Positions 1 through 64,000 of a DNA stretch of 64,000 nucleotides are shown one piece after another. The translations under genes were made by a program, and so were the position numbers. The number at the start of each line of letters is the position of its first letter. Position 1 is the stretch's first letter. The stretch spans positions 1 through 64,000 of the forward strand of contig NZ_CAMTIK010000008.1 of assembly GCF_947072685.1 (NCBI RefSeq), given 5' to 3'. Source of the DNA: an uncultured Cetobacterium sp. GTDB lineage: Bacteria > Fusobacteriota > Fusobacteriia > Fusobacteriales > Fusobacteriaceae. Under the pieces are notes generated by a model. That model ran no database searches. It had not been told where the DNA came from and saw only the letters and a list, made by a program, of their open reading frames with translations.

Positions 1-51
1 AGATAATTTAATATTACCCCAACTTGAAGGTTTACACAAATATTTAATTAG
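1..51 (-). repeat. Copy 1 of a ~52-bp inverted repeat (IS end / terminator region)
   Basis: agataatttaatatt-acccc-aacttgaaggttt-a-cacaaatatttaattag matches the reverse complement of 26826-26877 with 2 substitutions and one 1-nt indel; lies just downstream of the transposase remnant. Confidence 0.8.
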
Positions 52-119
52 ACCCCTATTAAAGGATTTTGATCTTCTTTTTTCTTATCGATACTTTGTA
101 AAAGTACTAAAATTTGGAG

Positions 120-540
120 TTATTCCTCCAATAATTTGATTACTCTTTTCAAATTCACGGCCATTATTGAAAATGCACATTGAATTTCCATGCCAAAAAT
201 ACCCGCATATATAGCTCTCGTATATCCGTGGTTATTTTTTAATTCAGCGTTCTTTGCTTCTATCATATATCTATTTCTTGCTTTTTCTTTGAAAGCTTCA
301 GTATTTTGAAAATCTTCATATTCTTGATGTGTATGAGACTTAATTGTTACAGAATATGACTTGCTTTCTGCACCCTCCTTGTAACATCCTTCTTTTAAAG
401 AGCATATTTTGCAGTTTTTTATATCAAAGAAGTATGTTTCAACAGCCTGTGTTCCTTCAACTTCTCTTTATCAATAATAACATCATAAAGAGAAGAAAAT
501 GGACTTGGTGAAATTTTTTTATTTTGAACTAGCAAGCCGA
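120..540 (-). pseudogene. Decayed IS1182-like (DDE) transposase C-terminal remnant
   Basis: Minus-strand translation gives ...KNCKICSLKEGCYKEGAESKSYSVTIKSHTHQEYEDFQNTEAFKEKARNRYMIEAKNAELKNNHGYTRAIYAGIFGMEIQCAFSIMAVNLKRVIKLLEE*; typical IS1182-type C-terminus; no intact ORF, frame broken near 470-480. Confidence 0.7.
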
Positions 541-758
541 CCTCCGAATTTTTTATTTTAAATATTATATCATAAAAAAACAGGACAAAGACTAAATCTT
601 TATCCTGTTAATTAAACTTGATTTTTTGAGAACTTTTTCAGTGGCCTCGGAATTATTTCCTCCTTTTTGGAATTTATCCTACAATTTTAATAGTATTTAT
701 AAAACCAAAGGTTTTTAGAATTAGAAAATTTTAGAAAAAAACTTAAATGTTTTATAAT

Positions 759-2093
759 TTAATAAAGTGATTTTTTTATTTTGATAAAATCACTATTTTC
801 AAGAGGAAAAGATAAGTTCATGACAACAATTTCATTATTTAAATTTGTAAAACTTTCAAGATGAATATTCTCAAAAATTAAAATATTTTTGACATTATTA
901 TTTTTTAGATAAGCTTTTAAAGCATAAACTGAAACAATTTCTGAAATAAAAATAGCTTCTTTATTTAAGTCTTTTATAGCATTATTAAGAAGAAAAAGTT
1001 GTAAAAAATTATAAACAATAATGTTTTTATTAGGTATAACATTAATATTTTTAGTTGGATATACAAACCCTTTTAAAATTAAGAAGAATGTAATTTTGTC
1101 TAAAGTATCTATTTGATAATTGTAAAGTTTTTTAAAATAAATTTCGATTAAATTTGTTAAATTGATATAGAAATCTTTATGTTCTTTTTCAAAATTTTTA
1201 TTAAAAAGATAAAATTTTTTAACTTTGAGAGGGTTTTTAAATTCATCAATAAGTCTAAAACGAGTGACTAAAGCTTTAGTTACATCAATGGGTAAGTTAT
1301 CAGATAACATAATAAATCCATTTAAATAATCAAGAAATTTCGTAACTTCTTTAACTTTATCTGGATAATGTTTAAATAGATTGTATTCGTTATTTTTATC
1401 ACAAAAATCTAAAATTAATTTTATTTCATTTTTTAATTGATATAAATTAGAAATATGTTTATTTCGAATTATTCCGATATATATGAGTAATTCAATTTCT
1501 AAAATTAGATAAGTATGCTCTATTTTATATCTCTGTTTCATTTTTTTTAAAATAAAATTTTGAATATCTTTAGTTATTATTTGATTAAAACTCTCAAAAA
1601 GTGGTGTAAATAAATTCGGAAGATAATTTCGTTCTATAAATAAATTAAAAAGAATAAGATTAAAAAGCTCCTTTTTTTTAAATTCATCTCCAATCAACTC
1701 AATTCCTTTAGAATTTAAACTTTGATATTGTAAGTCAAATTTATTTAAAATTATTTTAGCTTCTTCTAAATCTTTTGATAAAACTCTTCTAGAAACATTT
1801 AATTCTAAACTTATTTTATTTAAATTAATGATATTTGTTTTAAAAAAATTGAAAAAGATATAGTTAATTCGATCTTTCTTATTGATATCTAAAGAATTTT
1901 TTGTTGTACTTATTAAATTTTTTATTTTTTTTAACTCAGTGATATTTTTAGTTTTATAAAAAGAAAATAGTTCTCGTAAATGCCTCCGAATTTTACACTG
2001 TGGAATGCATAAAATTTCACTAATTTCTTCTGTAGAATAATTATCATATAATAAGCATTCTAGTATTTTGATATGTTCTTTTGTTATTTTCAT
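759..2093 (-). CDS. Mga/BglG-like (PRD-type) HTH transcriptional regulator
   Basis: 444 aa; two N-terminal HTH-like segments (STEEISEILCIPQCKIRRHLREL; NLNKISLELNVSRRVLSKDLEEA), long helical PRD-like region; divergent from the fimbrial operon. Confidence 0.6.
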   Translation of the reverse strand: MKITKEHIKILECLLYDNYSTEEISEILCIPQCKIRRHLRELFSFYKTKNITELKKIKNLISTTKNSLDINKKDRINYIFFNFFKTNIINLNKISLELNVSRRVLSKDLEEAKIILNKFDLQYQSLNSKGIELIGDEFKKKELFNLILFNLFIERNYLPNLFTPLFESFNQIITKDIQNFILKKMKQRYKIEHTYLILEIELLIYIGIIRNKHISNLYQLKNEIKLILDFCDKNNEYNLFKHYPDKVKEVTKFLDYLNGFIMLSDNLPIDVTKALVTRFRLIDEFKNPLKVKKFYLFNKNFEKEHKDFYINLTNLIEIYFKKLYNYQIDTLDKITFFLILKGFVYPTKNINVIPNKNIIVYNFLQLFLLNNAIKDLNKEAIFISEIVSVYALKAYLKNNNVKNILIFENIHLESFTNLNNEIVVMNLSFPLENSDFIKIKKSLY

Positions 2094-2215
2094 AAAATAG
2101 TCACCTCAAGTAAATTGAATTTTAATGTAGTGTAGCATTAAATTTATAAAAAATCTATAAAACAATATATTGTTGTTCAAAAATAGTTTAATAAATAAAT
2201 AAAAAAGCTATAATA

Positions 2216-2245
2216 TTGACAAATAGTGTCTTAAATTTTTATAAA
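2216..2245 (+). promoter_or_regulatory. Putative sigma70-type promoter of the fimbrial operon
   Basis: TTGACA (2216-2221), 18-nt spacer, TATAAA (2240-2245). Confidence 0.4.
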
Positions 2246-2350
2246 TTAGAATTTTTTTAATATTATGATATGAAAAAATATCTAATTTTCAAATTACAAA
2301 AAAAATGATAAAGTAGTCACAAACTATCAAATATATATGTGAGGGAAAAA

Positions 2351-3106
2351 ATGTTTTTTAAAAAATATAAAAATAGTATTTTTATAATTTTGTTTATACT
2401 TAATTTTTTAAAAGCTTATTCTTTTAGATTAGATAACTTATCTTTTAATGAAAGAATAGATACAAATGAAGGTGGATATCGAGAATTTTATTTAACAAAT
2501 GATTCTTTAATCCGAAAAAGATATAAGATGAATGTAATAAGTGGAAGTAAGAATGATGGGGCAAAATATGTAGAAGTTTTTCCAAAAGTTATAACAATCA
2601 ATCCAAAAAGTAAAGGAATAGTAAAAGTTTTTGTTAAAGCTCCAAAAGAAACACCTAAAGGTGAGTACGATTTTAAATTACAATTTCAACCAATAAATAT
2701 ACCGACGTTAGCTCAGAACACTCAAGGAAAAATTGAAGGAACAAGTCATATTATGGTAGCTCCGATACTGCAGATGCAAGCCTACGTGGGAGAGGTTGAT
2801 TTTACAAAACATTTAAAACTAGAAAATATAAAAGTTTTAAATAATGAAAATGGTGGAATTAGTGTAAAAAGTCTTTTGTCTAATACAAGTTATGCAAGTA
2901 TAGATTTTGGAGCAGAAGCTTATGGAAAAAATAATTTTTTATACGAAAGTGTGTATGTAGCTGATTTACCAGGAAATACAAAGAATTTAGAAGTAACTTT
3001 ACATTTTCCAAAAATCAAAAATACGAGAGATTTAAGAAAAATAATTTTTTATAGAACACCATCAAATACAAGAAAAGTAATTAAAGAAATTGAGATATTA
3101 CAATAG
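2351..3106 (+). CDS. Fimbrial periplasmic chaperone-like protein (two-domain, PapD-like)
   Basis: Signal peptide; Ig-like beta pattern (REFYLTNDSLIRKRYKMNVI...VEVFPKVITINPKSKGIVKVFVKAPKETPKGEYDFKLQFQPI) followed by a second domain; first gene of a chaperone-pilin-usher order. ORF extends to 2339 but ATG 2351 fits the RBS better. Confidence 0.65.
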   Translation: MFFKKYKNSIFIILFILNFLKAYSFRLDNLSFNERIDTNEGGYREFYLTNDSLIRKRYKMNVISGSKNDGAKYVEVFPKVITINPKSKGIVKVFVKAPKETPKGEYDFKLQFQPINIPTLAQNTQGKIEGTSHIMVAPILQMQAYVGEVDFTKHLKLENIKVLNNENGGISVKSLLSNTSYASIDFGAEAYGKNNFLYESVYVADLPGNTKNLEVTLHFPKIKNTRDLRKIIFYRTPSNTRKVIKEIEILQ

Positions 3107-3172
3107 TTAGGGTTAGATATAGTTATAAACTATATTTATTATAAATTATATTTTTAGGAGGATTATATTATT

Positions 3173-3730
3173 ATGAACAAAAAGGTATTAGGGACATTAT
3201 TTTTATTAACAGCGATTGCATATGGGCAAGATAATAGAGTGATTGTTCCAATTGAGTCAGGGGAGGCTACAGCGAATTTGGCAGTAGAGGTAACTGGACA
3301 AGTATTTAGTCCGGCACAAAAATCATTGGTTGTGGAAATTCAATCAGCAGCATCAGCAGATGGAGCAGGTTTTGCATTTAAAATGCCAGCTTTATTTGCA
3401 AGTGGAACTGAGGTAAAGACAGCTGAAGGTGTATTCACAGCAAAAGTTTTAACAAATGGAGTGGCAGAAGCTTTTAAAGAGGAGCCAACAGTAGCATTAG
3501 TAAAAGGAGGAACGGTTACAGCTGCAAATGGAACAGCGGTAGCAGGAACTCCATCGGGGACGGCAAACGATGTGGAGATAATGTATAATTTAACAGGAGG
3601 ATTAAATACAGCAAAGACAATTTATAATGGGAAATTAGCTGTTTCAGCTAAAGCTGGAACATTAGTTGGAACGTATGCGGATACATCAGTAGCTTTAAGA
3701 GTTGAGGTTTCGGGGCAAACAGGAGCTTAA
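3173..3730 (+). CDS. Putative major pilin (SCPU/spore-coat-U-like secreted subunit)
   Basis: Signal peptide MNKKVLGTLFLLTAIAYG; Ala/Val/Thr-rich beta protein; C-terminus AGTLVGTYADTSVALRVEVSG resembles the SCPU GTYTDTVTVTV motif; strong RBS aggagg. Confidence 0.55.
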   Translation: MNKKVLGTLFLLTAIAYGQDNRVIVPIESGEATANLAVEVTGQVFSPAQKSLVVEIQSAASADGAGFAFKMPALFASGTEVKTAEGVFTAKVLTNGVAEAFKEEPTVALVKGGTVTAANGTAVAGTPSGTANDVEIMYNLTGGLNTAKTIYNGKLAVSAKAGTLVGTYADTSVALRVEVSGQTGA

Positions 3731-3739
3731 AATTTAAAT

Positions 3740-3811
3740 AATGAGATAAAGAAGTTGATATTCTTTATCTCATTAAATAAATATAAAGTCTATTTATTTA
3801 ATGAGATAAAG
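3740..3811 (+). promoter_or_regulatory. Alternative-hairpin element between pilin and usher genes
   Basis: A1 aatgagataaagaa (3740-3753), A' ttctttatctcattaaataaa (3761-3781), A2 tttatttaatgagataaag (3793-3811): A' can pair with A1 (14 bp) or A2 (19 bp). Confidence 0.6.
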
Positions 3812-3824
3812 TTTGGGAGGAAAA

Positions 3825-6527
3825 GTGATTATTAAAAATATTTTTAGTAAAAATTATATGTTTTTACTAATATTATTGATAATAAAGTCTTTATTAATAT
3901 ATGCACATGATGATATAAGCATAGAGGAATTGATAGACTTAAAAAATCAAAATCTAATAACAAATGAAGAATTTAATATCTTAAAATCAGAAATATTAAA
4001 AGAAAATATAGAAGAGGAAAATTTATATGATTTATTAATTGATTCAAAATTAATTTCTAGAACATACAAAATTTATGAAAAAAATGGAAGATATTTTTTT
4101 CCAATAAAAGAGTTTTTAAGGCATATAAATTTTAAAAATTATAGGGAAACTAAAAATGAACTTATTCTTTTTCTAGGATCTTCTTTAAGGGAAGTTAAGA
4201 TAAATTTAAGAGAGGAATATGTATTTCAAGAAAATGATGAGATTTATATAGAGTCAGATAGATTTTCAGATTTTTTTTTAAGAACGTATTCAATTGAGCC
4301 TAATGAATACTTAATAAGAATGTATTTATCTTTTGATACTCCTGATGAAGTAATGCAATTATTGGATATATCTAAAAACAAGATTTTAAAAAAGAGTGAA
4401 AAAAATGAACTGATATTCAATTCAAAAAGAAAAGCATTTGATTTAGGGTATACACGTATTCAATTAGGAAAAAATTTTGATAAAGAGTTAGGGAAAAATG
4501 GATATCAAAATTCTTGGGATGGAAATTTAGGGTATCAAGGTGGACTTCTATATGGTCAAATAACCTCTGAATATAATTTAAAGGATAAAGAATTAAATAC
4601 AGTTAGATTAGAGTATACAGGTTTATGGAATGGACATAATTTTGATATAGAAAATAGAAGGAATGGAGATGATCGAGAATGGGGATTATCCTTTTATAAA
4701 GATAGAGGATTTTATGAAACTGCAGGTGGACAAATTGTAATTAGAGAAAATATTCCTCTAGGAAGTAGAGCAGAATTAATTTATATGGGGACTTCGATAG
4801 AAATAAAAGATGAAGAGAATGGTATTGTTGAATTTGAAAATCCTTTAATAAGGTCAGATAGAACGTATACTTTAAAAATTTATGAACCAAATGGAAAAAT
4901 TTATACAAGAGAAATAAGAACGACACAAGATTATAATTTACAACAAAAGAGACAGTTTGAATATAGATTGGGAATAAATGAGAATAGTTATTACGATAAA
5001 TTTGAAACAGAATTAAATATTTTTTATGGTATTACTAATAGTCTTACATTAGGTGTGGGTTATTCTAGAAATATAGAGGATATAAAAACTGGAAGAGATG
5101 TTACAGGAAATATTAATCAAGAAACAAAATACATAGATAAATTAAAGCTGGATTTAATTTATGGAGGGACTTATAACTCAGTATCTTATATTTTTAGTTT
5201 ATCAGGGGATCAAGCAATAAATCAATTTGAATCATATGAAGAGATTGGGAATAATAGAAGATATATATCCTCTAACGAAAGATATACCTATAAATATTTA
5301 AATCAATTTAATTACTCAAAATGGAGGTTTATTTATGAACATGAAAAATTTGGAATTTTTTATGATGAAATAAAAAAAGATAGAATTGACTTAAAATATG
5401 ATATATTTAAAAATACAAATATTGGATATGTTTATGAATTTAAAGAATATAGAAAGTCAAAAGATGAAATAGAATATATTACATTTGATAGTGATTATAT
5501 ATGGAATAAGTTTCTATTTACTATAGGAACTTCTTTAGATTTAAATAATAGAGAAGATAATGAATATCGTGTAGGCGCATATTATAGCGGATGGCAAAAA
5601 TTAACAGGAAGAATAGAAAATACTTGGAGAAAAAATGGTGATGAATATGAAACAAGGATTAGTTTGTATAATAATAATTTTGGAGGATTTCTCGATTTTA
5701 CAACGGAGTTAGCATACTCAAAAAAAGAAAAAGAAAAAATAAGTTTTAAATTTGCTGTTAAACTTGATAATTGGCTAAGAATAGATACAAATTTAAAAAA
5801 TGATGGAACTAGAAATCATAGAGTTGGAGTTGATAGAATATTTGATTTAAAAAATCCAACAGTGGATATAGACAACATGAATAGCTCAAGAGTTAAAGTG
5901 ATTACATTTATTGATAGTAATAATAATGATATTTATGATGCTGGAGATAAAATAGTTCCAGGAGTAGAAGTAAATATTGGAGATAAAAAAGTAGTAACAA
6001 ATGAAAAAGGAGAAGGTATGTTTTATGGAATAGGAAATGGTATTCTTTATGATATGAAGGTTACAATAAAAAAACCATCCTTTACTTTGGGGAATAATAA
6101 TATAAAAGTTAGAAGTAATTTTTCTTCTACAATAGATGCGTATATTCCAATAAAACCAATGTTAACATTAAGTGGAAATATTGAAATAGATAAAGAGTTA
6201 AAGCTTACTGAAAGTGAAAAGATAGAATTTTATAATGATTTGATAATTGAATTAAAAGACTTTAAAGGAGGAGTGATTGAAACAACAGCTCCTGATAATG
6301 AAGGATTATTTGATATAAGTGGATTGTTTCCAGAAGAATACTATATAGAGGTTACTTATGTAGGGACAAAACTTAAATTAAAAAATATCAAAGAAGAGAT
6401 TCAGCTACATTATTCAGAAGATAGCTCTGTAAATTTTATAATATTAAAAATTAATAATAATAAAATTTCTATAAATTCTTCAGAGTTACAAAATAAGTTC
6501 AGCGATTCAAGGAGAAAAGATTTATGA
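3825..6527 (+). CDS. Outer-membrane usher-like protein (archaic-type chaperone-usher family)
   Basis: ~900 aa; beta-barrel-rich; PLGSRAELIYMGTSIEI..GIVEFENPLIRSDRTYTLKIYEPNGKIYTREI plug-region signature; C-terminal FIDSNNNDIYDAGDKIVPGVEVNIGDKKVVTNEKGEGMFYGI resembles archaic usher 'FLDxNxNGxxDxGExPxxGVxV'. GTG 3825 after GGGAGG is the likely start. Confidence 0.7.
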   Translation: MIIKNIFSKNYMFLLILLIIKSLLIYAHDDISIEELIDLKNQNLITNEEFNILKSEILKENIEEENLYDLLIDSKLISRTYKIYEKNGRYFFPIKEFLRHINFKNYRETKNELILFLGSSLREVKINLREEYVFQENDEIYIESDRFSDFFLRTYSIEPNEYLIRMYLSFDTPDEVMQLLDISKNKILKKSEKNELIFNSKRKAFDLGYTRIQLGKNFDKELGKNGYQNSWDGNLGYQGGLLYGQITSEYNLKDKELNTVRLEYTGLWNGHNFDIENRRNGDDREWGLSFYKDRGFYETAGGQIVIRENIPLGSRAELIYMGTSIEIKDEENGIVEFENPLIRSDRTYTLKIYEPNGKIYTREIRTTQDYNLQQKRQFEYRLGINENSYYDKFETELNIFYGITNSLTLGVGYSRNIEDIKTGRDVTGNINQETKYIDKLKLDLIYGGTYNSVSYIFSLSGDQAINQFESYEEIGNNRRYISSNERYTYKYLNQFNYSKWRFIYEHEKFGIFYDEIKKDRIDLKYDIFKNTNIGYVYEFKEYRKSKDEIEYITFDSDYIWNKFLFTIGTSLDLNNREDNEYRVGAYYSGWQKLTGRIENTWRKNGDEYETRISLYNNNFGGFLDFTTELAYSKKEKEKISFKFAVKLDNWLRIDTNLKNDGTRNHRVGVDRIFDLKNPTVDIDNMNSSRVKVITFIDSNNNDIYDAGDKIVPGVEVNIGDKKVVTNEKGEGMFYGIGNGILYDMKVTIKKPSFTLGNNNIKVRSNFSSTIDAYIPIKPMLTLSGNIEIDKELKLTESEKIEFYNDLIIELKDFKGGVIETTAPDNEGLFDISGLFPEEYYIEVTYVGTKLKLKNIKEEIQLHYSEDSSVNFIILKINNNKISINSSELQNKFSDSRRKDL

Positions 6528-7075
6528 GAAGATTTAAAATATTTATTTTGTTGATTTTATTAATTTATTTTAAAAATATTTTTTCTAATGATAATCTTAA
6601 TACAGAAATACCCAAAATATTACCGCCTAAAATAGTAAATCAAGAAAATTCAGACGATGATTTTGCTATTCCAGAAATAAAAAAGTCAGGTGAAGATATA
6701 GATGGTGAAGATTTAAGGTATTTGGAAAAAACTTATACAGTAATGGTAGAAGCTAAGGTAGATGTTTTTATTCCTTTGGAAGTAGTTTCAGATATTAATA
6801 TAGAAGAAACAATAATTGGGAATCAAATAAAAGAAATTCCCTTTGAGATTGAATTAAATCGAACTCCTGAAAAAAAAGATTATTATTCTATAAAATATAG
6901 TGAAACTGTAATAGATATAGATATGGATGGGAAACCAGACACATATATTTATTCACCAAAATATATTAATGAAAAGATATCAAAAGATAATTATGTAAAA
7001 ATATATGGTGAAAAGATCACAAAAGAGGGAACTCATCGAAAAAAAATTTATGTAACAGTTGAAGTTGGTGAATAG
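6524..7075 (+). CDS. Secreted fimbrial accessory protein / minor subunit
   Basis: 183 aa, signal peptide, ATGA overlap with usher gene, beta-rich. Confidence 0.45.
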   Translation: MRRFKIFILLILLIYFKNIFSNDNLNTEIPKILPPKIVNQENSDDDFAIPEIKKSGEDIDGEDLRYLEKTYTVMVEAKVDVFIPLEVVSDINIEETIIGNQIKEIPFEIELNRTPEKKDYYSIKYSETVIDIDMDGKPDTYIYSPKYINEKISKDNYVKIYGEKITKEGTHRKKIYVTVEVGE

Positions 7076-7142
7076 TAAAAAATTAAGGAAAGAAAAAGAA
7101 GTTCAATTTCTTTCCTTTTTCTTTATAAAACTGGAGGAAATG

Positions 7143-7586
7143 ATGAAAAGTAAATTATTAATTTTAGTAGTGTTAATTTATTTTAAAAGCTATGCAGAAA
7201 TTATATTAAAAATACATGAGCCAATGCGGTTTGAAAATATAAATACCAGAGCAGCAGGTGATGTTATAGTTGGAGAGGGAAGTATAGAAGTTATTTCAGA
7301 TAATTTAGAAGTTGATAGAGATAAAAAATTTATACTTAAATTTCCCAAAAAAGGATTAATGACTAATAATAAAAGATGGATTGAAATTGATAAATATATG
7401 ATAGAAGATTCAGATAGGGTATTTAGATTAACTAAAGAAAAGAAACTTATAAAAATATATGCAATAATAGACAGAAAAAAATTAAATAATCAATGGATAA
7501 AAGCTGAAGATTTAGAAGGTGAGTATATTGGATATGTTCCTATTATAGTTGAACAATATGGAAAACCAATGAAAAAAATAGATTAA
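7143..7586 (+). CDS. Secreted putative minor pilin
   Basis: Signal peptide MKSKLLILVVLIYFKSYA; C-terminal GEYIGYVPIIVEQYG resembles a pilin C-terminal strand; ORF opens at 7059 but RBS ggagg precedes 7140/7143. Confidence 0.45.
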   Translation: MKSKLLILVVLIYFKSYAEIILKIHEPMRFENINTRAAGDVIVGEGSIEVISDNLEVDRDKKFILKFPKKGLMTNNKRWIEIDKYMIEDSDRVFRLTKEKKLIKIYAIIDRKKLNNQWIKAEDLEGEYIGYVPIIVEQYGKPMKKID

Positions 7587-7605
7587 GAAGAGATGGAGAA
7601 AGAGA

Positions 7606-8016
7606 ATGAAATGTATGTTAGTAATTTTTTTTGTTTTTTCTAAAATTATGTATGGATATATAAACATATATCCTTCAAAATTTGAAAAAAATATAGAGAA
7701 TGGAGTTAATGAAACATTTAGATTGTATAATAGGACAGGTAAAGAAATAAGATATAGGATTTATTTAGAGGAAACAGTTGAAAATGATATGACTAAATGG
7801 ATTGAATTATATCCTAAAAGTATAACCTTAAATCCCCTTGAAGAAAAAGAGGTAAATCTTTTTATAAATCCACCTAAAGATGCAAAGCATGGAAAATATA
7901 GATCAAAATTAATTGTAAAAGAAGTGGACATACCTGGGAAAAAAAGATTTGAAAAAGTTAAATTTATGACAATGTTTAAATTAACTATGATTGGTTATAT
8001 TGGAGAAGATAGATGA
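7606..8016 (+). CDS. Half-size chaperone-like protein (single Ig-like domain)
   Basis: 136 aa; INIYPSKFEKNIENGVNETFRLYNRTGKEIRYRIYLEE...WIELYPKSITLNPLEEKEVNLFINPPKDAKHGKYRSKLIVKEV; PapD N-domain-like pattern without the second domain. Confidence 0.5.
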   Translation: MKCMLVIFFVFSKIMYGYINIYPSKFEKNIENGVNETFRLYNRTGKEIRYRIYLEETVENDMTKWIELYPKSITLNPLEEKEVNLFINPPKDAKHGKYRSKLIVKEVDIPGKKRFEKVKFMTMFKLTMIGYIGEDR

Positions 8017-8552
8017 AAAAAAGTATAAGAAAAATTAAAATTTTAAGTATAATATTAATTTTATTTTTAGCAATAGCTAATAAAAAAAAAATGATCTCAG
8101 TAACTTATGATGATTCTTATTTGGTAAATAAAAATTTATTTGTATATCTTAAAGACAATAAATTTGGAATAATGAATTCTGACAAAAAAGTTTTAGTTCA
8201 AAATGAATATGACGAAATTTCGAAATATATTGACAAGATATTTATAGGGGAGAAAAATTTAAAATATGCATTATATAATTTGAAAAATAAAAAAGTATCA
8301 AAAAACTATGATTATATAGAGCAAATTGGAGAAAATGAATTTAGGGGTGGAACAGAAGAAATAGGAAAATATGCTTTTTTAAGTGAGAAGATTTCAACAG
8401 ATGAAAAATATTTAGATGTAATTAATACAAATAAAAATATTTATATTGGATTATTGGAGGATAAAAGAGTAGAAATAATAAATTTAGAATCAAAAAAAAT
8501 AAAAATATTAGAATTTACTGAATTACAAAAATATTTAGAAAATTTGAACTAG
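8013..8552 (+). CDS. WG-repeat-like secreted/membrane-anchored protein of unknown function
   Basis: 179 aa; DNKFGIMNSDKKVLVQNEYDEISKY resembles a WG repeat; ATGA overlap with upstream gene. Confidence 0.4.
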   Translation: MKKSIRKIKILSIILILFLAIANKKKMISVTYDDSYLVNKNLFVYLKDNKFGIMNSDKKVLVQNEYDEISKYIDKIFIGEKNLKYALYNLKNKKVSKNYDYIEQIGENEFRGGTEEIGKYAFLSEKISTDEKYLDVINTNKNIYIGLLEDKRVEIINLESKKIKILEFTELQKYLENLN

Positions 8553-8562
8553 GAGAAGATAA

Positions 8563-11271
8563 ATGAGTATAAAAAATATAATATATACAATGAGTTTCAT
8601 ATTATTGTGGATATTGAATACAAATATAAATTTGGCTTCTCCTCCAGAAGCTCCAAATTATTTAATTACAGAAAATCCATATAAAGAAGTAAAAACAGTA
8701 GAGGCTACTAAAAATAGAGATCGTGCTGAAATGAATATAACAGTCAATAAAATTAATACTAATAAATTAACAGGAATAAAAAATTCGAAAGGAAAAGTAA
8801 TAATTTCTTTCCCTTCCGAAGAATTTGACAAAATAAGAGAAGAAAATTATGAGTATCAAATTTTAAATTCTGATGACATTAATGGAAGTAATACTACTAG
8901 AAAAAAAAGAAGTGTACAAACACTTCAAAATCAAAATTTAGATATAGACACAGAAAATAAAATAATATCTATAGATAAAAATGATACTAATAATTTTTAT
9001 ATAGGGAGAAGAAATAGTCAAACTGGAAGTTTTGAGAAAATATGGGATATTAGTGTTCAAATGGAGATAGTTCCAACCTCTTTTGCTGATCAAATTCAAT
9101 TTTATAGGAAACCATTTGCAGAGGTAATCGAAGTAGGAAATAAAAAGTTATTATGGATTGGGAATTTATTAAGAGTAAATAGAACACAGGGAACTGGATT
9201 AGGGAATCCTGAAGATGGAATTGGTTATTACAACTTTTCTCTTGATTCAAGTACAAATAATCCTCAAAATTTAATGTTTATAGGTGCAGCAGGTTCACCA
9301 GTTACTGCAGCAAAATTTTTATTTGGAAATGATAGTTTGATAAAAGGGCGTTCATTTGCTGTTAGTAGAGAGAGAGAGTCAGATATAGGATCAGATTTTT
9401 ATACAACATCAGGACTAAATTCACTTGCCTCATATGGGTTATCTTATCCAACTAAAAAATCAACAGATAATAATTATGGTTGGATTTTAGCTACGAAATT
9501 AATGCTCGATGTAACTAATACCTATGATAGAATATTGCAGTATAATGCATATACGATTGTTAATCAATTACCGATAACATTGAGATTTAGACATTGGAAT
9601 AATACTGCAACAAGTGACAGAGATGAAACTTATACAATAATACCAACAAATGGATTAAGAATTCCAATAAAAATCTCTTTAAAAGAGGATGTAAATGTAA
9701 ATGGAAATATTGTTGAGATTGGAAGACCTTATTCAATTTATGAAACTATTACCGAAGAAGCTTTAAGTGTAAGTAAAGTCGGGAGGTTACAAAGTATACC
9801 AAATACGCCATATACAGATATTCAAGCAATTACATTACCTACGGGTATGGCAATGGCAAAAACTGCCACTGAACTGAGATTTACAAAAACAGTAAGTGGT
9901 GTTAAATATGAATTTTATATAGATAAAGAGAAAGAAATTTTTACGTTGATAAACTGGGATGGTAAAGCAATTAATGACGAAATTATAATTGAGACGCCAA
10001 CGACAATGAAAAAGATTATCCGAATAAAAATATCAGAAAGATTGTCTGAAAATATTGGAGAAATGGTTATAATACTAGATAAAAGATTAAATATAATCCC
10101 ACAAAGATTACCGGGAGAAACTGGGATTTGGGTGGACGGAACAGGAGTTTTAAGAGAAAAAATCAATGATACAAGATCTCTTGGAGAATTTCCAGAATTA
10201 ATGAAAGTAGAGGGAGGATATACTTCTAAAACGCCAAATACGCAAATGATAGTTCAAAGTGTAAAAGGGTTGAATAAAAAAAATGTAGCGGGGTCATATG
10301 AAGTATGGAGTAGTATAGATGGAGAAAATTCGATAGGACTATTATCTAAAGGAATTCTTTCTGATTATAATTCTTTAACAAAATTGAGAGTTGAATTAGA
10401 TAAAAATAGACAAACAGAAACTCGCGAAAATGAATTTACTTTGGCAAACGAAGGGAAAACCTATAGTTATGTTGGAAGATTAAAAAAGGAATATATATAT
10501 GAAGAGATTAAAGCCCAAGCTAGCTTAAATATGAGTGATGTTTCGATAGCACAAGAGTTAAAATGGCACTCAGGAAATACTAACGGAATATCATCAATAA
10601 GTAATATAAAATTAAATTTTTTGGGAAATAGTAGAGTTTTTGATACTATAGGAGTAAAGAATGGGCAAAGTATCGTTAATGAATTGGAGGTTACAGGTTC
10701 AAAAAGTGGTGTATTAAAAGCAGATAATGGAATACTAACTACGGGAAAAGATATTAAGGTTGAGTATAAGAATCTAGGAATAGAAATTGGTATTAAATCA
10801 TCTGGAGAATTGTTCATATTAAAAAAAGAAAATAAACCAATAAATGAAATATTTACAATAAAAATTTATTATAAAGCAGCAGGAAAAATTTTTCTAGGAC
10901 AAATGGAAGTAGATATCTTTAATCAAGGAACAACTTTTGAAATTTTACCAGGAAAAGGAAAATTAGATTTTGGAGATTTTTTTCCAGGTGATATAAAAAA
11001 AGCTGAAAGTTTAATAGAGTTTAAAAATCCAACTAATGCAAAAATATTAATAGATTTAAGTTCAACAAATAACAACAATATGTATAGGCAAAACAGTGGA
11101 ATAACATCTCAAACTACAATACCATTAAAAAATATTCAAGTAAAAGATTTAAAATCAAACTCAGGAAATGTAAATTCTTTTAAAATATTGGGAGAGGCGA
11201 TAACAACAAAAGATACTGAGAGTGGAGAATATAAAGGGATTTTAGATGTAATAATAACTGTTATACCATGA
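8563..11271 (+). CDS. Large secreted protein, putative fimbrial tip adhesin
   Basis: 902 aa, signal peptide, beta-rich; C-terminal pilin-like domain LDFGDFFPGDIKKAESLIEFKNPTNAKILIDLSS...ESGEYKGILDVIITVIP. Confidence 0.5.
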   Translation: MSIKNIIYTMSFILLWILNTNINLASPPEAPNYLITENPYKEVKTVEATKNRDRAEMNITVNKINTNKLTGIKNSKGKVIISFPSEEFDKIREENYEYQILNSDDINGSNTTRKKRSVQTLQNQNLDIDTENKIISIDKNDTNNFYIGRRNSQTGSFEKIWDISVQMEIVPTSFADQIQFYRKPFAEVIEVGNKKLLWIGNLLRVNRTQGTGLGNPEDGIGYYNFSLDSSTNNPQNLMFIGAAGSPVTAAKFLFGNDSLIKGRSFAVSRERESDIGSDFYTTSGLNSLASYGLSYPTKKSTDNNYGWILATKLMLDVTNTYDRILQYNAYTIVNQLPITLRFRHWNNTATSDRDETYTIIPTNGLRIPIKISLKEDVNVNGNIVEIGRPYSIYETITEEALSVSKVGRLQSIPNTPYTDIQAITLPTGMAMAKTATELRFTKTVSGVKYEFYIDKEKEIFTLINWDGKAINDEIIIETPTTMKKIIRIKISERLSENIGEMVIILDKRLNIIPQRLPGETGIWVDGTGVLREKINDTRSLGEFPELMKVEGGYTSKTPNTQMIVQSVKGLNKKNVAGSYEVWSSIDGENSIGLLSKGILSDYNSLTKLRVELDKNRQTETRENEFTLANEGKTYSYVGRLKKEYIYEEIKAQASLNMSDVSIAQELKWHSGNTNGISSISNIKLNFLGNSRVFDTIGVKNGQSIVNELEVTGSKSGVLKADNGILTTGKDIKVEYKNLGIEIGIKSSGELFILKKENKPINEIFTIKIYYKAAGKIFLGQMEVDIFNQGTTFEILPGKGKLDFGDFFPGDIKKAESLIEFKNPTNAKILIDLSSTNNNNMYRQNSGITSQTTIPLKNIQVKDLKSNSGNVNSFKILGEAITTKDTESGEYKGILDVIITVIP

Positions 11272-11284
11272 TAAGATAAAAGAG

Positions 11285-11677
11285 GTGAGAGGAATAAAAA
11301 ATATTTTCAAATTAATAATTATGCTTTTATTAAATACTTTTTCTTATGGGTTTAAAATAAATGATTTAAATTTTAATGAAAAAATATCAAGAGGAGAAAG
11401 TCAAACTAAAGAGTTTATTTTAACAAATAATGATATAAATTCAAAGATTTATAGAATATTAATAGAGGGAGATGAAGATGTGAAAGTAATGCCTAATATT
11501 TTAACTATAGATTATTTGTCAAGTAAAAAAATTAAGATAAAAGTAGATGCCAACAAATCAAAAGGAGATTATAGCTATTTTTTAGTAATCAAAGAAATTG
11601 AAAAACAGCTAAAAGAACAAGGGGTAGGCATAAATAAAATTGTAAAAATAAAACAATCTTATCAAATTATAGAATAA
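11285..11677 (+). CDS. Second half-size chaperone-like protein
   Basis: 130 aa; FKINDLNFNEKISRGESQTKEFILTNNDINSKIYRILIEG...VKVMPNILTIDYLSSKKIKIKVDANKSKGDYSYFLVIKEI, parallels the first domain of the 2351-3106 product. Confidence 0.5.
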   Translation: MRGIKNIFKLIIMLLLNTFSYGFKINDLNFNEKISRGESQTKEFILTNNDINSKIYRILIEGDEDVKVMPNILTIDYLSSKKIKIKVDANKSKGDYSYFLVIKEIEKQLKEQGVGINKIVKIKQSYQIIE

Positions 11678-11769
11678 AATTAATAACAAGATTATGGAAT
11701 GGCAACCTTTGAGTCTTCTTTAAATTTTGTGTAAACTCTAAAAATTAAGAGTAATATTTTATATTTTTA

Positions 11770-11800
11770 GGGATGATTTATTTTTAAATCATCCCTTTTT
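11770..11800 (+). terminator. Rho-independent terminator of the fimbrial operon region
   Basis: GGGATGATTTAtttttAAATCATCCCTTTTT. Confidence 0.65.
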
Positions 11801-11890
11801 AAATATCAATTTTTAAATATTTTGGTGTAATTTTAATAAAGTGGATGGATTTTCCCACTTTATTAATTTTATAAATTCATACACTTAATT

Positions 11891-12175
11891 TTAAATTCTT
11901 CCTTCAAAATATATTTGGAATTGTGAAATCATTTGTCCCCACTCTCTTTGACGGCTTGTCCATTTTTTGGTAATGTCTTGCGTTGCTAAATAGAGCATCT
12001 TTAACAAACTATCATCTGTTGGGAAAACTGATTTATTTTTCGTCACTTTTCTTAATTGTCTATTATATACTTCAATTGTATTCGTTGTATAAATTAAAGT
12101 TCTTACTTCTTGAGAATAAATAGCTTTTTTATAATTTGCCCTTCACTTCTTACATGATAATGAATAGCATACTTT
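11891..12175 (-). pseudogene. Decayed IS256-family (Mutator-type) transposase remnant
   Basis: Minus-strand translation: ...KKAIYSQEVRTLIYTTNTIEVYNRQLRKVTKNKSVFPTDDSLLKMLYLATQDITKKWTSRQREWGQMISQFQIYFEGRI*, IS256-type C-terminus; frame breaks near 12135; no intact ORF. Confidence 0.8.
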
Positions 12176-12321
12176 TGTAATTTTTTTAGATAATTAATTT
12201 TAAGATATACTAAGTCTGCATTTTTTATTTGGTAAAAAAAAGAAAATATGTTAAGATTAAAATATAATTAAATTGGGGTAAATTGGTATTTTTTAACTAA
12301 AAGTGTGAGGAGAGTTTAGTT

Positions 12322-13458
12322 ATGAAACGGTTTAATATTGGAACTACTATATATTTTGGAGAAGGGTCTCTAGAAAAATTAAGGGAGTTAGATAATAAAA
12401 AGATACTAGTTGTATGTGATGAATTTATAGGGACATCTGATATTTTAAAAAAAGTATTAGAGAAACTAGAAAAATGTGAAGTTTTAGTTTTTGATGAGAT
12501 TATACCAGATCCTACAATAAAAATTGTTGCAAAAGGTGTGCAGCTTCTAAAGAGAGAAAGGTTTGAGTTGATAATCGCTTTAGGAGGAGGTTCTTCAATA
12601 GATGGAGCTAAAGCTATAAGAGAGTATTATAAAAGAATTGATGAAAATGTAAAAATAGATTTTTATGCTATTCCAACAACTAGTGGAACAGGTTCAGAAG
12701 TAACAAAGTATTCAGTTATAACAAATGAAAAAGAAAGTTTAAAGTATGCTTTAACAAATGAGGATTTATTGCCAACAATAGCGATATTAGATCCAGAGGT
12801 GGTAAAATCAGTTCCAAAAAGTATAACTGCAGATACAGGAATGGATGTACTAACACACGCAATAGAAGCTTACGTATCTAAAGAAGCTTCTGATTTTACA
12901 GATGCTTTAGCAGAGAAAGCTTTTGAATTGACTGTAAAAAATTTAGCAAAAGCTTATTTAGATGGAAATGATACGTATGCTAGAGAAAAAATGCATAATG
13001 CATCATGTTTAGCAGGACTTGCATTTAATGCAGCAGGACTTGGATTAACTCATAGTTTAGCTCATGTTATTGGGGGAAGATTCCATATTCCACACGGAAA
13101 AATAAATGCAATTATACTACCTTATGTAATTAAATTTAATTCAGATATAGATAGAAAATCATATTTAGATTCAGAAAATAAAATTTTAAAAAAATATCAA
13201 AAGTTAGGGAAAATAGCTGGTCTTAATGGTGTTAACTCAGTTATCGGAACAAGTAACTTAATAAACTATATTCAAAAATTACAAAAATCTATTGCCATTC
13301 CTAAAAATTTAAAAGAGCTAAAAATTGATGGTAGCTTACTTTTACAGGATGTAGAAACAGTTTATGAAATAGTAATGAAGGATATTTGTACAAAAACAAA
13401 TCCAAAAGAAATTAGTAAAGAGGATATAAGAATATTGCTGAAAGAGATTGTAGGATAG
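12322..13458 (+). CDS. cutO: Iron-containing alcohol dehydrogenase (CutO-like)
   Basis: 378 aa; GGGSSIDGAK, TTSGTGSEVT, D-(V)LTHAIEAY and HSLAHVIGGRFHIPHG metal-ligand motifs; adjacent to the cut BMC locus. Confidence 0.85.
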   Translation: MKRFNIGTTIYFGEGSLEKLRELDNKKILVVCDEFIGTSDILKKVLEKLEKCEVLVFDEIIPDPTIKIVAKGVQLLKRERFELIIALGGGSSIDGAKAIREYYKRIDENVKIDFYAIPTTSGTGSEVTKYSVITNEKESLKYALTNEDLLPTIAILDPEVVKSVPKSITADTGMDVLTHAIEAYVSKEASDFTDALAEKAFELTVKNLAKAYLDGNDTYAREKMHNASCLAGLAFNAAGLGLTHSLAHVIGGRFHIPHGKINAIILPYVIKFNSDIDRKSYLDSENKILKKYQKLGKIAGLNGVNSVIGTSNLINYIQKLQKSIAIPKNLKELKIDGSLLLQDVETVYEIVMKDICTKTNPKEISKEDIRILLKEIVG

Positions 13459-13476
13459 AAGTTTGGGAGTGATAAA

Positions 13477-14295
13477 ATGGAAAAAGCGAAATACTATATT
13501 GGAGAAGTTGAAAAAATTTGTGGTATAGCGAAAAAAACTCTAAGGTTTTATGACAAAATAGGACTACTTTCACCCTTTGAAATAAATAATAATGGATACA
13601 GATATTATAGTAAAGATAACTTATATACAATACCAGTAATAAAATATTATAAACAGAGTGGATTTACACTAGAGAGTATAAAAAAAGTTATGAATGACTT
13701 TAATTGTCAACATATTGAGGAAAGTTTTTCAGAAAAAATAAAAGATTTAGAAGAGATGGAAAGGGAGCTAGTTTTAAAAAAACGTTCCCTTGAGGATTGG
13801 AACTCTTTGGTAAAAGAAGCTAGAATAATTTTAGAATACAACTTAACAGATGTGAAAGTAAAATATTTAGAGAAGGATACTTATATTTATCATATTCAAG
13901 AGTTCAGTGAAGATTATATAAGTTCTGTAATAAATATAGATTTTACTAATTATATAGAGGAGATAGGAAATGCAATAACAGGTCCTGTTATAATTGAGTT
14001 CTCCTCGTTAGAAAGCAAATTAAAAGGTGAAACTCAAAAAGTAAGAATACTCCAAAAAAATCTTATAAAGTGTGATTCGGAACTTTTAACTGATTTTGGA
14101 GGAAAACTTGTTGTTTCTTGTTATCATATTGGTTCTCATAAAATTATAAAAGAGACCTATAAAAAGATTTGTGATTGGGCAAAGCTTCATAACTATAAGC
14201 TTGAAGATTGTTGCTATGAAAGATATGTGATGGATTATTGGACCACAAAAGATGAAGCGAAATTTGTAACAGAGATAATAATGAGTATAAAATAA
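13477..14295 (+). CDS. MerR-family regulator with C-terminal effector-binding-like domain
   Basis: YYIGEVEKICGIAKKTLRFYDKIGLLSPFEINNNGYRYYSKDNL; 272 aa. Confidence 0.9.
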   Translation: MEKAKYYIGEVEKICGIAKKTLRFYDKIGLLSPFEINNNGYRYYSKDNLYTIPVIKYYKQSGFTLESIKKVMNDFNCQHIEESFSEKIKDLEEMERELVLKKRSLEDWNSLVKEARIILEYNLTDVKVKYLEKDTYIYHIQEFSEDYISSVINIDFTNYIEEIGNAITGPVIIEFSSLESKLKGETQKVRILQKNLIKCDSELLTDFGGKLVVSCYHIGSHKIIKETYKKICDWAKLHNYKLEDCCYERYVMDYWTTKDEAKFVTEIIMSIK

Positions 14296-14321
14296 TAAAG
14301 GTTCCACTAAGGTGGAATGTA

Positions 14322-14361
14322 AAAAACAGGTTGGCAACTTAGATTGTTAACCTGTTTTTTT
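14322..14361 (+). terminator. Terminator after merR gene
   Basis: AAACAGGTTggcaacttagattgttAACCTGTTTTTTT. Confidence 0.75.
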
Positions 14362-14437
14362 AATTATAAAAGTTCTAAAAACGAAAAAATAGGGTTATAT
14401 ACAAAAAATAAAAATTAAAATAGTACATATTTTTTTA

Positions 14438-14469
14438 TTGACATTAGATATATGTGGAAGGTTTATACT
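14438..14469 (+). promoter_or_regulatory. Candidate MerR-type promoter of the cut operon (20-bp spacer)
   Basis: TTGACA 14438-14443, 20-nt spacer, TATACT 14464-14469. Confidence 0.5.
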
Positions 14470-14537
14470 TATATTATAACAAGGAAAAAATAGTAAATTC
14501 CCCAATTTATTATTAAAAAGAGTGACAAGGAGGAGTT

Positions 14538-15656
14538 ATGCCAGAAATAATATTGAATGAGACGGCAGAAGTTGAGATTTTAGAAAAAGAAGTAAAAATT
14601 GTAGCTCTAAAGGAACAAAGTAAAAATAATTTTTTAAAAAAGGGTATTAAAATTGGATTATTTTCAGGAATGACTTATGGTATTTATACAGCTTTTTTAA
14701 CTTTAGGAATGACTAAAGGGATTTGGGCAGATTGGTATGGTCAGAATTTGGAAGGACTTTCAACTTTTGTAATCGTATATTTATTAGCAGCATTAGGAAA
14801 TGCAATAAATGATACGTGTAGCGCATTTTGGGCTTTAGGTAATGCTGGTTATCAAGGAAAACTTGGTGATTTTGTGAGAACATTAAATACAAAACCTGGA
14901 AGAATGCTTATGTTAGCAGCAATGCTAGGAGGACCAATAGCTGGAACATCTTATGTGATAGCCCTTCAAATGGCAGGATCAATAATAGTTCCAATATCAG
15001 CGCTTTGTCCTGCAATAGCAGCAATTTTAGGAAAAATATTTTATAAACAAGAGATTAATAAAAGAATGACTTTTGGAATTTTAATATGTGTATCAGCAAG
15101 TTTTTTAATAGGAAGTACAAGCTTTGTTGGAGAGGAGATTTCAACAGAAGTTTTACTAGGGATTATAATAGCAATAATAGCGGCTTTTGGTTGGGGCTTT
15201 GAAGGATGCATTGCAGGATATGCATCAGCTATGGTGGATCCACAAATTGGAATATGTGTTAGACAGTTAACTTCAGGACTTACAAATATATTTATAGTTT
15301 TGCCAATACTTGGATTTTTAAGTGGAGATGTAACAACTTCAATAACACTTACTATGAAAGCTTTTTCTAGTTCGCCAGCGATGTTTTGGTTTATATTAAG
15401 TGGACTAGCAACATTTATATCTTTTACAGCGTGGTACACAGGAAACAGTATGTGTGGAGCAGGACTTGGAACAGCATGTAATGGAACATACTCATTCTTT
15501 GGGCCATTCTTCTGTTGGTTATTCTTAGGAGTTATTGTTGGAATAGATGGGTGGGCTCTTCCTATGGTAGCTTGGATTGGAGCAATAATAATGGTTATTG
15601 GAATCTTAATAATTGCAGTAAATCCTTTAGAATTCTTAAAAAATAGGGAGGAATAA
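14538..15656 (+). CDS. DMT/EamA-like membrane transporter in the choline locus
   Basis: 372 aa, ~10 hydrophobic segments, first gene of cut operon. Confidence 0.6.
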   Translation: MPEIILNETAEVEILEKEVKIVALKEQSKNNFLKKGIKIGLFSGMTYGIYTAFLTLGMTKGIWADWYGQNLEGLSTFVIVYLLAALGNAINDTCSAFWALGNAGYQGKLGDFVRTLNTKPGRMLMLAAMLGGPIAGTSYVIALQMAGSIIVPISALCPAIAAILGKIFYKQEINKRMTFGILICVSASFLIGSTSFVGEEISTEVLLGIIIAIIAAFGWGFEGCIAGYASAMVDPQIGICVRQLTSGLTNIFIVLPILGFLSGDVTTSITLTMKAFSSSPAMFWFILSGLATFISFTAWYTGNSMCGAGLGTACNGTYSFFGPFFCWLFLGVIVGIDGWALPMVAWIGAIIMVIGILIIAVNPLEFLKNREE

Positions 15657-15658
15657 TT

Positions 15659-15925
15659 ATGATGCCACTTAACTATGCAATATTAAAGTATTTTACAAAA
15701 CATGGGAGCTCATCTGTTTATGAGGTGATGGAATCTTTAAAAAAGGATTATAAAAATTTTAAATCTTTCAATAAGAACTCTGTAATAAATGCTTTGATGA
15801 CAGCTGAAGCAAATGGATTAATAGAAGAAATAAATGCAGATTTAGACGAAAATGGGAATTTAGTTTTATACTATGAAGCTAATAAAGAAAGTAAGGATGT
15901 AATCAATAGTTTTATAAAAGATTAA
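15659..15925 (+). CDS. Small winged-helix-like protein, unknown function, GRM-associated
   Basis: 88 aa; LKYFTKHGSSSVYEVMESLKKDYKNFKSFNKNSVINALMTAEANGLIEEI resembles a wHTH. Confidence 0.5.
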   Translation: MMPLNYAILKYFTKHGSSSVYEVMESLKKDYKNFKSFNKNSVINALMTAEANGLIEEINADLDENGNLVLYYEANKESKDVINSFIKD

Positions 15926-15946
15926 TAATTAAGTTTGGAGGATAAA

Positions 15947-16243
15947 ATGAAATATTATGGAAATGAAGCTTTAGGGTTAGTTGAAACACTTGGACTCGTT
16001 CCAGCTTTAGAAGCAGCAGATAAGATGTTAAAAGCTGCTAATGTTGAATTAGTATCTTATGAAAATATTGGGTCAACACTTGTCACTGTAATGGTAAAAG
16101 GAGATGTAGCAGCAGTTAAAGCAGCGGTTGAAGCTGGGGCAGCGGCAGCGGCGGCAGTGGGAAAATTAACAGCTAAGAATGTCATGCCAAGGCCTATAAG
16201 TGAGATTGGAAAAATAGTAACAGTTCATGATATAGATCAATAA
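15947..16243 (+). CDS. BMC-H shell protein 1
   Basis: [58 protein letters not shown]; single BMC domain. Confidence 0.95.
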
Positions 16244-16263
16244 TCAAAGGGGAGTTGACTTGG

Positions 16264-16563
16264 ATGTTAAGAAGAGAAGCAATAGGATTAATAGAAACAT
16301 TTGGATTAGTTTTTGCCTTAGAAGCAGCAGATGCTATGTGTAAAGCAGCAGATGTGGAGTTAATAGGATATGAAAATGTGGCATCTGGATACATAACTGT
16401 TATAGTTACAGGAGATGTAGGAGCTTGTAAAGCAGCAGTAGATGCAGGAGTGAATGCAGTAACTAATATGGAGGATGGAAATCTATATAGCTCAATAGTT
16501 ATAGCTAGACCACACGGTGATATACAGAAGATAATTGATAAATATGCTATTCCAAACTTATAA
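16264..16563 (+). CDS. BMC-H shell protein 2
   Basis: EAIGLIETFGLVFALEAADAMCKAADVELIGYENVASGYITVIVTGDVGACKAAVDAG; ATG 16264 likely. Confidence 0.93.
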   Translation: MLRREAIGLIETFGLVFALEAADAMCKAADVELIGYENVASGYITVIVTGDVGACKAAVDAGVNAVTNMEDGNLYSSIVIARPHGDIQKIIDKYAIPNL

Positions 16564-16583
16564 AATAAGAGGTGGAATTAAAA

Positions 16584-18026
16584 ATGACTATAATAGATAA
16601 TGATCTACTTTCTATGCAAGAAGCTAGAATAATAGCTGAAAATTCTAAAGAGGTCCAAAAGGTTTTAAAAACTTTTTCTCAAGAACAATTAGATAGCGCT
16701 ATAGAGAGTATAAATAGAAAATTAAAGGGAAATATTAACCAGATAGCTTTTGAACTTTATGAAGAGATTGATTTTGGAGTAAAAGAGGATAAGGTTATTA
16801 AATTAAATCTACTTTTGGAAAATGTTATTGAAAAAATTAAAGATATGAGATGTGTGGGGATTATATCTCAAGACAACAAAATATCTAATATTGGAGTTCC
16901 TGTTGGAGTTATTGTAGCATTTTGCTCTGAGAGTAATCCAATATCAACACTTATTTATAAGGTTTTAATAGCTATAAAATCTGGGAATTCAATAATTTTT
17001 AATCTACAAAAAAATTCAAAAAAAACAATGATAAAAACCTTGGATTTAATAACGGAAGCAGCAGAAGAGGTCGGGTATCCAAAGGGAGCTATTTCATATT
17101 TAAGTAGAATATCTCTAAATGGAACAAAGGAACTTTTAAATCATAATGGGGTAGATTTAATTTTAAATACTGGAGTAGAAGAGATTCTGCCAGAGATTTA
17201 TAAAAGTGGAAAAACTTTAGTTTATGGAAGTAGTGGAAATACTCCTGTATTTATTGAAAAAACTGCTGATATAAAAAAATCTATTTTGGATATAGTTATA
17301 AGTAAAACTTTTGACAATGGAGTTATGCCAGGAGCAGAGCAAGCAGTAGTTGTAGATAAAAATATTTTAAACGAAGTAATAAAAGAGTTTGAATTAAATG
17401 GGGCTTATTTTTTAAATGAAACTGAAAGTGAGAAAATAAAAAATCTTATATTTGATTCAAACGGTAATTTTAAAAAAATATATATTGGAAAAGATGCACA
17501 GTTTTTAGCTCAACGAGGAGGAATAACTGTTCCAAAAGATACAAAGATACTTATTTCAAAGGAGAAATACGTATCTTTAGACAATTCATTTTCTAAAGAA
17601 AAATTATGTCCTATACTTTCATTTTACATAGAAGATAATTGGATGAGTGCTTGTGAAAAATGTATAGAAATTTTACTAAATGAGAAGCAAGGGCATACTT
17701 TGGTAATTCATTCCAAGGATGAAAATATAATAAGAGAATTTTCTTTAAAAAAACCTGTGGGAAGAGTTTTAGTTAACACATCTGGAAGTTTTGGAAGCAT
17801 GGGAGGAACAACAGAGTTATTTCCGTCAATGACATTAGGATGTGGAGTTATAGGAAGAGGAATGACCTCAGACAATGTTTCTCCAATGAATCTTATATAT
17901 ATAAGAAAAGTTGGTTATGAAGTGAAAAGTTCTGAAGATTTGCTAGAAAAATATAAAGATAAAAAAGATGAAGAGCAAGAGATATTAAAAAGACTAGAGG
18001 AAATATTAAGAGATATTCTATCTTAA
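16584..18026 (+). CDS. Aldehyde-dehydrogenase-family paralogue lacking the catalytic Cys (CutB-position)
   Basis: EutE/PduP-like fold motifs, but [15 protein letters not shown] replaces FDNGTICASEQSIIC of the paralogue at 24328. Confidence 0.8.
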
Positions 18027-18039
18027 GGAGTGTAATAAT

Positions 18040-20583
18040 ATGGAAATTCGAGAATTTTTAAATAAATTTATGAAAGCTACTGAAAATATGTCAGTAGAGG
18101 AAAGAGAAGCTTTACTTAAAATGTTTCAAGGTGTAAGTCATGAAATAAAAGGTGAAAATTATGAAAAAGAAAATTATAACTACACTAATGAGTGTAAAGG
18201 AATTCCTGAAAAAATAACTGAAAGATTAGCAAGACTAAAGGGAAACTACTTAAAACAGATTCCATCAATAACTATTCACAGAGCTAAAATTTTAACAAAA
18301 ATAGCTAAAGAGAACCCAGGACTTCCAAAAGCAATATTAAGAGGAAAGAGTTTTAAATATTGTTGTGAAACAGCACCTCTTATGATTCAAGATGGAGAAC
18401 TAATTGTAGGATCACCAAATGGAGCTCCAAGAGCTGGTGCATTTTCTCCGGATATAGCTTGGAGATGGTTAGAAACTGAATTAGAAACAATTTCAAAAAG
18501 ACCACAAGATCCATTCTATATATCTGAAGTTGATAAGCAAACTTTAAAAGATGAGATATTTCCATTTTGGGCAGGACGATCACTGGATGAATATTGCGAG
18601 CAACAATTCCGTGAAGCTGGACTTTGGGAATTATCAGGAGAATCTTTTGTTTCAGATTGCTCATATCATGCTGTAAATGGAGGAGGGGATTCAAATCCAG
18701 GTTATGATGTGATTTTAATGAATAAAGGTATGCTAGAGGTAATTAAAGAAGCTAATGAAAAGTTAGAAACTTTAGATTATGCTAATCCAGAGGATATTGA
18801 AAAAATATATTTTTATAAATCATTAATAGATACAGCTGAGGGAGTAATGATATATGCTAAGCGTATATCAGAATATGCTGCTCAATTAGCTGCAAAAGAG
18901 TTAAATCCTAAAAGAAAAGCTGAGCTTTTAAAAATATCAGAGATAAATGCAAGAGTTCCAGCTCATAAACCTGAAACATTCTGGGAAGCAGTTCAATCAG
19001 TATGGACTATTGAATCACTTTTAGTTGTAGAGGAAAATCAAACTGGAATGTCAATTGGACGTGTGGATCAATATATGTATCCAATGTTTAAAGATGATAT
19101 TGAAAGTGGAAGAATGTCAAAATATGAAGCTTTTGAAATAGCTGGATGTATGTTAATTAAAATGTCAGAGATGATGTGGATAACTAGTGAAGCAGCGTCA
19201 AAATTCTTTGCTGGATATCAACCTTTTGTAAATATGTGTCTCGGAGGAGTAACTAGATCAGGAATGGATGGTACAAACGATCTTACTTATCTGCTAATGG
19301 ATGCAGTAAGACATGTTAAAGTTTATCAACCTACTATCTCTTGTAGAATTCACAAATCATCATCACATGAATATTTAAAGAAAATTGTCCAACTGATAAA
19401 AGCTGGTCTTGGATTCCCTGCTTGTCACTTTGATGAAGTACATATAAAGATGATGTTAGCTAAAGGAGTTTCAATTGAAGACGCAAGAGATTATTGCTTG
19501 ATGGGATGTGTTGAACCTCAAAAATCAGGAAGATTATATCAATGGACATCAACAGCTTATACTCAATGGCCAATTTGCATAGAGTTAGTTTTAAATAATG
19601 GAGCAACTCTATGGTATGGAAAAAAAGTTTGTCCAGATTTAGGAGATGTAGATAGATATAAAACTTATGAAGAGTTTGAAGAAGCTGTAAAAGATCAAAT
19701 AAAATATATAACAAAACTTTCGAGTATAGCTACTGTTATAACTCAAAAGGTTCACAAAGATTTGGCTCCAAAACCACTTATGTCAATAATGTATGAAGGA
19801 TGTATGGAAAAAGGTAGAGGAGTAGAAGCCGGAGGAGCTATGTATAACTTTGGTCCTGGAGTTGTATGGAGTGGGCTGGCAACTTATGTTGATTCAATGG
19901 CAGTTATTAAAAAACTTGTATTTGAAGATAAAAAGTATACTTTAAAAGATATAAAAGATGCATTGAAAGCTGACTTTATAGGGTATGAAACTTTAAGAAA
20001 AGATTGTCTAGCAGTTCCAAAATATGGAAATGATAATGACTATGTAGATTATATAGCAACAGATTTGATTAACTTTACAGAAAATGAGCATCGTAAATAC
20101 AAAACTCTTTATTCTATATTAAGTCACGGAACACTTTCTATTTCAAATAATACTCCTTTAGGACAGATAACAGGAGCTACACCAAATGGGCGTAGAGCTT
20201 GGACTCCACTTTCAGATGGAATAAGTCCTACTCAAGGAGCAGATACAAAAGGACCTACTGCAATAATAAAATCTGTTTCTAAAATGGCATGTGATAGCAT
20301 GAACATTGGAATGGTTCATAACTTTAAGTTAATATCTGGTTTACTTGAAACTCCTGAGGGAGAAAACGGAATTATAACACTGTTACGTAGTGCTTGTGCT
20401 TTACAATTAGGTGAAATGCAATTTAATTATTTAGATAATGAAACTTTACTTGCAGCTCAGAAAAATCCTGAAGCTTATAGAGATTTAATAGTTCGTGTTG
20501 CTGGATATAGTGCTTACTTTGTTGAGTTATGTAAAGATGTACAAGATGAAATTATAAGTAGAACAGTGTTAACACACTTCTAA
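18040..20583 (+). CDS. cutC: Choline trimethylamine-lyase, glycyl radical enzyme
   Basis: 847 aa; [22 protein letters not shown] active-site segment, [15 protein letters not shown]-terminal glycyl motif RVAGYSAYF; adjacent activase and BMC genes. Confidence 0.95.
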
Positions 20584-20598
20584 AATTTGGAGAAACTT

Positions 20599-21540
20599 AT
20601 GGAAAATAACCATTTAGAAAGAAAAGCAAGAATTTTTAATATTCAAAAATACAATATGTATGATGGACCTGGAGTAAGAACTTTAATATTTTTTCAAGGA
20701 TGTCCTTTAAGGTGCAAATGGTGTGCAAATCCAGAAGGATTAGAAAAAAGATGCAGAGTTATGTTTAAAAGTAACAACTGTATTGATTGTAATAGGTGTA
20801 AAGATGTTTGCCCTGTTGAAATCCATAGTGTAAGTATGAATAATACTCATATCATAGATAGAACAAAACAGTGTATAGGTTGTAGAAAATGTGAAAAAGA
20901 GTGTAACCAAGAGGCTTTAAAAATAGTTGGTGAAGATAAAAAAATATCAGAACTGTTAAAAGATATAGAGGAGGACCGTACATTTTATGAAATGTCAGGT
21001 GGTGGTGTAACTTTAGGTGGTGGAGAGGTTTTAATGCAACCTGAAGCAGCTATAAATCTGTTGATGGCTTGTAAAAATGTTGGACTAAATACAGCAATAG
21101 AAACTTGTGGTTACACAACTTTAGAGGTAATAGAAAAAGCTGCTGAATATGTAGATTTATTTCTATTTGATATAAAACAAATAGATTCAGATAAACATTT
21201 TCATTGGACTGGGGTTAGAAATGAAAGAATTTTAGAAAATTTAAAATATCTTTTAGAAAATAAGTATAACGTAGAGATTAGAGTTCCATTAATAAAAGGT
21301 GTAAATACTGAAAATGATGATATAGAAAATCTAATTAAATTTTTATTATCATATAAAGATTATAAAAATTTAAAAGGTATAGATTTATTACCATATCATA
21401 AAATGGGTGTAAATAAATATGAACAACTAGGTATGAACTACGAGATGAAGGGTGAGTTCCAATTAACTAATGATGAATTAGACCAAATGGAAAATTTAAT
21501 AAAAAAATATGATTTACATGTCAGAGTTATACGTCATTAA
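20599..21540 (+). CDS. cutD: CutC-activating radical SAM enzyme
   Basis: GCPLRCKWCANPEG (CX3CX2C), plus ferredoxin-like Cys clusters CIDCNRCKDVCP and CIGCRKCEKEC. Confidence 0.95.
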   Translation: MENNHLERKARIFNIQKYNMYDGPGVRTLIFFQGCPLRCKWCANPEGLEKRCRVMFKSNNCIDCNRCKDVCPVEIHSVSMNNTHIIDRTKQCIGCRKCEKECNQEALKIVGEDKKISELLKDIEEDRTFYEMSGGGVTLGGGEVLMQPEAAINLLMACKNVGLNTAIETCGYTTLEVIEKAAEYVDLFLFDIKQIDSDKHFHWTGVRNERILENLKYLLENKYNVEIRVPLIKGVNTENDDIENLIKFLLSYKDYKNLKGIDLLPYHKMGVNKYEQLGMNYEMKGEFQLTNDELDQMENLIKKYDLHVRVIRH

Positions 21541-21575
21541 TTACTAGTTGTTTAAAACTATAGAGGGTGGAAGAG

Positions 21576-22133
21576 ATGCTTAAATTTATAACAGAGGAGT
21601 ATCTGAGAGAGCTATATAGAAAAGAGTCTTTTGAGTGCTTCCAAATAGAGGAGAACCAAAGGTTAACTCCTGGAGGAAGACAGTATTTATTAGACAAAAA
21701 AGTGAGAATAGAAAATTTTGATGAAAATAAAAAAAAGACTCAAGTTGTTTTATATAAAAAAAATATTTATAAACTTAGAAGTTTAGAGATGGAAATCTAC
21801 TCTTTGGTTAGTGAACTTTTAAATAAAAATATAAAAGTTGCTGCAGAAATTTTAGAAATAGGTAAAGTCTTGAAAAATGTATCAGATACTCTAGAGGGGA
21901 AATGTGAGCTCTTAAAGCTTCAAGAGGAGATATCTTGTAGTGAGAGCCAAGAGCCAAATGAAAGTTATCTATATTTTAAAAATGGAAGATATATATATTC
22001 TTTAAAAAAATTAATTTTTGAACTACATATTTGTAAAGAGCTATTTGTAAAAAATGAGAATATTACAGAAAATGTTGATTGGATGATTAGTAAAATAGAA
22101 AGAATATTGCTTCATATTATGGAGGAGTTATGA
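21576..22133 (+). CDS. EutT-N-terminal-like protein
   Basis: FITEEYLRELYRKESFECFQIEENQRLTPGGRQYLLDKKVRI resembles EutT N-terminus; 185 aa. Confidence 0.6.
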   Translation: MLKFITEEYLRELYRKESFECFQIEENQRLTPGGRQYLLDKKVRIENFDENKKKTQVVLYKKNIYKLRSLEMEIYSLVSELLNKNIKVAAEILEIGKVLKNVSDTLEGKCELLKLQEEISCSESQEPNESYLYFKNGRYIYSLKKLIFELHICKELFVKNENITENVDWMISKIERILLHIMEEL

Positions 22134-22978
22134 GTTTAGAAAAAATTATAGATTTTGATTATTGTGATAGCCTAGTATCTGAGTTTGAAAAAGTTATAAA
22201 AAATCCAAAATTAACAAAATCATCTGTTTATTATACAGGAGTAGACTTAGGAACAGCTTGCGTAGTGTTGGCAGTTTTAGATGAAAACTACACCCCAGTA
22301 GCAGGAGCTTATAGATATGCAGATGTTGTAAAAGATGGAATGGTAGTTGATTATATCGGTGCTATAAGAATAGTTAGAGAGTTAAAAAAAGAGATTGAAG
22401 ATAAATTAAATACAGAACTTTTATACGCAGCTGCAGCAATTCCACCAGGAACAGATCGTATAGATGGTGGAGCTATTAAAAATGTAGTTCAAGCAGCAGG
22501 GTTTGAATTGACAAATCTTTTAGATGAACCTACAGCAGCAAACCAAGTTTTAAAAATAAAAAATGGTGCAGTAGTTGATATTGGTGGTGGAACTACAGGA
22601 ACTTCAATATTGAAAAATGAAGAGGTTATATCAGTTGCAGATGAAGCTACAGGTGGAACACATTTTTCTTTAGTAGTTTCGGGAACATATGGAAAATCTT
22701 TTAAAGATGCTGATGAGTTTAAAAGAGATGTAAGAAATCATAAAGAGTTACTTCCTGTTCTCAAACCTGTTATCGAAAAGGTAGCTTCAATAATAAATGG
22801 TCATATTGCAGGGTACCATGTTGAAAATATAGTTTTAGTTGGAGGAACGGCTTGCTTAACAGGAATAGAAGAGGTTATTCAAAAAAATGTTAAAGTAAAT
22901 GTATACAAACCTAAAAACCCTATGTTTGTGACACCGTTAGGAATAGCTTTAAGTTGCACACAAGAGATATTAGATTAA
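22130..22978 (+). CDS. eutJ: EutJ-like Hsp70/actin-fold chaperone
   Basis: YYTGVDLGTACVVLAVLDE, LLDEPTAANQVLKIKNGAVVDIGGGTTGTSIL, IVLVGGTACLTGIEE. Confidence 0.9.
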   Translation: MSLEKIIDFDYCDSLVSEFEKVIKNPKLTKSSVYYTGVDLGTACVVLAVLDENYTPVAGAYRYADVVKDGMVVDYIGAIRIVRELKKEIEDKLNTELLYAAAAIPPGTDRIDGGAIKNVVQAAGFELTNLLDEPTAANQVLKIKNGAVVDIGGGTTGTSILKNEEVISVADEATGGTHFSLVVSGTYGKSFKDADEFKRDVRNHKELLPVLKPVIEKVASIINGHIAGYHVENIVLVGGTACLTGIEEVIQKNVKVNVYKPKNPMFVTPLGIALSCTQEILD

Positions 22979-22995
22979 AGTTATAGGGAGAAAAA

Positions 22996-23256
22996 ATGAT
23001 TATAGCAAAAATAATAGATAATGTTTGGGCAACAAGAAAAGCAGATGAACTAAATGGTTTGAAATTTATGCTAGCAGAAGAGATTGATGGGACTTCAACG
23101 GGAAAAAGAGTAGTAGCAGTAGACGTTATTGGAGCAGGAATAGGTGATAGAGTTATTATAAGTGCAGGTTCTTCAGCTAGGGAGATGATCGGAAGAAGTG
23201 TTCCAGTGGATGCTGTTGTAGTTGGAATAGTTGATGAAGATTGTAAGTTAAAATAG
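22996..23256 (+). CDS. eutN: BMC-P pentameric vertex protein (EutN/CcmL)
   Basis: 86 aa; IIAKIIDNVWATRKADELNGLKFMLAEEIDGT...VAVDVIGAGIGDRVIISAGSSAR. Confidence 0.95.
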   Translation: MIIAKIIDNVWATRKADELNGLKFMLAEEIDGTSTGKRVVAVDVIGAGIGDRVIISAGSSAREMIGRSVPVDAVVVGIVDEDCKLK

Positions 23257-23274
23257 TTTGGAAAGGGGAAAAAC

Positions 23275-23901
23275 TTGAAAAAACTAATATGTGCAAAAGA
23301 TTTAGAAGAGATATTAGAGAATGGGACAAAAGAGATTGAGATAGATAAAGATACAATATTAACTCCATCAGCAAAAGATATTATAAAAAATAGTGATATT
23401 AAAGTTTTAATAAAAGAAAAAAAAATAGGAAATCAAGTTTTAAAAGATATTGATATGAATAAAATCATGGAGTTTTTTAAAATTGTTTCTAAAGATCAGG
23501 TTTTACAAAAAACTATTATGAAAATGCTTTTAAAAGAAAAAAAATTCGAAAAAGAGTTTGATTCTTCTGGGTTTACATTAATTAAAGGAGATAGTATAAA
23601 ATTTGATAAAATTTTTAAAAATTTAAATATATATTCTCAAGATTTAATAAATACAGATGAAGAAATAATAGGAATTTTAAAAATTGAAAAAGATAATTTT
23701 ATAAAGAAAACTAAATTAAAAGGAAACCTTTTTATAATAGAGGGTGAAGTTGAGATGATTTTAAATGGGAAGAGATATCTAGGGAAAAGTGGAGATTTAA
23801 TAGATGTCCCTAAAAGAACTGAGATAAAAATAGGGTCAAAAGATATAGCAAAAGTGTTATATTTTTCAAAAGGTTTAAATTGGAGTGAACCCTTTTTATA
23901 A
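23275..23901 (+). CDS. EutQ-like cupin protein
   Basis: C-terminal cupin LKGNLFIIEGEVEMILNGKRYLGKSGDLIDVPKRTEIKIGS; N-terminal ILTPSAKDIIKNSDIKVLI. Confidence 0.75.
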   Translation: MKKLICAKDLEEILENGTKEIEIDKDTILTPSAKDIIKNSDIKVLIKEKKIGNQVLKDIDMNKIMEFFKIVSKDQVLQKTIMKMLLKEKKFEKEFDSSGFTLIKGDSIKFDKIFKNLNIYSQDLINTDEEIIGILKIEKDNFIKKTKLKGNLFIIEGEVEMILNGKRYLGKSGDLIDVPKRTEIKIGSKDIAKVLYFSKGLNWSEPFL

Positions 23902-23917
23902 AGGAGGGAGGTAAAAA

Positions 23918-24325
23918 ATGCAAGCTTTAGGAATGATAGAAACGAAGGGTTTAATTGGAGCGATAGAAGCCGTAGATGCGATGACAAAAGCTGCTAATGT
24001 GATGTTAGTAGGAAAAGAGAAGATTGGTAGTGGACTAATAACTGTAATGATTACTGGTGATATTGGTGCAGTAAAAGCGGCAATAGATGCAGGAGCTGCG
24101 GCAGTAGAACACGTAGGTCATCTAGTTGGAGTTCACGTTATAGCCAGACCCCATGATGAGATAGAAAAATTTTTAAAAAAAGAAGTAGTTGATAAGGAAG
24201 TTGAAGTTATAGAAGGAATTATTGAAGTAATTTCAGATATAGTTTCAGAAGAAATTGTTGAAGTTATAGAAGAAAAAGCTCAAGAGGGAGTTTTACAGCG
24301 GAAAGTAGCTAGGAGGAAGAAATAA
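23918..24325 (+). CDS. BMC-H shell protein 3 with C-terminal extension
   Basis: BMC domain [27 protein letters not shown] plus ~45-aa charged tail [47 protein letters not shown]. Confidence 0.92.
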
Positions 24326-24327
24326 AA

Positions 24328-25839
24328 ATGTTTGATAAAGACTTAACATCCATTCAGCATGCAAGAGATTTAGCAAGAAAAGGGAAGTGTGCAGCTAATA
24401 GAATCTCAGAATACACTGAGGAACAAATTGATAAAATAATTAAAAATATGATTAGAGTTGCTAATAAAAATGAGTTATATTTAGCAAAAATGGCTGTTGA
24501 AGAAACAGGATTTGGAAAAGTTGAAGATAAAGCGTTTAAAAATCATCTAGCTTCAACTGTTTTGTATGATTCTATTAAAAATATGAAAACAGTTGGAGTA
24601 ATAGAGGAAGATGAAGTTAATAAGATTATGTGTATAGCTGAACCAATGGGGCTTATTTTAGGAATTATTCCTTCTACAAATCCAACATCAACAGCAATAT
24701 TTAAAGCGATAATAGCTGTTAAATCTAGAAATGCGATAGTATTTACTCCTCATCCATCAGCACAAAAGTGTACAAGAGAAGCAGTAAAGCTAATGTGTGA
24801 AGCAGCAGTAGAAGCTGGAGCTCCAGATTGTATACTTAGTTGTTTAGAGATGTGTACTATGGAAGCAACAAATGAATTGATGAAAGCTCCAGAAGTAGCA
24901 TTAATAATAGCAACAGGTGGACCAGGAATGGTAAAAGCAGCTTATAGTTCTGGAAAACCAGCTCTAGGAGTTGGAGCAGGAAACTCACCAGCTTATATAG
25001 AAAAAACAGCTAATGTAGAGAAAGCTGTAGAAAATATAATAGCAAGTAAGACTTTTGATAATGGAACTATATGTGCTTCTGAACAGTCAATAATTTGTGA
25101 AGAGTGCAACGAGACTCAAGTTGTTAAAGAGTTTGAAAAACAAGGCGGATACTTCATGAGCGAAGAGGAAACTAAAAAAGTTTGTGAACTTCTATTTAAA
25201 CAAGGACATACAATGAATGCTAAATTTGTGGGGAGATCAGCTGATGTAATATCTGAGGCAGCTGGATTTAAAATTCCTTATGGAACAAAGGTTTTAATAG
25301 GAAGACAAAATGGAGTTGGAGCAGAAAATCCACTATCTTATGAGAAACTAACTACAGTTTTAGGATTTTATGTTACTAAAGATTGGAATGAAGCTTGTGA
25401 GCTAAGTATCGCTCTATTACAAAATGGAATTGGACACACAATGAGTATCCATACTGAAGATTTAGATATAGTAAGAAAATTTGCGAAGAAGCCAGCTTCT
25501 AGAATTCTTGTAAACACAGGAGGATCTCAAGGTGGGACCGGAGCAAGCACTGGACTTATGCCATCATTTACTTTAGGGTGTGGAACATGGGGAGGAAGCT
25601 CAGTTTCTGAAAATGTCAGTCCAATGCATCTTTTAAATATAAAAAGAGTAGCTTTTGGACTTATAGATTGTAATAAGTTAAAAAGAGAAGAAGAAAAAGA
25701 GTGTAAAGGTATAACTGTGTATGGTTCTGAAGGAAGAGCGGAGAAAACTTTTGAAAAAACTTCGATAGAAAAGGAGTTAGTGGAAAATCCAGAGTTATTA
25801 AAGCTTATGGAAGAGATATTAGCTTCAATAAAGGGGTAA
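24328..25839 (+). CDS. CoA-acylating acetaldehyde dehydrogenase (EutE/CutF-like)
   Basis: KTFDNGTICASEQSIIC catalytic Cys motif; 503 aa; in BMC locus. Confidence 0.93.
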   Translation: MFDKDLTSIQHARDLARKGKCAANRISEYTEEQIDKIIKNMIRVANKNELYLAKMAVEETGFGKVEDKAFKNHLASTVLYDSIKNMKTVGVIEEDEVNKIMCIAEPMGLILGIIPSTNPTSTAIFKAIIAVKSRNAIVFTPHPSAQKCTREAVKLMCEAAVEAGAPDCILSCLEMCTMEATNELMKAPEVALIIATGGPGMVKAAYSSGKPALGVGAGNSPAYIEKTANVEKAVENIIASKTFDNGTICASEQSIICEECNETQVVKEFEKQGGYFMSEEETKKVCELLFKQGHTMNAKFVGRSADVISEAAGFKIPYGTKVLIGRQNGVGAENPLSYEKLTTVLGFYVTKDWNEACELSIALLQNGIGHTMSIHTEDLDIVRKFAKKPASRILVNTGGSQGGTGASTGLMPSFTLGCGTWGGSSVSENVSPMHLLNIKRVAFGLIDCNKLKREEEKECKGITVYGSEGRAEKTFEKTSIEKELVENPELLKLMEEILASIKG

Positions 25840-25841
25840 AA

Positions 25842-26468
25842 ATGGATAAGTTAGATGTATTATTAGAAAAAATTTTAGAAGCAGTAGAGGGGAAAAAGCT
25901 AACTGTTCCACTTGGAATTTCAAATAGACATATACACTTAAAACAAGAGGATACTGAGATTTTATTTGGAAAAGGTTATGAATTGAACAAACTTAAAGAT
26001 TTATCTCAAAAAGGTCAGTTTGCAGCAAAAGAAGTTGTAACAGTTTGTGGACCTAAAAGTGTTATAGAGAAGGTTAGAATTTTAGGACCAGCAAGAAAAG
26101 AAACTCAAGTGGAGGTTTCTATAAGTGATTGCTTAAAATTAGGTATAAAAGGTAAAGTTAAAATGTCTGGAGACATTTGTGAAACTCCAGGAATAACATT
26201 AGTTGGACCAAAAGGAACAGTAGTTTTATCAAAAGGTATTATAGTTTCTCAAAGACATATTCATATGGATGAAAAGGATGCTAAAAGATTTGGTGTTTCA
26301 AATGGAGAGATTGTAAGCATAAAAATTGATGGAATTAGAGGCGGGCAATACGATAATACTTGTATTAGAGTAGATAAAAACTTTACATTGGAATGTCATT
26401 TAGACACTGAAGAAGCCAATGCACTTGGAGTTGATTCGAGTTCAAAAGTTAGAATAATAAAAAAATAA
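25842..26468 (+). CDS. pduL: PduL-type phosphate propanoyl/acetyltransferase
   Basis: VPLGISNRHIHLKQED and IVSQRHIHMDEKDA repeated motifs; N-terminal amphipathic helix DKLDVLLEKILEAVEG. Confidence 0.95.
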   Translation: MDKLDVLLEKILEAVEGKKLTVPLGISNRHIHLKQEDTEILFGKGYELNKLKDLSQKGQFAAKEVVTVCGPKSVIEKVRILGPARKETQVEVSISDCLKLGIKGKVKMSGDICETPGITLVGPKGTVVLSKGIIVSQRHIHMDEKDAKRFGVSNGEIVSIKIDGIRGGQYDNTCIRVDKNFTLECHLDTEEANALGVDSSSKVRIIKK

Positions 26469-26495
26469 ATATAAAAAAAATAGGAGGAATTAAAT

Positions 26496-26789
26496 ATGAA
26501 ATACGATGCATTAGGAATGATAGAAACTAAAGGGTTAATAGGATCAATTGAAGCGGCAGATGCAATGGTAAAAGCAGCAAATGTATACTTAGTTGGAAAA
26601 GAGTATGTAGGTGGAGGGTTAGTAACAGTTATGGTAAGAGGAGATGTTGGAGCAGTAAAAGCGGCTACAGATGCTGGAGCCGCCGCCGCACAACGTGTTG
26701 GAGAACTAGTTTCTGTACATGTAATTCCAAGACCACACTCTGAAGTGGAGGTTATTTTACCAGCTTCACCAGCAAGAGAGATGAAATAA
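26496..26789 (+). CDS. BMC-H shell protein 4
   Basis: [58 protein letters not shown]. Confidence 0.95.
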
Positions 26790-26825
26790 ATTTATTGAAA
26801 AAGCTGTAGGGAAATCTACAGGGAT

Positions 26826-26877
26826 CTAATTAAATATTTGTGGAAACCTTCAAGTTGGGGGCAATATTAAATTATCT
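26826..26877 (+). repeat. Copy 2 (inverted) of the ~52-bp repeat found at 1-51
   Basis: Reverse complement agataatttaatattgcccccaacttgaaggtttccacaaatatttaattag. Confidence 0.85.
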
Positions 26878-26894
26878 AACTTGGAGGTTTTTTT
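26845..26894 (+). terminator. Intrinsic terminator downstream of the cut operon, overlapping the repeat
   Basis: AACCTTCAAGTT...AACTTGGAGGTTTTTTTA. Confidence 0.7.
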
Positions 26895-27089
26895 ATGAAC
26901 TTAGATATTGTGGTATATATTTATTAGAAATATTTAGCATGTAGAAGCCCTGCCTATTGCTGTATTTAATTTTAGCGTGATATATTTGGTAAAAAAGAGA
27001 TGATAATAAATTTTGTTTTTGATATAAAATAAGTAGTAATAAAGTGTTTGGAAAATTATTTTGAACTTTTTAAGACTTTTTAGTTAGCC

Positions 27090-28190
27090 TTATTTTAAAA
27101 AGTAATAGAACAGAGACCCCATCAAAATTAAAATAGAGAAATTTATAATTGAAAACTCTTTAATGAAATTTTTTTTTTCATGTGGATATTCTAAAGTATA
27201 TAGTTTATATGAAATTAAACTGGCAAGAGAAGCTATTAGAGTTCCAATTCCACCAATATTCACTCCTAATAAAAGAGGTTTCCATTTGTCAGTAAATTCT
27301 GAAATTAAAATAGCAGCAGGAACATTACTAATAAATTGACTTAGACCAATACTCATTAAATAGATAGAGGATTCTTGAGAAAGAAGAGAAAACATTAAAA
27401 TTCTAACTGGAGGCATATTAGATAAATTGCCTACAAAAATAAAAAAACTAACAAAGGTTGCAAGCAAAATCCAATCGAGCTTTGCTAGAATGTCTTCTCT
27501 TTTATAAATTAAGTATGTGAGAGTCAAAAATGTTACATATTCAATTGAAAATTTCAAAAATATATTTAAAAGAATTAATCCAAAAATAAGTGAAGCCATA
27601 AAAACATTGGAGTTTTTATTTAAAGTAGGGGGTTCGAGTTCAAATAGTAGCTCGTTTTTAGGAGTAAAGATATTGATGATAAATAAAATTAAAAGTCCGA
27701 CTAGAGATATTCCGAAAGTAATTTCTAGAAATGTAAGAGGATTAGGTGCATATTTAGAATAGATATAGATATTGTGAGGACTTCCCATGGGGGTTAATGC
27801 ACTCCCTAAATTTGCTGCTACAGTTTCTAGAATAACTATTTTTAAAACTGAAAAATTAGACTTTTTACCTATTATAATAGTTAAAGGAATAAATGTTATA
27901 AGTGCGACGTCGTTAGTCAAAAACATACTGAAAAAGAAAACTAGAAGAATCAAGGCTCCTGAAATTACTCGTTGATTTGTATATCTTTTTAAGAAGTTAA
28001 TAGCAATATAGTCAAGGACTCGCTCCTTTTTATATAGTTCAACAACAACCATAAGATTGAAAAGAACCATTAAAACGTGGGTATCAATATATGAAAATTT
28101 AGGAAGAACAATAAAACTAGTAAATATTGCAAAACTAGTAGCTGTTAAAAATAAAGCTTCAGCTTTTAAACGTTTTATTACTTTATTCAA
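27090..28190 (-). CDS. ArsB/NhaD/SLC13-like anion permease
   Basis: 366 aa; FLTNDVALITFIPLTI, NLGSALTPMGSPHNIYIYSK motifs of ion transporter superfamily. Confidence 0.75.
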   Translation of the reverse strand: MNKVIKRLKAEALFLTATSFAIFTSFIVLPKFSYIDTHVLMVLFNLMVVVELYKKERVLDYIAINFLKRYTNQRVISGALILLVFFFSMFLTNDVALITFIPLTIIIGKKSNFSVLKIVILETVAANLGSALTPMGSPHNIYIYSKYAPNPLTFLEITFGISLVGLLILFIINIFTPKNELLFELEPPTLNKNSNVFMASLIFGLILLNIFLKFSIEYVTFLTLTYLIYKREDILAKLDWILLATFVSFFIFVGNLSNMPPVRILMFSLLSQESSIYLMSIGLSQFISNVPAAILISEFTDKWKPLLLGVNIGGIGTLIASLASLISYKLYTLEYPHEKKNFIKEFSIINFSILILMGSLFYYFLK

Positions 28191-28243
28191 AAGAATTCAC
28201 CTGCTTTCTATTTAAAGTGGTAAAGGATTAGCTTTAGATTATA

Positions 28244-28281
28244 AAAAAAGATTAGCAATTTTAAAAAAGCTAATCTTTTAT
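28244..28281. terminator. Bidirectional hairpin terminator
   Basis: AAAAGATTAGCaattttaaaaaaGCTAATCTTTT. Confidence 0.6.
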
Positions 28282-28286
28282 AATTA

Positions 28287-28574
28287 CTAACCTCTATGAG
28301 AATATAGATGTGTACAATTAGGGAATTCTTTTAGCTGAAGTTCTAATAAGTGCTTTATAACTCCATTAAAATCTAAATCTGAAAATTCAAAATCGTCAAT
28401 TCCATCTTCGATAACATTGAATGTATTATCATCTGTTTTTATTAATGTTATCTTGTTATCTTTTGTTAAAGGGTTTTCATTTTCTGTAAAAATAATTTTT
28501 TCACCAGTATTCATTTCATTGATACAACTAAGAACATACTCTTCAAACTTATCTAAAATAATTTTTTTCGACAT
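28287..28574 (-). CDS. Hypothetical protein, 95 aa
   Basis: ORF with RBS (aggagaag complement) and intergenic placement; no recognised domain. Confidence 0.6.
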   Translation of the reverse strand: MSKKIILDKFEEYVLSCINEMNTGEKIIFTENENPLTKDNKITLIKTDDNTFNVIEDGIDDFEFSDLDFNGVIKHLLELQLKEFPNCTHLYSHRG

Positions 28575-28826
28575 ATGATTTCACTTCTCCTTAAATTTAA
28601 TTATTTTGTATATCTATTAACTCTAAAATATAATTCGAAATTAAAGCGGATTTCCTTTAAATTTTTTTTTAAAAGTATGAGAATAAGGGATAAATGGAGT
28701 TTAAAAATAATTTTTTTGACATCTCTATCAATTCATGATATTATTTTTTCAATTTAAATGATTTTGACGATAGTTTTTTTAAAAAAAATCGTTATTTTAT
28801 TTGCCGTTTTTAAGGGGGGATATTTT

Positions 28827-30029
28827 GTGAGAGTAGTAAAAAAATATGGTGGTAGCTCAGTTTCAACAATTGATAAAATAAAAAATATAGCTATACATCT
28901 ATCTAAAAATAAAAAAGTAGGGGATGAAATAGTAGTTGTAGTTTCAGCCATGGGGAAAACAACGGACAATTTAATGAAATTAGCTAACGAAATATCGTTA
29001 ACACCGGATATAAGGGAATTAGATAGTTTGCTTTCAACAGGAGAACAACAATCGATATCACTTCTAAGTATGGCACTTAAAAGTTTGGACTGTAAGTCAA
29101 TATCTTTAACTGGAGCTCAAGCAGGGATAAAGACAACAGGACTACATACAAAAAATAAAATTGAAAGTATAAAAACAGAAAAAATAGAAAGTTATTTGAA
29201 AGCTGGGAAAATTGTTATTGTGGCAGGTTTTCAAGGGGTAAATGAAAACGGAGATATAACAACTTTGGGAAGAGGCGGATCGGATACAAGTGCAGTGGCA
29301 TTGGCAGCTGCTTTGAGATGTGAGTGTGAAATTTATACAGATGTTCCTGGGATTTATTCTATAGATCCAAGAGTTTATAAAAAAGCAAAAAAAATAGAGA
29401 GAATATCATATGAGGAGATGATGGAGATGGCGAATTTAGGGGCTGGAGTTATGGAGACAAGAGCTGTAGAAATTGGAAAAAAATATGGTGTTAAAATATC
29501 TGTAGGGGAGACTTTAGGGCCGGAAACAGGAACTTATATATGTGATAGTAGTGAAATTATAGAAAAAAAAGTTGTGACAGGGATATCAATTAGCAAAAAT
29601 GTTATAATGGTGAATCTAGAGAATTTTTTAGTAATTCCTAAAAATATATCGATTATTTTTAGTGCAATTGCTAAAAATGGTGTAAATGTAGATATGATAT
29701 CTCAAAATGAAGGAGATAACTTAATAGGAAGTATTGGATTTACTTGTCCTATTGCGGATGAGTTGTTTCTAGATATTGCCTTAAAAGAAGTAGAGAACTA
29801 TATTCCAGATATCCAAGTTATAAAAAGATCGGAGGTTGTGAAGATATCTTTGGTAGGAATAGGGATGATAAGTAATTTTGGAGTTGCGGCAAAAGTATTT
29901 GAAGTTTTGTCAGATATAGATGCGAAATTTTATCAATGTACAACTTCAGAAATATCAATATCCTTAATTATTAAAATAGATGATACAATAAGAGTAGTTG
30001 AAAAGTTAGCTGAAGTTTTCTCGATTTAA
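28827..30029 (+). CDS. lysC: Aspartate kinase
   Basis: VRVVKKYGGSSVSTIDKI, FITTLGRGGSDTSAVALAAAL-like (DITTLGRGGSDTSAVALAAAL), ACT domains; GTG 28827 after aagggggga. Confidence 0.93.
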   Translation: MRVVKKYGGSSVSTIDKIKNIAIHLSKNKKVGDEIVVVVSAMGKTTDNLMKLANEISLTPDIRELDSLLSTGEQQSISLLSMALKSLDCKSISLTGAQAGIKTTGLHTKNKIESIKTEKIESYLKAGKIVIVAGFQGVNENGDITTLGRGGSDTSAVALAAALRCECEIYTDVPGIYSIDPRVYKKAKKIERISYEEMMEMANLGAGVMETRAVEIGKKYGVKISVGETLGPETGTYICDSSEIIEKKVVTGISISKNVIMVNLENFLVIPKNISIIFSAIAKNGVNVDMISQNEGDNLIGSIGFTCPIADELFLDIALKEVENYIPDIQVIKRSEVVKISLVGIGMISNFGVAAKVFEVLSDIDAKFYQCTTSEISISLIIKIDDTIRVVEKLAEVFSI

Positions 30030-30050
30030 AAATTGGTAGGAGGAATAGTT

Positions 30051-31037
30051 ATGAAAAAATATAATTTAGCAATTGTTGGAGCAACGGGTATGGTAGGGAG
30101 AATGTTCTTGAAAGTTTTAGAGGAAAGAGAATTACCTATAGAAAATTTATACCTATTTTCATCTGTTCGTTCAGCAGGAAAAAAAATATCATTTAAAAAT
30201 AAAGAGATAGTAGTGGAAGAGTTAAAAGAAGACTCTTTTGATAGAGAGATTGATATAGCTTTATTTTCGGCAGGAGGAGATATAAGTAAAAGATATGCTC
30301 CTATAGCTTCATGTAAAGGGGTTATAGTTATAGATAATAGCAGCGCATGGAGAATGGACGATCATGTACCATTAATTGTGCCGGAAGTAAATCCAGAAGA
30401 AATAGCAAAAAATACTGGAATAATAGCAAATCCGAATTGTTCAACAATTCAATCAGTAGTTCCGTTAAAAGTAATAGATAATCTATATGGAATTAAAAGG
30501 GTTGTCTATTCAACTTATCAAGCTGTATCTGGAAGTGGGGTACAGGGTGTTCGTGATTTAGAAGAAGGTATTAAAGGAAATAAACCTACAAATTACCCTC
30601 ACCCTATAGCAAACAATTGTTTGCCTCATATTGATTCTTTTTCAGATAATAATTACACTAAAGAAGAGGAAAAAATGATAAATGAGACGAGAAAAATATT
30701 AGGTAAACCAAATCTTGCTGTGACAGCAACTTGTGTTAGGGTTCCTGTTATAAATGCACATTCAATATCTATAAATGTAGAGCTTGAAAAATCACCGGAT
30801 TTAGATGAATTAAGAGATGTTCTTTCTAAAACCAAAGGGATAATTCTGGAGGATAATATTAAAGAAAATATATATCCTATGGCTATAAATGCGGACGGGA
30901 AGGATGAGATATTTGTAGGAAGACTAAGGAAAGATTTCAGTATAGAAAATGGATTGAATCTTTGGGTAGTGGCAGATAATATAAGAAAAGGTGCCGCAAC
31001 AAATAGCGTTCAAATAGCTGAATTATTGATGAAATAA
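30051..31037 (+). CDS. asd: Aspartate-semialdehyde dehydrogenase
   Basis: LAIVGATGMVGRMFLKVLEER, NPNCSTIQ, GSGVQG. Confidence 0.95.
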   Translation: MKKYNLAIVGATGMVGRMFLKVLEERELPIENLYLFSSVRSAGKKISFKNKEIVVEELKEDSFDREIDIALFSAGGDISKRYAPIASCKGVIVIDNSSAWRMDDHVPLIVPEVNPEEIAKNTGIIANPNCSTIQSVVPLKVIDNLYGIKRVVYSTYQAVSGSGVQGVRDLEEGIKGNKPTNYPHPIANNCLPHIDSFSDNNYTKEEEKMINETRKILGKPNLAVTATCVRVPVINAHSISINVELEKSPDLDELRDVLSKTKGIILEDNIKENIYPMAINADGKDEIFVGRLRKDFSIENGLNLWVVADNIRKGAATNSVQIAELLMK

Positions 31038-31046
31038 GGAGAGTAT

Positions 31047-32201
31047 ATGTTAGAAATAAATCCATATCTAGACGAAATAGAAATTTCGGTTATTAGAAAA
31101 ATATCAGAAGCTTGTACTAAATATAAAAATATATCTGGGGATAAATGTCTTATAAATTTAACTATAGGAGAACCAGATTTACCACAACCTAAAATAATAA
31201 AAGAAGATGTTGCTAATTATATAGTAGAAGCTAAACTTGGCTATTCACAATTAGGTGGAATTATAGAGTTGAGGGAAGAGATAGCAAAGTACTATAAAGA
31301 TAAATATGATATAGATATAAAAGCTGATGAAATAATAGTAACAGTAGGCAGTACAGAAGGGCTATCAACAGCCATAAAGACGGTTGTTTTGCCTGGAGAT
31401 GAAGTGATTGCCCCACTACCTATATATCCAGGGTATGAACCATTAATTATAATGGCTGGAGCTAAATTAGTCAAAGTTGAAACAAAAGATGACGGTTACG
31501 AATTGACGGTCGAGAAACTGAAAGAATTTGTGAATAAAAAAACAAAAGCAATAATATTAAATTATCCATCAAATCCATCAGGAGTTATAATTTCTAAAAA
31601 AAATAGAGATGATATTTTAAATTTTGCTAAAGAAAATAATTTATATATAATTAGCGATGAAGTTTACAGTGAGATTATATTTGAAGGGGAACATAATAGT
31701 TTTTTACAAAATGGATATAGAGAAAATGTAATCTTAGTAAATGGATTTTCAAAATCACACTCTTTAACAGGGTGGAGAATAGGTTACTTGATATCTAGTA
31801 AAAAATTGCGAGATTATTTATTAAAAGTTCATCAGTATACAGTGACATCAGCATCGATAATATCACAAAAAGGGGCCTTGGTAGCCCTGAACAAATGTAG
31901 TTGCATAGATGAGCAAATTGGAATCTATCGAGAAAGAGCTATGAAGGTGTACAGCAGACTGAAAGAAGCAGGGGTTAGTGCGATAAAACCTAAAGGTGCA
32001 ATATATATATTTGTTTCAATAGGAGAGGGAAACTCTTTAGAGTTTGCAGAAAAATTATTAGAAAGTGAAAGAGTTGCGGTTGTGCCAGGAGTAGCTTTTG
32101 GAATGGATAATTTCATTCGTTTATCTTTAGTGAGTGATTTAGATGAACTTTTAGAAGCAACAGATAGAATAATTGAATTTATAAATAGTCCTAGGGTGTG
32201 A
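31047..32201 (+). CDS. Class I PLP-dependent aminotransferase
   Basis: LNYPSNPSGVIISKK, NGFSKSHSLTGWRIGYL PLP-Lys motif; in lysC-asd cluster. Confidence 0.92.
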   Translation: MLEINPYLDEIEISVIRKISEACTKYKNISGDKCLINLTIGEPDLPQPKIIKEDVANYIVEAKLGYSQLGGIIELREEIAKYYKDKYDIDIKADEIIVTVGSTEGLSTAIKTVVLPGDEVIAPLPIYPGYEPLIIMAGAKLVKVETKDDGYELTVEKLKEFVNKKTKAIILNYPSNPSGVIISKKNRDDILNFAKENNLYIISDEVYSEIIFEGEHNSFLQNGYRENVILVNGFSKSHSLTGWRIGYLISSKKLRDYLLKVHQYTVTSASIISQKGALVALNKCSCIDEQIGIYRERAMKVYSRLKEAGVSAIKPKGAIYIFVSIGEGNSLEFAEKLLESERVAVVPGVAFGMDNFIRLSLVSDLDELLEATDRIIEFINSPRV

Positions 32202-32220
32202 TTTTTTCACACCCTTTATT
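32194..32220. terminator. Terminator
   Basis: GGGTGTGAttttTTCACACCCTTTATT. Confidence 0.7.
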
Positions 32221-32232
32221 TATAAATTAAAG

Positions 32233-33033
32233 TTACTTATTGAGCTCGTCATAAATATTTTTAATAGAATTAAAAATAAATGTTGGCTTGATTGGACTTT
32301 TGACAACATCATCTAAGGTGCTTTCACCAGTTAATACAAGAGCAGTATTAATACCAGCATTGAAACCACATGTTATATCTGTATAAATTCTATCGCCAAC
32401 AATTATAATCTCATCTTTTTCTAGATTTTTATCTTTGACTAAAAGTTCAATCATCTCTTTTCGTGGTTTACCAATCACAAAGGGTCTTTTTCCTGTTGTG
32501 AGGAAAAGCATTTCACAAATTGATCCACAATCAGGAATGTATCTCTTATTTTTTAAAGGGCATGAAAAATCAGGATTTGTAGCAATATAATGTTCAACAC
32601 CTTTAAAAAGAAGCATAGAAGCATCTGTTAATTTTTTATAGTCAAGTTCGGTATCAAATCCTATAATTAAAGTATTAACATCTTCATCAGAATTATTTTT
32701 TAAAGTAAATCCATTTTCTAACAGTTCCTGTTTTAAAGCATTGGTTCCAACAACATAAATTTTCAAAAGATCTTTTCTACCGAGTGTATTTAAATAATCA
32801 ATTGTGGCCTGGACAGAGGTATAGAAATGATTCTTATTAACAGTTAATCCCAAGTTATTAACTTTATTAACGTAGTTATTCAAATTTTTAGAGGAGTTGT
32901 TTGTCAAAAAAATAAAATCTTTATTTTGAGAATTTAAAAGATCTATAAATTCTTTGGTCCCTTCTATTAACTTATCCTCGTGATATATAGTTCCATCCAT
33001 ATCCAATAAAAATAATTTGTTTTTTGTAAGCAT
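32233..33033 (-). CDS. HAD-superfamily hydrolase, NagD-like
   Basis: FLLDMDGTIYHEDKLIEG, FLTNNSSKN, IVGDRIYTDI. Confidence 0.9.
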   Translation of the reverse strand: MLTKNKLFLLDMDGTIYHEDKLIEGTKEFIDLLNSQNKDFIFLTNNSSKNLNNYVNKVNNLGLTVNKNHFYTSVQATIDYLNTLGRKDLLKIYVVGTNALKQELLENGFTLKNNSDEDVNTLIIGFDTELDYKKLTDASMLLFKGVEHYIATNPDFSCPLKNKRYIPDCGSICEMLFLTTGKRPFVIGKPRKEMIELLVKDKNLEKDEIIIVGDRIYTDITCGFNAGINTALVLTGESTLDDVVKSPIKPTFIFNSIKNIYDELNK

Positions 33034-33132
33034 AAAAATCCCCCTAATATAAAAGTGTGTATAAGATATGTATATACTTTATTAAAGTGTGGTATGTCAA
33101 GTTTTTTTAATTTTAAAAAAAGAAAAATATTG

Positions 33133-33160
33133 TTGACTTTTGTATAAAATAAGGTATAAT
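33133..33160 (+). promoter_or_regulatory. Putative promoter of TRAP operon
   Basis: TTGACT, 16-nt spacer, TATAAT. Confidence 0.55.
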
Positions 33161-33223
33161 TGTAATAAAAATAGAACAATTGTTTGGAAAAAATAGAATA
33201 AAAAAATAGCAGAGATAAGAGAG

Positions 33224-33269
33224 AAGCTATTCGATTAAGAAAACCAGTCTTTTTTGAATAGCTTTTTTT
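33224..33269 (+). terminator. Leader terminator-like hairpin upstream of TRAP operon
   Basis: AAGCTATTC...AAGA...TCTT...GAATAGCTTTTTTT between promoter and dctP. Confidence 0.6.
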
Positions 33270-33310
33270 AATAAAAAAAATTAAAAAATAAAATAGGGAG
33301 GTAAGGATTA

Positions 33311-34348
33311 ATGAAAAGGGGATTATTGAAAGTATTGATGACAGGATTAACAATTTTTTTAGTTTCTTGTGGTGGGAATAAAGATGAATCTAAACAAGAG
33401 GTTAAGCCACAAGCGAAAGTAGCTGAAAAAAGAGTGATGAAATTGAGCACTAAATTTGTTGAGGATGAACAAACAGCAAAGACACTTCATATTGTTGCAA
33501 ATAAAATAAATGAGAGATTAAAAGGAAATTTAGAAGTTCAAGTTTTTACAGGAGGACAACTCCCAATAGGAAAGGATAGTATGGAGCAAGTAGTTTCAGG
33601 AGCGAACTGGATTTCAGTGGACGGTTTAAATTTTTTAGGTGATTATGTTCCAGACTACAATGCTGTTGTAGGGCCAATGTTATATAGCAATTTTGATGAA
33701 TATTTAGCTATGACAAAAAGTGATTTAGTTAAAAATTTAAATTTAGAGGCTGAAAAAAAGGGGATAAAAGTTTTATCATTAGATTATCTTTTTGGATTTA
33801 GAAGTATGTTGACTGAAAAGGAAGTGAAAGTTCCAGAAGATTTAAAAGGGCTAAAAATAAGAGTGCCAAATAGTCAGCTGTATATGCTTACATTGGAAGC
33901 GATGGGAGCAAATCCTACACCGTTGCCGTTCACAGAAGTTTACAGTGGAATTCAACAAAAAGTTGTTGATGGATTAGAGGGGTCTTTAATGACAATATAT
34001 GGAACAAAAATATACGAAGTTAGAAAACAAGTGTCTTTAACTAATCATTTACTAGGAGTTTCAGGAATAGTAATGTCAAAAAAAGTATGGGATGATTTAA
34101 ATGATGAGCAAAGAATGGTTATTGAGGAGGAGTTCTATAATGGAAGTCTTTACAATACTGAAGAAACAATAAAGTTAGAAGGAGAATACCAAAAGCAATT
34201 AGAAGAATTAGGAGTTAAATTTAATGAAGTTGATTCTGAAGCGTTTAATAAAGCTATTGCAAATGTATATAACCAATTTCCGAAATGGACACCAGGAATA
34301 TATGATAAAATTATGGAAGAATTAAATAAAATTAGAGAGAATAATTAG
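33311..34348 (+). CDS. TRAP transporter substrate-binding protein (DctP/SiaP family), lipoprotein
   Basis: Lipobox LVSCGG; KIRVPNSQLYMLTLEAMGANPTPLPFTEVYSGIQQKVVDGLEG. Confidence 0.93.
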   Translation: MKRGLLKVLMTGLTIFLVSCGGNKDESKQEVKPQAKVAEKRVMKLSTKFVEDEQTAKTLHIVANKINERLKGNLEVQVFTGGQLPIGKDSMEQVVSGANWISVDGLNFLGDYVPDYNAVVGPMLYSNFDEYLAMTKSDLVKNLNLEAEKKGIKVLSLDYLFGFRSMLTEKEVKVPEDLKGLKIRVPNSQLYMLTLEAMGANPTPLPFTEVYSGIQQKVVDGLEGSLMTIYGTKIYEVRKQVSLTNHLLGVSGIVMSKKVWDDLNDEQRMVIEEEFYNGSLYNTEETIKLEGEYQKQLEELGVKFNEVDSEAFNKAIANVYNQFPKWTPGIYDKIMEELNKIRENN

Positions 34349-34376
34349 TTAAATATTTATATTATTGGGGGAGTAA

Positions 34377-34922
34377 ATGAACAAAGAGTTATTGAAAAAA
34401 ATAAGAGAAGTTGAGTTTGAAGCATTGGTAGGAAGTGTGACAATCAGCGTAACTGTCATACTGGTTATAGTAAATGTTTTTTTGAGATATTTTTTAGGAA
34501 TCCAATATTCTTGGGTTGAAGAAGTTTCGGTAGGGTGTTTTATATGGACAGTTTATTTAGGTGCAACAGCAGGATATAGAAAAAAAGGTCTGATAGGTGT
34601 AGATGTACTGACTAAAATTCTTCCTTTGAAAGGAAGGCGTGTTTTAAGAGTTATAACAAATACTCTTTTGCTTATTTTAACTTCAGCAATGTTTTATTTG
34701 AGTTACCGATATACATTGGGATCAGATAAAATAACTTCAGCTTTGGAAGTTTCGTATGTTTATATAAATAGCTCTCTTCCAATCTCATTTGGTCTAATGA
34801 CAATATATTCACTTTATTTTTTTATTCATGACATTATATTTTTTAACAGTATAGAAGAAGAAATTATTGAAGAGATCGAAGAGGAAGAGTATAAACAACA
34901 AATAGAGGAAGTGATAATGTAA
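34377..34922 (+). CDS. TRAP transporter small permease (DctQ)
   Basis: WVEEVSVGCFIWTVYLGATAGYRKKGLIGVD. Confidence 0.92.
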   Translation: MNKELLKKIREVEFEALVGSVTISVTVILVIVNVFLRYFLGIQYSWVEEVSVGCFIWTVYLGATAGYRKKGLIGVDVLTKILPLKGRRVLRVITNTLLLILTSAMFYLSYRYTLGSDKITSALEVSYVYINSSLPISFGLMTIYSLYFFIHDIIFFNSIEEEIIEEIEEEEYKQQIEEVIM

Positions 34923-36208
34923 TGGAGTCATTTATACCAGTAATTATTTTATTTGTATTATTTTTTTTAAATATTCCAATTGCATTTGCATTGATAGGAT
35001 CATCACTGTATTATTTTATTTTTCAAAATAATATAATGTCAGTAAATTTAGTGATTCAACAGTTTGTTACAGCTGTTGAGTCCTTCCCTTATCTAGCTGT
35101 TCCATTTTTCATAATGGTTGGATCCGTTATGAACTTTTCTGGAATAAGTTCAAGTCTGATGAAAATGGCAGAGGTGTTAACAGGTCATATGGTCGGAGGT
35201 TTAGCACAAGTAAATGTTATATTGAGTGCCATGATGGGGGGGATTTCTGGTTCAGCAAATGCCGACGCAGCTATGCAATCAAAAATTTTAGTTCCAGAAA
35301 TGGTAAAAAGAAATTTTTCTAAGCCGTTTTCAGCGGCGGTAACTGCGGCCTCATCGTCGGTGAGTCCGGTTATACCGCCAGGAACTAATTTAATAATCTA
35401 TTCATTGATTGCAAACGTATCAGTGGCAAAGATGTTTTTAGCAGGATATACTCCTGGAATAATGATGACAGTGGCATTGATGATTGTAGTGCATATGGTA
35501 TCTAAAAAAAGAGGATATACTTCTACAAGAGATAAGAGAGCTACAATAAAAGAGATTTTTATTCAGATGAAGGAGTCTATATGGGCACTACTAATACCAT
35601 TTGGAATTATTTTAGGAATGAGAATGGGATTGTTTACTCCAACAGAAGCAGGAGGAGTGGCAGTATTATTTTGTTTTGTAATTGGAATTTTTGTGTATAA
35701 AAAACTAAAATTAAAGCATATAAAAATAATTTTAAAAGATACAGTTTATGGAACTGGATCTGTAATGCTATTAATTATAGGTGCAAAAGTTTTTGGATAT
35801 TATTTAACATTGGAAAGAATTCCTCAAATGATTACAAATTTACTGGTAGGATTTACAGATAATAGATATATGATGTTATTTATTATAAATTTATTACTTT
35901 TATTTGTAGGGATGTTTTTAGAGGGCGGAGCAGCACTGGTTATATTGGCACCGTTATTAGTCCCGGCAGTAACAAAAATAGGTATAGACCCTATTCAATT
36001 TGGTATTATACTAATAGTTAATATTATGATAGGAGGAATAACTCCCCCATTTGGATCAATGATGTTTACAACTTGTTCAATAGTCGGAGTCAAGTTGGAT
36101 GAATTTGTGAAAGAGGTTATGCCATTTATACTAGCACTGTTAATAGTTTTAGCAATTTTGACTTATTCTGAAACGATTGCATTGTATATTCCAAATCTAT
36201 TAATGTAA
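34922..36208 (+). CDS. TRAP transporter large permease (DctM)
   Basis: GGISGSANADAAMQSKILVPEM, ITPPFGSMMFTTCSI. Confidence 0.95.
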   Translation: MESFIPVIILFVLFFLNIPIAFALIGSSLYYFIFQNNIMSVNLVIQQFVTAVESFPYLAVPFFIMVGSVMNFSGISSSLMKMAEVLTGHMVGGLAQVNVILSAMMGGISGSANADAAMQSKILVPEMVKRNFSKPFSAAVTAASSSVSPVIPPGTNLIIYSLIANVSVAKMFLAGYTPGIMMTVALMIVVHMVSKKRGYTSTRDKRATIKEIFIQMKESIWALLIPFGIILGMRMGLFTPTEAGGVAVLFCFVIGIFVYKKLKLKHIKIILKDTVYGTGSVMLLIIGAKVFGYYLTLERIPQMITNLLVGFTDNRYMMLFIINLLLLFVGMFLEGGAALVILAPLLVPAVTKIGIDPIQFGIILIVNIMIGGITPPFGSMMFTTCSIVGVKLDEFVKEVMPFILALLIVLAILTYSETIALYIPNLLM

Positions 36209-36224
36209 AAAAGGAGAGTAAAGA

Positions 36225-37301
36225 ATGAAATGTAGAAAAATTATGCTTAGTTTATTTTTTGTTGCTTCAGTAATTTCCTACTCAAAAATTGATACAGATA
36301 AAAAAATAATTATTGCTCATAGAGGAGCTAGTGGATATTTGCCAGAACATACTTTGGAATCTAAAGCACTGGCATTTGGGCAAGGAGCAGATTATTTAGA
36401 GCAAGATTTAGCAATGACAAAAGATAACAAGTTGATAGTTATTCATGATCATTTTCTAGATCAGCTGACAGATGTTGCTGAAAAATATCCAGAAAGAGCC
36501 AGAAAAGATGGTAGATATTATGTTATAGATTTTAGTTTAGATGAAATAAAAAATTTAAATATGACTGAGAATTTTAAAATTAAAGATGGGAAACAGGAGT
36601 TGGTTTATGAGGGTAGGTTTCCATTATGGAAATCAAACTTTAAAATTCACACTTTTGAAGAAGAAATAGAATTTATTCAAGGATTAGAAAAAACTACAGG
36701 GAAAAGAATAGGGATATATCCTGAAACAAAAGCACCATGGTTACATCATCAAGAAGGAAAAGATATAGCGGCAGAAACACTAAAAGTGTTGAAAAAATAT
36801 GGTTATACTTCTAAAGATTCACCAGTTTATTTTCAAAGTTTTGACTTTAATGATCTTAAGCGTGTAAAGGAAAAACTATTACCAGAGATGGGGATGGATA
36901 TAAAATTAGTTCAATTGGTAGCTTACACAGATTGGAACGAAACTATGGAAAAAAATTCCAAAGGAGAGTGGGTAAACTCTAGTTATGATTGGATGTTTAC
37001 ACCGGAAGGAGTAAAAGATATAGCCAAATATGCAGATGGAATTGGTCCAGGATGGTACATGGTAATAGATGATAAAAACTCCAAAAAAGGAGATATCAAA
37101 CTTACAAATTTACCTAAATATATTCAGGAAAACAAGTTAGAGTCACATCCATATACTGTTAGAAAAGATGCTTTGCCAGAATTTTTTAGCAATATCAATG
37201 AAATGTATGATTCTTTATTAAATCAAGCGAATTCAACAGGAGTATTTACAGATTTTCCAGATTTAGGAGTTGAATTCATATCTCAGAAAAAAACTAAATA
37301 A
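36225..37301 (+). CDS. glpQ: Glycerophosphodiester phosphodiesterase, periplasmic
   Basis: IIAHRGASGYLPEHTLESKALAFGQGADYLEQDLAMTKDNKLIVIHD. Confidence 0.95.
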   Translation: MKCRKIMLSLFFVASVISYSKIDTDKKIIIAHRGASGYLPEHTLESKALAFGQGADYLEQDLAMTKDNKLIVIHDHFLDQLTDVAEKYPERARKDGRYYVIDFSLDEIKNLNMTENFKIKDGKQELVYEGRFPLWKSNFKIHTFEEEIEFIQGLEKTTGKRIGIYPETKAPWLHHQEGKDIAAETLKVLKKYGYTSKDSPVYFQSFDFNDLKRVKEKLLPEMGMDIKLVQLVAYTDWNETMEKNSKGEWVNSSYDWMFTPEGVKDIAKYADGIGPGWYMVIDDKNSKKGDIKLTNLPKYIQENKLESHPYTVRKDALPEFFSNINEMYDSLLNQANSTGVFTDFPDLGVEFISQKKTK

Positions 37302-37323
37302 AGAAGTAGAAAAGAGGTATTAA

Positions 37324-37827
37324 ATGGCTGGAATGGAATTGCAAGAAATCTTTTTTAGATTGATTGTTTCCTCTGTATTAGGTGGCTGTATTGGATTAGA
37401 AAGAGAGTTGAAAAACAAATCTGCGGGATTTGTAACAATGATTTTAGTTTGCTTAGGAGCTACAACAATTGCATTAATACAGGAGGAGCTTCTAATAAGA
37501 CAAATCAATATGATAACAAATTATCCAGAGTTAGCAAATAGCTTCAAGCTAGATATAACAAGACTTTCAGCACAAGTGGTAACAGGAGTTGGATTTATAG
37601 GTGGTGGAGCAATAATTTATACTAAAGACAAAGTTTTTGGTATAACAACTGCAGCAGTTTTATGGATAACAGCTGCGATAGGTCTGGCAATAGGATATGG
37701 ATTCGTATTTTTATCTGTGTCAGCGTTTTTAATTGTAGTAATAACGCTTATTGTAATGAAATTTTTTGAGAAAAAGATTTTGCTAATAATAAAAGAAAAG
37801 ATATCTTTGAAAAGAAATGAAAGATAA
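37324..37827 (+). CDS. MgtC/SapB-family membrane protein
   Basis: GGCIGLERELKNKSAGFVTMILVCLGAT, GVGFIGGGAI. Confidence 0.93.
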   Translation: MAGMELQEIFFRLIVSSVLGGCIGLERELKNKSAGFVTMILVCLGATTIALIQEELLIRQINMITNYPELANSFKLDITRLSAQVVTGVGFIGGGAIIYTKDKVFGITTAAVLWITAAIGLAIGYGFVFLSVSAFLIVVITLIVMKFFEKKILLIIKEKISLKRNER

Positions 37828-37828
37828 G

Positions 37829-37863
37829 AAAAGGTAGTGATTTAAAAATCACTACCTTTTTAA
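37829..37863. terminator. Bidirectional terminator
   Basis: AAAAGGTAGTGATTtaaaAATCACTACCTTTTT. Confidence 0.85.
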
Positions 37864-37867
37864 TTAT

Positions 37868-38515
37868 TTAAAACTGAGCTTTATTAATTTCGTCAGTAAA
37901 TTTTTTAGCGATAAGTTGTGGTCTAGTTATTGCTCCACCAACTACAACAGAATATGCACCCATTTCCATTGCAATTCTTGATTTTTCAGGAGTATCAAAA
38001 TTTCCTTCAGCAATAATTGGTTTTTTTGATTTTTTAATTAACTCTTTTAAAACCTCAAAATTGTTTAATCCTTTAGATTGTTCAGTATAACCAACTAAAG
38101 TTGTACCAATATAATCAAATCCAAGTTCTTCAGCTCTTAGTCCTTCCTCAACAGTTGAGATATCAGCCATAAATTTTTGATTTGGATATTTAATTTTTAA
38201 AGATTTCAAAAGTTCTAAATCAGCATTAATAGTAGCATCTAAAGCAATTACATCAATATTAGTAGCAATAAGTGCTTCCAGCTCTTTTATTGTAGGAGTT
38301 ATATATGAAATCATATTATCATAATCTTTTTTGATAATTCCTATAATAGGTAAGTTAACCATTTTTTTTATTTCTAAAATATCTTCAACAGTATTTGCTC
38401 TAATTCCAACAGCTCCAGCCATTTCAGCAGCTACTGCCATTCTTCCCATAATAAATGAGCTATGTAATGGCTCGTTTTCTAATGCTTGACAAGAAACAAT
38501 AAGTCCTTTTCTCAT
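37868..38515 (-). CDS. nanE: N-acetylmannosamine-6-phosphate 2-epimerase
   Basis: [50 protein letters not shown]. Confidence 0.95.
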
Positions 38516-38527
38516 AAAAGTGCCTCC

Positions 38528-40018
38528 CTAGTTATTTTCAATGATTTCATTTATTTTTTGTTTAATTGGATCAGCCATTGCTCCAAAAATAGCTTGAATT
38601 CCTCCTTGAACTTCAAGAACTCCTGTAGCACCAAGGTTTTTAATTTTAATTTTATCCACTTTTGAAACGTCTTTGACAGAAACTCTAAGTCTTGTAATAC
38701 AAGCATCGACATCATCAATATTTTCTTTTCCACCAAGAGCTGCTAAAACATCTTTAGCGGTATCATACAAAGTATCCTTTGTGACTACCCTAATCTCTTC
38801 ATCCTCCCCTTCTCTTCCAGGAGTATGGATATTAAAACGTGTTATTAAAAACTTAAAGGAAAAATAATATAGTGCAAACCAGATAACGCCGACAACTAAA
38901 ACATACATCCAGTTAGTAAATTCATTACCTTGTAAAACACCGAAAAGAGTAAAGTCAATTAGACCTCCTGAAAAAGTATTTCCAATTGAAATATTTAATA
39001 AATCAGCAACAAGAAAAGATAAACCGTCAAAGAAAGCATGTACACCGTATAGCCAAGGCGCAACAAACAAAAACATAAATTCAATAGGTTCAGTAATTCC
39101 GGTGATGAAAGAGGTAATTGCAGCACCTAAAAATAATCCACCAACAGCTTTTCTCTTATTTAGTGGTGTGCAGTGATACATAGCTAAACAAGCAGCAGGA
39201 AGACCAAACATCATAGTGGCAAAACGTCCTGCAAAGAATCTAGTTCCCTCTGTAAAAAGTCCAGAATGGTTAGGATCAGCTAGTTGAGCAAAGAAAATAT
39301 TTTGGGCTCCAACAATAGTTTTTCCAGTAACAGTAGCGGTTCCACCAAGTTCAGTATACCAAAATAAAGGATATATCATATGATGAAGACCAACAGCACC
39401 ACTAAGTCTTAATAAAAAACCATATAAAAATGTTCCGAAGATACCAAGACTAGCTATAGATTTTCCAGCTCCAGTAAGCCATCCTTGGAAAGTAGGCCAA
39501 GTTAAAAAGAAAATAATTCCAATCCCGATAGCTGAAAAAGATGAAATAATCGGAACAAATCTTGAACCACCAAAGAACCCTAAAATAGCGGGAAGTTCAA
39601 TATTACTATACTTATTGTGAAGATAAGCAACAAGAGAACCTATGACGATAGCCCCAACAACACCGGTGTCAATAGAAATAACCGAGGGATTAAAAGCTGT
39701 AATAAGACCTTTAATTGAAGCATTCATAACAAGGAATGCAACAGCACCAGCTAAACCAGCAGTACCCTTATCTTTTTTAGCAAGTCCTAGAGAAAGTCCA
39801 ATACACATAATCAGTGCAAGATTGGAAAAAACAACTTCACCAGAAGCAGACATAACCTGTAAAATTCCTTGTAAAATAGGAATATTTAAAAAAGGATAAG
39901 CTTTAACAGTGTTAGCATTGGAAAGAGCTCCACCAATTCCTAAAAGTAGTCCTGCCGCAGGTAAAATTGCGATAGGTAACATAAAAGATTTTCCAATCTT
40001 TTGTAAATGTTTAAACAT
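38528..40018 (-). CDS. PTS glucose/N-acetylglucosamine-class EIIBC transporter
   Basis: [54 protein letters not shown]. Confidence 0.92.
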   Translation of the reverse strand: MFKHLQKIGKSFMLPIAILPAAGLLLGIGGALSNANTVKAYPFLNIPILQGILQVMSASGEVVFSNLALIMCIGLSLGLAKKDKGTAGLAGAVAFLVMNASIKGLITAFNPSVISIDTGVVGAIVIGSLVAYLHNKYSNIELPAILGFFGGSRFVPIISSFSAIGIGIIFFLTWPTFQGWLTGAGKSIASLGIFGTFLYGFLLRLSGAVGLHHMIYPLFWYTELGGTATVTGKTIVGAQNIFFAQLADPNHSGLFTEGTRFFAGRFATMMFGLPAACLAMYHCTPLNKRKAVGGLFLGAAITSFITGITEPIEFMFLFVAPWLYGVHAFFDGLSFLVADLLNISIGNTFSGGLIDFTLFGVLQGNEFTNWMYVLVVGVIWFALYYFSFKFLITRFNIHTPGREGEDEEIRVVTKDTLYDTAKDVLAALGGKENIDDVDACITRLRVSVKDVSKVDKIKIKNLGATGVLEVQGGIQAIFGAMADPIKQKINEIIENN

Positions 40019-40038
40019 TGTAACCTCCCAAATCATCT

Positions 40039-40085
40039 AAGAAAATTATTTTCTTTAACCTTGATTTCAAGAAAATAATTTTCTT
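40039..40085. promoter_or_regulatory. Tandem palindromic operator pair upstream of PTS-nanE
   Basis: AAGAAAAT-T-ATTTTCTT (40039-40055) and AAGAAAAT-A-ATTTTCTT (40069-40085), centres 30 bp apart. Confidence 0.65.
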
Positions 40086-40151
40086 ATATTTTATAGTATG
40101 AATATATCACATATAAAACTAAATTACAACAAAAAAACAGCAATTAAGCTG

Positions 40152-40952
40152 TTATTTTAAAATTGCATCTATTGTAAGTTGCATTTTTCTATTTAATGTG
40201 ACGTCTTCTAAAAGTATTGTAGAAATTAAATCGAATAGATACATAGTCGAAAATTGGGTATTTATAAAATTTGTTTTATTTATAAAATCAGAACTACAAA
40301 TAGAAATTATCTCATTTGCATATCTACTGATACTACTTTTAGGAAAGCTAGTTACCGCAATAGTTCTAGCTCTATTTTGATAACATATTCTAAGTGCATT
40401 TACAACCTCTTTTGTTTCACCAGAGATAGAGATTCCAATGACTAAGTCCTCTGAGGAAACAATGGCACTATTTATAATCATCATATGTGAATCATTTATA
40501 GAAGAGATATTAAAACCCATCCGAAGAAGTCTTTGCATAAACTCTTGTGCGGTAAGCCCAGAACTACCAACACCATATATATATATTTTTTTAGCTTCTT
40601 TAATATCTTTTACAATTTTTGAGATAAGTTTTTTATCTAAAAGTTCATTAGATTTTTCAATAACTTCAGAATAGTAGTTATAAACTGCGGAAAAAAGGGA
40701 GTCATTTTCTTTTTTAGAATCTAAATTTTTATTTTTAGAGTTCAATTTCATTTTCATATCAACAAAGCTTTCACAGTTAATTTTTTTAGAGAATCTGGTG
40801 AGTGTAGAAGAGGATGTCCCTATAGCTTTTGCTAATTCTGTTATAGAAATGTTATTAATACTATTTTTAAAACTGAGAATATAGTCTGCGATAATTTTTT
40901 CCTTGAGAGAGAAAGTGCTGTATTTTTGCTTTATTTCATATAAAACGTCCAA
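40152..40952 (-). CDS. RpiR/MurR-family regulator (HTH + SIS)
   Basis: ISITELAKAIGTSSSTLTRFSKKI; SIS domain IYIYGVGSSGLTAQEF. Confidence 0.93.
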   Translation of the reverse strand: MDVLYEIKQKYSTFSLKEKIIADYILSFKNSINNISITELAKAIGTSSSTLTRFSKKINCESFVDMKMKLNSKNKNLDSKKENDSLFSAVYNYYSEVIEKSNELLDKKLISKIVKDIKEAKKIYIYGVGSSGLTAQEFMQRLLRMGFNISSINDSHMMIINSAIVSSEDLVIGISISGETKEVVNALRICYQNRARTIAVTSFPKSSISRYANEIISICSSDFINKTNFINTQFSTMYLFDLISTILLEDVTLNRKMQLTIDAILK

Positions 40953-41067
40953 AAGTAGTTCCTCCTATAATATTTTGGTTATTTAATACTATAACATAAA
41001 TATTTTCAAAAAAAAATAAGTATTTCATGTTATAATAGGCAATATCAAATTCTATTGGAGTTAAAAT

Positions 41068-41910
41068 ATGGAAAAGAAGATAAGAGTGACCTTACCGAAA
41101 AGAATATTAGAAATAATAGAGTGTGACATCGAGGAGTTTGGTTTGAAAAAAAATACTTTATTAAATTATATATATGAAGAATTAGGAAATGTATATGATA
41201 TAAAAAATTGTAAATCAAACTATAAAGGAGAAACTGAGATCATCCAATTTAATCTAAATAAAAAAAATAAAGTAAATTATTATAATTTTTTAGAGGAAAA
41301 AAAAGTGCAGAATGAGTCAGAATTTTTTCGTGAGATTTTAATTGAATATGCAGAGAGAGGTAAGAAAAATAGAGAGTTATTTTTATATAAAGATACAGTG
41401 GAACGTTTACAAATAGCAATAAAAGAGAGAAGAATCAGTAAACTATTATTTAAAGATGGAAATGAAATAGAGGTAGAACCGTATTATTTAGGGAGTTCTA
41501 AACTAGAGTTAGCAAACTATATATTCTGCTATAATTTGAAAGATGGGGTATGGAAAAATTATAAATTGAAATATATTAAATCGATCTATTTAAAAAATGA
41601 AAATTTTAAAGTTAGAGACAAAGTATTTGTAGATAGTATAAAAAAGGATTTTGATCCATTTCTCTCAAAAGGAAAAGTTGTGAAAGTTAAATTAACCACT
41701 AATGGAGAGAGATTATTTAAAGAGCTGATGATCAATAGACCCAGAATTTTGAATAGGGAAGATGGAGTTTATTTTTTGGAGTGTTCGGAAGAGAAAGCTA
41801 AAAGATATTTTAGTTTTTTTTTGGATGAGGTTGAAATATTAGAGCCGAAAATTCTTAGAGAATGGTTTAAAGAAAAGTATGAAAAAGCTATTTTGAAATA
41901 TAAAAGTTAA
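41068..41910 (+). CDS. WYL-domain protein with N-terminal RHH-like segment
   Basis: LQIAIKERRISKLLFKDGNEIEVEPYYLGSSKLELANYIFCYNLKDGVWKNYKLKYIKSIYL; N-terminal KIRVTLPKRILEIIE. Confidence 0.7.
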   Translation: MEKKIRVTLPKRILEIIECDIEEFGLKKNTLLNYIYEELGNVYDIKNCKSNYKGETEIIQFNLNKKNKVNYYNFLEEKKVQNESEFFREILIEYAERGKKNRELFLYKDTVERLQIAIKERRISKLLFKDGNEIEVEPYYLGSSKLELANYIFCYNLKDGVWKNYKLKYIKSIYLKNENFKVRDKVFVDSIKKDFDPFLSKGKVVKVKLTTNGERLFKELMINRPRILNREDGVYFLECSEEKAKRYFSFFLDEVEILEPKILREWFKEKYEKAILKYKS

Positions 41911-41955
41911 AATAAATGAGGAGGTTATTAATTTAAAAACCTCCTCATTTATTTT
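41911..41955. terminator. Bidirectional terminator
   Basis: AAATAAATGAGGAGGTTattaatttaaaAACCTCCTCATTTATTTT. Confidence 0.85.
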
Positions 41956-41958
41956 TAT

Positions 41959-43302
41959 TTACACCTCAATATATCTCCATTTACCCTGTTTAAATCTGTA
42001 AAAACAAGCAAAGCCTCTAAAAGTTAAATCAACAATCATAACCATCCAAGCACCATTTAAACCGAAATTTAAGATATAAAGTAAAAGATATGTAAGAGGT
42101 ATTCTAATAAGAAACATTCCGATAGCTGTAATCCATAAGACTGATCTTGTATCCCCAGCACCTCTTAGAGCACCTCCTAAAACCATTGAAACAGCTAGAA
42201 TAGGTTGTGCAACGGAGACAATTCTAAGGGCAGAACTTGCCATAGGAACAATGCTTTGATCACTTGTAAAAAGAGAGATTACAAACTTAGGAAAAATCAT
42301 AAATATGAACCCAAATGCGGTCATGATAATCATAGCTAAAAAAGTGTTTAAATAACCTGCTTTTCGAGCGTTAAGATACTGATTAGCTCCTAGATGTTGC
42401 CCAACAAGAGCGGTTCCAGCTACTGAAAAACCAAGTCCAAGATTAAAAGAAAATGATTCGGCAGTTAACGCAATTTTATGAGCTGCATATTGAAGAGTTC
42501 CTAGATTGATAACCATCGCTTCAAATATGAGCATACCAATTCTAAAAATAGATTGTTCCCCCGCAGAAGGAAGACCAACTTTAAGAAGTCTTTTACAAAT
42601 GTTTTTATTTATTTTAAAATCTTTTTTAGTCAATGAAATGCAATAATTTTTTTTATATATTATTAAGAATGAAAAAATAACAGTCACCACTGCCCGAGAG
42701 ATGGTAGTAGCTATACCAGCCCCTAAAATTCCAAGATTTAAAACAAATATAAAAATATAGTTTAAAAAAATATTTAAAAAAATACTAATTGTATTGTTTA
42801 TCATAGGAATTTTAGCTTTACTGATAGATCTGAATCCATATGAAAATATGATGTTAAAACAAAGAAAAGGGATTCCTAAAGAAACAACTTTTAGATATTT
42901 TAAAGCATCGGTGATAGGTTGGTTTTTACTTATTAGTCCTAGTATATTTTCTCCGAAAAATATAAAAAGAAAAGTAACAATTAAGGAAGCGGGTATACCT
43001 AAAATTAAACTTTGACTCATTCCTTCACGAGCTTCTTCATAATTTTTAGATCCGAATGCACGACTAACCATTGCGGTAGTTCCTACACTTATAGCAAAAA
43101 AAATAGGAATAACAGTTAAGACAGGAGCTGTTCCAAGTCCTACTGATGCAATAGCTTCAGGACCTAATCTTCCAACCATGATAAGGTCAAAAAATCCTAG
43201 AAGTGTTTGAACGAACATATCCACAATAGTGGGTAATGCAATTGTAAAAATCGAAAAAATTTCGGTTTTGTTTTCTCTCCATAAAGAGTGAAGTTGTTTC
43301 AA
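41959..43302 (-). CDS. MATE-family efflux transporter
   Basis: 447 aa; ALPTIVDMFVQTLLGFFDLIMVGRLGPEAIASVGLG, GAGDTRS. Confidence 0.93.
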   Translation of the reverse strand: MKQLHSLWRENKTEIFSIFTIALPTIVDMFVQTLLGFFDLIMVGRLGPEAIASVGLGTAPVLTVIPIFFAISVGTTAMVSRAFGSKNYEEAREGMSQSLILGIPASLIVTFLFIFFGENILGLISKNQPITDALKYLKVVSLGIPFLCFNIIFSYGFRSISKAKIPMINNTISIFLNIFLNYIFIFVLNLGILGAGIATTISRAVVTVIFSFLIIYKKNYCISLTKKDFKINKNICKRLLKVGLPSAGEQSIFRIGMLIFEAMVINLGTLQYAAHKIALTAESFSFNLGLGFSVAGTALVGQHLGANQYLNARKAGYLNTFLAMIIMTAFGFIFMIFPKFVISLFTSDQSIVPMASSALRIVSVAQPILAVSMVLGGALRGAGDTRSVLWITAIGMFLIRIPLTYLLLYILNFGLNGAWMVMIVDLTFRGFACFYRFKQGKWRYIEV

Positions 43303-43351
43303 AATAATCCCTCCAAATATAGTATCTAAGGGGTATTATATAGTAAAAAAA

Positions 43352-44329
43352 TTAAAATTGATATATGAAATTTTTAGCAGGTATTTTTTTCGAAATAATT
43401 TGATTCTCGAATAACCAATTGATATTATTTTCCCAAATCTCTTCTTTTTGATTTAGAAAAGAAGAAGTATTGTTTTCCATTAATGGAAGAAGGATGGTCA
43501 GACTTTGTTTTTCTACATTTTCAGTGAGAGGAAACTGCTCACTTGCTTGTTTAGAAAGCAAAATATCAATTGATTTTTGAGGATTATTTTTAACATCTTG
43601 AAAACCTTTTTTTAAAATATTGACAACTTTTTGATATGTAGCCGTTTTCTCTTTTAAAAGTTCCTCATTAGCAACCAAAATAAGTTCATATGACTGTGGA
43701 ATACCAAACTCTTCAATTAAAAAATAATTTATATCAATACCCTTATCTTTCATAACAGGGATTTCATGATTTAGCATTCCACCAATAGTGAAGTCAACTT
43801 GGTCAGTAATCATAGATGTTAGAAGTTCAAACCCTACATCAATTACTTCTAAACTATTGGGAGATACCCCTTTATGTTTCATCATAGTATTTAAATATAC
43901 ATCTGATAAAAGTCCACCACTGCTTCCAGCACGTTTATTCGTAAAGTCTTTTGGACTAGTTATATTTTTTTCTTTTAAAGAGATAACTGTATTAACACTT
44001 TGTTGCAAAATAGCACCAAAAGATTGAATAGGAATATTTTCGTTTGTTTTAGCAATGATAACAGTATTTAAATAAGAGATACCTATATCAGCTTTTTTGG
44101 CAGCCGGTAATACAAGTGAATCCGAAGGTGATGAAGGATAGAGTATTTTCAAATCTATTCCTTCATCGTTGAAATATCCATTTGCTAGAGCTGTGTATAT
44201 AAATGTGTGGACAGCATTAGGATACCAATCTAAAACAATAGATACCTCTTCTAATTGTTTTTTCTTTTGAGAATTGCAGCTAGTAAATAAAAACAAAATA
44301 AAAGCAATTATTAATTTTTTTTTGATCAT
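43352..44329 (-). CDS. ABC transporter substrate-binding lipoprotein, ThiY/NMT1-like
   Basis: FTSCNSQ lipobox; VSIVLDWYPNAVHTFIYTALANGYFNDEGIDLKILYPSSPSD; in TPP-riboswitch operon. Confidence 0.9.
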   Translation of the reverse strand: MIKKKLIIAFILFLFTSCNSQKKKQLEEVSIVLDWYPNAVHTFIYTALANGYFNDEGIDLKILYPSSPSDSLVLPAAKKADIGISYLNTVIIAKTNENIPIQSFGAILQQSVNTVISLKEKNITSPKDFTNKRAGSSGGLLSDVYLNTMMKHKGVSPNSLEVIDVGFELLTSMITDQVDFTIGGMLNHEIPVMKDKGIDINYFLIEEFGIPQSYELILVANEELLKEKTATYQKVVNILKKGFQDVKNNPQKSIDILLSKQASEQFPLTENVEKQSLTILLPLMENNTSSFLNQKEEIWENNINWLFENQIISKKIPAKNFIYQF

Positions 44330-45072
44330 TTATTCCTCCAATGTAAAGTTTTATATTCAATTAAAGATATTATTTGAACTAGTAAAATTGCTAGTGAAGA
44401 TATAATTACAATAGGAGCAAAAACTCCAGCTCCATCTAGTTGAGACATCATTCTTTTGCTGAAATATCCAAGTCCAGAAGTAGCTCCAAGCCATTCCCCA
44501 ATAGAAGCTCCAATTAAAGTTAGTGGGACACTCATTTTTAAAGCTGAGAAAAAACTAAAGCTGGAGGCTGGTATTTTTAATTTTAAAAAAATATCTAAAT
44601 TTGAAGCCTCTAAACTTTTTAAAAAATTGACCTGATCTTTTGGAATTTTTTTGAAGCTATTATATATTGTTATTGAAACAGGAAAAAAAGTTATTAGAAC
44701 AGAAACAATAACTTTACTCCAAATAGAGTAACCAAACCAAAGGATAAAAACTGGTGCTAATGCTGTTATTGGGATGGTTTGTGTAGTAATAATAATAGGG
44801 TAAAGAGCCTTTTCAATGGTTTCACTCAAGTCCATTAAAATTGCTAAAGTAATACCTAATACCATTGAAATAACAATGGAAATGAAAGCTATCTTTAAAG
44901 TGGATGGTAAGTGCGTTAAAAAAAGCGAGTTTTTTAACACCCATATTTTTTTTAAAATAGAAGTTGGGCAAGGCAAAATAAAGGGTTTTGAAATATACCT
45001 ACCTAAAAGTTCCCAAAATATAAAAAATAGCGTGACAGACAAAAAGCAGGGAGAAAATTTTAAATTTTTCAT
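44326..45072 (-). CDS. ABC transporter permease (ThiX-like)
   Basis: Binding-protein-dependent permease motif SLEASNLDIFLKLKIPAS; operon context. Confidence 0.9.
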   Translation of the reverse strand: MKNLKFSPCFLSVTLFFIFWELLGRYISKPFILPCPTSILKKIWVLKNSLFLTHLPSTLKIAFISIVISMVLGITLAILMDLSETIEKALYPIIITTQTIPITALAPVFILWFGYSIWSKVIVSVLITFFPVSITIYNSFKKIPKDQVNFLKSLEASNLDIFLKLKIPASSFSFFSALKMSVPLTLIGASIGEWLGATSGLGYFSKRMMSQLDGAGVFAPIVIISSLAILLVQIISLIEYKTLHWRNK

Positions 45073-45782
45073 AAAGAATCACACTTTATAACACTTAAAA
45101 TTTCTTTTTTTATTTCCGATAGTTTAATGGCATCATAATTTTTAGATATTTTAAATTCGATAAACCCGGTGAGTGGTTTATTTTTGCAAACTAAAATTTT
45201 ATCTGAAAGGAATAAAGCCTCATCGATATCATGAGTTATAAAAAGCATACTTTTATTAAAAAGATTTATTTTATCAAGAAGCCATTTCTGTAAATCCTCT
45301 CTAGTGATGGCATCTAAAGCTGAAAAAGGTTCGTCTAGAAGTAATATTTCCGCGTCTGTCAGAAGAGTTCTTATAAAAGAAACTCGCTGTCTCATTCCGC
45401 CGGAAAGAGTTTGTGGATAGCTATAAGCGTAGCTATCCAGTTGAAATTGTTTTAAATAGTTTAGTGCTAATTTTTTACCTTGAATTAGATCACTATTTTT
45501 TATTTCTAGGGGAAGAAGTATATTCTCAAGAATTGTTCTCCAAGGAAAAAGAATATCTTTTTGTGGCATATAAGCTTTAGAGCTAGAAAAGATTTCACCG
45601 CTGTATTCATTTTCAATACCTGCTAAGATTTTAATGAGTGTGGACTTACCACAGCCACTTGCTCCAACAATTGAGATGAGCTCATTTTTATTTAGCTCGA
45701 GGGAAAGATTTTCAATGATTGAATTATGAGAATTTTTATTTTTATAGCTAAATGTGAGGTTTTTAATGTTAAGTATGCTCAT
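45069..45782 (-). CDS. ABC transporter ATPase (ThiZ-like)
   Basis: Walker A GASGCGKSTL, signature LSGGMRQR, Walker B ILLLDEPF. Confidence 0.93.
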   Translation of the reverse strand: MSILNIKNLTFSYKNKNSHNSIIENLSLELNKNELISIVGASGCGKSTLIKILAGIENEYSGEIFSSSKAYMPQKDILFPWRTILENILLPLEIKNSDLIQGKKLALNYLKQFQLDSYAYSYPQTLSGGMRQRVSFIRTLLTDAEILLLDEPFSALDAITREDLQKWLLDKINLFNKSMLFITHDIDEALFLSDKILVCKNKPLTGFIEFKISKNYDAIKLSEIKKEILSVIKCDSL

Positions 45783-45783
45783 A

Positions 45784-46437
45784 CTATACTCCTTTGTAAG
45801 ACATATCCCAGAATTTAAGCTCATAGATACTACAGGTTCTAAAAATATTTAGGAGATGAGCCTTGTCTTCTTTGCTAAGATGTTTAGTATGTTTTTCCAC
45901 AAGCTCTAAATTCCAATTGTTTAAAGAGTTATATCTATCAGACGAATATGTTTTTATCCATTCTCCATAGAAATCATGCCCACATCCATAGATTTTTTTA
46001 AGTTTGTCTCCAATCATCTTATAACTCCACATACATGAAAGTGCAGCGACCGCAATTTCTTTGATATCTCCGGAATGAGAAACAGCTAACATATAACTTG
46101 TATACGAAGTATTATCAAGAGTGGGTTTGTGGTTTGAAATATCCTCGTCGGTTATATTGAGTTTTTTCATATAAACTTTATGTATTCCCATTTCTGAGTT
46201 TAGTATTCCATCTGTCAAATCTGCGAATTGTTTCATATCAGACTCAGATTTACTTTTAATAACTCCTAAAGCAAAGAGTTTTGCATATTCTAAAAGGTAA
46301 AGATAATCTTGAATTATATAAAATTTGAATTTTTCTTTACTTAAAGTTCCTTTTCCTATTCCGTCAACAAAAGGGTGTGTGTAATAACTGTTCCAAACAT
46401 CAACTGCATTAAGGTAAAGTTCTTGTGTAAATTGCAT
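45784..46437 (-). CDS. tenA: Thiaminase II / aminopyrimidine aminohydrolase
   Basis: HPFVDGIGKGTLSKEKFKFYIIQDYLYLLEYAKLFALG; conserved TenA pattern. Confidence 0.93.
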   Translation of the reverse strand: MQFTQELYLNAVDVWNSYYTHPFVDGIGKGTLSKEKFKFYIIQDYLYLLEYAKLFALGVIKSKSESDMKQFADLTDGILNSEMGIHKVYMKKLNITDEDISNHKPTLDNTSYTSYMLAVSHSGDIKEIAVAALSCMWSYKMIGDKLKKIYGCGHDFYGEWIKTYSSDRYNSLNNWNLELVEKHTKHLSKEDKAHLLNIFRTCSIYELKFWDMSYKGV

Positions 46438-46472
46438 AATTCCTCCTATGTATTAAAAAATTTATAAATAAA

Positions 46473-46504
46473 AAAGCTATTTTCTTAAAATAAGAAAATA
46501 GCTA
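46473..46504 (-). terminator. Intrinsic terminator of the TPP-riboswitch expression platform
   Basis: minus strand AGCTATTTTCTTATTTTAAGAAAATAGCTTTTTTATTT, between the aptamer and tenA. Confidence 0.75.
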
Positions 46505-46540
46505 ATATATACACAAAAATAATATAAGTGTAGATATGAA

Positions 46541-46617
46541 CTACTTCCCTACGCTAGTATTAACTAGATCAGGTTCTAAGGGTAAAATCTCAGCCCGATA
46601 TGGGCACCCCTAGTAGT
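46541..46617 (-). promoter_or_regulatory. TPP riboswitch (THI element)
   Basis: minus strand actaggggtgcccatatcgggctgagattttacccttagaacctgatctagttaatactagcgtagggaagt; canonical CTGAGA and ACCTGATC(T)GG-like core. Confidence 0.95.
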
Positions 46618-46636
46618 TTAGTTTAGTTTTTAATAA

Positions 46637-47062
46637 TTAAAATGGGAATTCATCTTCATCAAAAGATGATGATGATCCAAAGTCTCCTTGAGGAGGCTCA
46701 GCTGCTTTAGGAGCAGCATATGATGGTGTAGGAGCCGAGAATTCAGAAGAGTTATCTCCGCCTCTAGACTCAATAAACTCCATAGTGTCAACAACAACAT
46801 CGTAAGAAGTTCTTTTTTCACCATTAACCTCATATCTATTCATTTGAAGTTTACCATTGATGGCAACTTTTTTTCCTTTTCTTAAGTATTCTCCTATAAG
46901 CTCAGCAGTTTTTCCAAAAGCAACACAGTTTATAAAATCAGCTTCTCCTTTAGAAAAAGGTCTATCAACAGCTAAACTAAATTTAGAGTATGCTTTACCA
47001 CTTTGACCAAACTTAAGTTCAGGATCTCTAGTTAAACGTCCTATTAAAACAACTAGGTTCAT
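46637..47062 (-). CDS. ssb: Single-stranded DNA-binding protein
   Basis: MNLVVLIGRLTRDPELKFGQSGKAYSKFSLAVDR; acidic tail EDEFPF. Confidence 0.97.
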   Translation of the reverse strand: MNLVVLIGRLTRDPELKFGQSGKAYSKFSLAVDRPFSKGEADFINCVAFGKTAELIGEYLRKGKKVAINGKLQMNRYEVNGEKRTSYDVVVDTMEFIESRGGDNSSEFSAPTPSYAAPKAAEPPQGDFGSSSSFDEDEFPF

Positions 47063-47212
47063 AATTACCTCCTATAAATTTAAATAAATAACGCCTAAAT
47101 TATAACAGAAAATATAAGAAATTAATATTGTTTTATTAAATAATTTTTTTTGAAAATCTAGAGTATATGGTATAATGAAACGAAGAATGAAAAAATCTAG
47201 AGAGGAGAAAAA

Positions 47213-49888
47213 ATGAAAAAAGCAGTTTTATTAGATGTCAGTGCAATAATGTATAGGGCCTTTTATGGCAATTTAAATTTTAAAACAAAAAATGAACCAA
47301 CAGGAGCTGTTTATGGATTCGTAAATACTCTTCTTAGTATAATAAATCAATTTGAACCAGATTATATAGGAGCAGCATTTGATGTTAAAAGATCTACACT
47401 TAGAAGGAGTGAGGTCTATAAAGAATATAAAGCAAAAAGAGATGCAGCACCCGAAGATTTGGTTGTTCAGATACCAAGAATAGAAGAACTTTTAGATTGT
47501 TTTGGAATAGAGAGATTCAAGTTGGATGGATATGAGGCTGATGATATTTTAGGAAGTTTAGCTGAGGAATTAAGTGCTAAAAATATAGAAACGTATATTA
47601 TAACAGGAGATAAAGATCTTTCACAAATATTGGATACAAATATAAACATAGCTCTTCTTGGAAAAGGTGATGGTGGAGGACTCAAAGTTTTGACAACTGA
47701 AGAGGATGTTGTTGAACAGTTAGGAGTAAAACCGAGTGTAATCCCAGATTTGTTTGGACTTATAGGTGATACGAGTGATGGAATTCCTGGTGTAAGAAAA
47801 ATTGGAACTAAAAAAGCAGTGCCAATGTTGGAAAAATATAAAAATTTAGAAGGAATATATGAAAATATAGATTTTTTAACAGAGTTACCGGGGATAGGAA
47901 AATCATTGGTTACTAACTTAATTGAAGACAAAGAATTGGCATTTATGAGTCGTGATTTAGCTACAATAGAGATAGTTCCTTTAAATATAACTGAAGAACA
48001 ATTGAGCTATAAAAAAGATGATAAAAAACTTTTAGAACTATTTAAAAAATTAGAGTTTAAGTCATTGATAAAAAAAATGGGGTTAGAGAATTTGTCCCAA
48101 AATTTAGTGACGGCAAACTTACCTAAAATTTCAGAGGGTATGCAGTTAGGACTTTTTAATTTTCAAACTCCTATAGAAGAGGATGAAAAAGCTTTTGAAG
48201 TTTTACTTGGAGCGGATATAGAAAATAAACTTTTGAAAAAAAATAATGAGAAGATATTTATATATCAGGGTGAAAAAGGAGTGGCAATCTCTGTAAAAAA
48301 TAAAGATTACTATCTCCCATTAGAGGATACTTTGAGTAAAGAGAATTTAAAAAAAGTACTACTTTCAAAACTTAGTTTTATATCATATGGATTCAAAAAT
48401 ATTTTAAGAAAAGGCTATGAAATAGAAAATATGGAACTAGATACTATGCTTGCATATCATCTTTTAACCTCTCAAACAAGAGAGGAAATAGAGGTTATGT
48501 TGAAAAATGTTATTGACGAGGATATTGAGAAATATTCAGAAGTATTTGGGAAATCTAAAGTTTCAGAATTAACAAATGAAGAGTATGGAAAATTTTTAGC
48601 AAAAAGAACAAGAGGGATGTTGGTAGCTTATCCAGAACTTTTAAAAGAGCTTGAAAATAACAATCTTTTAGAGGTTTTACAGAAGATAGAAATGCCTCTT
48701 ATTAAAGTTTTAGCGGATATGGAAAATGAAGGTATAAAAATTTCTCCCGAGTATTTCTCTATATATAGTAAAGAGTTAGAGATAAGATTGAGTGAATTGA
48801 CAGAAAAAATATATGATATAGCGGGTGGGGAGTTTAATATAAATTCACCTAAACAGTTAGGGGAAGTTTTATTTTTAAATTTGAATATTCCACCTATAAA
48901 AAAAACAAAAACTGGATTTTCAACAGATAGTGAAGTGTTGGAAAAATTAAGAGAACTAGGGCATGAAATTGCAGAGTCAATTTTAGAATATAGAAGATTA
49001 AGTAAATTAAAATCAACATATGTAGACCCTCTGCCTAAGATGGTTGATGAAAACAATAGATTACATACAACATTTAATCAGACAGGGACAGCTACAGGAC
49101 GATTGTCATCGTCAGATCCTAATCTTCAAAATATACCTGTTAGAACAGAGGAAGGGATGAAGATAAGAAAAGGATTTATAGCAGAAGAAGGACATGTTTT
49201 ATTGGGAATAGATTATTCACAGATAGAGCTTAGAGTTTTAGCTGAGATATCTCAAGACGAAAGCTTGATAGAAGCTTATGCTGAAAATCAAGATCTTCAT
49301 AGTTTAACTGCAAGAAAATTATTTGAATTAGATGAGAACGAAGAGGTGACAAGAGAGCAAAGAGATGCGGCTAAAACTGTTAATTTTAGTATTATATATG
49401 GAAAAACAGCATTTGGCTTATCGCAAGAGCTAAAAATAACTCCAAAAGAAGCATCGGAATATATAAGCAGATATTTTGATCAATACCCATCTGTAAAGCA
49501 TTTAGAAAAAGAGATAATAATGTCCGCCGAAGAGCATGGATACGTAGAAACATATTTTAAAAGAAAAAGAATAATAGAGGGAATCAATTCAAAGAATAGA
49601 GTTATAAAAAATCAAGCTGAAAGAATGGCTGTAAATACAGTGATCCAAGGGACGGCAGCAGAGATTTTAAAAAAAGTTATGATAAATCTTTATGAAGTTT
49701 TAAAAACTAAAAATGATATTCATATGCTTTTGCAAGTTCATGATGAGCTTATATTCGAAGTTGAAAAGGAAAAGGCTTTAGAATATAAGGACATAATAGA
49801 AAAAATAATGAGAGAAAGCATTAAGTTTTCAAAAGTAAAATTAGAAGTTAATAGTTCTATTGGAGAGAATTGGTCTGAAACAAAATAG
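47213..49888 (+). CDS. polA: DNA polymerase I
   Basis: 891 aa; FNQTGTATGRLSSSDPNLQNIPVRTEEG, DYSQIELRVLAEIS, QVHDELIFEV. Confidence 0.97.
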   Translation: MKKAVLLDVSAIMYRAFYGNLNFKTKNEPTGAVYGFVNTLLSIINQFEPDYIGAAFDVKRSTLRRSEVYKEYKAKRDAAPEDLVVQIPRIEELLDCFGIERFKLDGYEADDILGSLAEELSAKNIETYIITGDKDLSQILDTNINIALLGKGDGGGLKVLTTEEDVVEQLGVKPSVIPDLFGLIGDTSDGIPGVRKIGTKKAVPMLEKYKNLEGIYENIDFLTELPGIGKSLVTNLIEDKELAFMSRDLATIEIVPLNITEEQLSYKKDDKKLLELFKKLEFKSLIKKMGLENLSQNLVTANLPKISEGMQLGLFNFQTPIEEDEKAFEVLLGADIENKLLKKNNEKIFIYQGEKGVAISVKNKDYYLPLEDTLSKENLKKVLLSKLSFISYGFKNILRKGYEIENMELDTMLAYHLLTSQTREEIEVMLKNVIDEDIEKYSEVFGKSKVSELTNEEYGKFLAKRTRGMLVAYPELLKELENNNLLEVLQKIEMPLIKVLADMENEGIKISPEYFSIYSKELEIRLSELTEKIYDIAGGEFNINSPKQLGEVLFLNLNIPPIKKTKTGFSTDSEVLEKLRELGHEIAESILEYRRLSKLKSTYVDPLPKMVDENNRLHTTFNQTGTATGRLSSSDPNLQNIPVRTEEGMKIRKGFIAEEGHVLLGIDYSQIELRVLAEISQDESLIEAYAENQDLHSLTARKLFELDENEEVTREQRDAAKTVNFSIIYGKTAFGLSQELKITPKEASEYISRYFDQYPSVKHLEKEIIMSAEEHGYVETYFKRKRIIEGINSKNRVIKNQAERMAVNTVIQGTAAEILKKVMINLYEVLKTKNDIHMLLQVHDELIFEVEKEKALEYKDIIEKIMRESIKFSKVKLEVNSSIGENWSETK

Positions 49889-49896
49889 GAGGAGCA

Positions 49897-50799
49897 GTGT
49901 CGTATACTTATAAGGTAAAAAACGAGATACTACATCGTTATAAATTAGTTGAAGAGGAAAAATATGCAGAGGTAAGAGCAGTGCTTTTATTAAAACATTC
50001 AATTAAGGATAATAGCATAGAGCTAAAATTGGAAAATAAAGAGATAGCAGAAAGAGTTTATGCTATTTTAAGAGAGTTGACATCACTTAAAATATTTATT
50101 AAATTTTCAAAGAGTAAGAAATTTGGAGAACACAATATATATGTAATAACAATTCCAGCTCAACCTGGATTTAAATCTTTTGTTGAAGAGTTATTAAAGT
50201 ATGGATATTTGGGAGAAAAGACCAGTAGAAAAGTAGAGGAAGGGTTTATAAGAGGGATGTTTTTGGGATGTGGATATATAAAATCTCCAGAAAAAGAATA
50301 CGCCTTAGATTTTTTTATAGATAGTGAAGAGTTAGCAGAGGAGCTATACAGTCTTTTACATAAAATGGGGAAAAGAGTGTATAAAACTATTAAGAGAAAT
50401 AAACCTTTAGTTTACATGAGAAATGCAGAGGATATTATGGATATAATTGTATTGATCGGGTCAATGAAAGAGTTTTATAATTATGAAGAAACAACTATGA
50501 TAAAGGATTTAAAAAATAAAACAATAAGAGAGATGAATTGGGAAGTAGCTAATGAAACTAAAACTTTGGATACGGCAAGAAAGCAGATAATAATGATAAA
50601 TCTTATAGGTAAAGAGGTTGGGCTTCAAGAATTGAGTCCAGTTCTTGAAGAGATAGCTTTTTTGAGACTTGAAAATCCAGAGGCTTCTTTGCAAGAATTG
50701 GCAGAGATAATAGGAATATCCAAGTCCGGAATTAGAAATAGATTTAGAAGAATAGAGGATCTGTATAAAGAACTTTTAGAAAAAGGAAGAGAGGTCTAA
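49897..50799 (+). CDS. whiA: WhiA sporulation/division regulator (LAGLIDADG-like + HTH)
   Basis: FIRGMFLGCGYIKSPEKEYALDF; C-terminal ASLQELAEIIGISKSGIRNRFRRIEDL. Confidence 0.9.
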   Translation: MSYTYKVKNEILHRYKLVEEEKYAEVRAVLLLKHSIKDNSIELKLENKEIAERVYAILRELTSLKIFIKFSKSKKFGEHNIYVITIPAQPGFKSFVEELLKYGYLGEKTSRKVEEGFIRGMFLGCGYIKSPEKEYALDFFIDSEELAEELYSLLHKMGKRVYKTIKRNKPLVYMRNAEDIMDIIVLIGSMKEFYNYEETTMIKDLKNKTIREMNWEVANETKTLDTARKQIIMINLIGKEVGLQELSPVLEEIAFLRLENPEASLQELAEIIGISKSGIRNRFRRIEDLYKELLEKGREV

Positions 50800-50810
50800 G
50801 GGAGTACAAG

Positions 50811-51770
50811 ATGAAAATAGTAGAAGATATTTTGCTTACTGATGAAAAATTTAAAGATACCTACATAGCTATTGGAGCATTTGATGGAATACATATGGGA
50901 CACAGGGAGCTTATTTCTAGAGCTGTAAAAGAAGCTAGAGAGAAAGGTGGAAAATCGGTTGTGTTTACATTTTTAAACCATCCCATGGAGATTACCAATA
51001 GAACAAATGTTCCAAAACTGATAAATTCTTTAGAAGAAAAGAAGCATATAATAGAATCTTTAGGGGTAGACTATTTAATTATGCAGCCTTTCACAAAGGA
51101 GTTCTCAAATAAAACGCCAGAAGAGTTTGTAAACGAGGTATTAAAAGATATTTTGAATACTAAAGAGGTGTTTGTAGGATTTAATTTTTCTTTTGGTAAG
51201 GGGGGAAGAGGAAGTATTGAAAATTTGAAAAAATTCGGTCAAAGAGATAATATAAAAATAAATATAATAGAACCGATAAAATTAAAAAATCAGATTATAA
51301 GTTCAACTTTTATAAGAGAGATGTTAGCTCTTGGAAATTTGGAGATAGCGAATAGATCTTTAGGACAACCTTTTCTTGTTATTGGAGAGGTGGTTCACGG
51401 AAGAAAGTTGGGAAGAGTTATGGGGTTTCCAACAGCAAATCTTAAAATATTAAATAAAATATATCCTCCTTTTGGAATTTATGGTGGAAAAGTAAGAATA
51501 GAAGGAGAACTTAAATTTTGGGATGCAGTAATTAATATTGGGAAAAATCCAACATTAAAACCAGATGAGAGAAGTATTGAAGTTCATATATTGGATTTTG
51601 AAAAAGATATTTATGGGAAAAAAATATATGTTTCTTTAATGGAATTTTTAAGGGAAGAAAAAAAGTTTAATTCAATGGAAGAATTAAAAGAGACTATAAA
51701 AAATGATGTTTTAAATTGGAAAAATAAAATTAAAGGAATAGTTAATGGAAATAGTATTAAAAATAGATAA
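50811..51770 (+). CDS. ribF: Bifunctional riboflavin kinase/FAD synthetase
   Basis: AIGAFDGIHMGHRELI; GRVMGFPTANL...YGGKVRI. Confidence 0.93.
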   Translation: MKIVEDILLTDEKFKDTYIAIGAFDGIHMGHRELISRAVKEAREKGGKSVVFTFLNHPMEITNRTNVPKLINSLEEKKHIIESLGVDYLIMQPFTKEFSNKTPEEFVNEVLKDILNTKEVFVGFNFSFGKGGRGSIENLKKFGQRDNIKINIIEPIKLKNQIISSTFIREMLALGNLEIANRSLGQPFLVIGEVVHGRKLGRVMGFPTANLKILNKIYPPFGIYGGKVRIEGELKFWDAVINIGKNPTLKPDERSIEVHILDFEKDIYGKKIYVSLMEFLREEKKFNSMEELKETIKNDVLNWKNKIKGIVNGNSIKNR

Positions 51771-52422
51771 TTTTGAAGGTCCGTTAGACCTTCTGTTACA
51801 TTTGATTGAGAAAAAAAAGATGAAAATATCAGAGATAAAAGTTTCTCAAATAATAGATGAGTATATTTTATATATAGAGAAAGCTAAGACTGATAATCTC
51901 AATATAAAGGTTGAATTTTTAGAGATAGCTTCAGAATTGTTAGAAATTAAAGCTTTTTCAATATTGAGCGTAGAAAAAGAGGTAGAGAAAGAAAAAGATT
52001 TAAAAAGAAGGCTAGAAGATTATAAAATATTTAAAGAGGTTGCATATACCATATCTGAAATTGAATGTGAACAAAACATATCATATTCTAGAGGAGAGGG
52101 AAGAAAGATAACTAAAAATATACCAAAAGAATTTGATTTAACTACATTAAAATTACAAGATATTTTTAATAGTTATGTTAAATATCTTCCTAAAGAGGAA
52201 GAGTTTTTAGAAATAGAATTAGAAAAAAGATATTCTTTAAAAGAAGAGATGGATAGAATAAAAGTTATTCTATATACCTCTGAAAAAAAGATAGAGGAAA
52301 TATTTGGAAGAGCTGAAAACAAAACTCACTTAGTATATATGTTTTTAGCGATTTTAGATTTGTATAGAGATGGTTTAATATTAATAGAGGGTGAAAATGG
52401 TTTGAAACTCTTTAGGAGGTAA
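51745..52422 (+). CDS. scpA: Segregation and condensation protein A
   Basis: LKIDNFEGPLDLLLHLIEKKKMKISEIKVSQIIDEYI; overlaps ribF 3' end by 26 nt. Confidence 0.92.
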   Translation: MEIVLKIDNFEGPLDLLLHLIEKKKMKISEIKVSQIIDEYILYIEKAKTDNLNIKVEFLEIASELLEIKAFSILSVEKEVEKEKDLKRRLEDYKIFKEVAYTISEIECEQNISYSRGEGRKITKNIPKEFDLTTLKLQDIFNSYVKYLPKEEEFLEIELEKRYSLKEEMDRIKVILYTSEKKIEEIFGRAENKTHLVYMFLAILDLYRDGLILIEGENGLKLFRR

Positions 52423-52425
52423 TTA

Positions 52426-53976
52426 TTGAAAGTTGATTACAATTATAAAATATACACTCCAGAACAATATGCAGTGAGTATGGCTAAAATAGCAATAGAA
52501 AAATACTTAAATAGTTTTCCTAAAGAGGAAATAGATAATATAAAAGTAGCTGATATTTCATGTGGATCAGGGAATCTTTTGTTAGCGATTTTAGAGGAAC
52601 TTTTAAAGATTTCTAAAGAAATTTATGGTGAATATAGATATAAAAAAAGTTGGATTACAGGGTTTGATATAGATGAAACGGCACTGGAGTTATTCGAAAA
52701 AAGAGCGAAATCTCTTTTTATAGAGTATAAAATTGAAGGTGAATTGAATATAAAAAGATGTGATTCGCTATGTGAAGCCATGGAAGAAAAGTATGACATT
52801 GTACTTGGAAATCCACCATATTTAGGAGAGAAAAATCACAAAGAGATCTTTCAAAATATAAAAGAAACTAATTTTGGAAAAAAATATTACCAACCTAAAA
52901 TGGACTATTTTTACTTTTTTATAGAAAAAGGGATAGATATTTTAAAGGAAAATGGGATTTTGGTTTATCTTACAACTAATTATTGGCTCAAAGCGGATGG
53001 CGCGGAAAATTTAAGAGGAAAACTAAAAAAAGAGGGAGAATTTTTTAGAATTGAAAATTATACTTACTCGATATTTAAAAATGCAAAAGGACAGCATAAT
53101 GTTATTTTTTCTTGGATAAAAAGTGGTGATGAAAAAATAATAGAGATTATAGAGGATGAAAATAGATATAGTATTTATCAAGATAATATCTTTACAAAAG
53201 AACATAATAAAATTGTTCTTATACCACCTGTGTGGAAAGAGAGTATAGATAGTATTCGTGATAGAGGGAATTTTAATCTAGGGGATTTAGTGAATGTAAA
53301 TCAAGGAATTGTGAGTGGTGCTGACAAGGTATTTGTTTTTAAAGAATATGATGAAAAATTTAAAGATTATTTGAAGCCGTTTTATAAAAATAGAGATATA
53401 GGAAAATATAGTGTTACAGAAGTACCTCCATTTTGGATAATGTATTTAAATGGGAAGATGGAACTAAGTTCAACTACTTTTGATTATTTAGATGAATTTA
53501 AGCAGCTACTTTCTAAAAGAAGAGAGGTTGTCCATGAAAGGATTAATTGGTGGGAACTTCAATGGGCAAGAGATGAAGAAATTTTTATAAAACCTAAAAT
53601 AGTAGTTCGACAACGTTGTAAAACAAATAATTTTGCATATACAGAGAGAGAGTTTTACGGAAGTGCAGATATATATTACCTGACAGGGAAGACACCTGAT
53701 ATAAATCTTTTTTATCTTTTAGGGTATTTAAATTCAGAAGCTTTTTTTTATTGGTTTAATTATATCGGAAAGAAAAAAGGTAAAAATTTAGAGTTTTATT
53801 CAACCCCTTTAAAGGAAAGTCCGATTTACTATCCTAAGGATGAAAGTGAATTATTATATATAGAGGGATTGGTGAAAAAACAGTTGGAAAATTATCAAGA
53901 AGAGATCCAAAAAGAGATAGATAGTTATTTCAATAATAAACTTGGTATAAATATAAAGAGGCTGACTCAAAAGTAA
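52426..53976 (+). CDS. Orphan N6-adenine DNA methyltransferase (TaqI/Eco57I-like)
   Basis: Motif I ADISCGSGNLLLAI, motif IV VLGNPPYLGEKN; C-terminal TaqI-type specificity-like region; no adjacent endonuclease gene. Confidence 0.85.
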   Translation: MKVDYNYKIYTPEQYAVSMAKIAIEKYLNSFPKEEIDNIKVADISCGSGNLLLAILEELLKISKEIYGEYRYKKSWITGFDIDETALELFEKRAKSLFIEYKIEGELNIKRCDSLCEAMEEKYDIVLGNPPYLGEKNHKEIFQNIKETNFGKKYYQPKMDYFYFFIEKGIDILKENGILVYLTTNYWLKADGAENLRGKLKKEGEFFRIENYTYSIFKNAKGQHNVIFSWIKSGDEKIIEIIEDENRYSIYQDNIFTKEHNKIVLIPPVWKESIDSIRDRGNFNLGDLVNVNQGIVSGADKVFVFKEYDEKFKDYLKPFYKNRDIGKYSVTEVPPFWIMYLNGKMELSSTTFDYLDEFKQLLSKRREVVHERINWWELQWARDEEIFIKPKIVVRQRCKTNNFAYTEREFYGSADIYYLTGKTPDINLFYLLGYLNSEAFFYWFNYIGKKKGKNLEFYSTPLKESPIYYPKDESELLYIEGLVKKQLENYQEEIQKEIDSYFNNKLGINIKRLTQK

Positions 53977-54016
53977 AAAATTAAGGTTTTACTTTTGAGG
54001 TCCAAGCCTCTTTTTC
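53959..54016. terminator. Terminator hairpin between methyltransferase and PTS genes
   Basis: AAGAGGCTGACTCAAAAGTAAAA...TTTTACTTTTGAGGTCCAAGCCTCTTTTT. Confidence 0.8.
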
Positions 54017-54026
54017 ATTTGTTTAA

Positions 54027-55505
54027 TTATAATGTTTTTATATCGTTAGCGATAAATTGTGCTTTTGCACCAAATATAGCTTGAACTCCATTTTGTCCGA
54101 TTTTAAGAACTCCAGAAGCACCAAGTTTTTTAAGCTCAGCATCATTAACTAAAGCAGTGTCTTTAACTTCAAGTCTTAATCTTGTAATACATGCATCAAC
54201 AGAGATTACATTTTCTTTTCCGCCAAGAGCAGCTAGAACAAGTGTAGCTAACTCACTTCCTTGTGCTTTTGGTTGAGAATCATCTGAATCAGTTACATCC
54301 TCTCTTCCAGGAGTCATAAGGTTGAATTTTCTGATGAAGAATCTGAAACCGAAATAATAGATAACAGAGAATCCAAGACCAACAAATATAACCATAGGCC
54401 AGTTAGTTTCAAATCCCTCAGTCCCAGGTAAAACTCCAAACATAATATAATCAATAACTCCACCTGAGAATGTCATACCAATTCTAACTTTAAACATATT
54501 CATAAGCATGAATGAAAGTCCTGCAAAAACACAGTGAACTCCATAAAGAATAGGTGCAACAAATAAGAATGAAAACTCTAAAGGTTCAGTTATACCTGTT
54601 AAGAAAGAGGTAAGAGCAGCAGAGAATAAGATACCAGCAGCCATTTTTTTGTTTTCACTTTTAGCTTCGTTATACATAGCAAGAGCTGCAGCGGGTAATC
54701 CAAACATCATAAATGGGAATTTTCCAGTCATGAATTTTCCAGCTCCAGAATAAGAAGCAGAGTTGAATGAATGCACTCCGTCTTTTAACATTGCAAACCA
54801 TATAGCTTGGTCTCCATTAACAATCTGTCCAGCAGCATTTGTATAATCTCCAAATTGGAACCAGAAAGGTGCATAGAAGATATGATGTAATCCAAATGGA
54901 ATTAAAGCTCTTTCTGTAACTCCAAATAAAAATGTAGATATATTAGTATTTGTTTCGTTTGCCAAATAAGAAAGTTGAGACAATCCAGCTTGAACCGGTT
55001 GCCAGATGTAAGGCATAGCCATACCCACTAAGAAAGCAACAATTGCAGTCATTATTGGAACTAGTCTTTTACCAGCAAAAAATCCCAGGAAAGCAGGCAA
55101 TTCAGTTCTATAGAATTTTTTATAGCAAACTGCGGCTATAATACCGGCTATTAATCCTCCAAAAACTCCTGTTTGAAGAGTAGGTATTCCTAAAACTTCA
55201 GAAAAAGCAGGGTTTCCAGCAGCGATACCAGCAGCGGCATCAGTTAAAATCCCCATTGTAGTATTCATAATAAGTAGAGCGACAATAGCGGCTAAAGCAG
55301 CAATACCATCTCCACCAACAAGTCCAATAGCAGCTCCTACAGCAAATAGTAGGGGTAAGTTACCAAATATAACTCCACCAGCTTGTTCCATTAAAGGTAT
55401 TCCTAACTTATTACCAGCGGCAAGAAATATACCAGCAGCAGGTAGAATAGCAACCGGTGTCATTAAAGCTTTACCGATTTTTTGAACTTCAGCAAATATT
55501 TTCAT
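54027..55505 (-). CDS. PTS N-acetylglucosamine/glucose-class EIIBC transporter
   Basis: [59 protein letters not shown]. Confidence 0.93.
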
Positions 55506-55667
55506 AAAATTCCTCCATAAATTGATAATAATAAATCATTAATTCATTAAAAGCATACATTTTAAATTGAAAAAAGTCAAGGAAATTATCAAAATAAATG
55601 AGCCTTTTTTTTACGCATAAAATGTGTTATAATTTAACAAAATAAATTAAAAAGGGCGTGTTTTATT

Positions 55668-56720
55668 TTGGAAAACAAGAAAAAAACCAGCAAGTATAAA
55701 ATTATTGAACCCTTTTTTAAAAGGGAAAAGAAGTTGAAAGATATAGAAAAAGAGACTCAGATATCTTATGCAACCTTAAAAAGATGGGTTAGTCAATATA
55801 AGCACTTAGGAGTAGATGGATTAGAAAAAAAGCAGAGGATGGATAAAAATAGTTTCAAAAAAGTGAACGAAGAAGCTCTTTCACATTTGAAGATTCTTTA
55901 TAAAGAATATCATAATTTACCCATAACAAAACTTTACGATAAAGCTAAAGCTACGCTTATAAATTGCAACTCAATGATAAGTTATCCAACTTTTTTTAGA
56001 ATTATTAATAATTTGGACGAAAATATTAGAGAAAATTCGGTAAAACTTGTGAAAAAAGATAAACTTTATGAATATGGTATTATACAAAAAGCAATTCCAA
56101 TTCCTTTCTTTAATAATAGAAATGAAATATATTATTTAACAGTATATTATAATAGAGAAAATTACAAAATAAGTAATTTTATTTTTGAAGAAAAACCAAG
56201 AAATTTAATAAAGTTATTTAATTTTATAAGAGAAAGTATTATAATGGAAGGAGAGTACCCTAAAAATATATCGTTAGATACTAAAATAGATGGAATTACT
56301 AAAACAATATTAAGAAAAGTTTATTTTGAAAGTGGAATAAATCTAATTCAAGAAGAACCTAGTAAAGAGATAATAAAATATTTGGGATATGTAGATACAG
56401 ATATTTTAAAAGAGTTTTACCTTGAAAAACCAAAAAAAATTGAAGACATATCAGTTTTTTTAAAAAAATATTTATTTGTGTCTCAAGAAAAAAGAAAACA
56501 AAACATAAAGTTAGAAAGAAAAATGAATTGTTTTTTAACATGGTACAGAAGAAAAGTGTATAATTGTGGTGTGAGAGTTAAAAATTCTATCTATAATGGA
56601 TGTATTTTAAAAGAACTTGAAGGGGATATTGTGGATGTTGCTTATAGTGAATTTTCGGTAGAAAAAATAGATATTTATAGAGAGAAGATATTTATAGGAG
56701 AAGCAAAAATAATAAAATGA
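55668..56720 (+). CDS. Mu/TnsB-like transposase homologue, probably catalytically degraded (domesticated?)
   Basis: N-terminal HTH KLKDIEKETQISYATLKRWVSQYKHLGVDGLEKK; degenerate rve-like core; C-terminal Mu-C-like barrel YNCGVRVKNSIYNGCILKELEGDIVDVAYSEFSVEKIDIYREKIFIGEAKI. Confidence 0.6.
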   Translation: MENKKKTSKYKIIEPFFKREKKLKDIEKETQISYATLKRWVSQYKHLGVDGLEKKQRMDKNSFKKVNEEALSHLKILYKEYHNLPITKLYDKAKATLINCNSMISYPTFFRIINNLDENIRENSVKLVKKDKLYEYGIIQKAIPIPFFNNRNEIYYLTVYYNRENYKISNFIFEEKPRNLIKLFNFIRESIIMEGEYPKNISLDTKIDGITKTILRKVYFESGINLIQEEPSKEIIKYLGYVDTDILKEFYLEKPKKIEDISVFLKKYLFVSQEKRKQNIKLERKMNCFLTWYRRKVYNCGVRVKNSIYNGCILKELEGDIVDVAYSEFSVEKIDIYREKIFIGEAKIIK

Positions 56721-56733
56721 GACAGGAGATAAT

Positions 56734-57474
56734 ATGCTAAAAAATTTTTTAAAAGGAATTGTTATAGGGATTGCAAATGTATTACCAGGTGTTTCAGGGG
56801 GAACATTAGCAGTAGTTTTAAATATTTATGATAAACTAACAGAGGCTATTGGAAATTTTTTTACAGCCCCAAAAGAAAAAAAAATAGAATATTTCAAATT
56901 TTTATCTCAAATTGGATTAGGAGCAGCAATAGGGATAGTTGTATTTGCAGGGGTCATATCTAAAATGTATGAAACATATCCAAGAGGAACAACACTGGTA
57001 TTTTTAATTTTAATTTTACCATCAATTCCAGTTATATTAAAGGGAGAAAAACTTTATAAAAAAGATAATATAATCTCGCTTTTAGCAGGAATAGTTTTCA
57101 CGATTGCGTTCATTTATCTAACTAAGTTCTTCTCAGGAAGTGAGGAAATTATAAGAACAACAAGCTTTAACTTGGCTTATGGTATGAAACTTTTTGTATG
57201 TGGACTTATTGCAGCGGGGGCTATGGTAATACCTGGAATATCGGGGTCTCTTCTTTTGATGATTTTAGGAGAGTATTACAACATAATGAATTACATAAAA
57301 AGTTTTAATATAATCCCGTTGATATTTTTTACAGCAGGAACAGGGATTGGATTGGTGCTGGTATCAAAAGCTATCAATATACTTTTAAACAAGTATAGAA
57401 GTTATACGCTACACTTTATTGTAGGAATAATAATAGTATCTTTATTTGAAATAGCTCAAATGTTATTTGTTTAA
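56734..57474 (+). CDS. DUF368 membrane protein (undecaprenyl-phosphate translocase family)
   Basis: GIANVLPGVSGGTLAVVLNIYDKL; GAMVIPGISGSLLLMILGEY. Confidence 0.92.
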   Translation: MLKNFLKGIVIGIANVLPGVSGGTLAVVLNIYDKLTEAIGNFFTAPKEKKIEYFKFLSQIGLGAAIGIVVFAGVISKMYETYPRGTTLVFLILILPSIPVILKGEKLYKKDNIISLLAGIVFTIAFIYLTKFFSGSEEIIRTTSFNLAYGMKLFVCGLIAAGAMVIPGISGSLLLMILGEYYNIMNYIKSFNIIPLIFFTAGTGIGLVLVSKAINILLNKYRSYTLHFIVGIIIVSLFEIAQMLFV

Positions 57475-57484
57475 AATAAATAAA

Positions 57485-57522
57485 AAACTGATTTAAAGAA
57501 ACTCTTTAAATCAGTTTTATTT
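57485..57522. terminator. Bidirectional terminator
   Basis: AAAACTGATTTAAAGAaactCTTTAAATCAGTTTT. Confidence 0.85.
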
Positions 57523-57525
57523 TTT

Positions 57526-58032
57526 TTACAGGTTTTTAAGAACTTTAAGAGCTTCGTTATAATTTGGTTCCTCTGTAATCTCTTTTAGATATTCAGTATA
57601 TTTTATTTTACCATTCTTATCAATTATGATGACAGCTCTTGAAATCAGTCCAAGTTCTTTTATATATAGACCATAATTGTGAGAAAATTCTCGATCCTTA
57701 TAATCAGATGTTGTTATTGCATTTTTTATATCTTTAGCTCCACAAAATCGATTAAGAGCAAATGGTAAGTCCATAGAGATAGTTAGAAGAATAACACCAT
57801 CTAACTTTTCAACTTCTTTGTTGAACCTTATAGTTTGTATCTCACAAACAGGGGTATCAATTGAAGGCATCGCTGAAATAACAATAGTTTTTCCAGGAAA
57901 ATCTTTTAATGATAGAGGAGATAAATCGGTTTTAACCACAGTGAAGTTGGGAGCGTTATCCCCAATAACAACCTCTTTTCCAACTAAAGTTAAAGGACTA
58001 CCACCAAATGTAATTGCATCTTTTCGTTCCAT
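57526..58032 (-). CDS. tpx: Thiol peroxidase
   Basis: PSIDTPVCEIQTIRFN peroxidatic Cys; ALNRFCGAKDI resolving Cys. Confidence 0.95.
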   Translation of the reverse strand: MERKDAITFGGSPLTLVGKEVVIGDNAPNFTVVKTDLSPLSLKDFPGKTIVISAMPSIDTPVCEIQTIRFNKEVEKLDGVILLTISMDLPFALNRFCGAKDIKNAITTSDYKDREFSHNYGLYIKELGLISRAVIIIDKNGKIKYTEYLKEITEEPNYNEALKVLKNL

Positions 58033-58064
58033 AAACAACCTCCTATTTTATAATTAAAAAATTA

Positions 58065-59090
58065 TTATTTTGTAACTAAAATTCGAGAGAAATTTTTAGA
58101 ATGTTTAACATCGTCAGCTCCAGAAAGAATCATACCTTGATAAAGTTGTGATTTTAAAGTTTCTAAAATAACTTTAACTCCTTCCTGTCTGCCACCAACA
58201 GATCCCCATATAATAGGTCTTCCTATAAGAACGGCATCCGCTCCTAAAGCAAGATACTTCAAAACATCTATTCCTTCTCTAACAGCTCCATCAGCAAGAA
58301 TTTTAATATCTTTTCCAACCGCTTCAGCAATATCTTTTAAAACTTCTGCGGGAGCAAAAGTTTCATTTAAACAACGTCCGCCATGATTTGAGACAACAAT
58401 AGCATCCGCTCCAGCTTCAACACATAATCGAGCCTCATCTACAGTAAGAATTCCCTTTACTATGAATGGAAGTTTTGTGGAAGATATGATAGTTTTTAAA
58501 TCATCTAGAGATTTTGGACCAACAGGTTGACCAAAAAGTTTCATTGTTATAAGACCAGCTCCATCTATATCTACTCCAACAGCAATAGCTCCAGCTTCTT
58601 CCGCAATTTTGATTCTTTTTATAATCTCAGAGTTTTCTCTGGGTTTTATAATTGCAATTCCTTTACCATTGGCTTTTTTTATGGCATCTATGCCAACTTG
58701 AAAACAGTTAGGGTCTCCAGTATCTCCGATCATAGATATAGTTCCTGCATCAATGGCACCCAATACTGTATCGTTAGAGTATTGCTCATCAGTTATATAT
58801 CCACCCATATTAAATTTAGTTCCTGTAATAGGTGCAATCAAAATAGGGGCTGAAAGTTTTTCTCCAAATAAATTGCATTCAAGATTAGGGTTTGTCACAT
58901 TGTGAAGAGTTCTCATAGCAATTTTAATCTCTTTTAATTTTTCGAATGCTCTTTGAAAACTTCCACCACTGACAGCTCCACCCATTCCCGGAACCTTTCC
59001 AGCACACCAACGACCATTACACTCTGGACATAGTATACAAAACTCTTTCATTCTTTCCTTTGCATTTTTTTTAATCTCTTTTATATCCAT
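58065..59090 (-). CDS. FMN-dependent alpha-hydroxy-acid oxidizing protein
   Basis: FIVKGILTVDEARLCVEAGADAIVVSNHGGRCLNETFAP; ILADGAVREGIDVLKYLALGADAVLIGRP; N-terminal Cys cluster. Confidence 0.9.
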   Translation of the reverse strand: MDIKEIKKNAKERMKEFCILCPECNGRWCAGKVPGMGGAVSGGSFQRAFEKLKEIKIAMRTLHNVTNPNLECNLFGEKLSAPILIAPITGTKFNMGGYITDEQYSNDTVLGAIDAGTISMIGDTGDPNCFQVGIDAIKKANGKGIAIIKPRENSEIIKRIKIAEEAGAIAVGVDIDGAGLITMKLFGQPVGPKSLDDLKTIISSTKLPFIVKGILTVDEARLCVEAGADAIVVSNHGGRCLNETFAPAEVLKDIAEAVGKDIKILADGAVREGIDVLKYLALGADAVLIGRPIIWGSVGGRQEGVKVILETLKSQLYQGMILSGADDVKHSKNFSRILVTK

Positions 59091-59199
59091 GAATCCTCCC
59101 GTTAAATAAAGTGTTTGATTAATTACATATGTTACGATAATATCATATAGAATTTAAGTTGTAAAGTAATGGAGGTTATTATATTAGTCTATTTCTTTT

Positions 59200-59646
59200 T
59201 TATCTTTGTTCGGTGTCAATGATTAAGGTTACAGGTCCATCATTAAGGAGTTCCACTTTCATATCCGCCCCGAAAATACCAGATTCTGTTTTGATTCCCA
59301 AATCGTTACATCTTTTTATAAAAAAATTGTAAAGGTCATCTGCTAAATCTGGTTTAGCAGCACCTATAAAGGAAGGACGACGCCCTTTTATACAATTTCC
59401 ATAAAGAGTGAACTGAGAAATAACTAAGAGTTCTCCATTGACATCTTTTAGCCCCAAATTCATTTTATCATCACTATCATTAAAAACTCTTAAGTCAGTT
59501 ATTTTTTTTGATAACCATTCCGCTTCTTTTTCAGTATCGGTATGAGTGACTCCTAAAAGAACTAAGAAACCTTGATTTATTTTTCCAACTACTTCACCAT
59601 CAACGGCTACACAAGCATGTTTAACTCTTTGAATAACAGCTTTCAT
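59200..59646 (-). CDS. dtd: D-aminoacyl-tRNA deacylase
   Basis: MKAVIQRVKHACVAVDGEVVGKI; LLVISQFTLYGNCIKGRRPSF; NDGPVTLIID. Confidence 0.97.
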   Translation of the reverse strand: MKAVIQRVKHACVAVDGEVVGKINQGFLVLLGVTHTDTEKEAEWLSKKITDLRVFNDSDDKMNLGLKDVNGELLVISQFTLYGNCIKGRRPSFIGAAKPDLADDLYNFFIKRCNDLGIKTESGIFGADMKVELLNDGPVTLIIDTEQR

Positions 59647-59748
59647 ATCGCAACTCCTTTTCTATTTTTTATTAGGTATTATATCATAAAAATGATATAA
59701 TTATTAAGGAAAATTAAAACAAAATAATAACTATAAAGAGGGAAGACT

Positions 59749-61257
59749 ATGGGGAGAGATAGAGTTTTAACTGATTTTGCAAGAGTGATTAATTCGGATA
59801 GATATCAATATACGGAAAGCGATATATTTTTAATGGAGAAAATGGAGTCAAAAGAAGCAGTATTTGACATGTATTTCAGAAAAACAGAGGATGGAGGGTT
59901 TGCTGTTGTATCTGGAATTCAGGAAGTTATCGAGTTAATTGAGATACTAAATAAAACAACTGAAGAGGAAAAAAGAAGATATTTTTCTGAAATAATAGAA
60001 GAAAAACACCTCCTAGAGTACCTTGTGAAAATGAAATTTACAGGGGATCTTTATGCTATGAGAGATGGTGAGATTGTCTATCCAAACGAACCGATTTTAA
60101 CAATAAAAGCGCCTTTGATACAGGCTAAAATATTAGAAACACCAATTTTAAATTTGATGAATATGCAACTTGCAATAGCGACAAAAGCTTCGAGAATAAC
60201 AAGGGCAGCTCATCCTATACCAGTGAGTTCTTTTGGGAGTAGAAGAGCACATGGGTTTGATAGTGCGGTTACAGGAGCGAAAGCTTCAATAATTGGGGGG
60301 TGCTTATCCCATTCAAATTTAGTGACTGAATATAAGTATAAAATTCCAAGTGTTGGAACAATGGCACACTCATTTATACAGGCGTTCGGAGTTGGAGCGA
60401 AGGCAGAAAAAGAAGCGTTCGACACATTTATAAGACATAGAAGAGAAAGAAAAGCGAATAGTTTAGTTCTTTTAATAGATACTTATAATACATTGGGAAT
60501 AGGTTTAAAAAATGCTATTCAAAGTTTCAAAGATAATAATATTGATGACTCTTATCCGGGCAATTATGGGATTAGAATAGATTCTGGTGATTTAGCATAT
60601 CTATCTAAAAAATGTAGATTTGAATTAGATCAAGCCGGATTTAAAAAAGCGAAAATATTCTTAACAAATTCTTTGAATGAGTCTTTAATAAAATCATTGA
60701 AAGAACAGGGAGCATGTGTGGATATATTTGGAGTTGGAGATGCAATCGCTGTAAGTAAATCAAATCCTTGTTTTGGTGGTGTTTATAAGATCGTTGAAAT
60801 AGATAAGAAACCAGTTATAAAATTATCTGAAGATGTAATAAAAATATCCAATCCTGGATTTAAAGAGGTTTATAGACTTTACGATCGTGAGGGATTTGCG
60901 TATGCAGATTTAATAACTTTAGTGAATGACGATGAAGATAAAGAAACTCTTTTAAAAGGAGAAAATTTGTTAATTAGAGATGAGAAATATGAATTTAAAT
61001 CGAGTGTATTGAAAATAAAAGAGTATAGCTATAAAAAACTCACTTGTGAATTTATAAAAAATGGTATAATAAATGATAATGCTTCTCAACTTGAAGATGT
61101 GGTATCTTCTAGAAAATATTATTTAGAATCTTTAGGAAAGTTATCTGAGGAGAGAAAAAGATTAGAAAATCCGCACCAATATAAAGTAGATTTATCTAAA
61201 AATTTAATGAATTTAAAATATAATCTTATAAAAGAAATAAAAAGTCAAATAAATTAA
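59749..61257 (+). CDS. pncB: Nicotinate phosphoribosyltransferase
   Basis: FSSRRAHGFD-like SFGSRRAHGFDSAVTGAKASIIGG; GTMAHSFIQAFG; YGIRIDSGDLAYLSKK. Confidence 0.95.
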   Translation: MGRDRVLTDFARVINSDRYQYTESDIFLMEKMESKEAVFDMYFRKTEDGGFAVVSGIQEVIELIEILNKTTEEEKRRYFSEIIEEKHLLEYLVKMKFTGDLYAMRDGEIVYPNEPILTIKAPLIQAKILETPILNLMNMQLAIATKASRITRAAHPIPVSSFGSRRAHGFDSAVTGAKASIIGGCLSHSNLVTEYKYKIPSVGTMAHSFIQAFGVGAKAEKEAFDTFIRHRRERKANSLVLLIDTYNTLGIGLKNAIQSFKDNNIDDSYPGNYGIRIDSGDLAYLSKKCRFELDQAGFKKAKIFLTNSLNESLIKSLKEQGACVDIFGVGDAIAVSKSNPCFGGVYKIVEIDKKPVIKLSEDVIKISNPGFKEVYRLYDREGFAYADLITLVNDDEDKETLLKGENLLIRDEKYEFKSSVLKIKEYSYKKLTCEFIKNGIINDNASQLEDVVSSRKYYLESLGKLSEERKRLENPHQYKVDLSKNLMNLKYNLIKEIKSQIN

Positions 61258-61289
61258 AAAATAGGCTGATAAAAATCAGCCTATTATAA

Positions 61290-61658
61290 TCATTTGTCAA
61301 GACCTAGAATAAGAAGTTCGGCGGTTGCTAAATTAGTGGCAATCGGAACTTTGTGTACATCTGCAATTCTTATAAGTGCAGAGATATCAGGTTCATGAGG
61401 TTGAGAAGTAAGAGGATCCCTAAAAAAGAGTATAGCTTTTATATTGTCCATAGCTACTTCAGCACCAATTTGTTGGTCTCCGCCTATTGGGCCAGATTTG
61501 AAACGCTGAACAGTCAAATCTGTAGTTTCCATAATTCTAAGACCTGTTGTACCAGTTGAAACAAGAGGATATTTAGCTAAGATGTGCTCATTTTTTTTAA
61601 CAAAAGTAACCATCTCTGGTTTCATATTGTCATGAGCGATTAGTGCAATTTTTTTCAT
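61290..61658 (-). CDS. mgsA: Methylglyoxal synthase
   Basis: [59 protein letters not shown]. Confidence 0.97.
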
Positions 61659-61729
61659 TGTAACCTCCGTAAGTTTTTCTTCTATGTGTATTATACAACA
61701 AAAAATTAATATATAAAAGGAGTAAGTGT

Positions 61730-62629
61730 ATGAATTTTGATAAAATTATTTATATTGAGAGAAAAACCAAAGAATTTAAAACAGAAAATCCACCAGGTGA
61801 AGGATTTTTAAAGTTTTTATATTATAGTCCGTTTGGAAAATTGCCGTTAAATTTAGTTGTTAGAAAAAAATTTCTAACAGAATTTTATGGAAAGAAAATG
61901 ACTGGAAAGAGTTCTGTACAAAAGATAGAATCTTTTGTAAAAGAGAATAATATAGATATGAGCGAATCTAAAAAACAAATAGGAGAGTTCACATCTTTTA
62001 ATGATTTCTTTATAAGAGAGCTAAAACCTGAAGCAAGAATTATTGCGAAAGGGGATGAGGTTCTAGTATCTCCAGCTGATGGGAAAGTTTTAATTTTTTC
62101 TGATTTAAAAGAAACGTCGAAATTTTTCTTAAAAGGAGACGAGTTTACACTGGAGGAATTTTTAAAAGATAAAGAAGAAGCTCAAAAATTTAAAGGTGGA
62201 ACTTTAATGATAATTAGATTAGCACCAGTGGATTATCATAGATTTCACTTCCCAGCTGATGGTTTAATTTCGAGTTCAAAATTAATAGATGGATATTATT
62301 ATTCAGTATCTCCTTATGCAATTAAAAAGAATTTTAGAATATATTGCGAAAATAAGAGAGAAATATCTATTTTAAAAACTCAAAAATTTGGAGATATAGC
62401 GTTGAGTGAGATAGGAGCAACTATGGTTGGTGGTATAACCCAAACATATAAACCAGAAAGTTTTGTAAAAAAAGGAGAGGAGAAAGGATTTTTCTTTTTC
62501 GGAGGATCATCATGTGTTTTACTTTTTGAAAAAAATAAAGTTACTTTTGATAAAGATATTTTAGAAAATAGTAAAAATGGAATAGAGACAAAAGTTTATA
62601 TGGGAGAAAAAATAGGAATTGCTAAGTAG
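61730..62629 (+). CDS. psd: Phosphatidylserine decarboxylase
   Basis: [35 protein letters not shown] autocleavage site. Confidence 0.95.
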
Positions 62630-62637
62630 GTGGGGTT

Positions 62638-63039
62638 GTGAACAATAGAAAAAGATATTTTAGAAAAGGTGATATCATAATTTATTTACTATTGCTAATA
62701 ATATTTGGTGCACTGGGGGTTAAAATAACTGAATTTAAATCGTCTGATGCGTCGAATGCTGAGGTTTATGTAAATAACGAACTTAAGTATGTTTATCCTT
62801 TACAAGAGGAGGAGCGAGAAGTTTTTGTTCCGACCGACATAGGTGGAGTCAATATAAAAATAAAAGATAAAAAGATAAGAGTAATGACCTCTAACTCTCC
62901 TTTGAAATTAAATGTAAAACAAGGGTGGATAAGCAATCCAGGGGACGTGATAATCGGTGTTCCAGATAGATTGATAATTAAAATTATAGGGAAAAATAAA
63001 AAAATAGATTCTGAAGATATGGACTTTATTATTAGATAA
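62638..63039 (+). CDS. NusG domain II-containing small membrane-anchored protein
   Basis: N-terminal TM; AEVYVNNELKYVYPLQEEEREVFVPTDIGGVNIKIKDKKIRVMTSNSPLKLNVKQGWISNPGDVIIGVPDRLIIKI. Confidence 0.8.
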   Translation: MNNRKRYFRKGDIIIYLLLLIIFGALGVKITEFKSSDASNAEVYVNNELKYVYPLQEEEREVFVPTDIGGVNIKIKDKKIRVMTSNSPLKLNVKQGWISNPGDVIIGVPDRLIIKIIGKNKKIDSEDMDFIIR

Positions 63040-63053
63040 AAAGGAGTTTTGGT

Positions 63054-64000
63054 ATGAAAAAAGAATATATACATATTTTTTTTATAGGTTTTTTACTCGT
63101 AGTGATTCAAACGTTCCTACAACATAATAGTGAGTTTACATCTATCATGGGAGAGATGTTTTCATCGGTAAAACCCTTTATATATGCGGTTTTTATAGCG
63201 GTGTTGGTGAGCCCACTAGTAAAAGTTTTAGAAAATAAAGTTAAAATGAGAAGATCATTAGCAATTGGACTAAGTTTAGTAGTAGTTTTTGCTGTTATAA
63301 TAGGTTTGTTTTTTATTGTAATTCCAAATATAATAAGTAGCGTGACAGATTTGGTTGAAAAATTTCCTAGTATGCTGAATAGCTTGAGCTCTAATACAGT
63401 ACATTTAATAGATTATTTAAAAGAAAAGAATATGCTGTTTTTTAATCCAAAAGAGATTGAGACAAATTTAACCAATTTTATAAAAACTAACGTAGGAAAT
63501 GTTAAAAGCTTGGCATTTGGTGTTGGAGCAGGAGTTATCAGAAGTTTGCTGGGTATCGCAAGCTTTTTTATAGGAGTATTTATCTCTTTGTACTTAATGT
63601 ATAGTAAAGAGTATTTTATGGAGTTTTTAGAGAATATATTCAAGTTACTTACAACAAAAGAGAGAGCTCTTTATGGAGTTAATTTTGTAAGAAGAGTAAA
63701 TGACGTATTTTTAAAATATATTTTAGGAAGAATAGTGACATCTGCCGTTGTGGGATTAGTTGTATTTATAGTTTTAATTATAGCAAAAGTTCCGTATGCT
63801 TTATTAAGTGCAGTAATGGTTGGAGTTGGAAATATGATTCCATATGTAGGATCTATTGTAGCCGGGACTATAGCTACATTTTTAATAATATTAGCAGCCC
63901 CAGCAAAAGTGGTATATCTTTTTATAGCAATAGCTATTGGACAAACAATTGATGGATTTTTAATAGGACCAAAAATAATGGAAGAATCGATAGGAATGAG
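63054..64000 (+). CDS. AI-2E (PerM) family transporter, truncated by window end
   Basis: ATG 63054 after aaggag; VPYALLSAVMVGVGNMIPYVGSIVAG..., open to window end. Confidence 0.9.
   Translation, partial: MKKEYIHIFFIGFLLVVIQTFLQHNSEFTSIMGEMFSSVKPFIYAVFIAVLVSPLVKVLENKVKMRRSLAIGLSLVVVFAVIIGLFFIVIPNIISSVTDLVEKFPSMLNSLSSNTVHLIDYLKEKNMLFFNPKEIETNLTNFIKTNVGNVKSLAFGVGAGVIRSLLGIASFFIGVFISLYLMYSKEYFMEFLENIFKLLTTKERALYGVNFVRRVNDVFLKYILGRIVTSAVVGLVVFIVLIIAKVPYALLSAVMVGVGNMIPYVGSIVAGTIATFLIILAAPAKVVYLFIAIAIGQTIDGFLIGPKIMEESIGM

What the first reader, a model, noticed from the sequence alone, without database searches (positions are those of the whole stretch)
2216..11677. Chaperone-usher-like fimbrial system in a fusobacterial-looking genome
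Seen: gene order two-domain chaperone - pilin - usher - secreted proteins - half-chaperone - WG-like protein - 902-aa adhesin-like - half-chaperone, all + strand, most with signal peptides and several with ATGA overlaps. The usher-like protein carries a FIDSNNNDIYDAGDKIVPGVEV segment and the pilin ends GTYADTSVALRVEV, resembling archaic (sigma-clade/SCPU) chaperone-usher systems. Established: archaic CU pathways are best described in Proteobacteria and a few other phyla. I am not aware of a characterised fusobacterial example, so this divergent locus may be an undescribed lineage of surface fibres.
Basis: partly seen in the sequence, partly recalled or inferred. Interest (0 to 1): 0.85.

Follow-up and report, generated by a model that had tools for sequence, protein, structure and literature searches.

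The report
Fusobacterial chaperone-usher pilus with half-chaperones
This stretch of a Cetobacterium-like fusobacterium encodes a hair-like surface fibre machine of the chaperone-usher kind, in a phylum where reviews list none, and it carries unusual one-domain 'half' versions of the helper protein that normally has two domains.

Summary
Window 2351-11677 is one operon-like block: two-domain chaperone, pilin-like protein, usher, two conserved secreted proteins (s4, s5), half-chaperone, WG protein, 902-aa tip protein, half-chaperone, terminator. AlphaFold plus Foldseek makes 3825-6527 an usher (top 18 PDB matches nearly all FimD/PapC, E to 1e-21) and 2351-3106 a PapD/FimC/CsuC-like chaperone. 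Pfam sees neither directly, but profile chains link both to relatives that pass the Pfam Usher and PapD_N cut-offs; reversed-profile controls are silent. Relatives occur in 35 of 98 Fusobacteriota genomes, all one family. Reviews say F. nucleatum lacks the pathway. The ushers are full-length kin of an unlabelled DUF4402-linked usher class in Proteobacteria. The strangest part is conserved single-domain chaperones: their ushers form one clade (8 loci, 4 genera), they end just after the donor-strand region, and one is fused to WG repeats. Fibre formation and half-chaperone function are inferred, not shown.

The parts
762..2093 (-). divergent regulator-like gene next to the operon (444 aa, weak HTH matches); candidate regulator only
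   Evidence: HTH_5/HTH_11 below cut-off; homologues near several related loci (E 1.8e-13 to 3e-4)
2351..3106 (+). two-domain periplasmic chaperone (chap1)
   Evidence: AF2 pLDDT 88, pTM 0.76; Foldseek matches to FimC, CsuC, FaeE, Caf1M, PapD over both domains, E about 1e-7 to 1e-8; members of its family A3 match PapD_N; hhalign to group B chaperones 5e-24
3173..3730 (+). putative major pilin
   Evidence: position between chap1 and usher in type I loci; followed by a strong stem-loop as in 17 of 17 loci; no domain match, no profile match once signal peptides are removed
3739..3775 (+). stem-loop in the pilin-usher spacer, likely lowering downstream transcription or protecting the pilin message
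   Evidence: z -4.6; 17 of 17 loci z -2.6 or lower; chap1-pilin control spacers mean z -1.0
3825..6527 (+). usher (900 aa): helical N-terminal segment, N-terminal domain about 67-143, barrel from about 209 with plug about 296-365 after the sixth strand, two C-terminal domains (about 687-764 and 780-860)
   Evidence: AF2 pLDDT 76.8, pTM 0.58; Foldseek top 18 all FimD/PapC; hhalign chain to classical ushers
6524..7075 (+). s4: conserved secreted protein, putative minor subunit with a DxDxDG loop
   Evidence: alignment A6, 14 loci; no known family
7143..7586 (+). s5: conserved secreted protein, putative minor subunit or adaptor
   Evidence: alignment A7, 14 loci; no known family
7606..8016 (+). 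half-chaperone hc6: chaperone domain 1 only, ends just after the G1-like strand (KLTMIGYIG)
   Evidence: hhalign to two-domain chap2 1.4e-41 over domain 1 only; single-domain orthologues in other type I loci; no decayed domain 2 downstream
8013..8552 (+). WG-repeat-like protein with N-terminal hydrophobic segment; overlaps hc6 by ATGA
   Evidence: WG_beta_rep E 7e-4, below cut-off; directly after hc6 in most type I loci and fused to hc6 in L068
8563..11271 (+). 902-aa putative tip protein with a C-terminal pilin-like domain (last about 150 aa)
   Evidence: hhalign of the C-terminal 150-aa family to group B pilins 1.7e-6, 90%; reversed control silent
11285..11677 (+). half-chaperone hc9: chaperone domain 1 only
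   Evidence: hhalign to chap1 4.6e-15 over domain 1; beside the tip gene in other type I loci
11769..11796 (+). terminator-like stem plus T run closing the operon

Best explanation
The locus builds and exports an adhesive surface fibre by the chaperone-usher pathway. Sec-exported subunits are held in the periplasm by PapD-like chaperones that lend them a strand; the 900-aa outer-membrane usher accepts these complexes, lets the next subunit's N-terminal strand replace the chaperone strand, and extrudes the fibre tip first. Gene 3173 is most likely the major pilin (its transcript meets a stem-loop that would give pilin excess), s4 and s5 are minor subunits or adaptors, and the 902-aa protein is the tip adhesin, joined to the fibre by its C-terminal pilin-like domain. 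The full chaperone serves the pilin. The two single-domain chaperones most likely serve the tip protein (hc9) and a minor subunit (hc6), using domain 1 alone because it carries the donor strand. Shown here: usher fold, chaperone fold, homology chain, conserved gene order, domain-1-only chaperones. Inferred: pilin role, fibre formation, strand exchange, client assignment, adhesion.
For: Usher: AF2 model with six strands before and about 18-19 after a plug domain; Foldseek top 18 hits all FimD/PapC (E 1e-21 to 1e-10), other barrels only near 3e-6. Chaperone: model; FimC, CsuC, FaeE, Caf1M and PapD dominate the matches. Homology chain: group A to group B ushers 4.8e-59 over 763 columns, group B to classical 6.6e-8, against a known classical-alternative yardstick of 3.3e-7; groups B+P to classical 6.9e-12 over 509 columns; reversed profiles all E 0.036 or worse. 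Group B ushers pass the Pfam Usher cut-off and their pilins the SCPU and DUF4402 cut-offs; PapD_N over cut-off in 10 of 61 related genomes. Gene order and tip C-terminal pilin-like domain. Pilin-following stem-loops.
Against: The window usher itself matches no usher model in Pfam or NCBIfam. TM-scores to FimD/PapC are only about 0.3-0.4 and the usher pTM is 0.58, so the strand count is approximate. The pilin, s4 and s5 have no demonstrable homology to any pilin. Chaperone Foldseek matches also include WxLIP, Vpr and CEP192 Ig domains. Subunit-chaperone complexes were not modelled. No expression, fibre or adhesion data.
Confidence: 0.85

Rival explanations
1. The usher pathway is real but makes no polymer: it displays single adhesins or a short fibrillum (tip protein plus s4/s5), and gene 3173 is an independent abundant surface or periplasmic protein.
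For: Gene 3173 has no pilin homology and its family is the most variable, while s4 and s5 are conserved in 14 of 14 loci aligned; very long downstream proteins, up to 2129 aa.
Against: A pilin-like gene sits at the same place in nearly all loci, four in a row in L071, and is followed by a stem-loop as expected for a major subunit.
Confidence: 0.2
2. The half-chaperones are not chaperones but structural parts: domain-1-derived caps, terminators or adaptors that stay in or at the base of the fibre.
For: They lack domain 2, which in the archaic CsuC chaperone supplies two of the three residues that anchor the subunit C-terminus (PMC4654587); hc6 is fused to WG repeats in one locus.
Against: They keep the domain-1 region and end just after the donor-strand region; hc6 orthologues in type II loci are full two-domain chaperones next to the usher; classical chaperones anchor with domain-1 residues only (PMC4654587).
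Confidence: 0.3
3. The 900-aa barrel belongs to another outer-membrane transport family and the neighbours are unrelated Ig-like proteins.
For: No Pfam usher match; C-terminal SdrD_B-like and CarboxypepD_reg-like domains are common in other proteins.
Against: Foldseek separates ushers from all other barrels by many orders of magnitude; profile chain to Pfam-positive ushers and PapD_N chaperones with silent controls; a plug after strand six and two C-terminal domains are usher anatomy.
Confidence: 0.03

Closest known systems
Archaic (sigma, SCPU) chaperone-usher pili: Csu of Acinetobacter baumannii, CupE of Pseudomonas aeruginosa
   Same: Chaperone model matches CsuC (6fqa, 5d6h, 6fjy); a group B fusobacterial pilin is over the SCPU cut-off; tip adhesin with a pilin-type domain.
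   Different: Window pilin and tip not recognised by SCPU; single-domain chaperones; extra s4, s5 and WG genes; usher not compared with a Csu-type usher.
DUF4402-linked chaperone/usher clusters of Proteobacteria (Polaromonas, Sphingopyxis, Pseudoalteromonas, Vibrio records)
   Same: Full-length usher homology (window family 3.3e-19, group B 2.7e-45), SdrD_B/CarboxypepD_reg-like C-terminal domains, ushers likewise not labelled as ushers.
   Different: Their pilins are DUF4402, the window pilin is not recognised; two-domain chaperones; no half-chaperones, s4, s5 or WG genes seen.
Alternative (alpha) pathway: E. coli common pilus EcpABCDE, CFA/I, CS1
   Same: Two chaperones per locus and a large tip adhesin.
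   Different: TcfC and CooC_C usher domains absent in the window family; separate branch in the tree.
Classical pathway: type 1 (FimCD) and P (PapCD) pili
   Same: Usher and chaperone folds.
   Different: About 9-16% identity in the structural alignments; the Pfam Usher model does not match the window protein.

Membership tests
Chaperone-usher pathway | Usher: barrel of about 24 strands with a plug after strand 6, N-terminal domain and two C-terminal domains | tested here: met
   AF2 strand list 6 + plug + 18-19, Foldseek top hits FimD/PapC; exact strand number uncertain
Chaperone-usher pathway | Two-domain Ig-like PapD-type chaperone | tested here: met
   for 2351-3106; 7606-8016 and 11285-11677 are domain 1 only
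Chaperone-usher pathway | Subunits with incomplete Ig fold completed by a donor strand | tested here: inconclusive
   Only the tip C-terminal domain links to pilins; pilin, s4 and s5 not recognised; no complex modelled
Chaperone-usher pathway | Direct match to Pfam Usher PF00577 (annotation criterion) | tested here: not met
   for the window; met by group B relatives L053 and L052
Archaic (sigma/SCPU) class | SCPU domain in the pilin | tested here: not met
   group B pilin in L054 has 23.2 bits against a cut-off of 22.4
Archaic (sigma/SCPU) class | Usher groups with Csu/CupE-type ushers | not tested
   no such usher sequence could be obtained from the collections
Archaic (sigma/SCPU) class | Chaperone carboxylate anchor Arg89 plus Tyr196/Arg174 in domain 2 (CsuC, PMC4654587) | not tested
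   no residue-level alignment to CsuC was obtained; domain 2 is absent altogether in hc6 and hc9
Alternative (alpha) class | TcfC and CooC_C domains in the usher | tested here: not met
   (14 members) against EcpC, positive
DUF4402-linked class | Usher homologous over full length | tested here: met
   hhalign 3.3e-19 over 730 columns, reversed control 0.18
DUF4402-linked class | DUF4402 pilin | tested here: not met
   window pilin no match; tip C-terminus weak, 2e-5 and 77%

The most novel reading that the evidence does not exclude
Fusobacteriaceae carry a separate lineage of chaperone-usher pili in which single-domain chaperones, made of donor-strand domain 1 alone and partnered by a WG-repeat protein, escort tip or minor subunits, breaking the pattern that these chaperones have two domains.
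Probability: 0.4. Interest if true: 0.78.

Novelty: new variant of a known kind. Interest (0 to 1): 0.62.

Why it matters
Papers place archaic chaperone-usher pili in Proteobacteria, Cyanobacteria and Deinococcus-Thermus, and reviews say F. nucleatum lacks the pathway. This adds a further phylum, in Cetobacterium and some Fusobacterium relatives, with an usher type that standard annotation does not recognise. If the half-chaperones work, they make the minimal unit of donor-strand chaperoning directly testable.

Tried and rejected
Direct Pfam, NCBIfam and PDB sequence searches with the window proteins gave no usher or chaperone match. SCPU or DUF4402 identity for the window pilin, s4 and s5 was tested and dropped: matches seen came from shared signal peptides and vanished when these were removed. 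Foldseek against viral structures was uninformative. Decay of domain 2 after hc6 and hc9 was looked for in three frames and not seen. The sigma-70 promoter scan was no better than shuffles.

Full report
Observation. The pilin motif is not quite terminal. N-termini look like signal peptides by eye; no signal predictor was run.

Genome. The window lies in a 2.15 Mb genome. Genomes of the same genus carry records named Cetobacterium, and related loci come from Cetobacterium, uncultured Fusobacteriaceae and a Fusobacterium sp.. The organism is fusobacterial.

Usher. In 3825-6527 Pfam recognises only C-terminal domains (SdrD_B over cut-off, CarboxypepD_reg below it). The AF2 model (14 sequences, pLDDT 76.8, pTM 0.58) has six strands, a plug insertion at about 296-365, 18-19 more strands and two C-terminal domains. 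Foldseek against the PDB returns FimD and PapC for ranks 1-18, E 9.7e-22 to 1.3e-10; other barrels start near 3e-6. TM-scores are low (0.25-0.35 by query), so the fold class is secure but details are not.

Homology chain. Group A is the window type; group B is a second set of fusobacterial loci. A pure group A profile finds group B ushers in genome searches. By hhalign, A-B is 4.8e-59 over 763 columns and B-classical 6.6e-8, against 3.3e-7 for the accepted classical-alternative relation. A-P (Proteobacterial DUF4402-linked) is 3.3e-19 and B+P-classical 6.9e-12 over 509 columns. Reversed profiles give nothing better than 0.036. Group B ushers L053 (43.1 bits) and L052 (27.2) pass the Pfam Usher cut-off of 27.1; group B pilins pass SCPU and DUF4402.

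Chaperones. The 2351-3106 model (pLDDT 88) matches FimC, CsuC, FaeE, Caf1M and PapD across both domains; the best single match, though, is an unrelated peptidase (Vpr), and WxLIP also appears. hc6 (7606-8016) and hc9 (11285-11677) align to domain 1 only (1.4e-41 and 4.6e-15) and stop just past the G1-like strand. The G1 assignment is by alignment, not by a modelled complex. In type II loci the hc6 orthologue is a full chaperone directly before the usher.

Two locus types. Type I (window, both L038 loci, L039, L057, L068, L069, L071): chap1-pilin-usher-s4-s5-hc6, most with WG, tip and hc9. Type II: chap1-pilin-chap2-usher-s4-s5-long protein. In the usher tree type I is one clade (98/98, 8 loci, four genera). 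hc6 is fused to WG repeats in L068. Single-domain chaperones also occur in group B locus L054, so the trait is not confined to type I. Not every type I locus has every gene: L069 shows no hc9 or tip, and L039 no WG.

Subunits. The tip C-terminal 150-aa family matches group B pilins (1.7e-6, 90%). The pilin, s4 and s5 match nothing once signal peptides are removed. All 17 pilin-following spacers tested hold a stem-loop (z -2.6 to -8.2); 15 chap1-pilin spacers average z -1.0, two of them below -3. This favours the pilin role but does not prove it.

Distribution. 35 of 98 Fusobacteriota genomes, 7 of 29 genera, all in one family, hold a match at 1e-5. The own genome has the window locus, a type II locus on C46 (cut by the contig end) and a group B locus on C5.

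Literature. Archaic pathways are given for Proteobacteria, Cyanobacteria and Deinococcus-Thermus (PMC4654587; PMC10104325). Two reviews state that F. nucleatum lacks the chaperone/usher pathway (PMC12940168; PMC13432900). No held paper contains the word DUF4402. The library is incomplete, so absence is weak evidence. CsuC anchors its subunit with one domain-1 and two domain-2 residues, classical chaperones with domain-1 residues only; a domain-1-only chaperone could therefore in principle anchor in the classical manner but not the archaic one. That is inference.

Verdict. A chaperone-usher system is well supported (0.85). Its class is open: not alternative by domain content, archaic not tested on the usher, nearest measured kin outside the phylum the DUF4402-linked class. 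The half-chaperone mechanism is a hypothesis (about 0.4).

Noticed in passing
window 12322-26468: Neighbouring cluster with iron alcohol dehydrogenase, MerR regulator, BMC shell protein, pyruvate-formate-lyase-like glycyl radical enzyme and aldehyde dehydrogenase: looks like a glycyl-radical microcompartment operon.
   Followed up: partly
window 46529-46621 (- strand): TPP riboswitch (82.7 bits).
   Followed up: no
L087, L088, L089, L092, L093, L094, L096: Proteobacterial clusters of DUF4402 or unnamed pilin, chaperone and usher whose usher is annotated as carboxypeptidase regulatory-like, SdrD B-like or hypothetical protein.
   Followed up: partly
alignments A3 and A11: These chaperones match WxL-interacting proteins of Gram-positives (WxLIP; E 4.3e-5), hinting at a link between the two.
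   Followed up: no
L047 9968-12966: Usher gene of a type II locus split into two frames: possible pseudogene or sequencing error.
   Followed up: no
L045 8564-9024 and L051 1848-1974: Similar repeats (AACTTTGCTTCAA...) in the pilin-following spacers of two loci.
   Followed up: no
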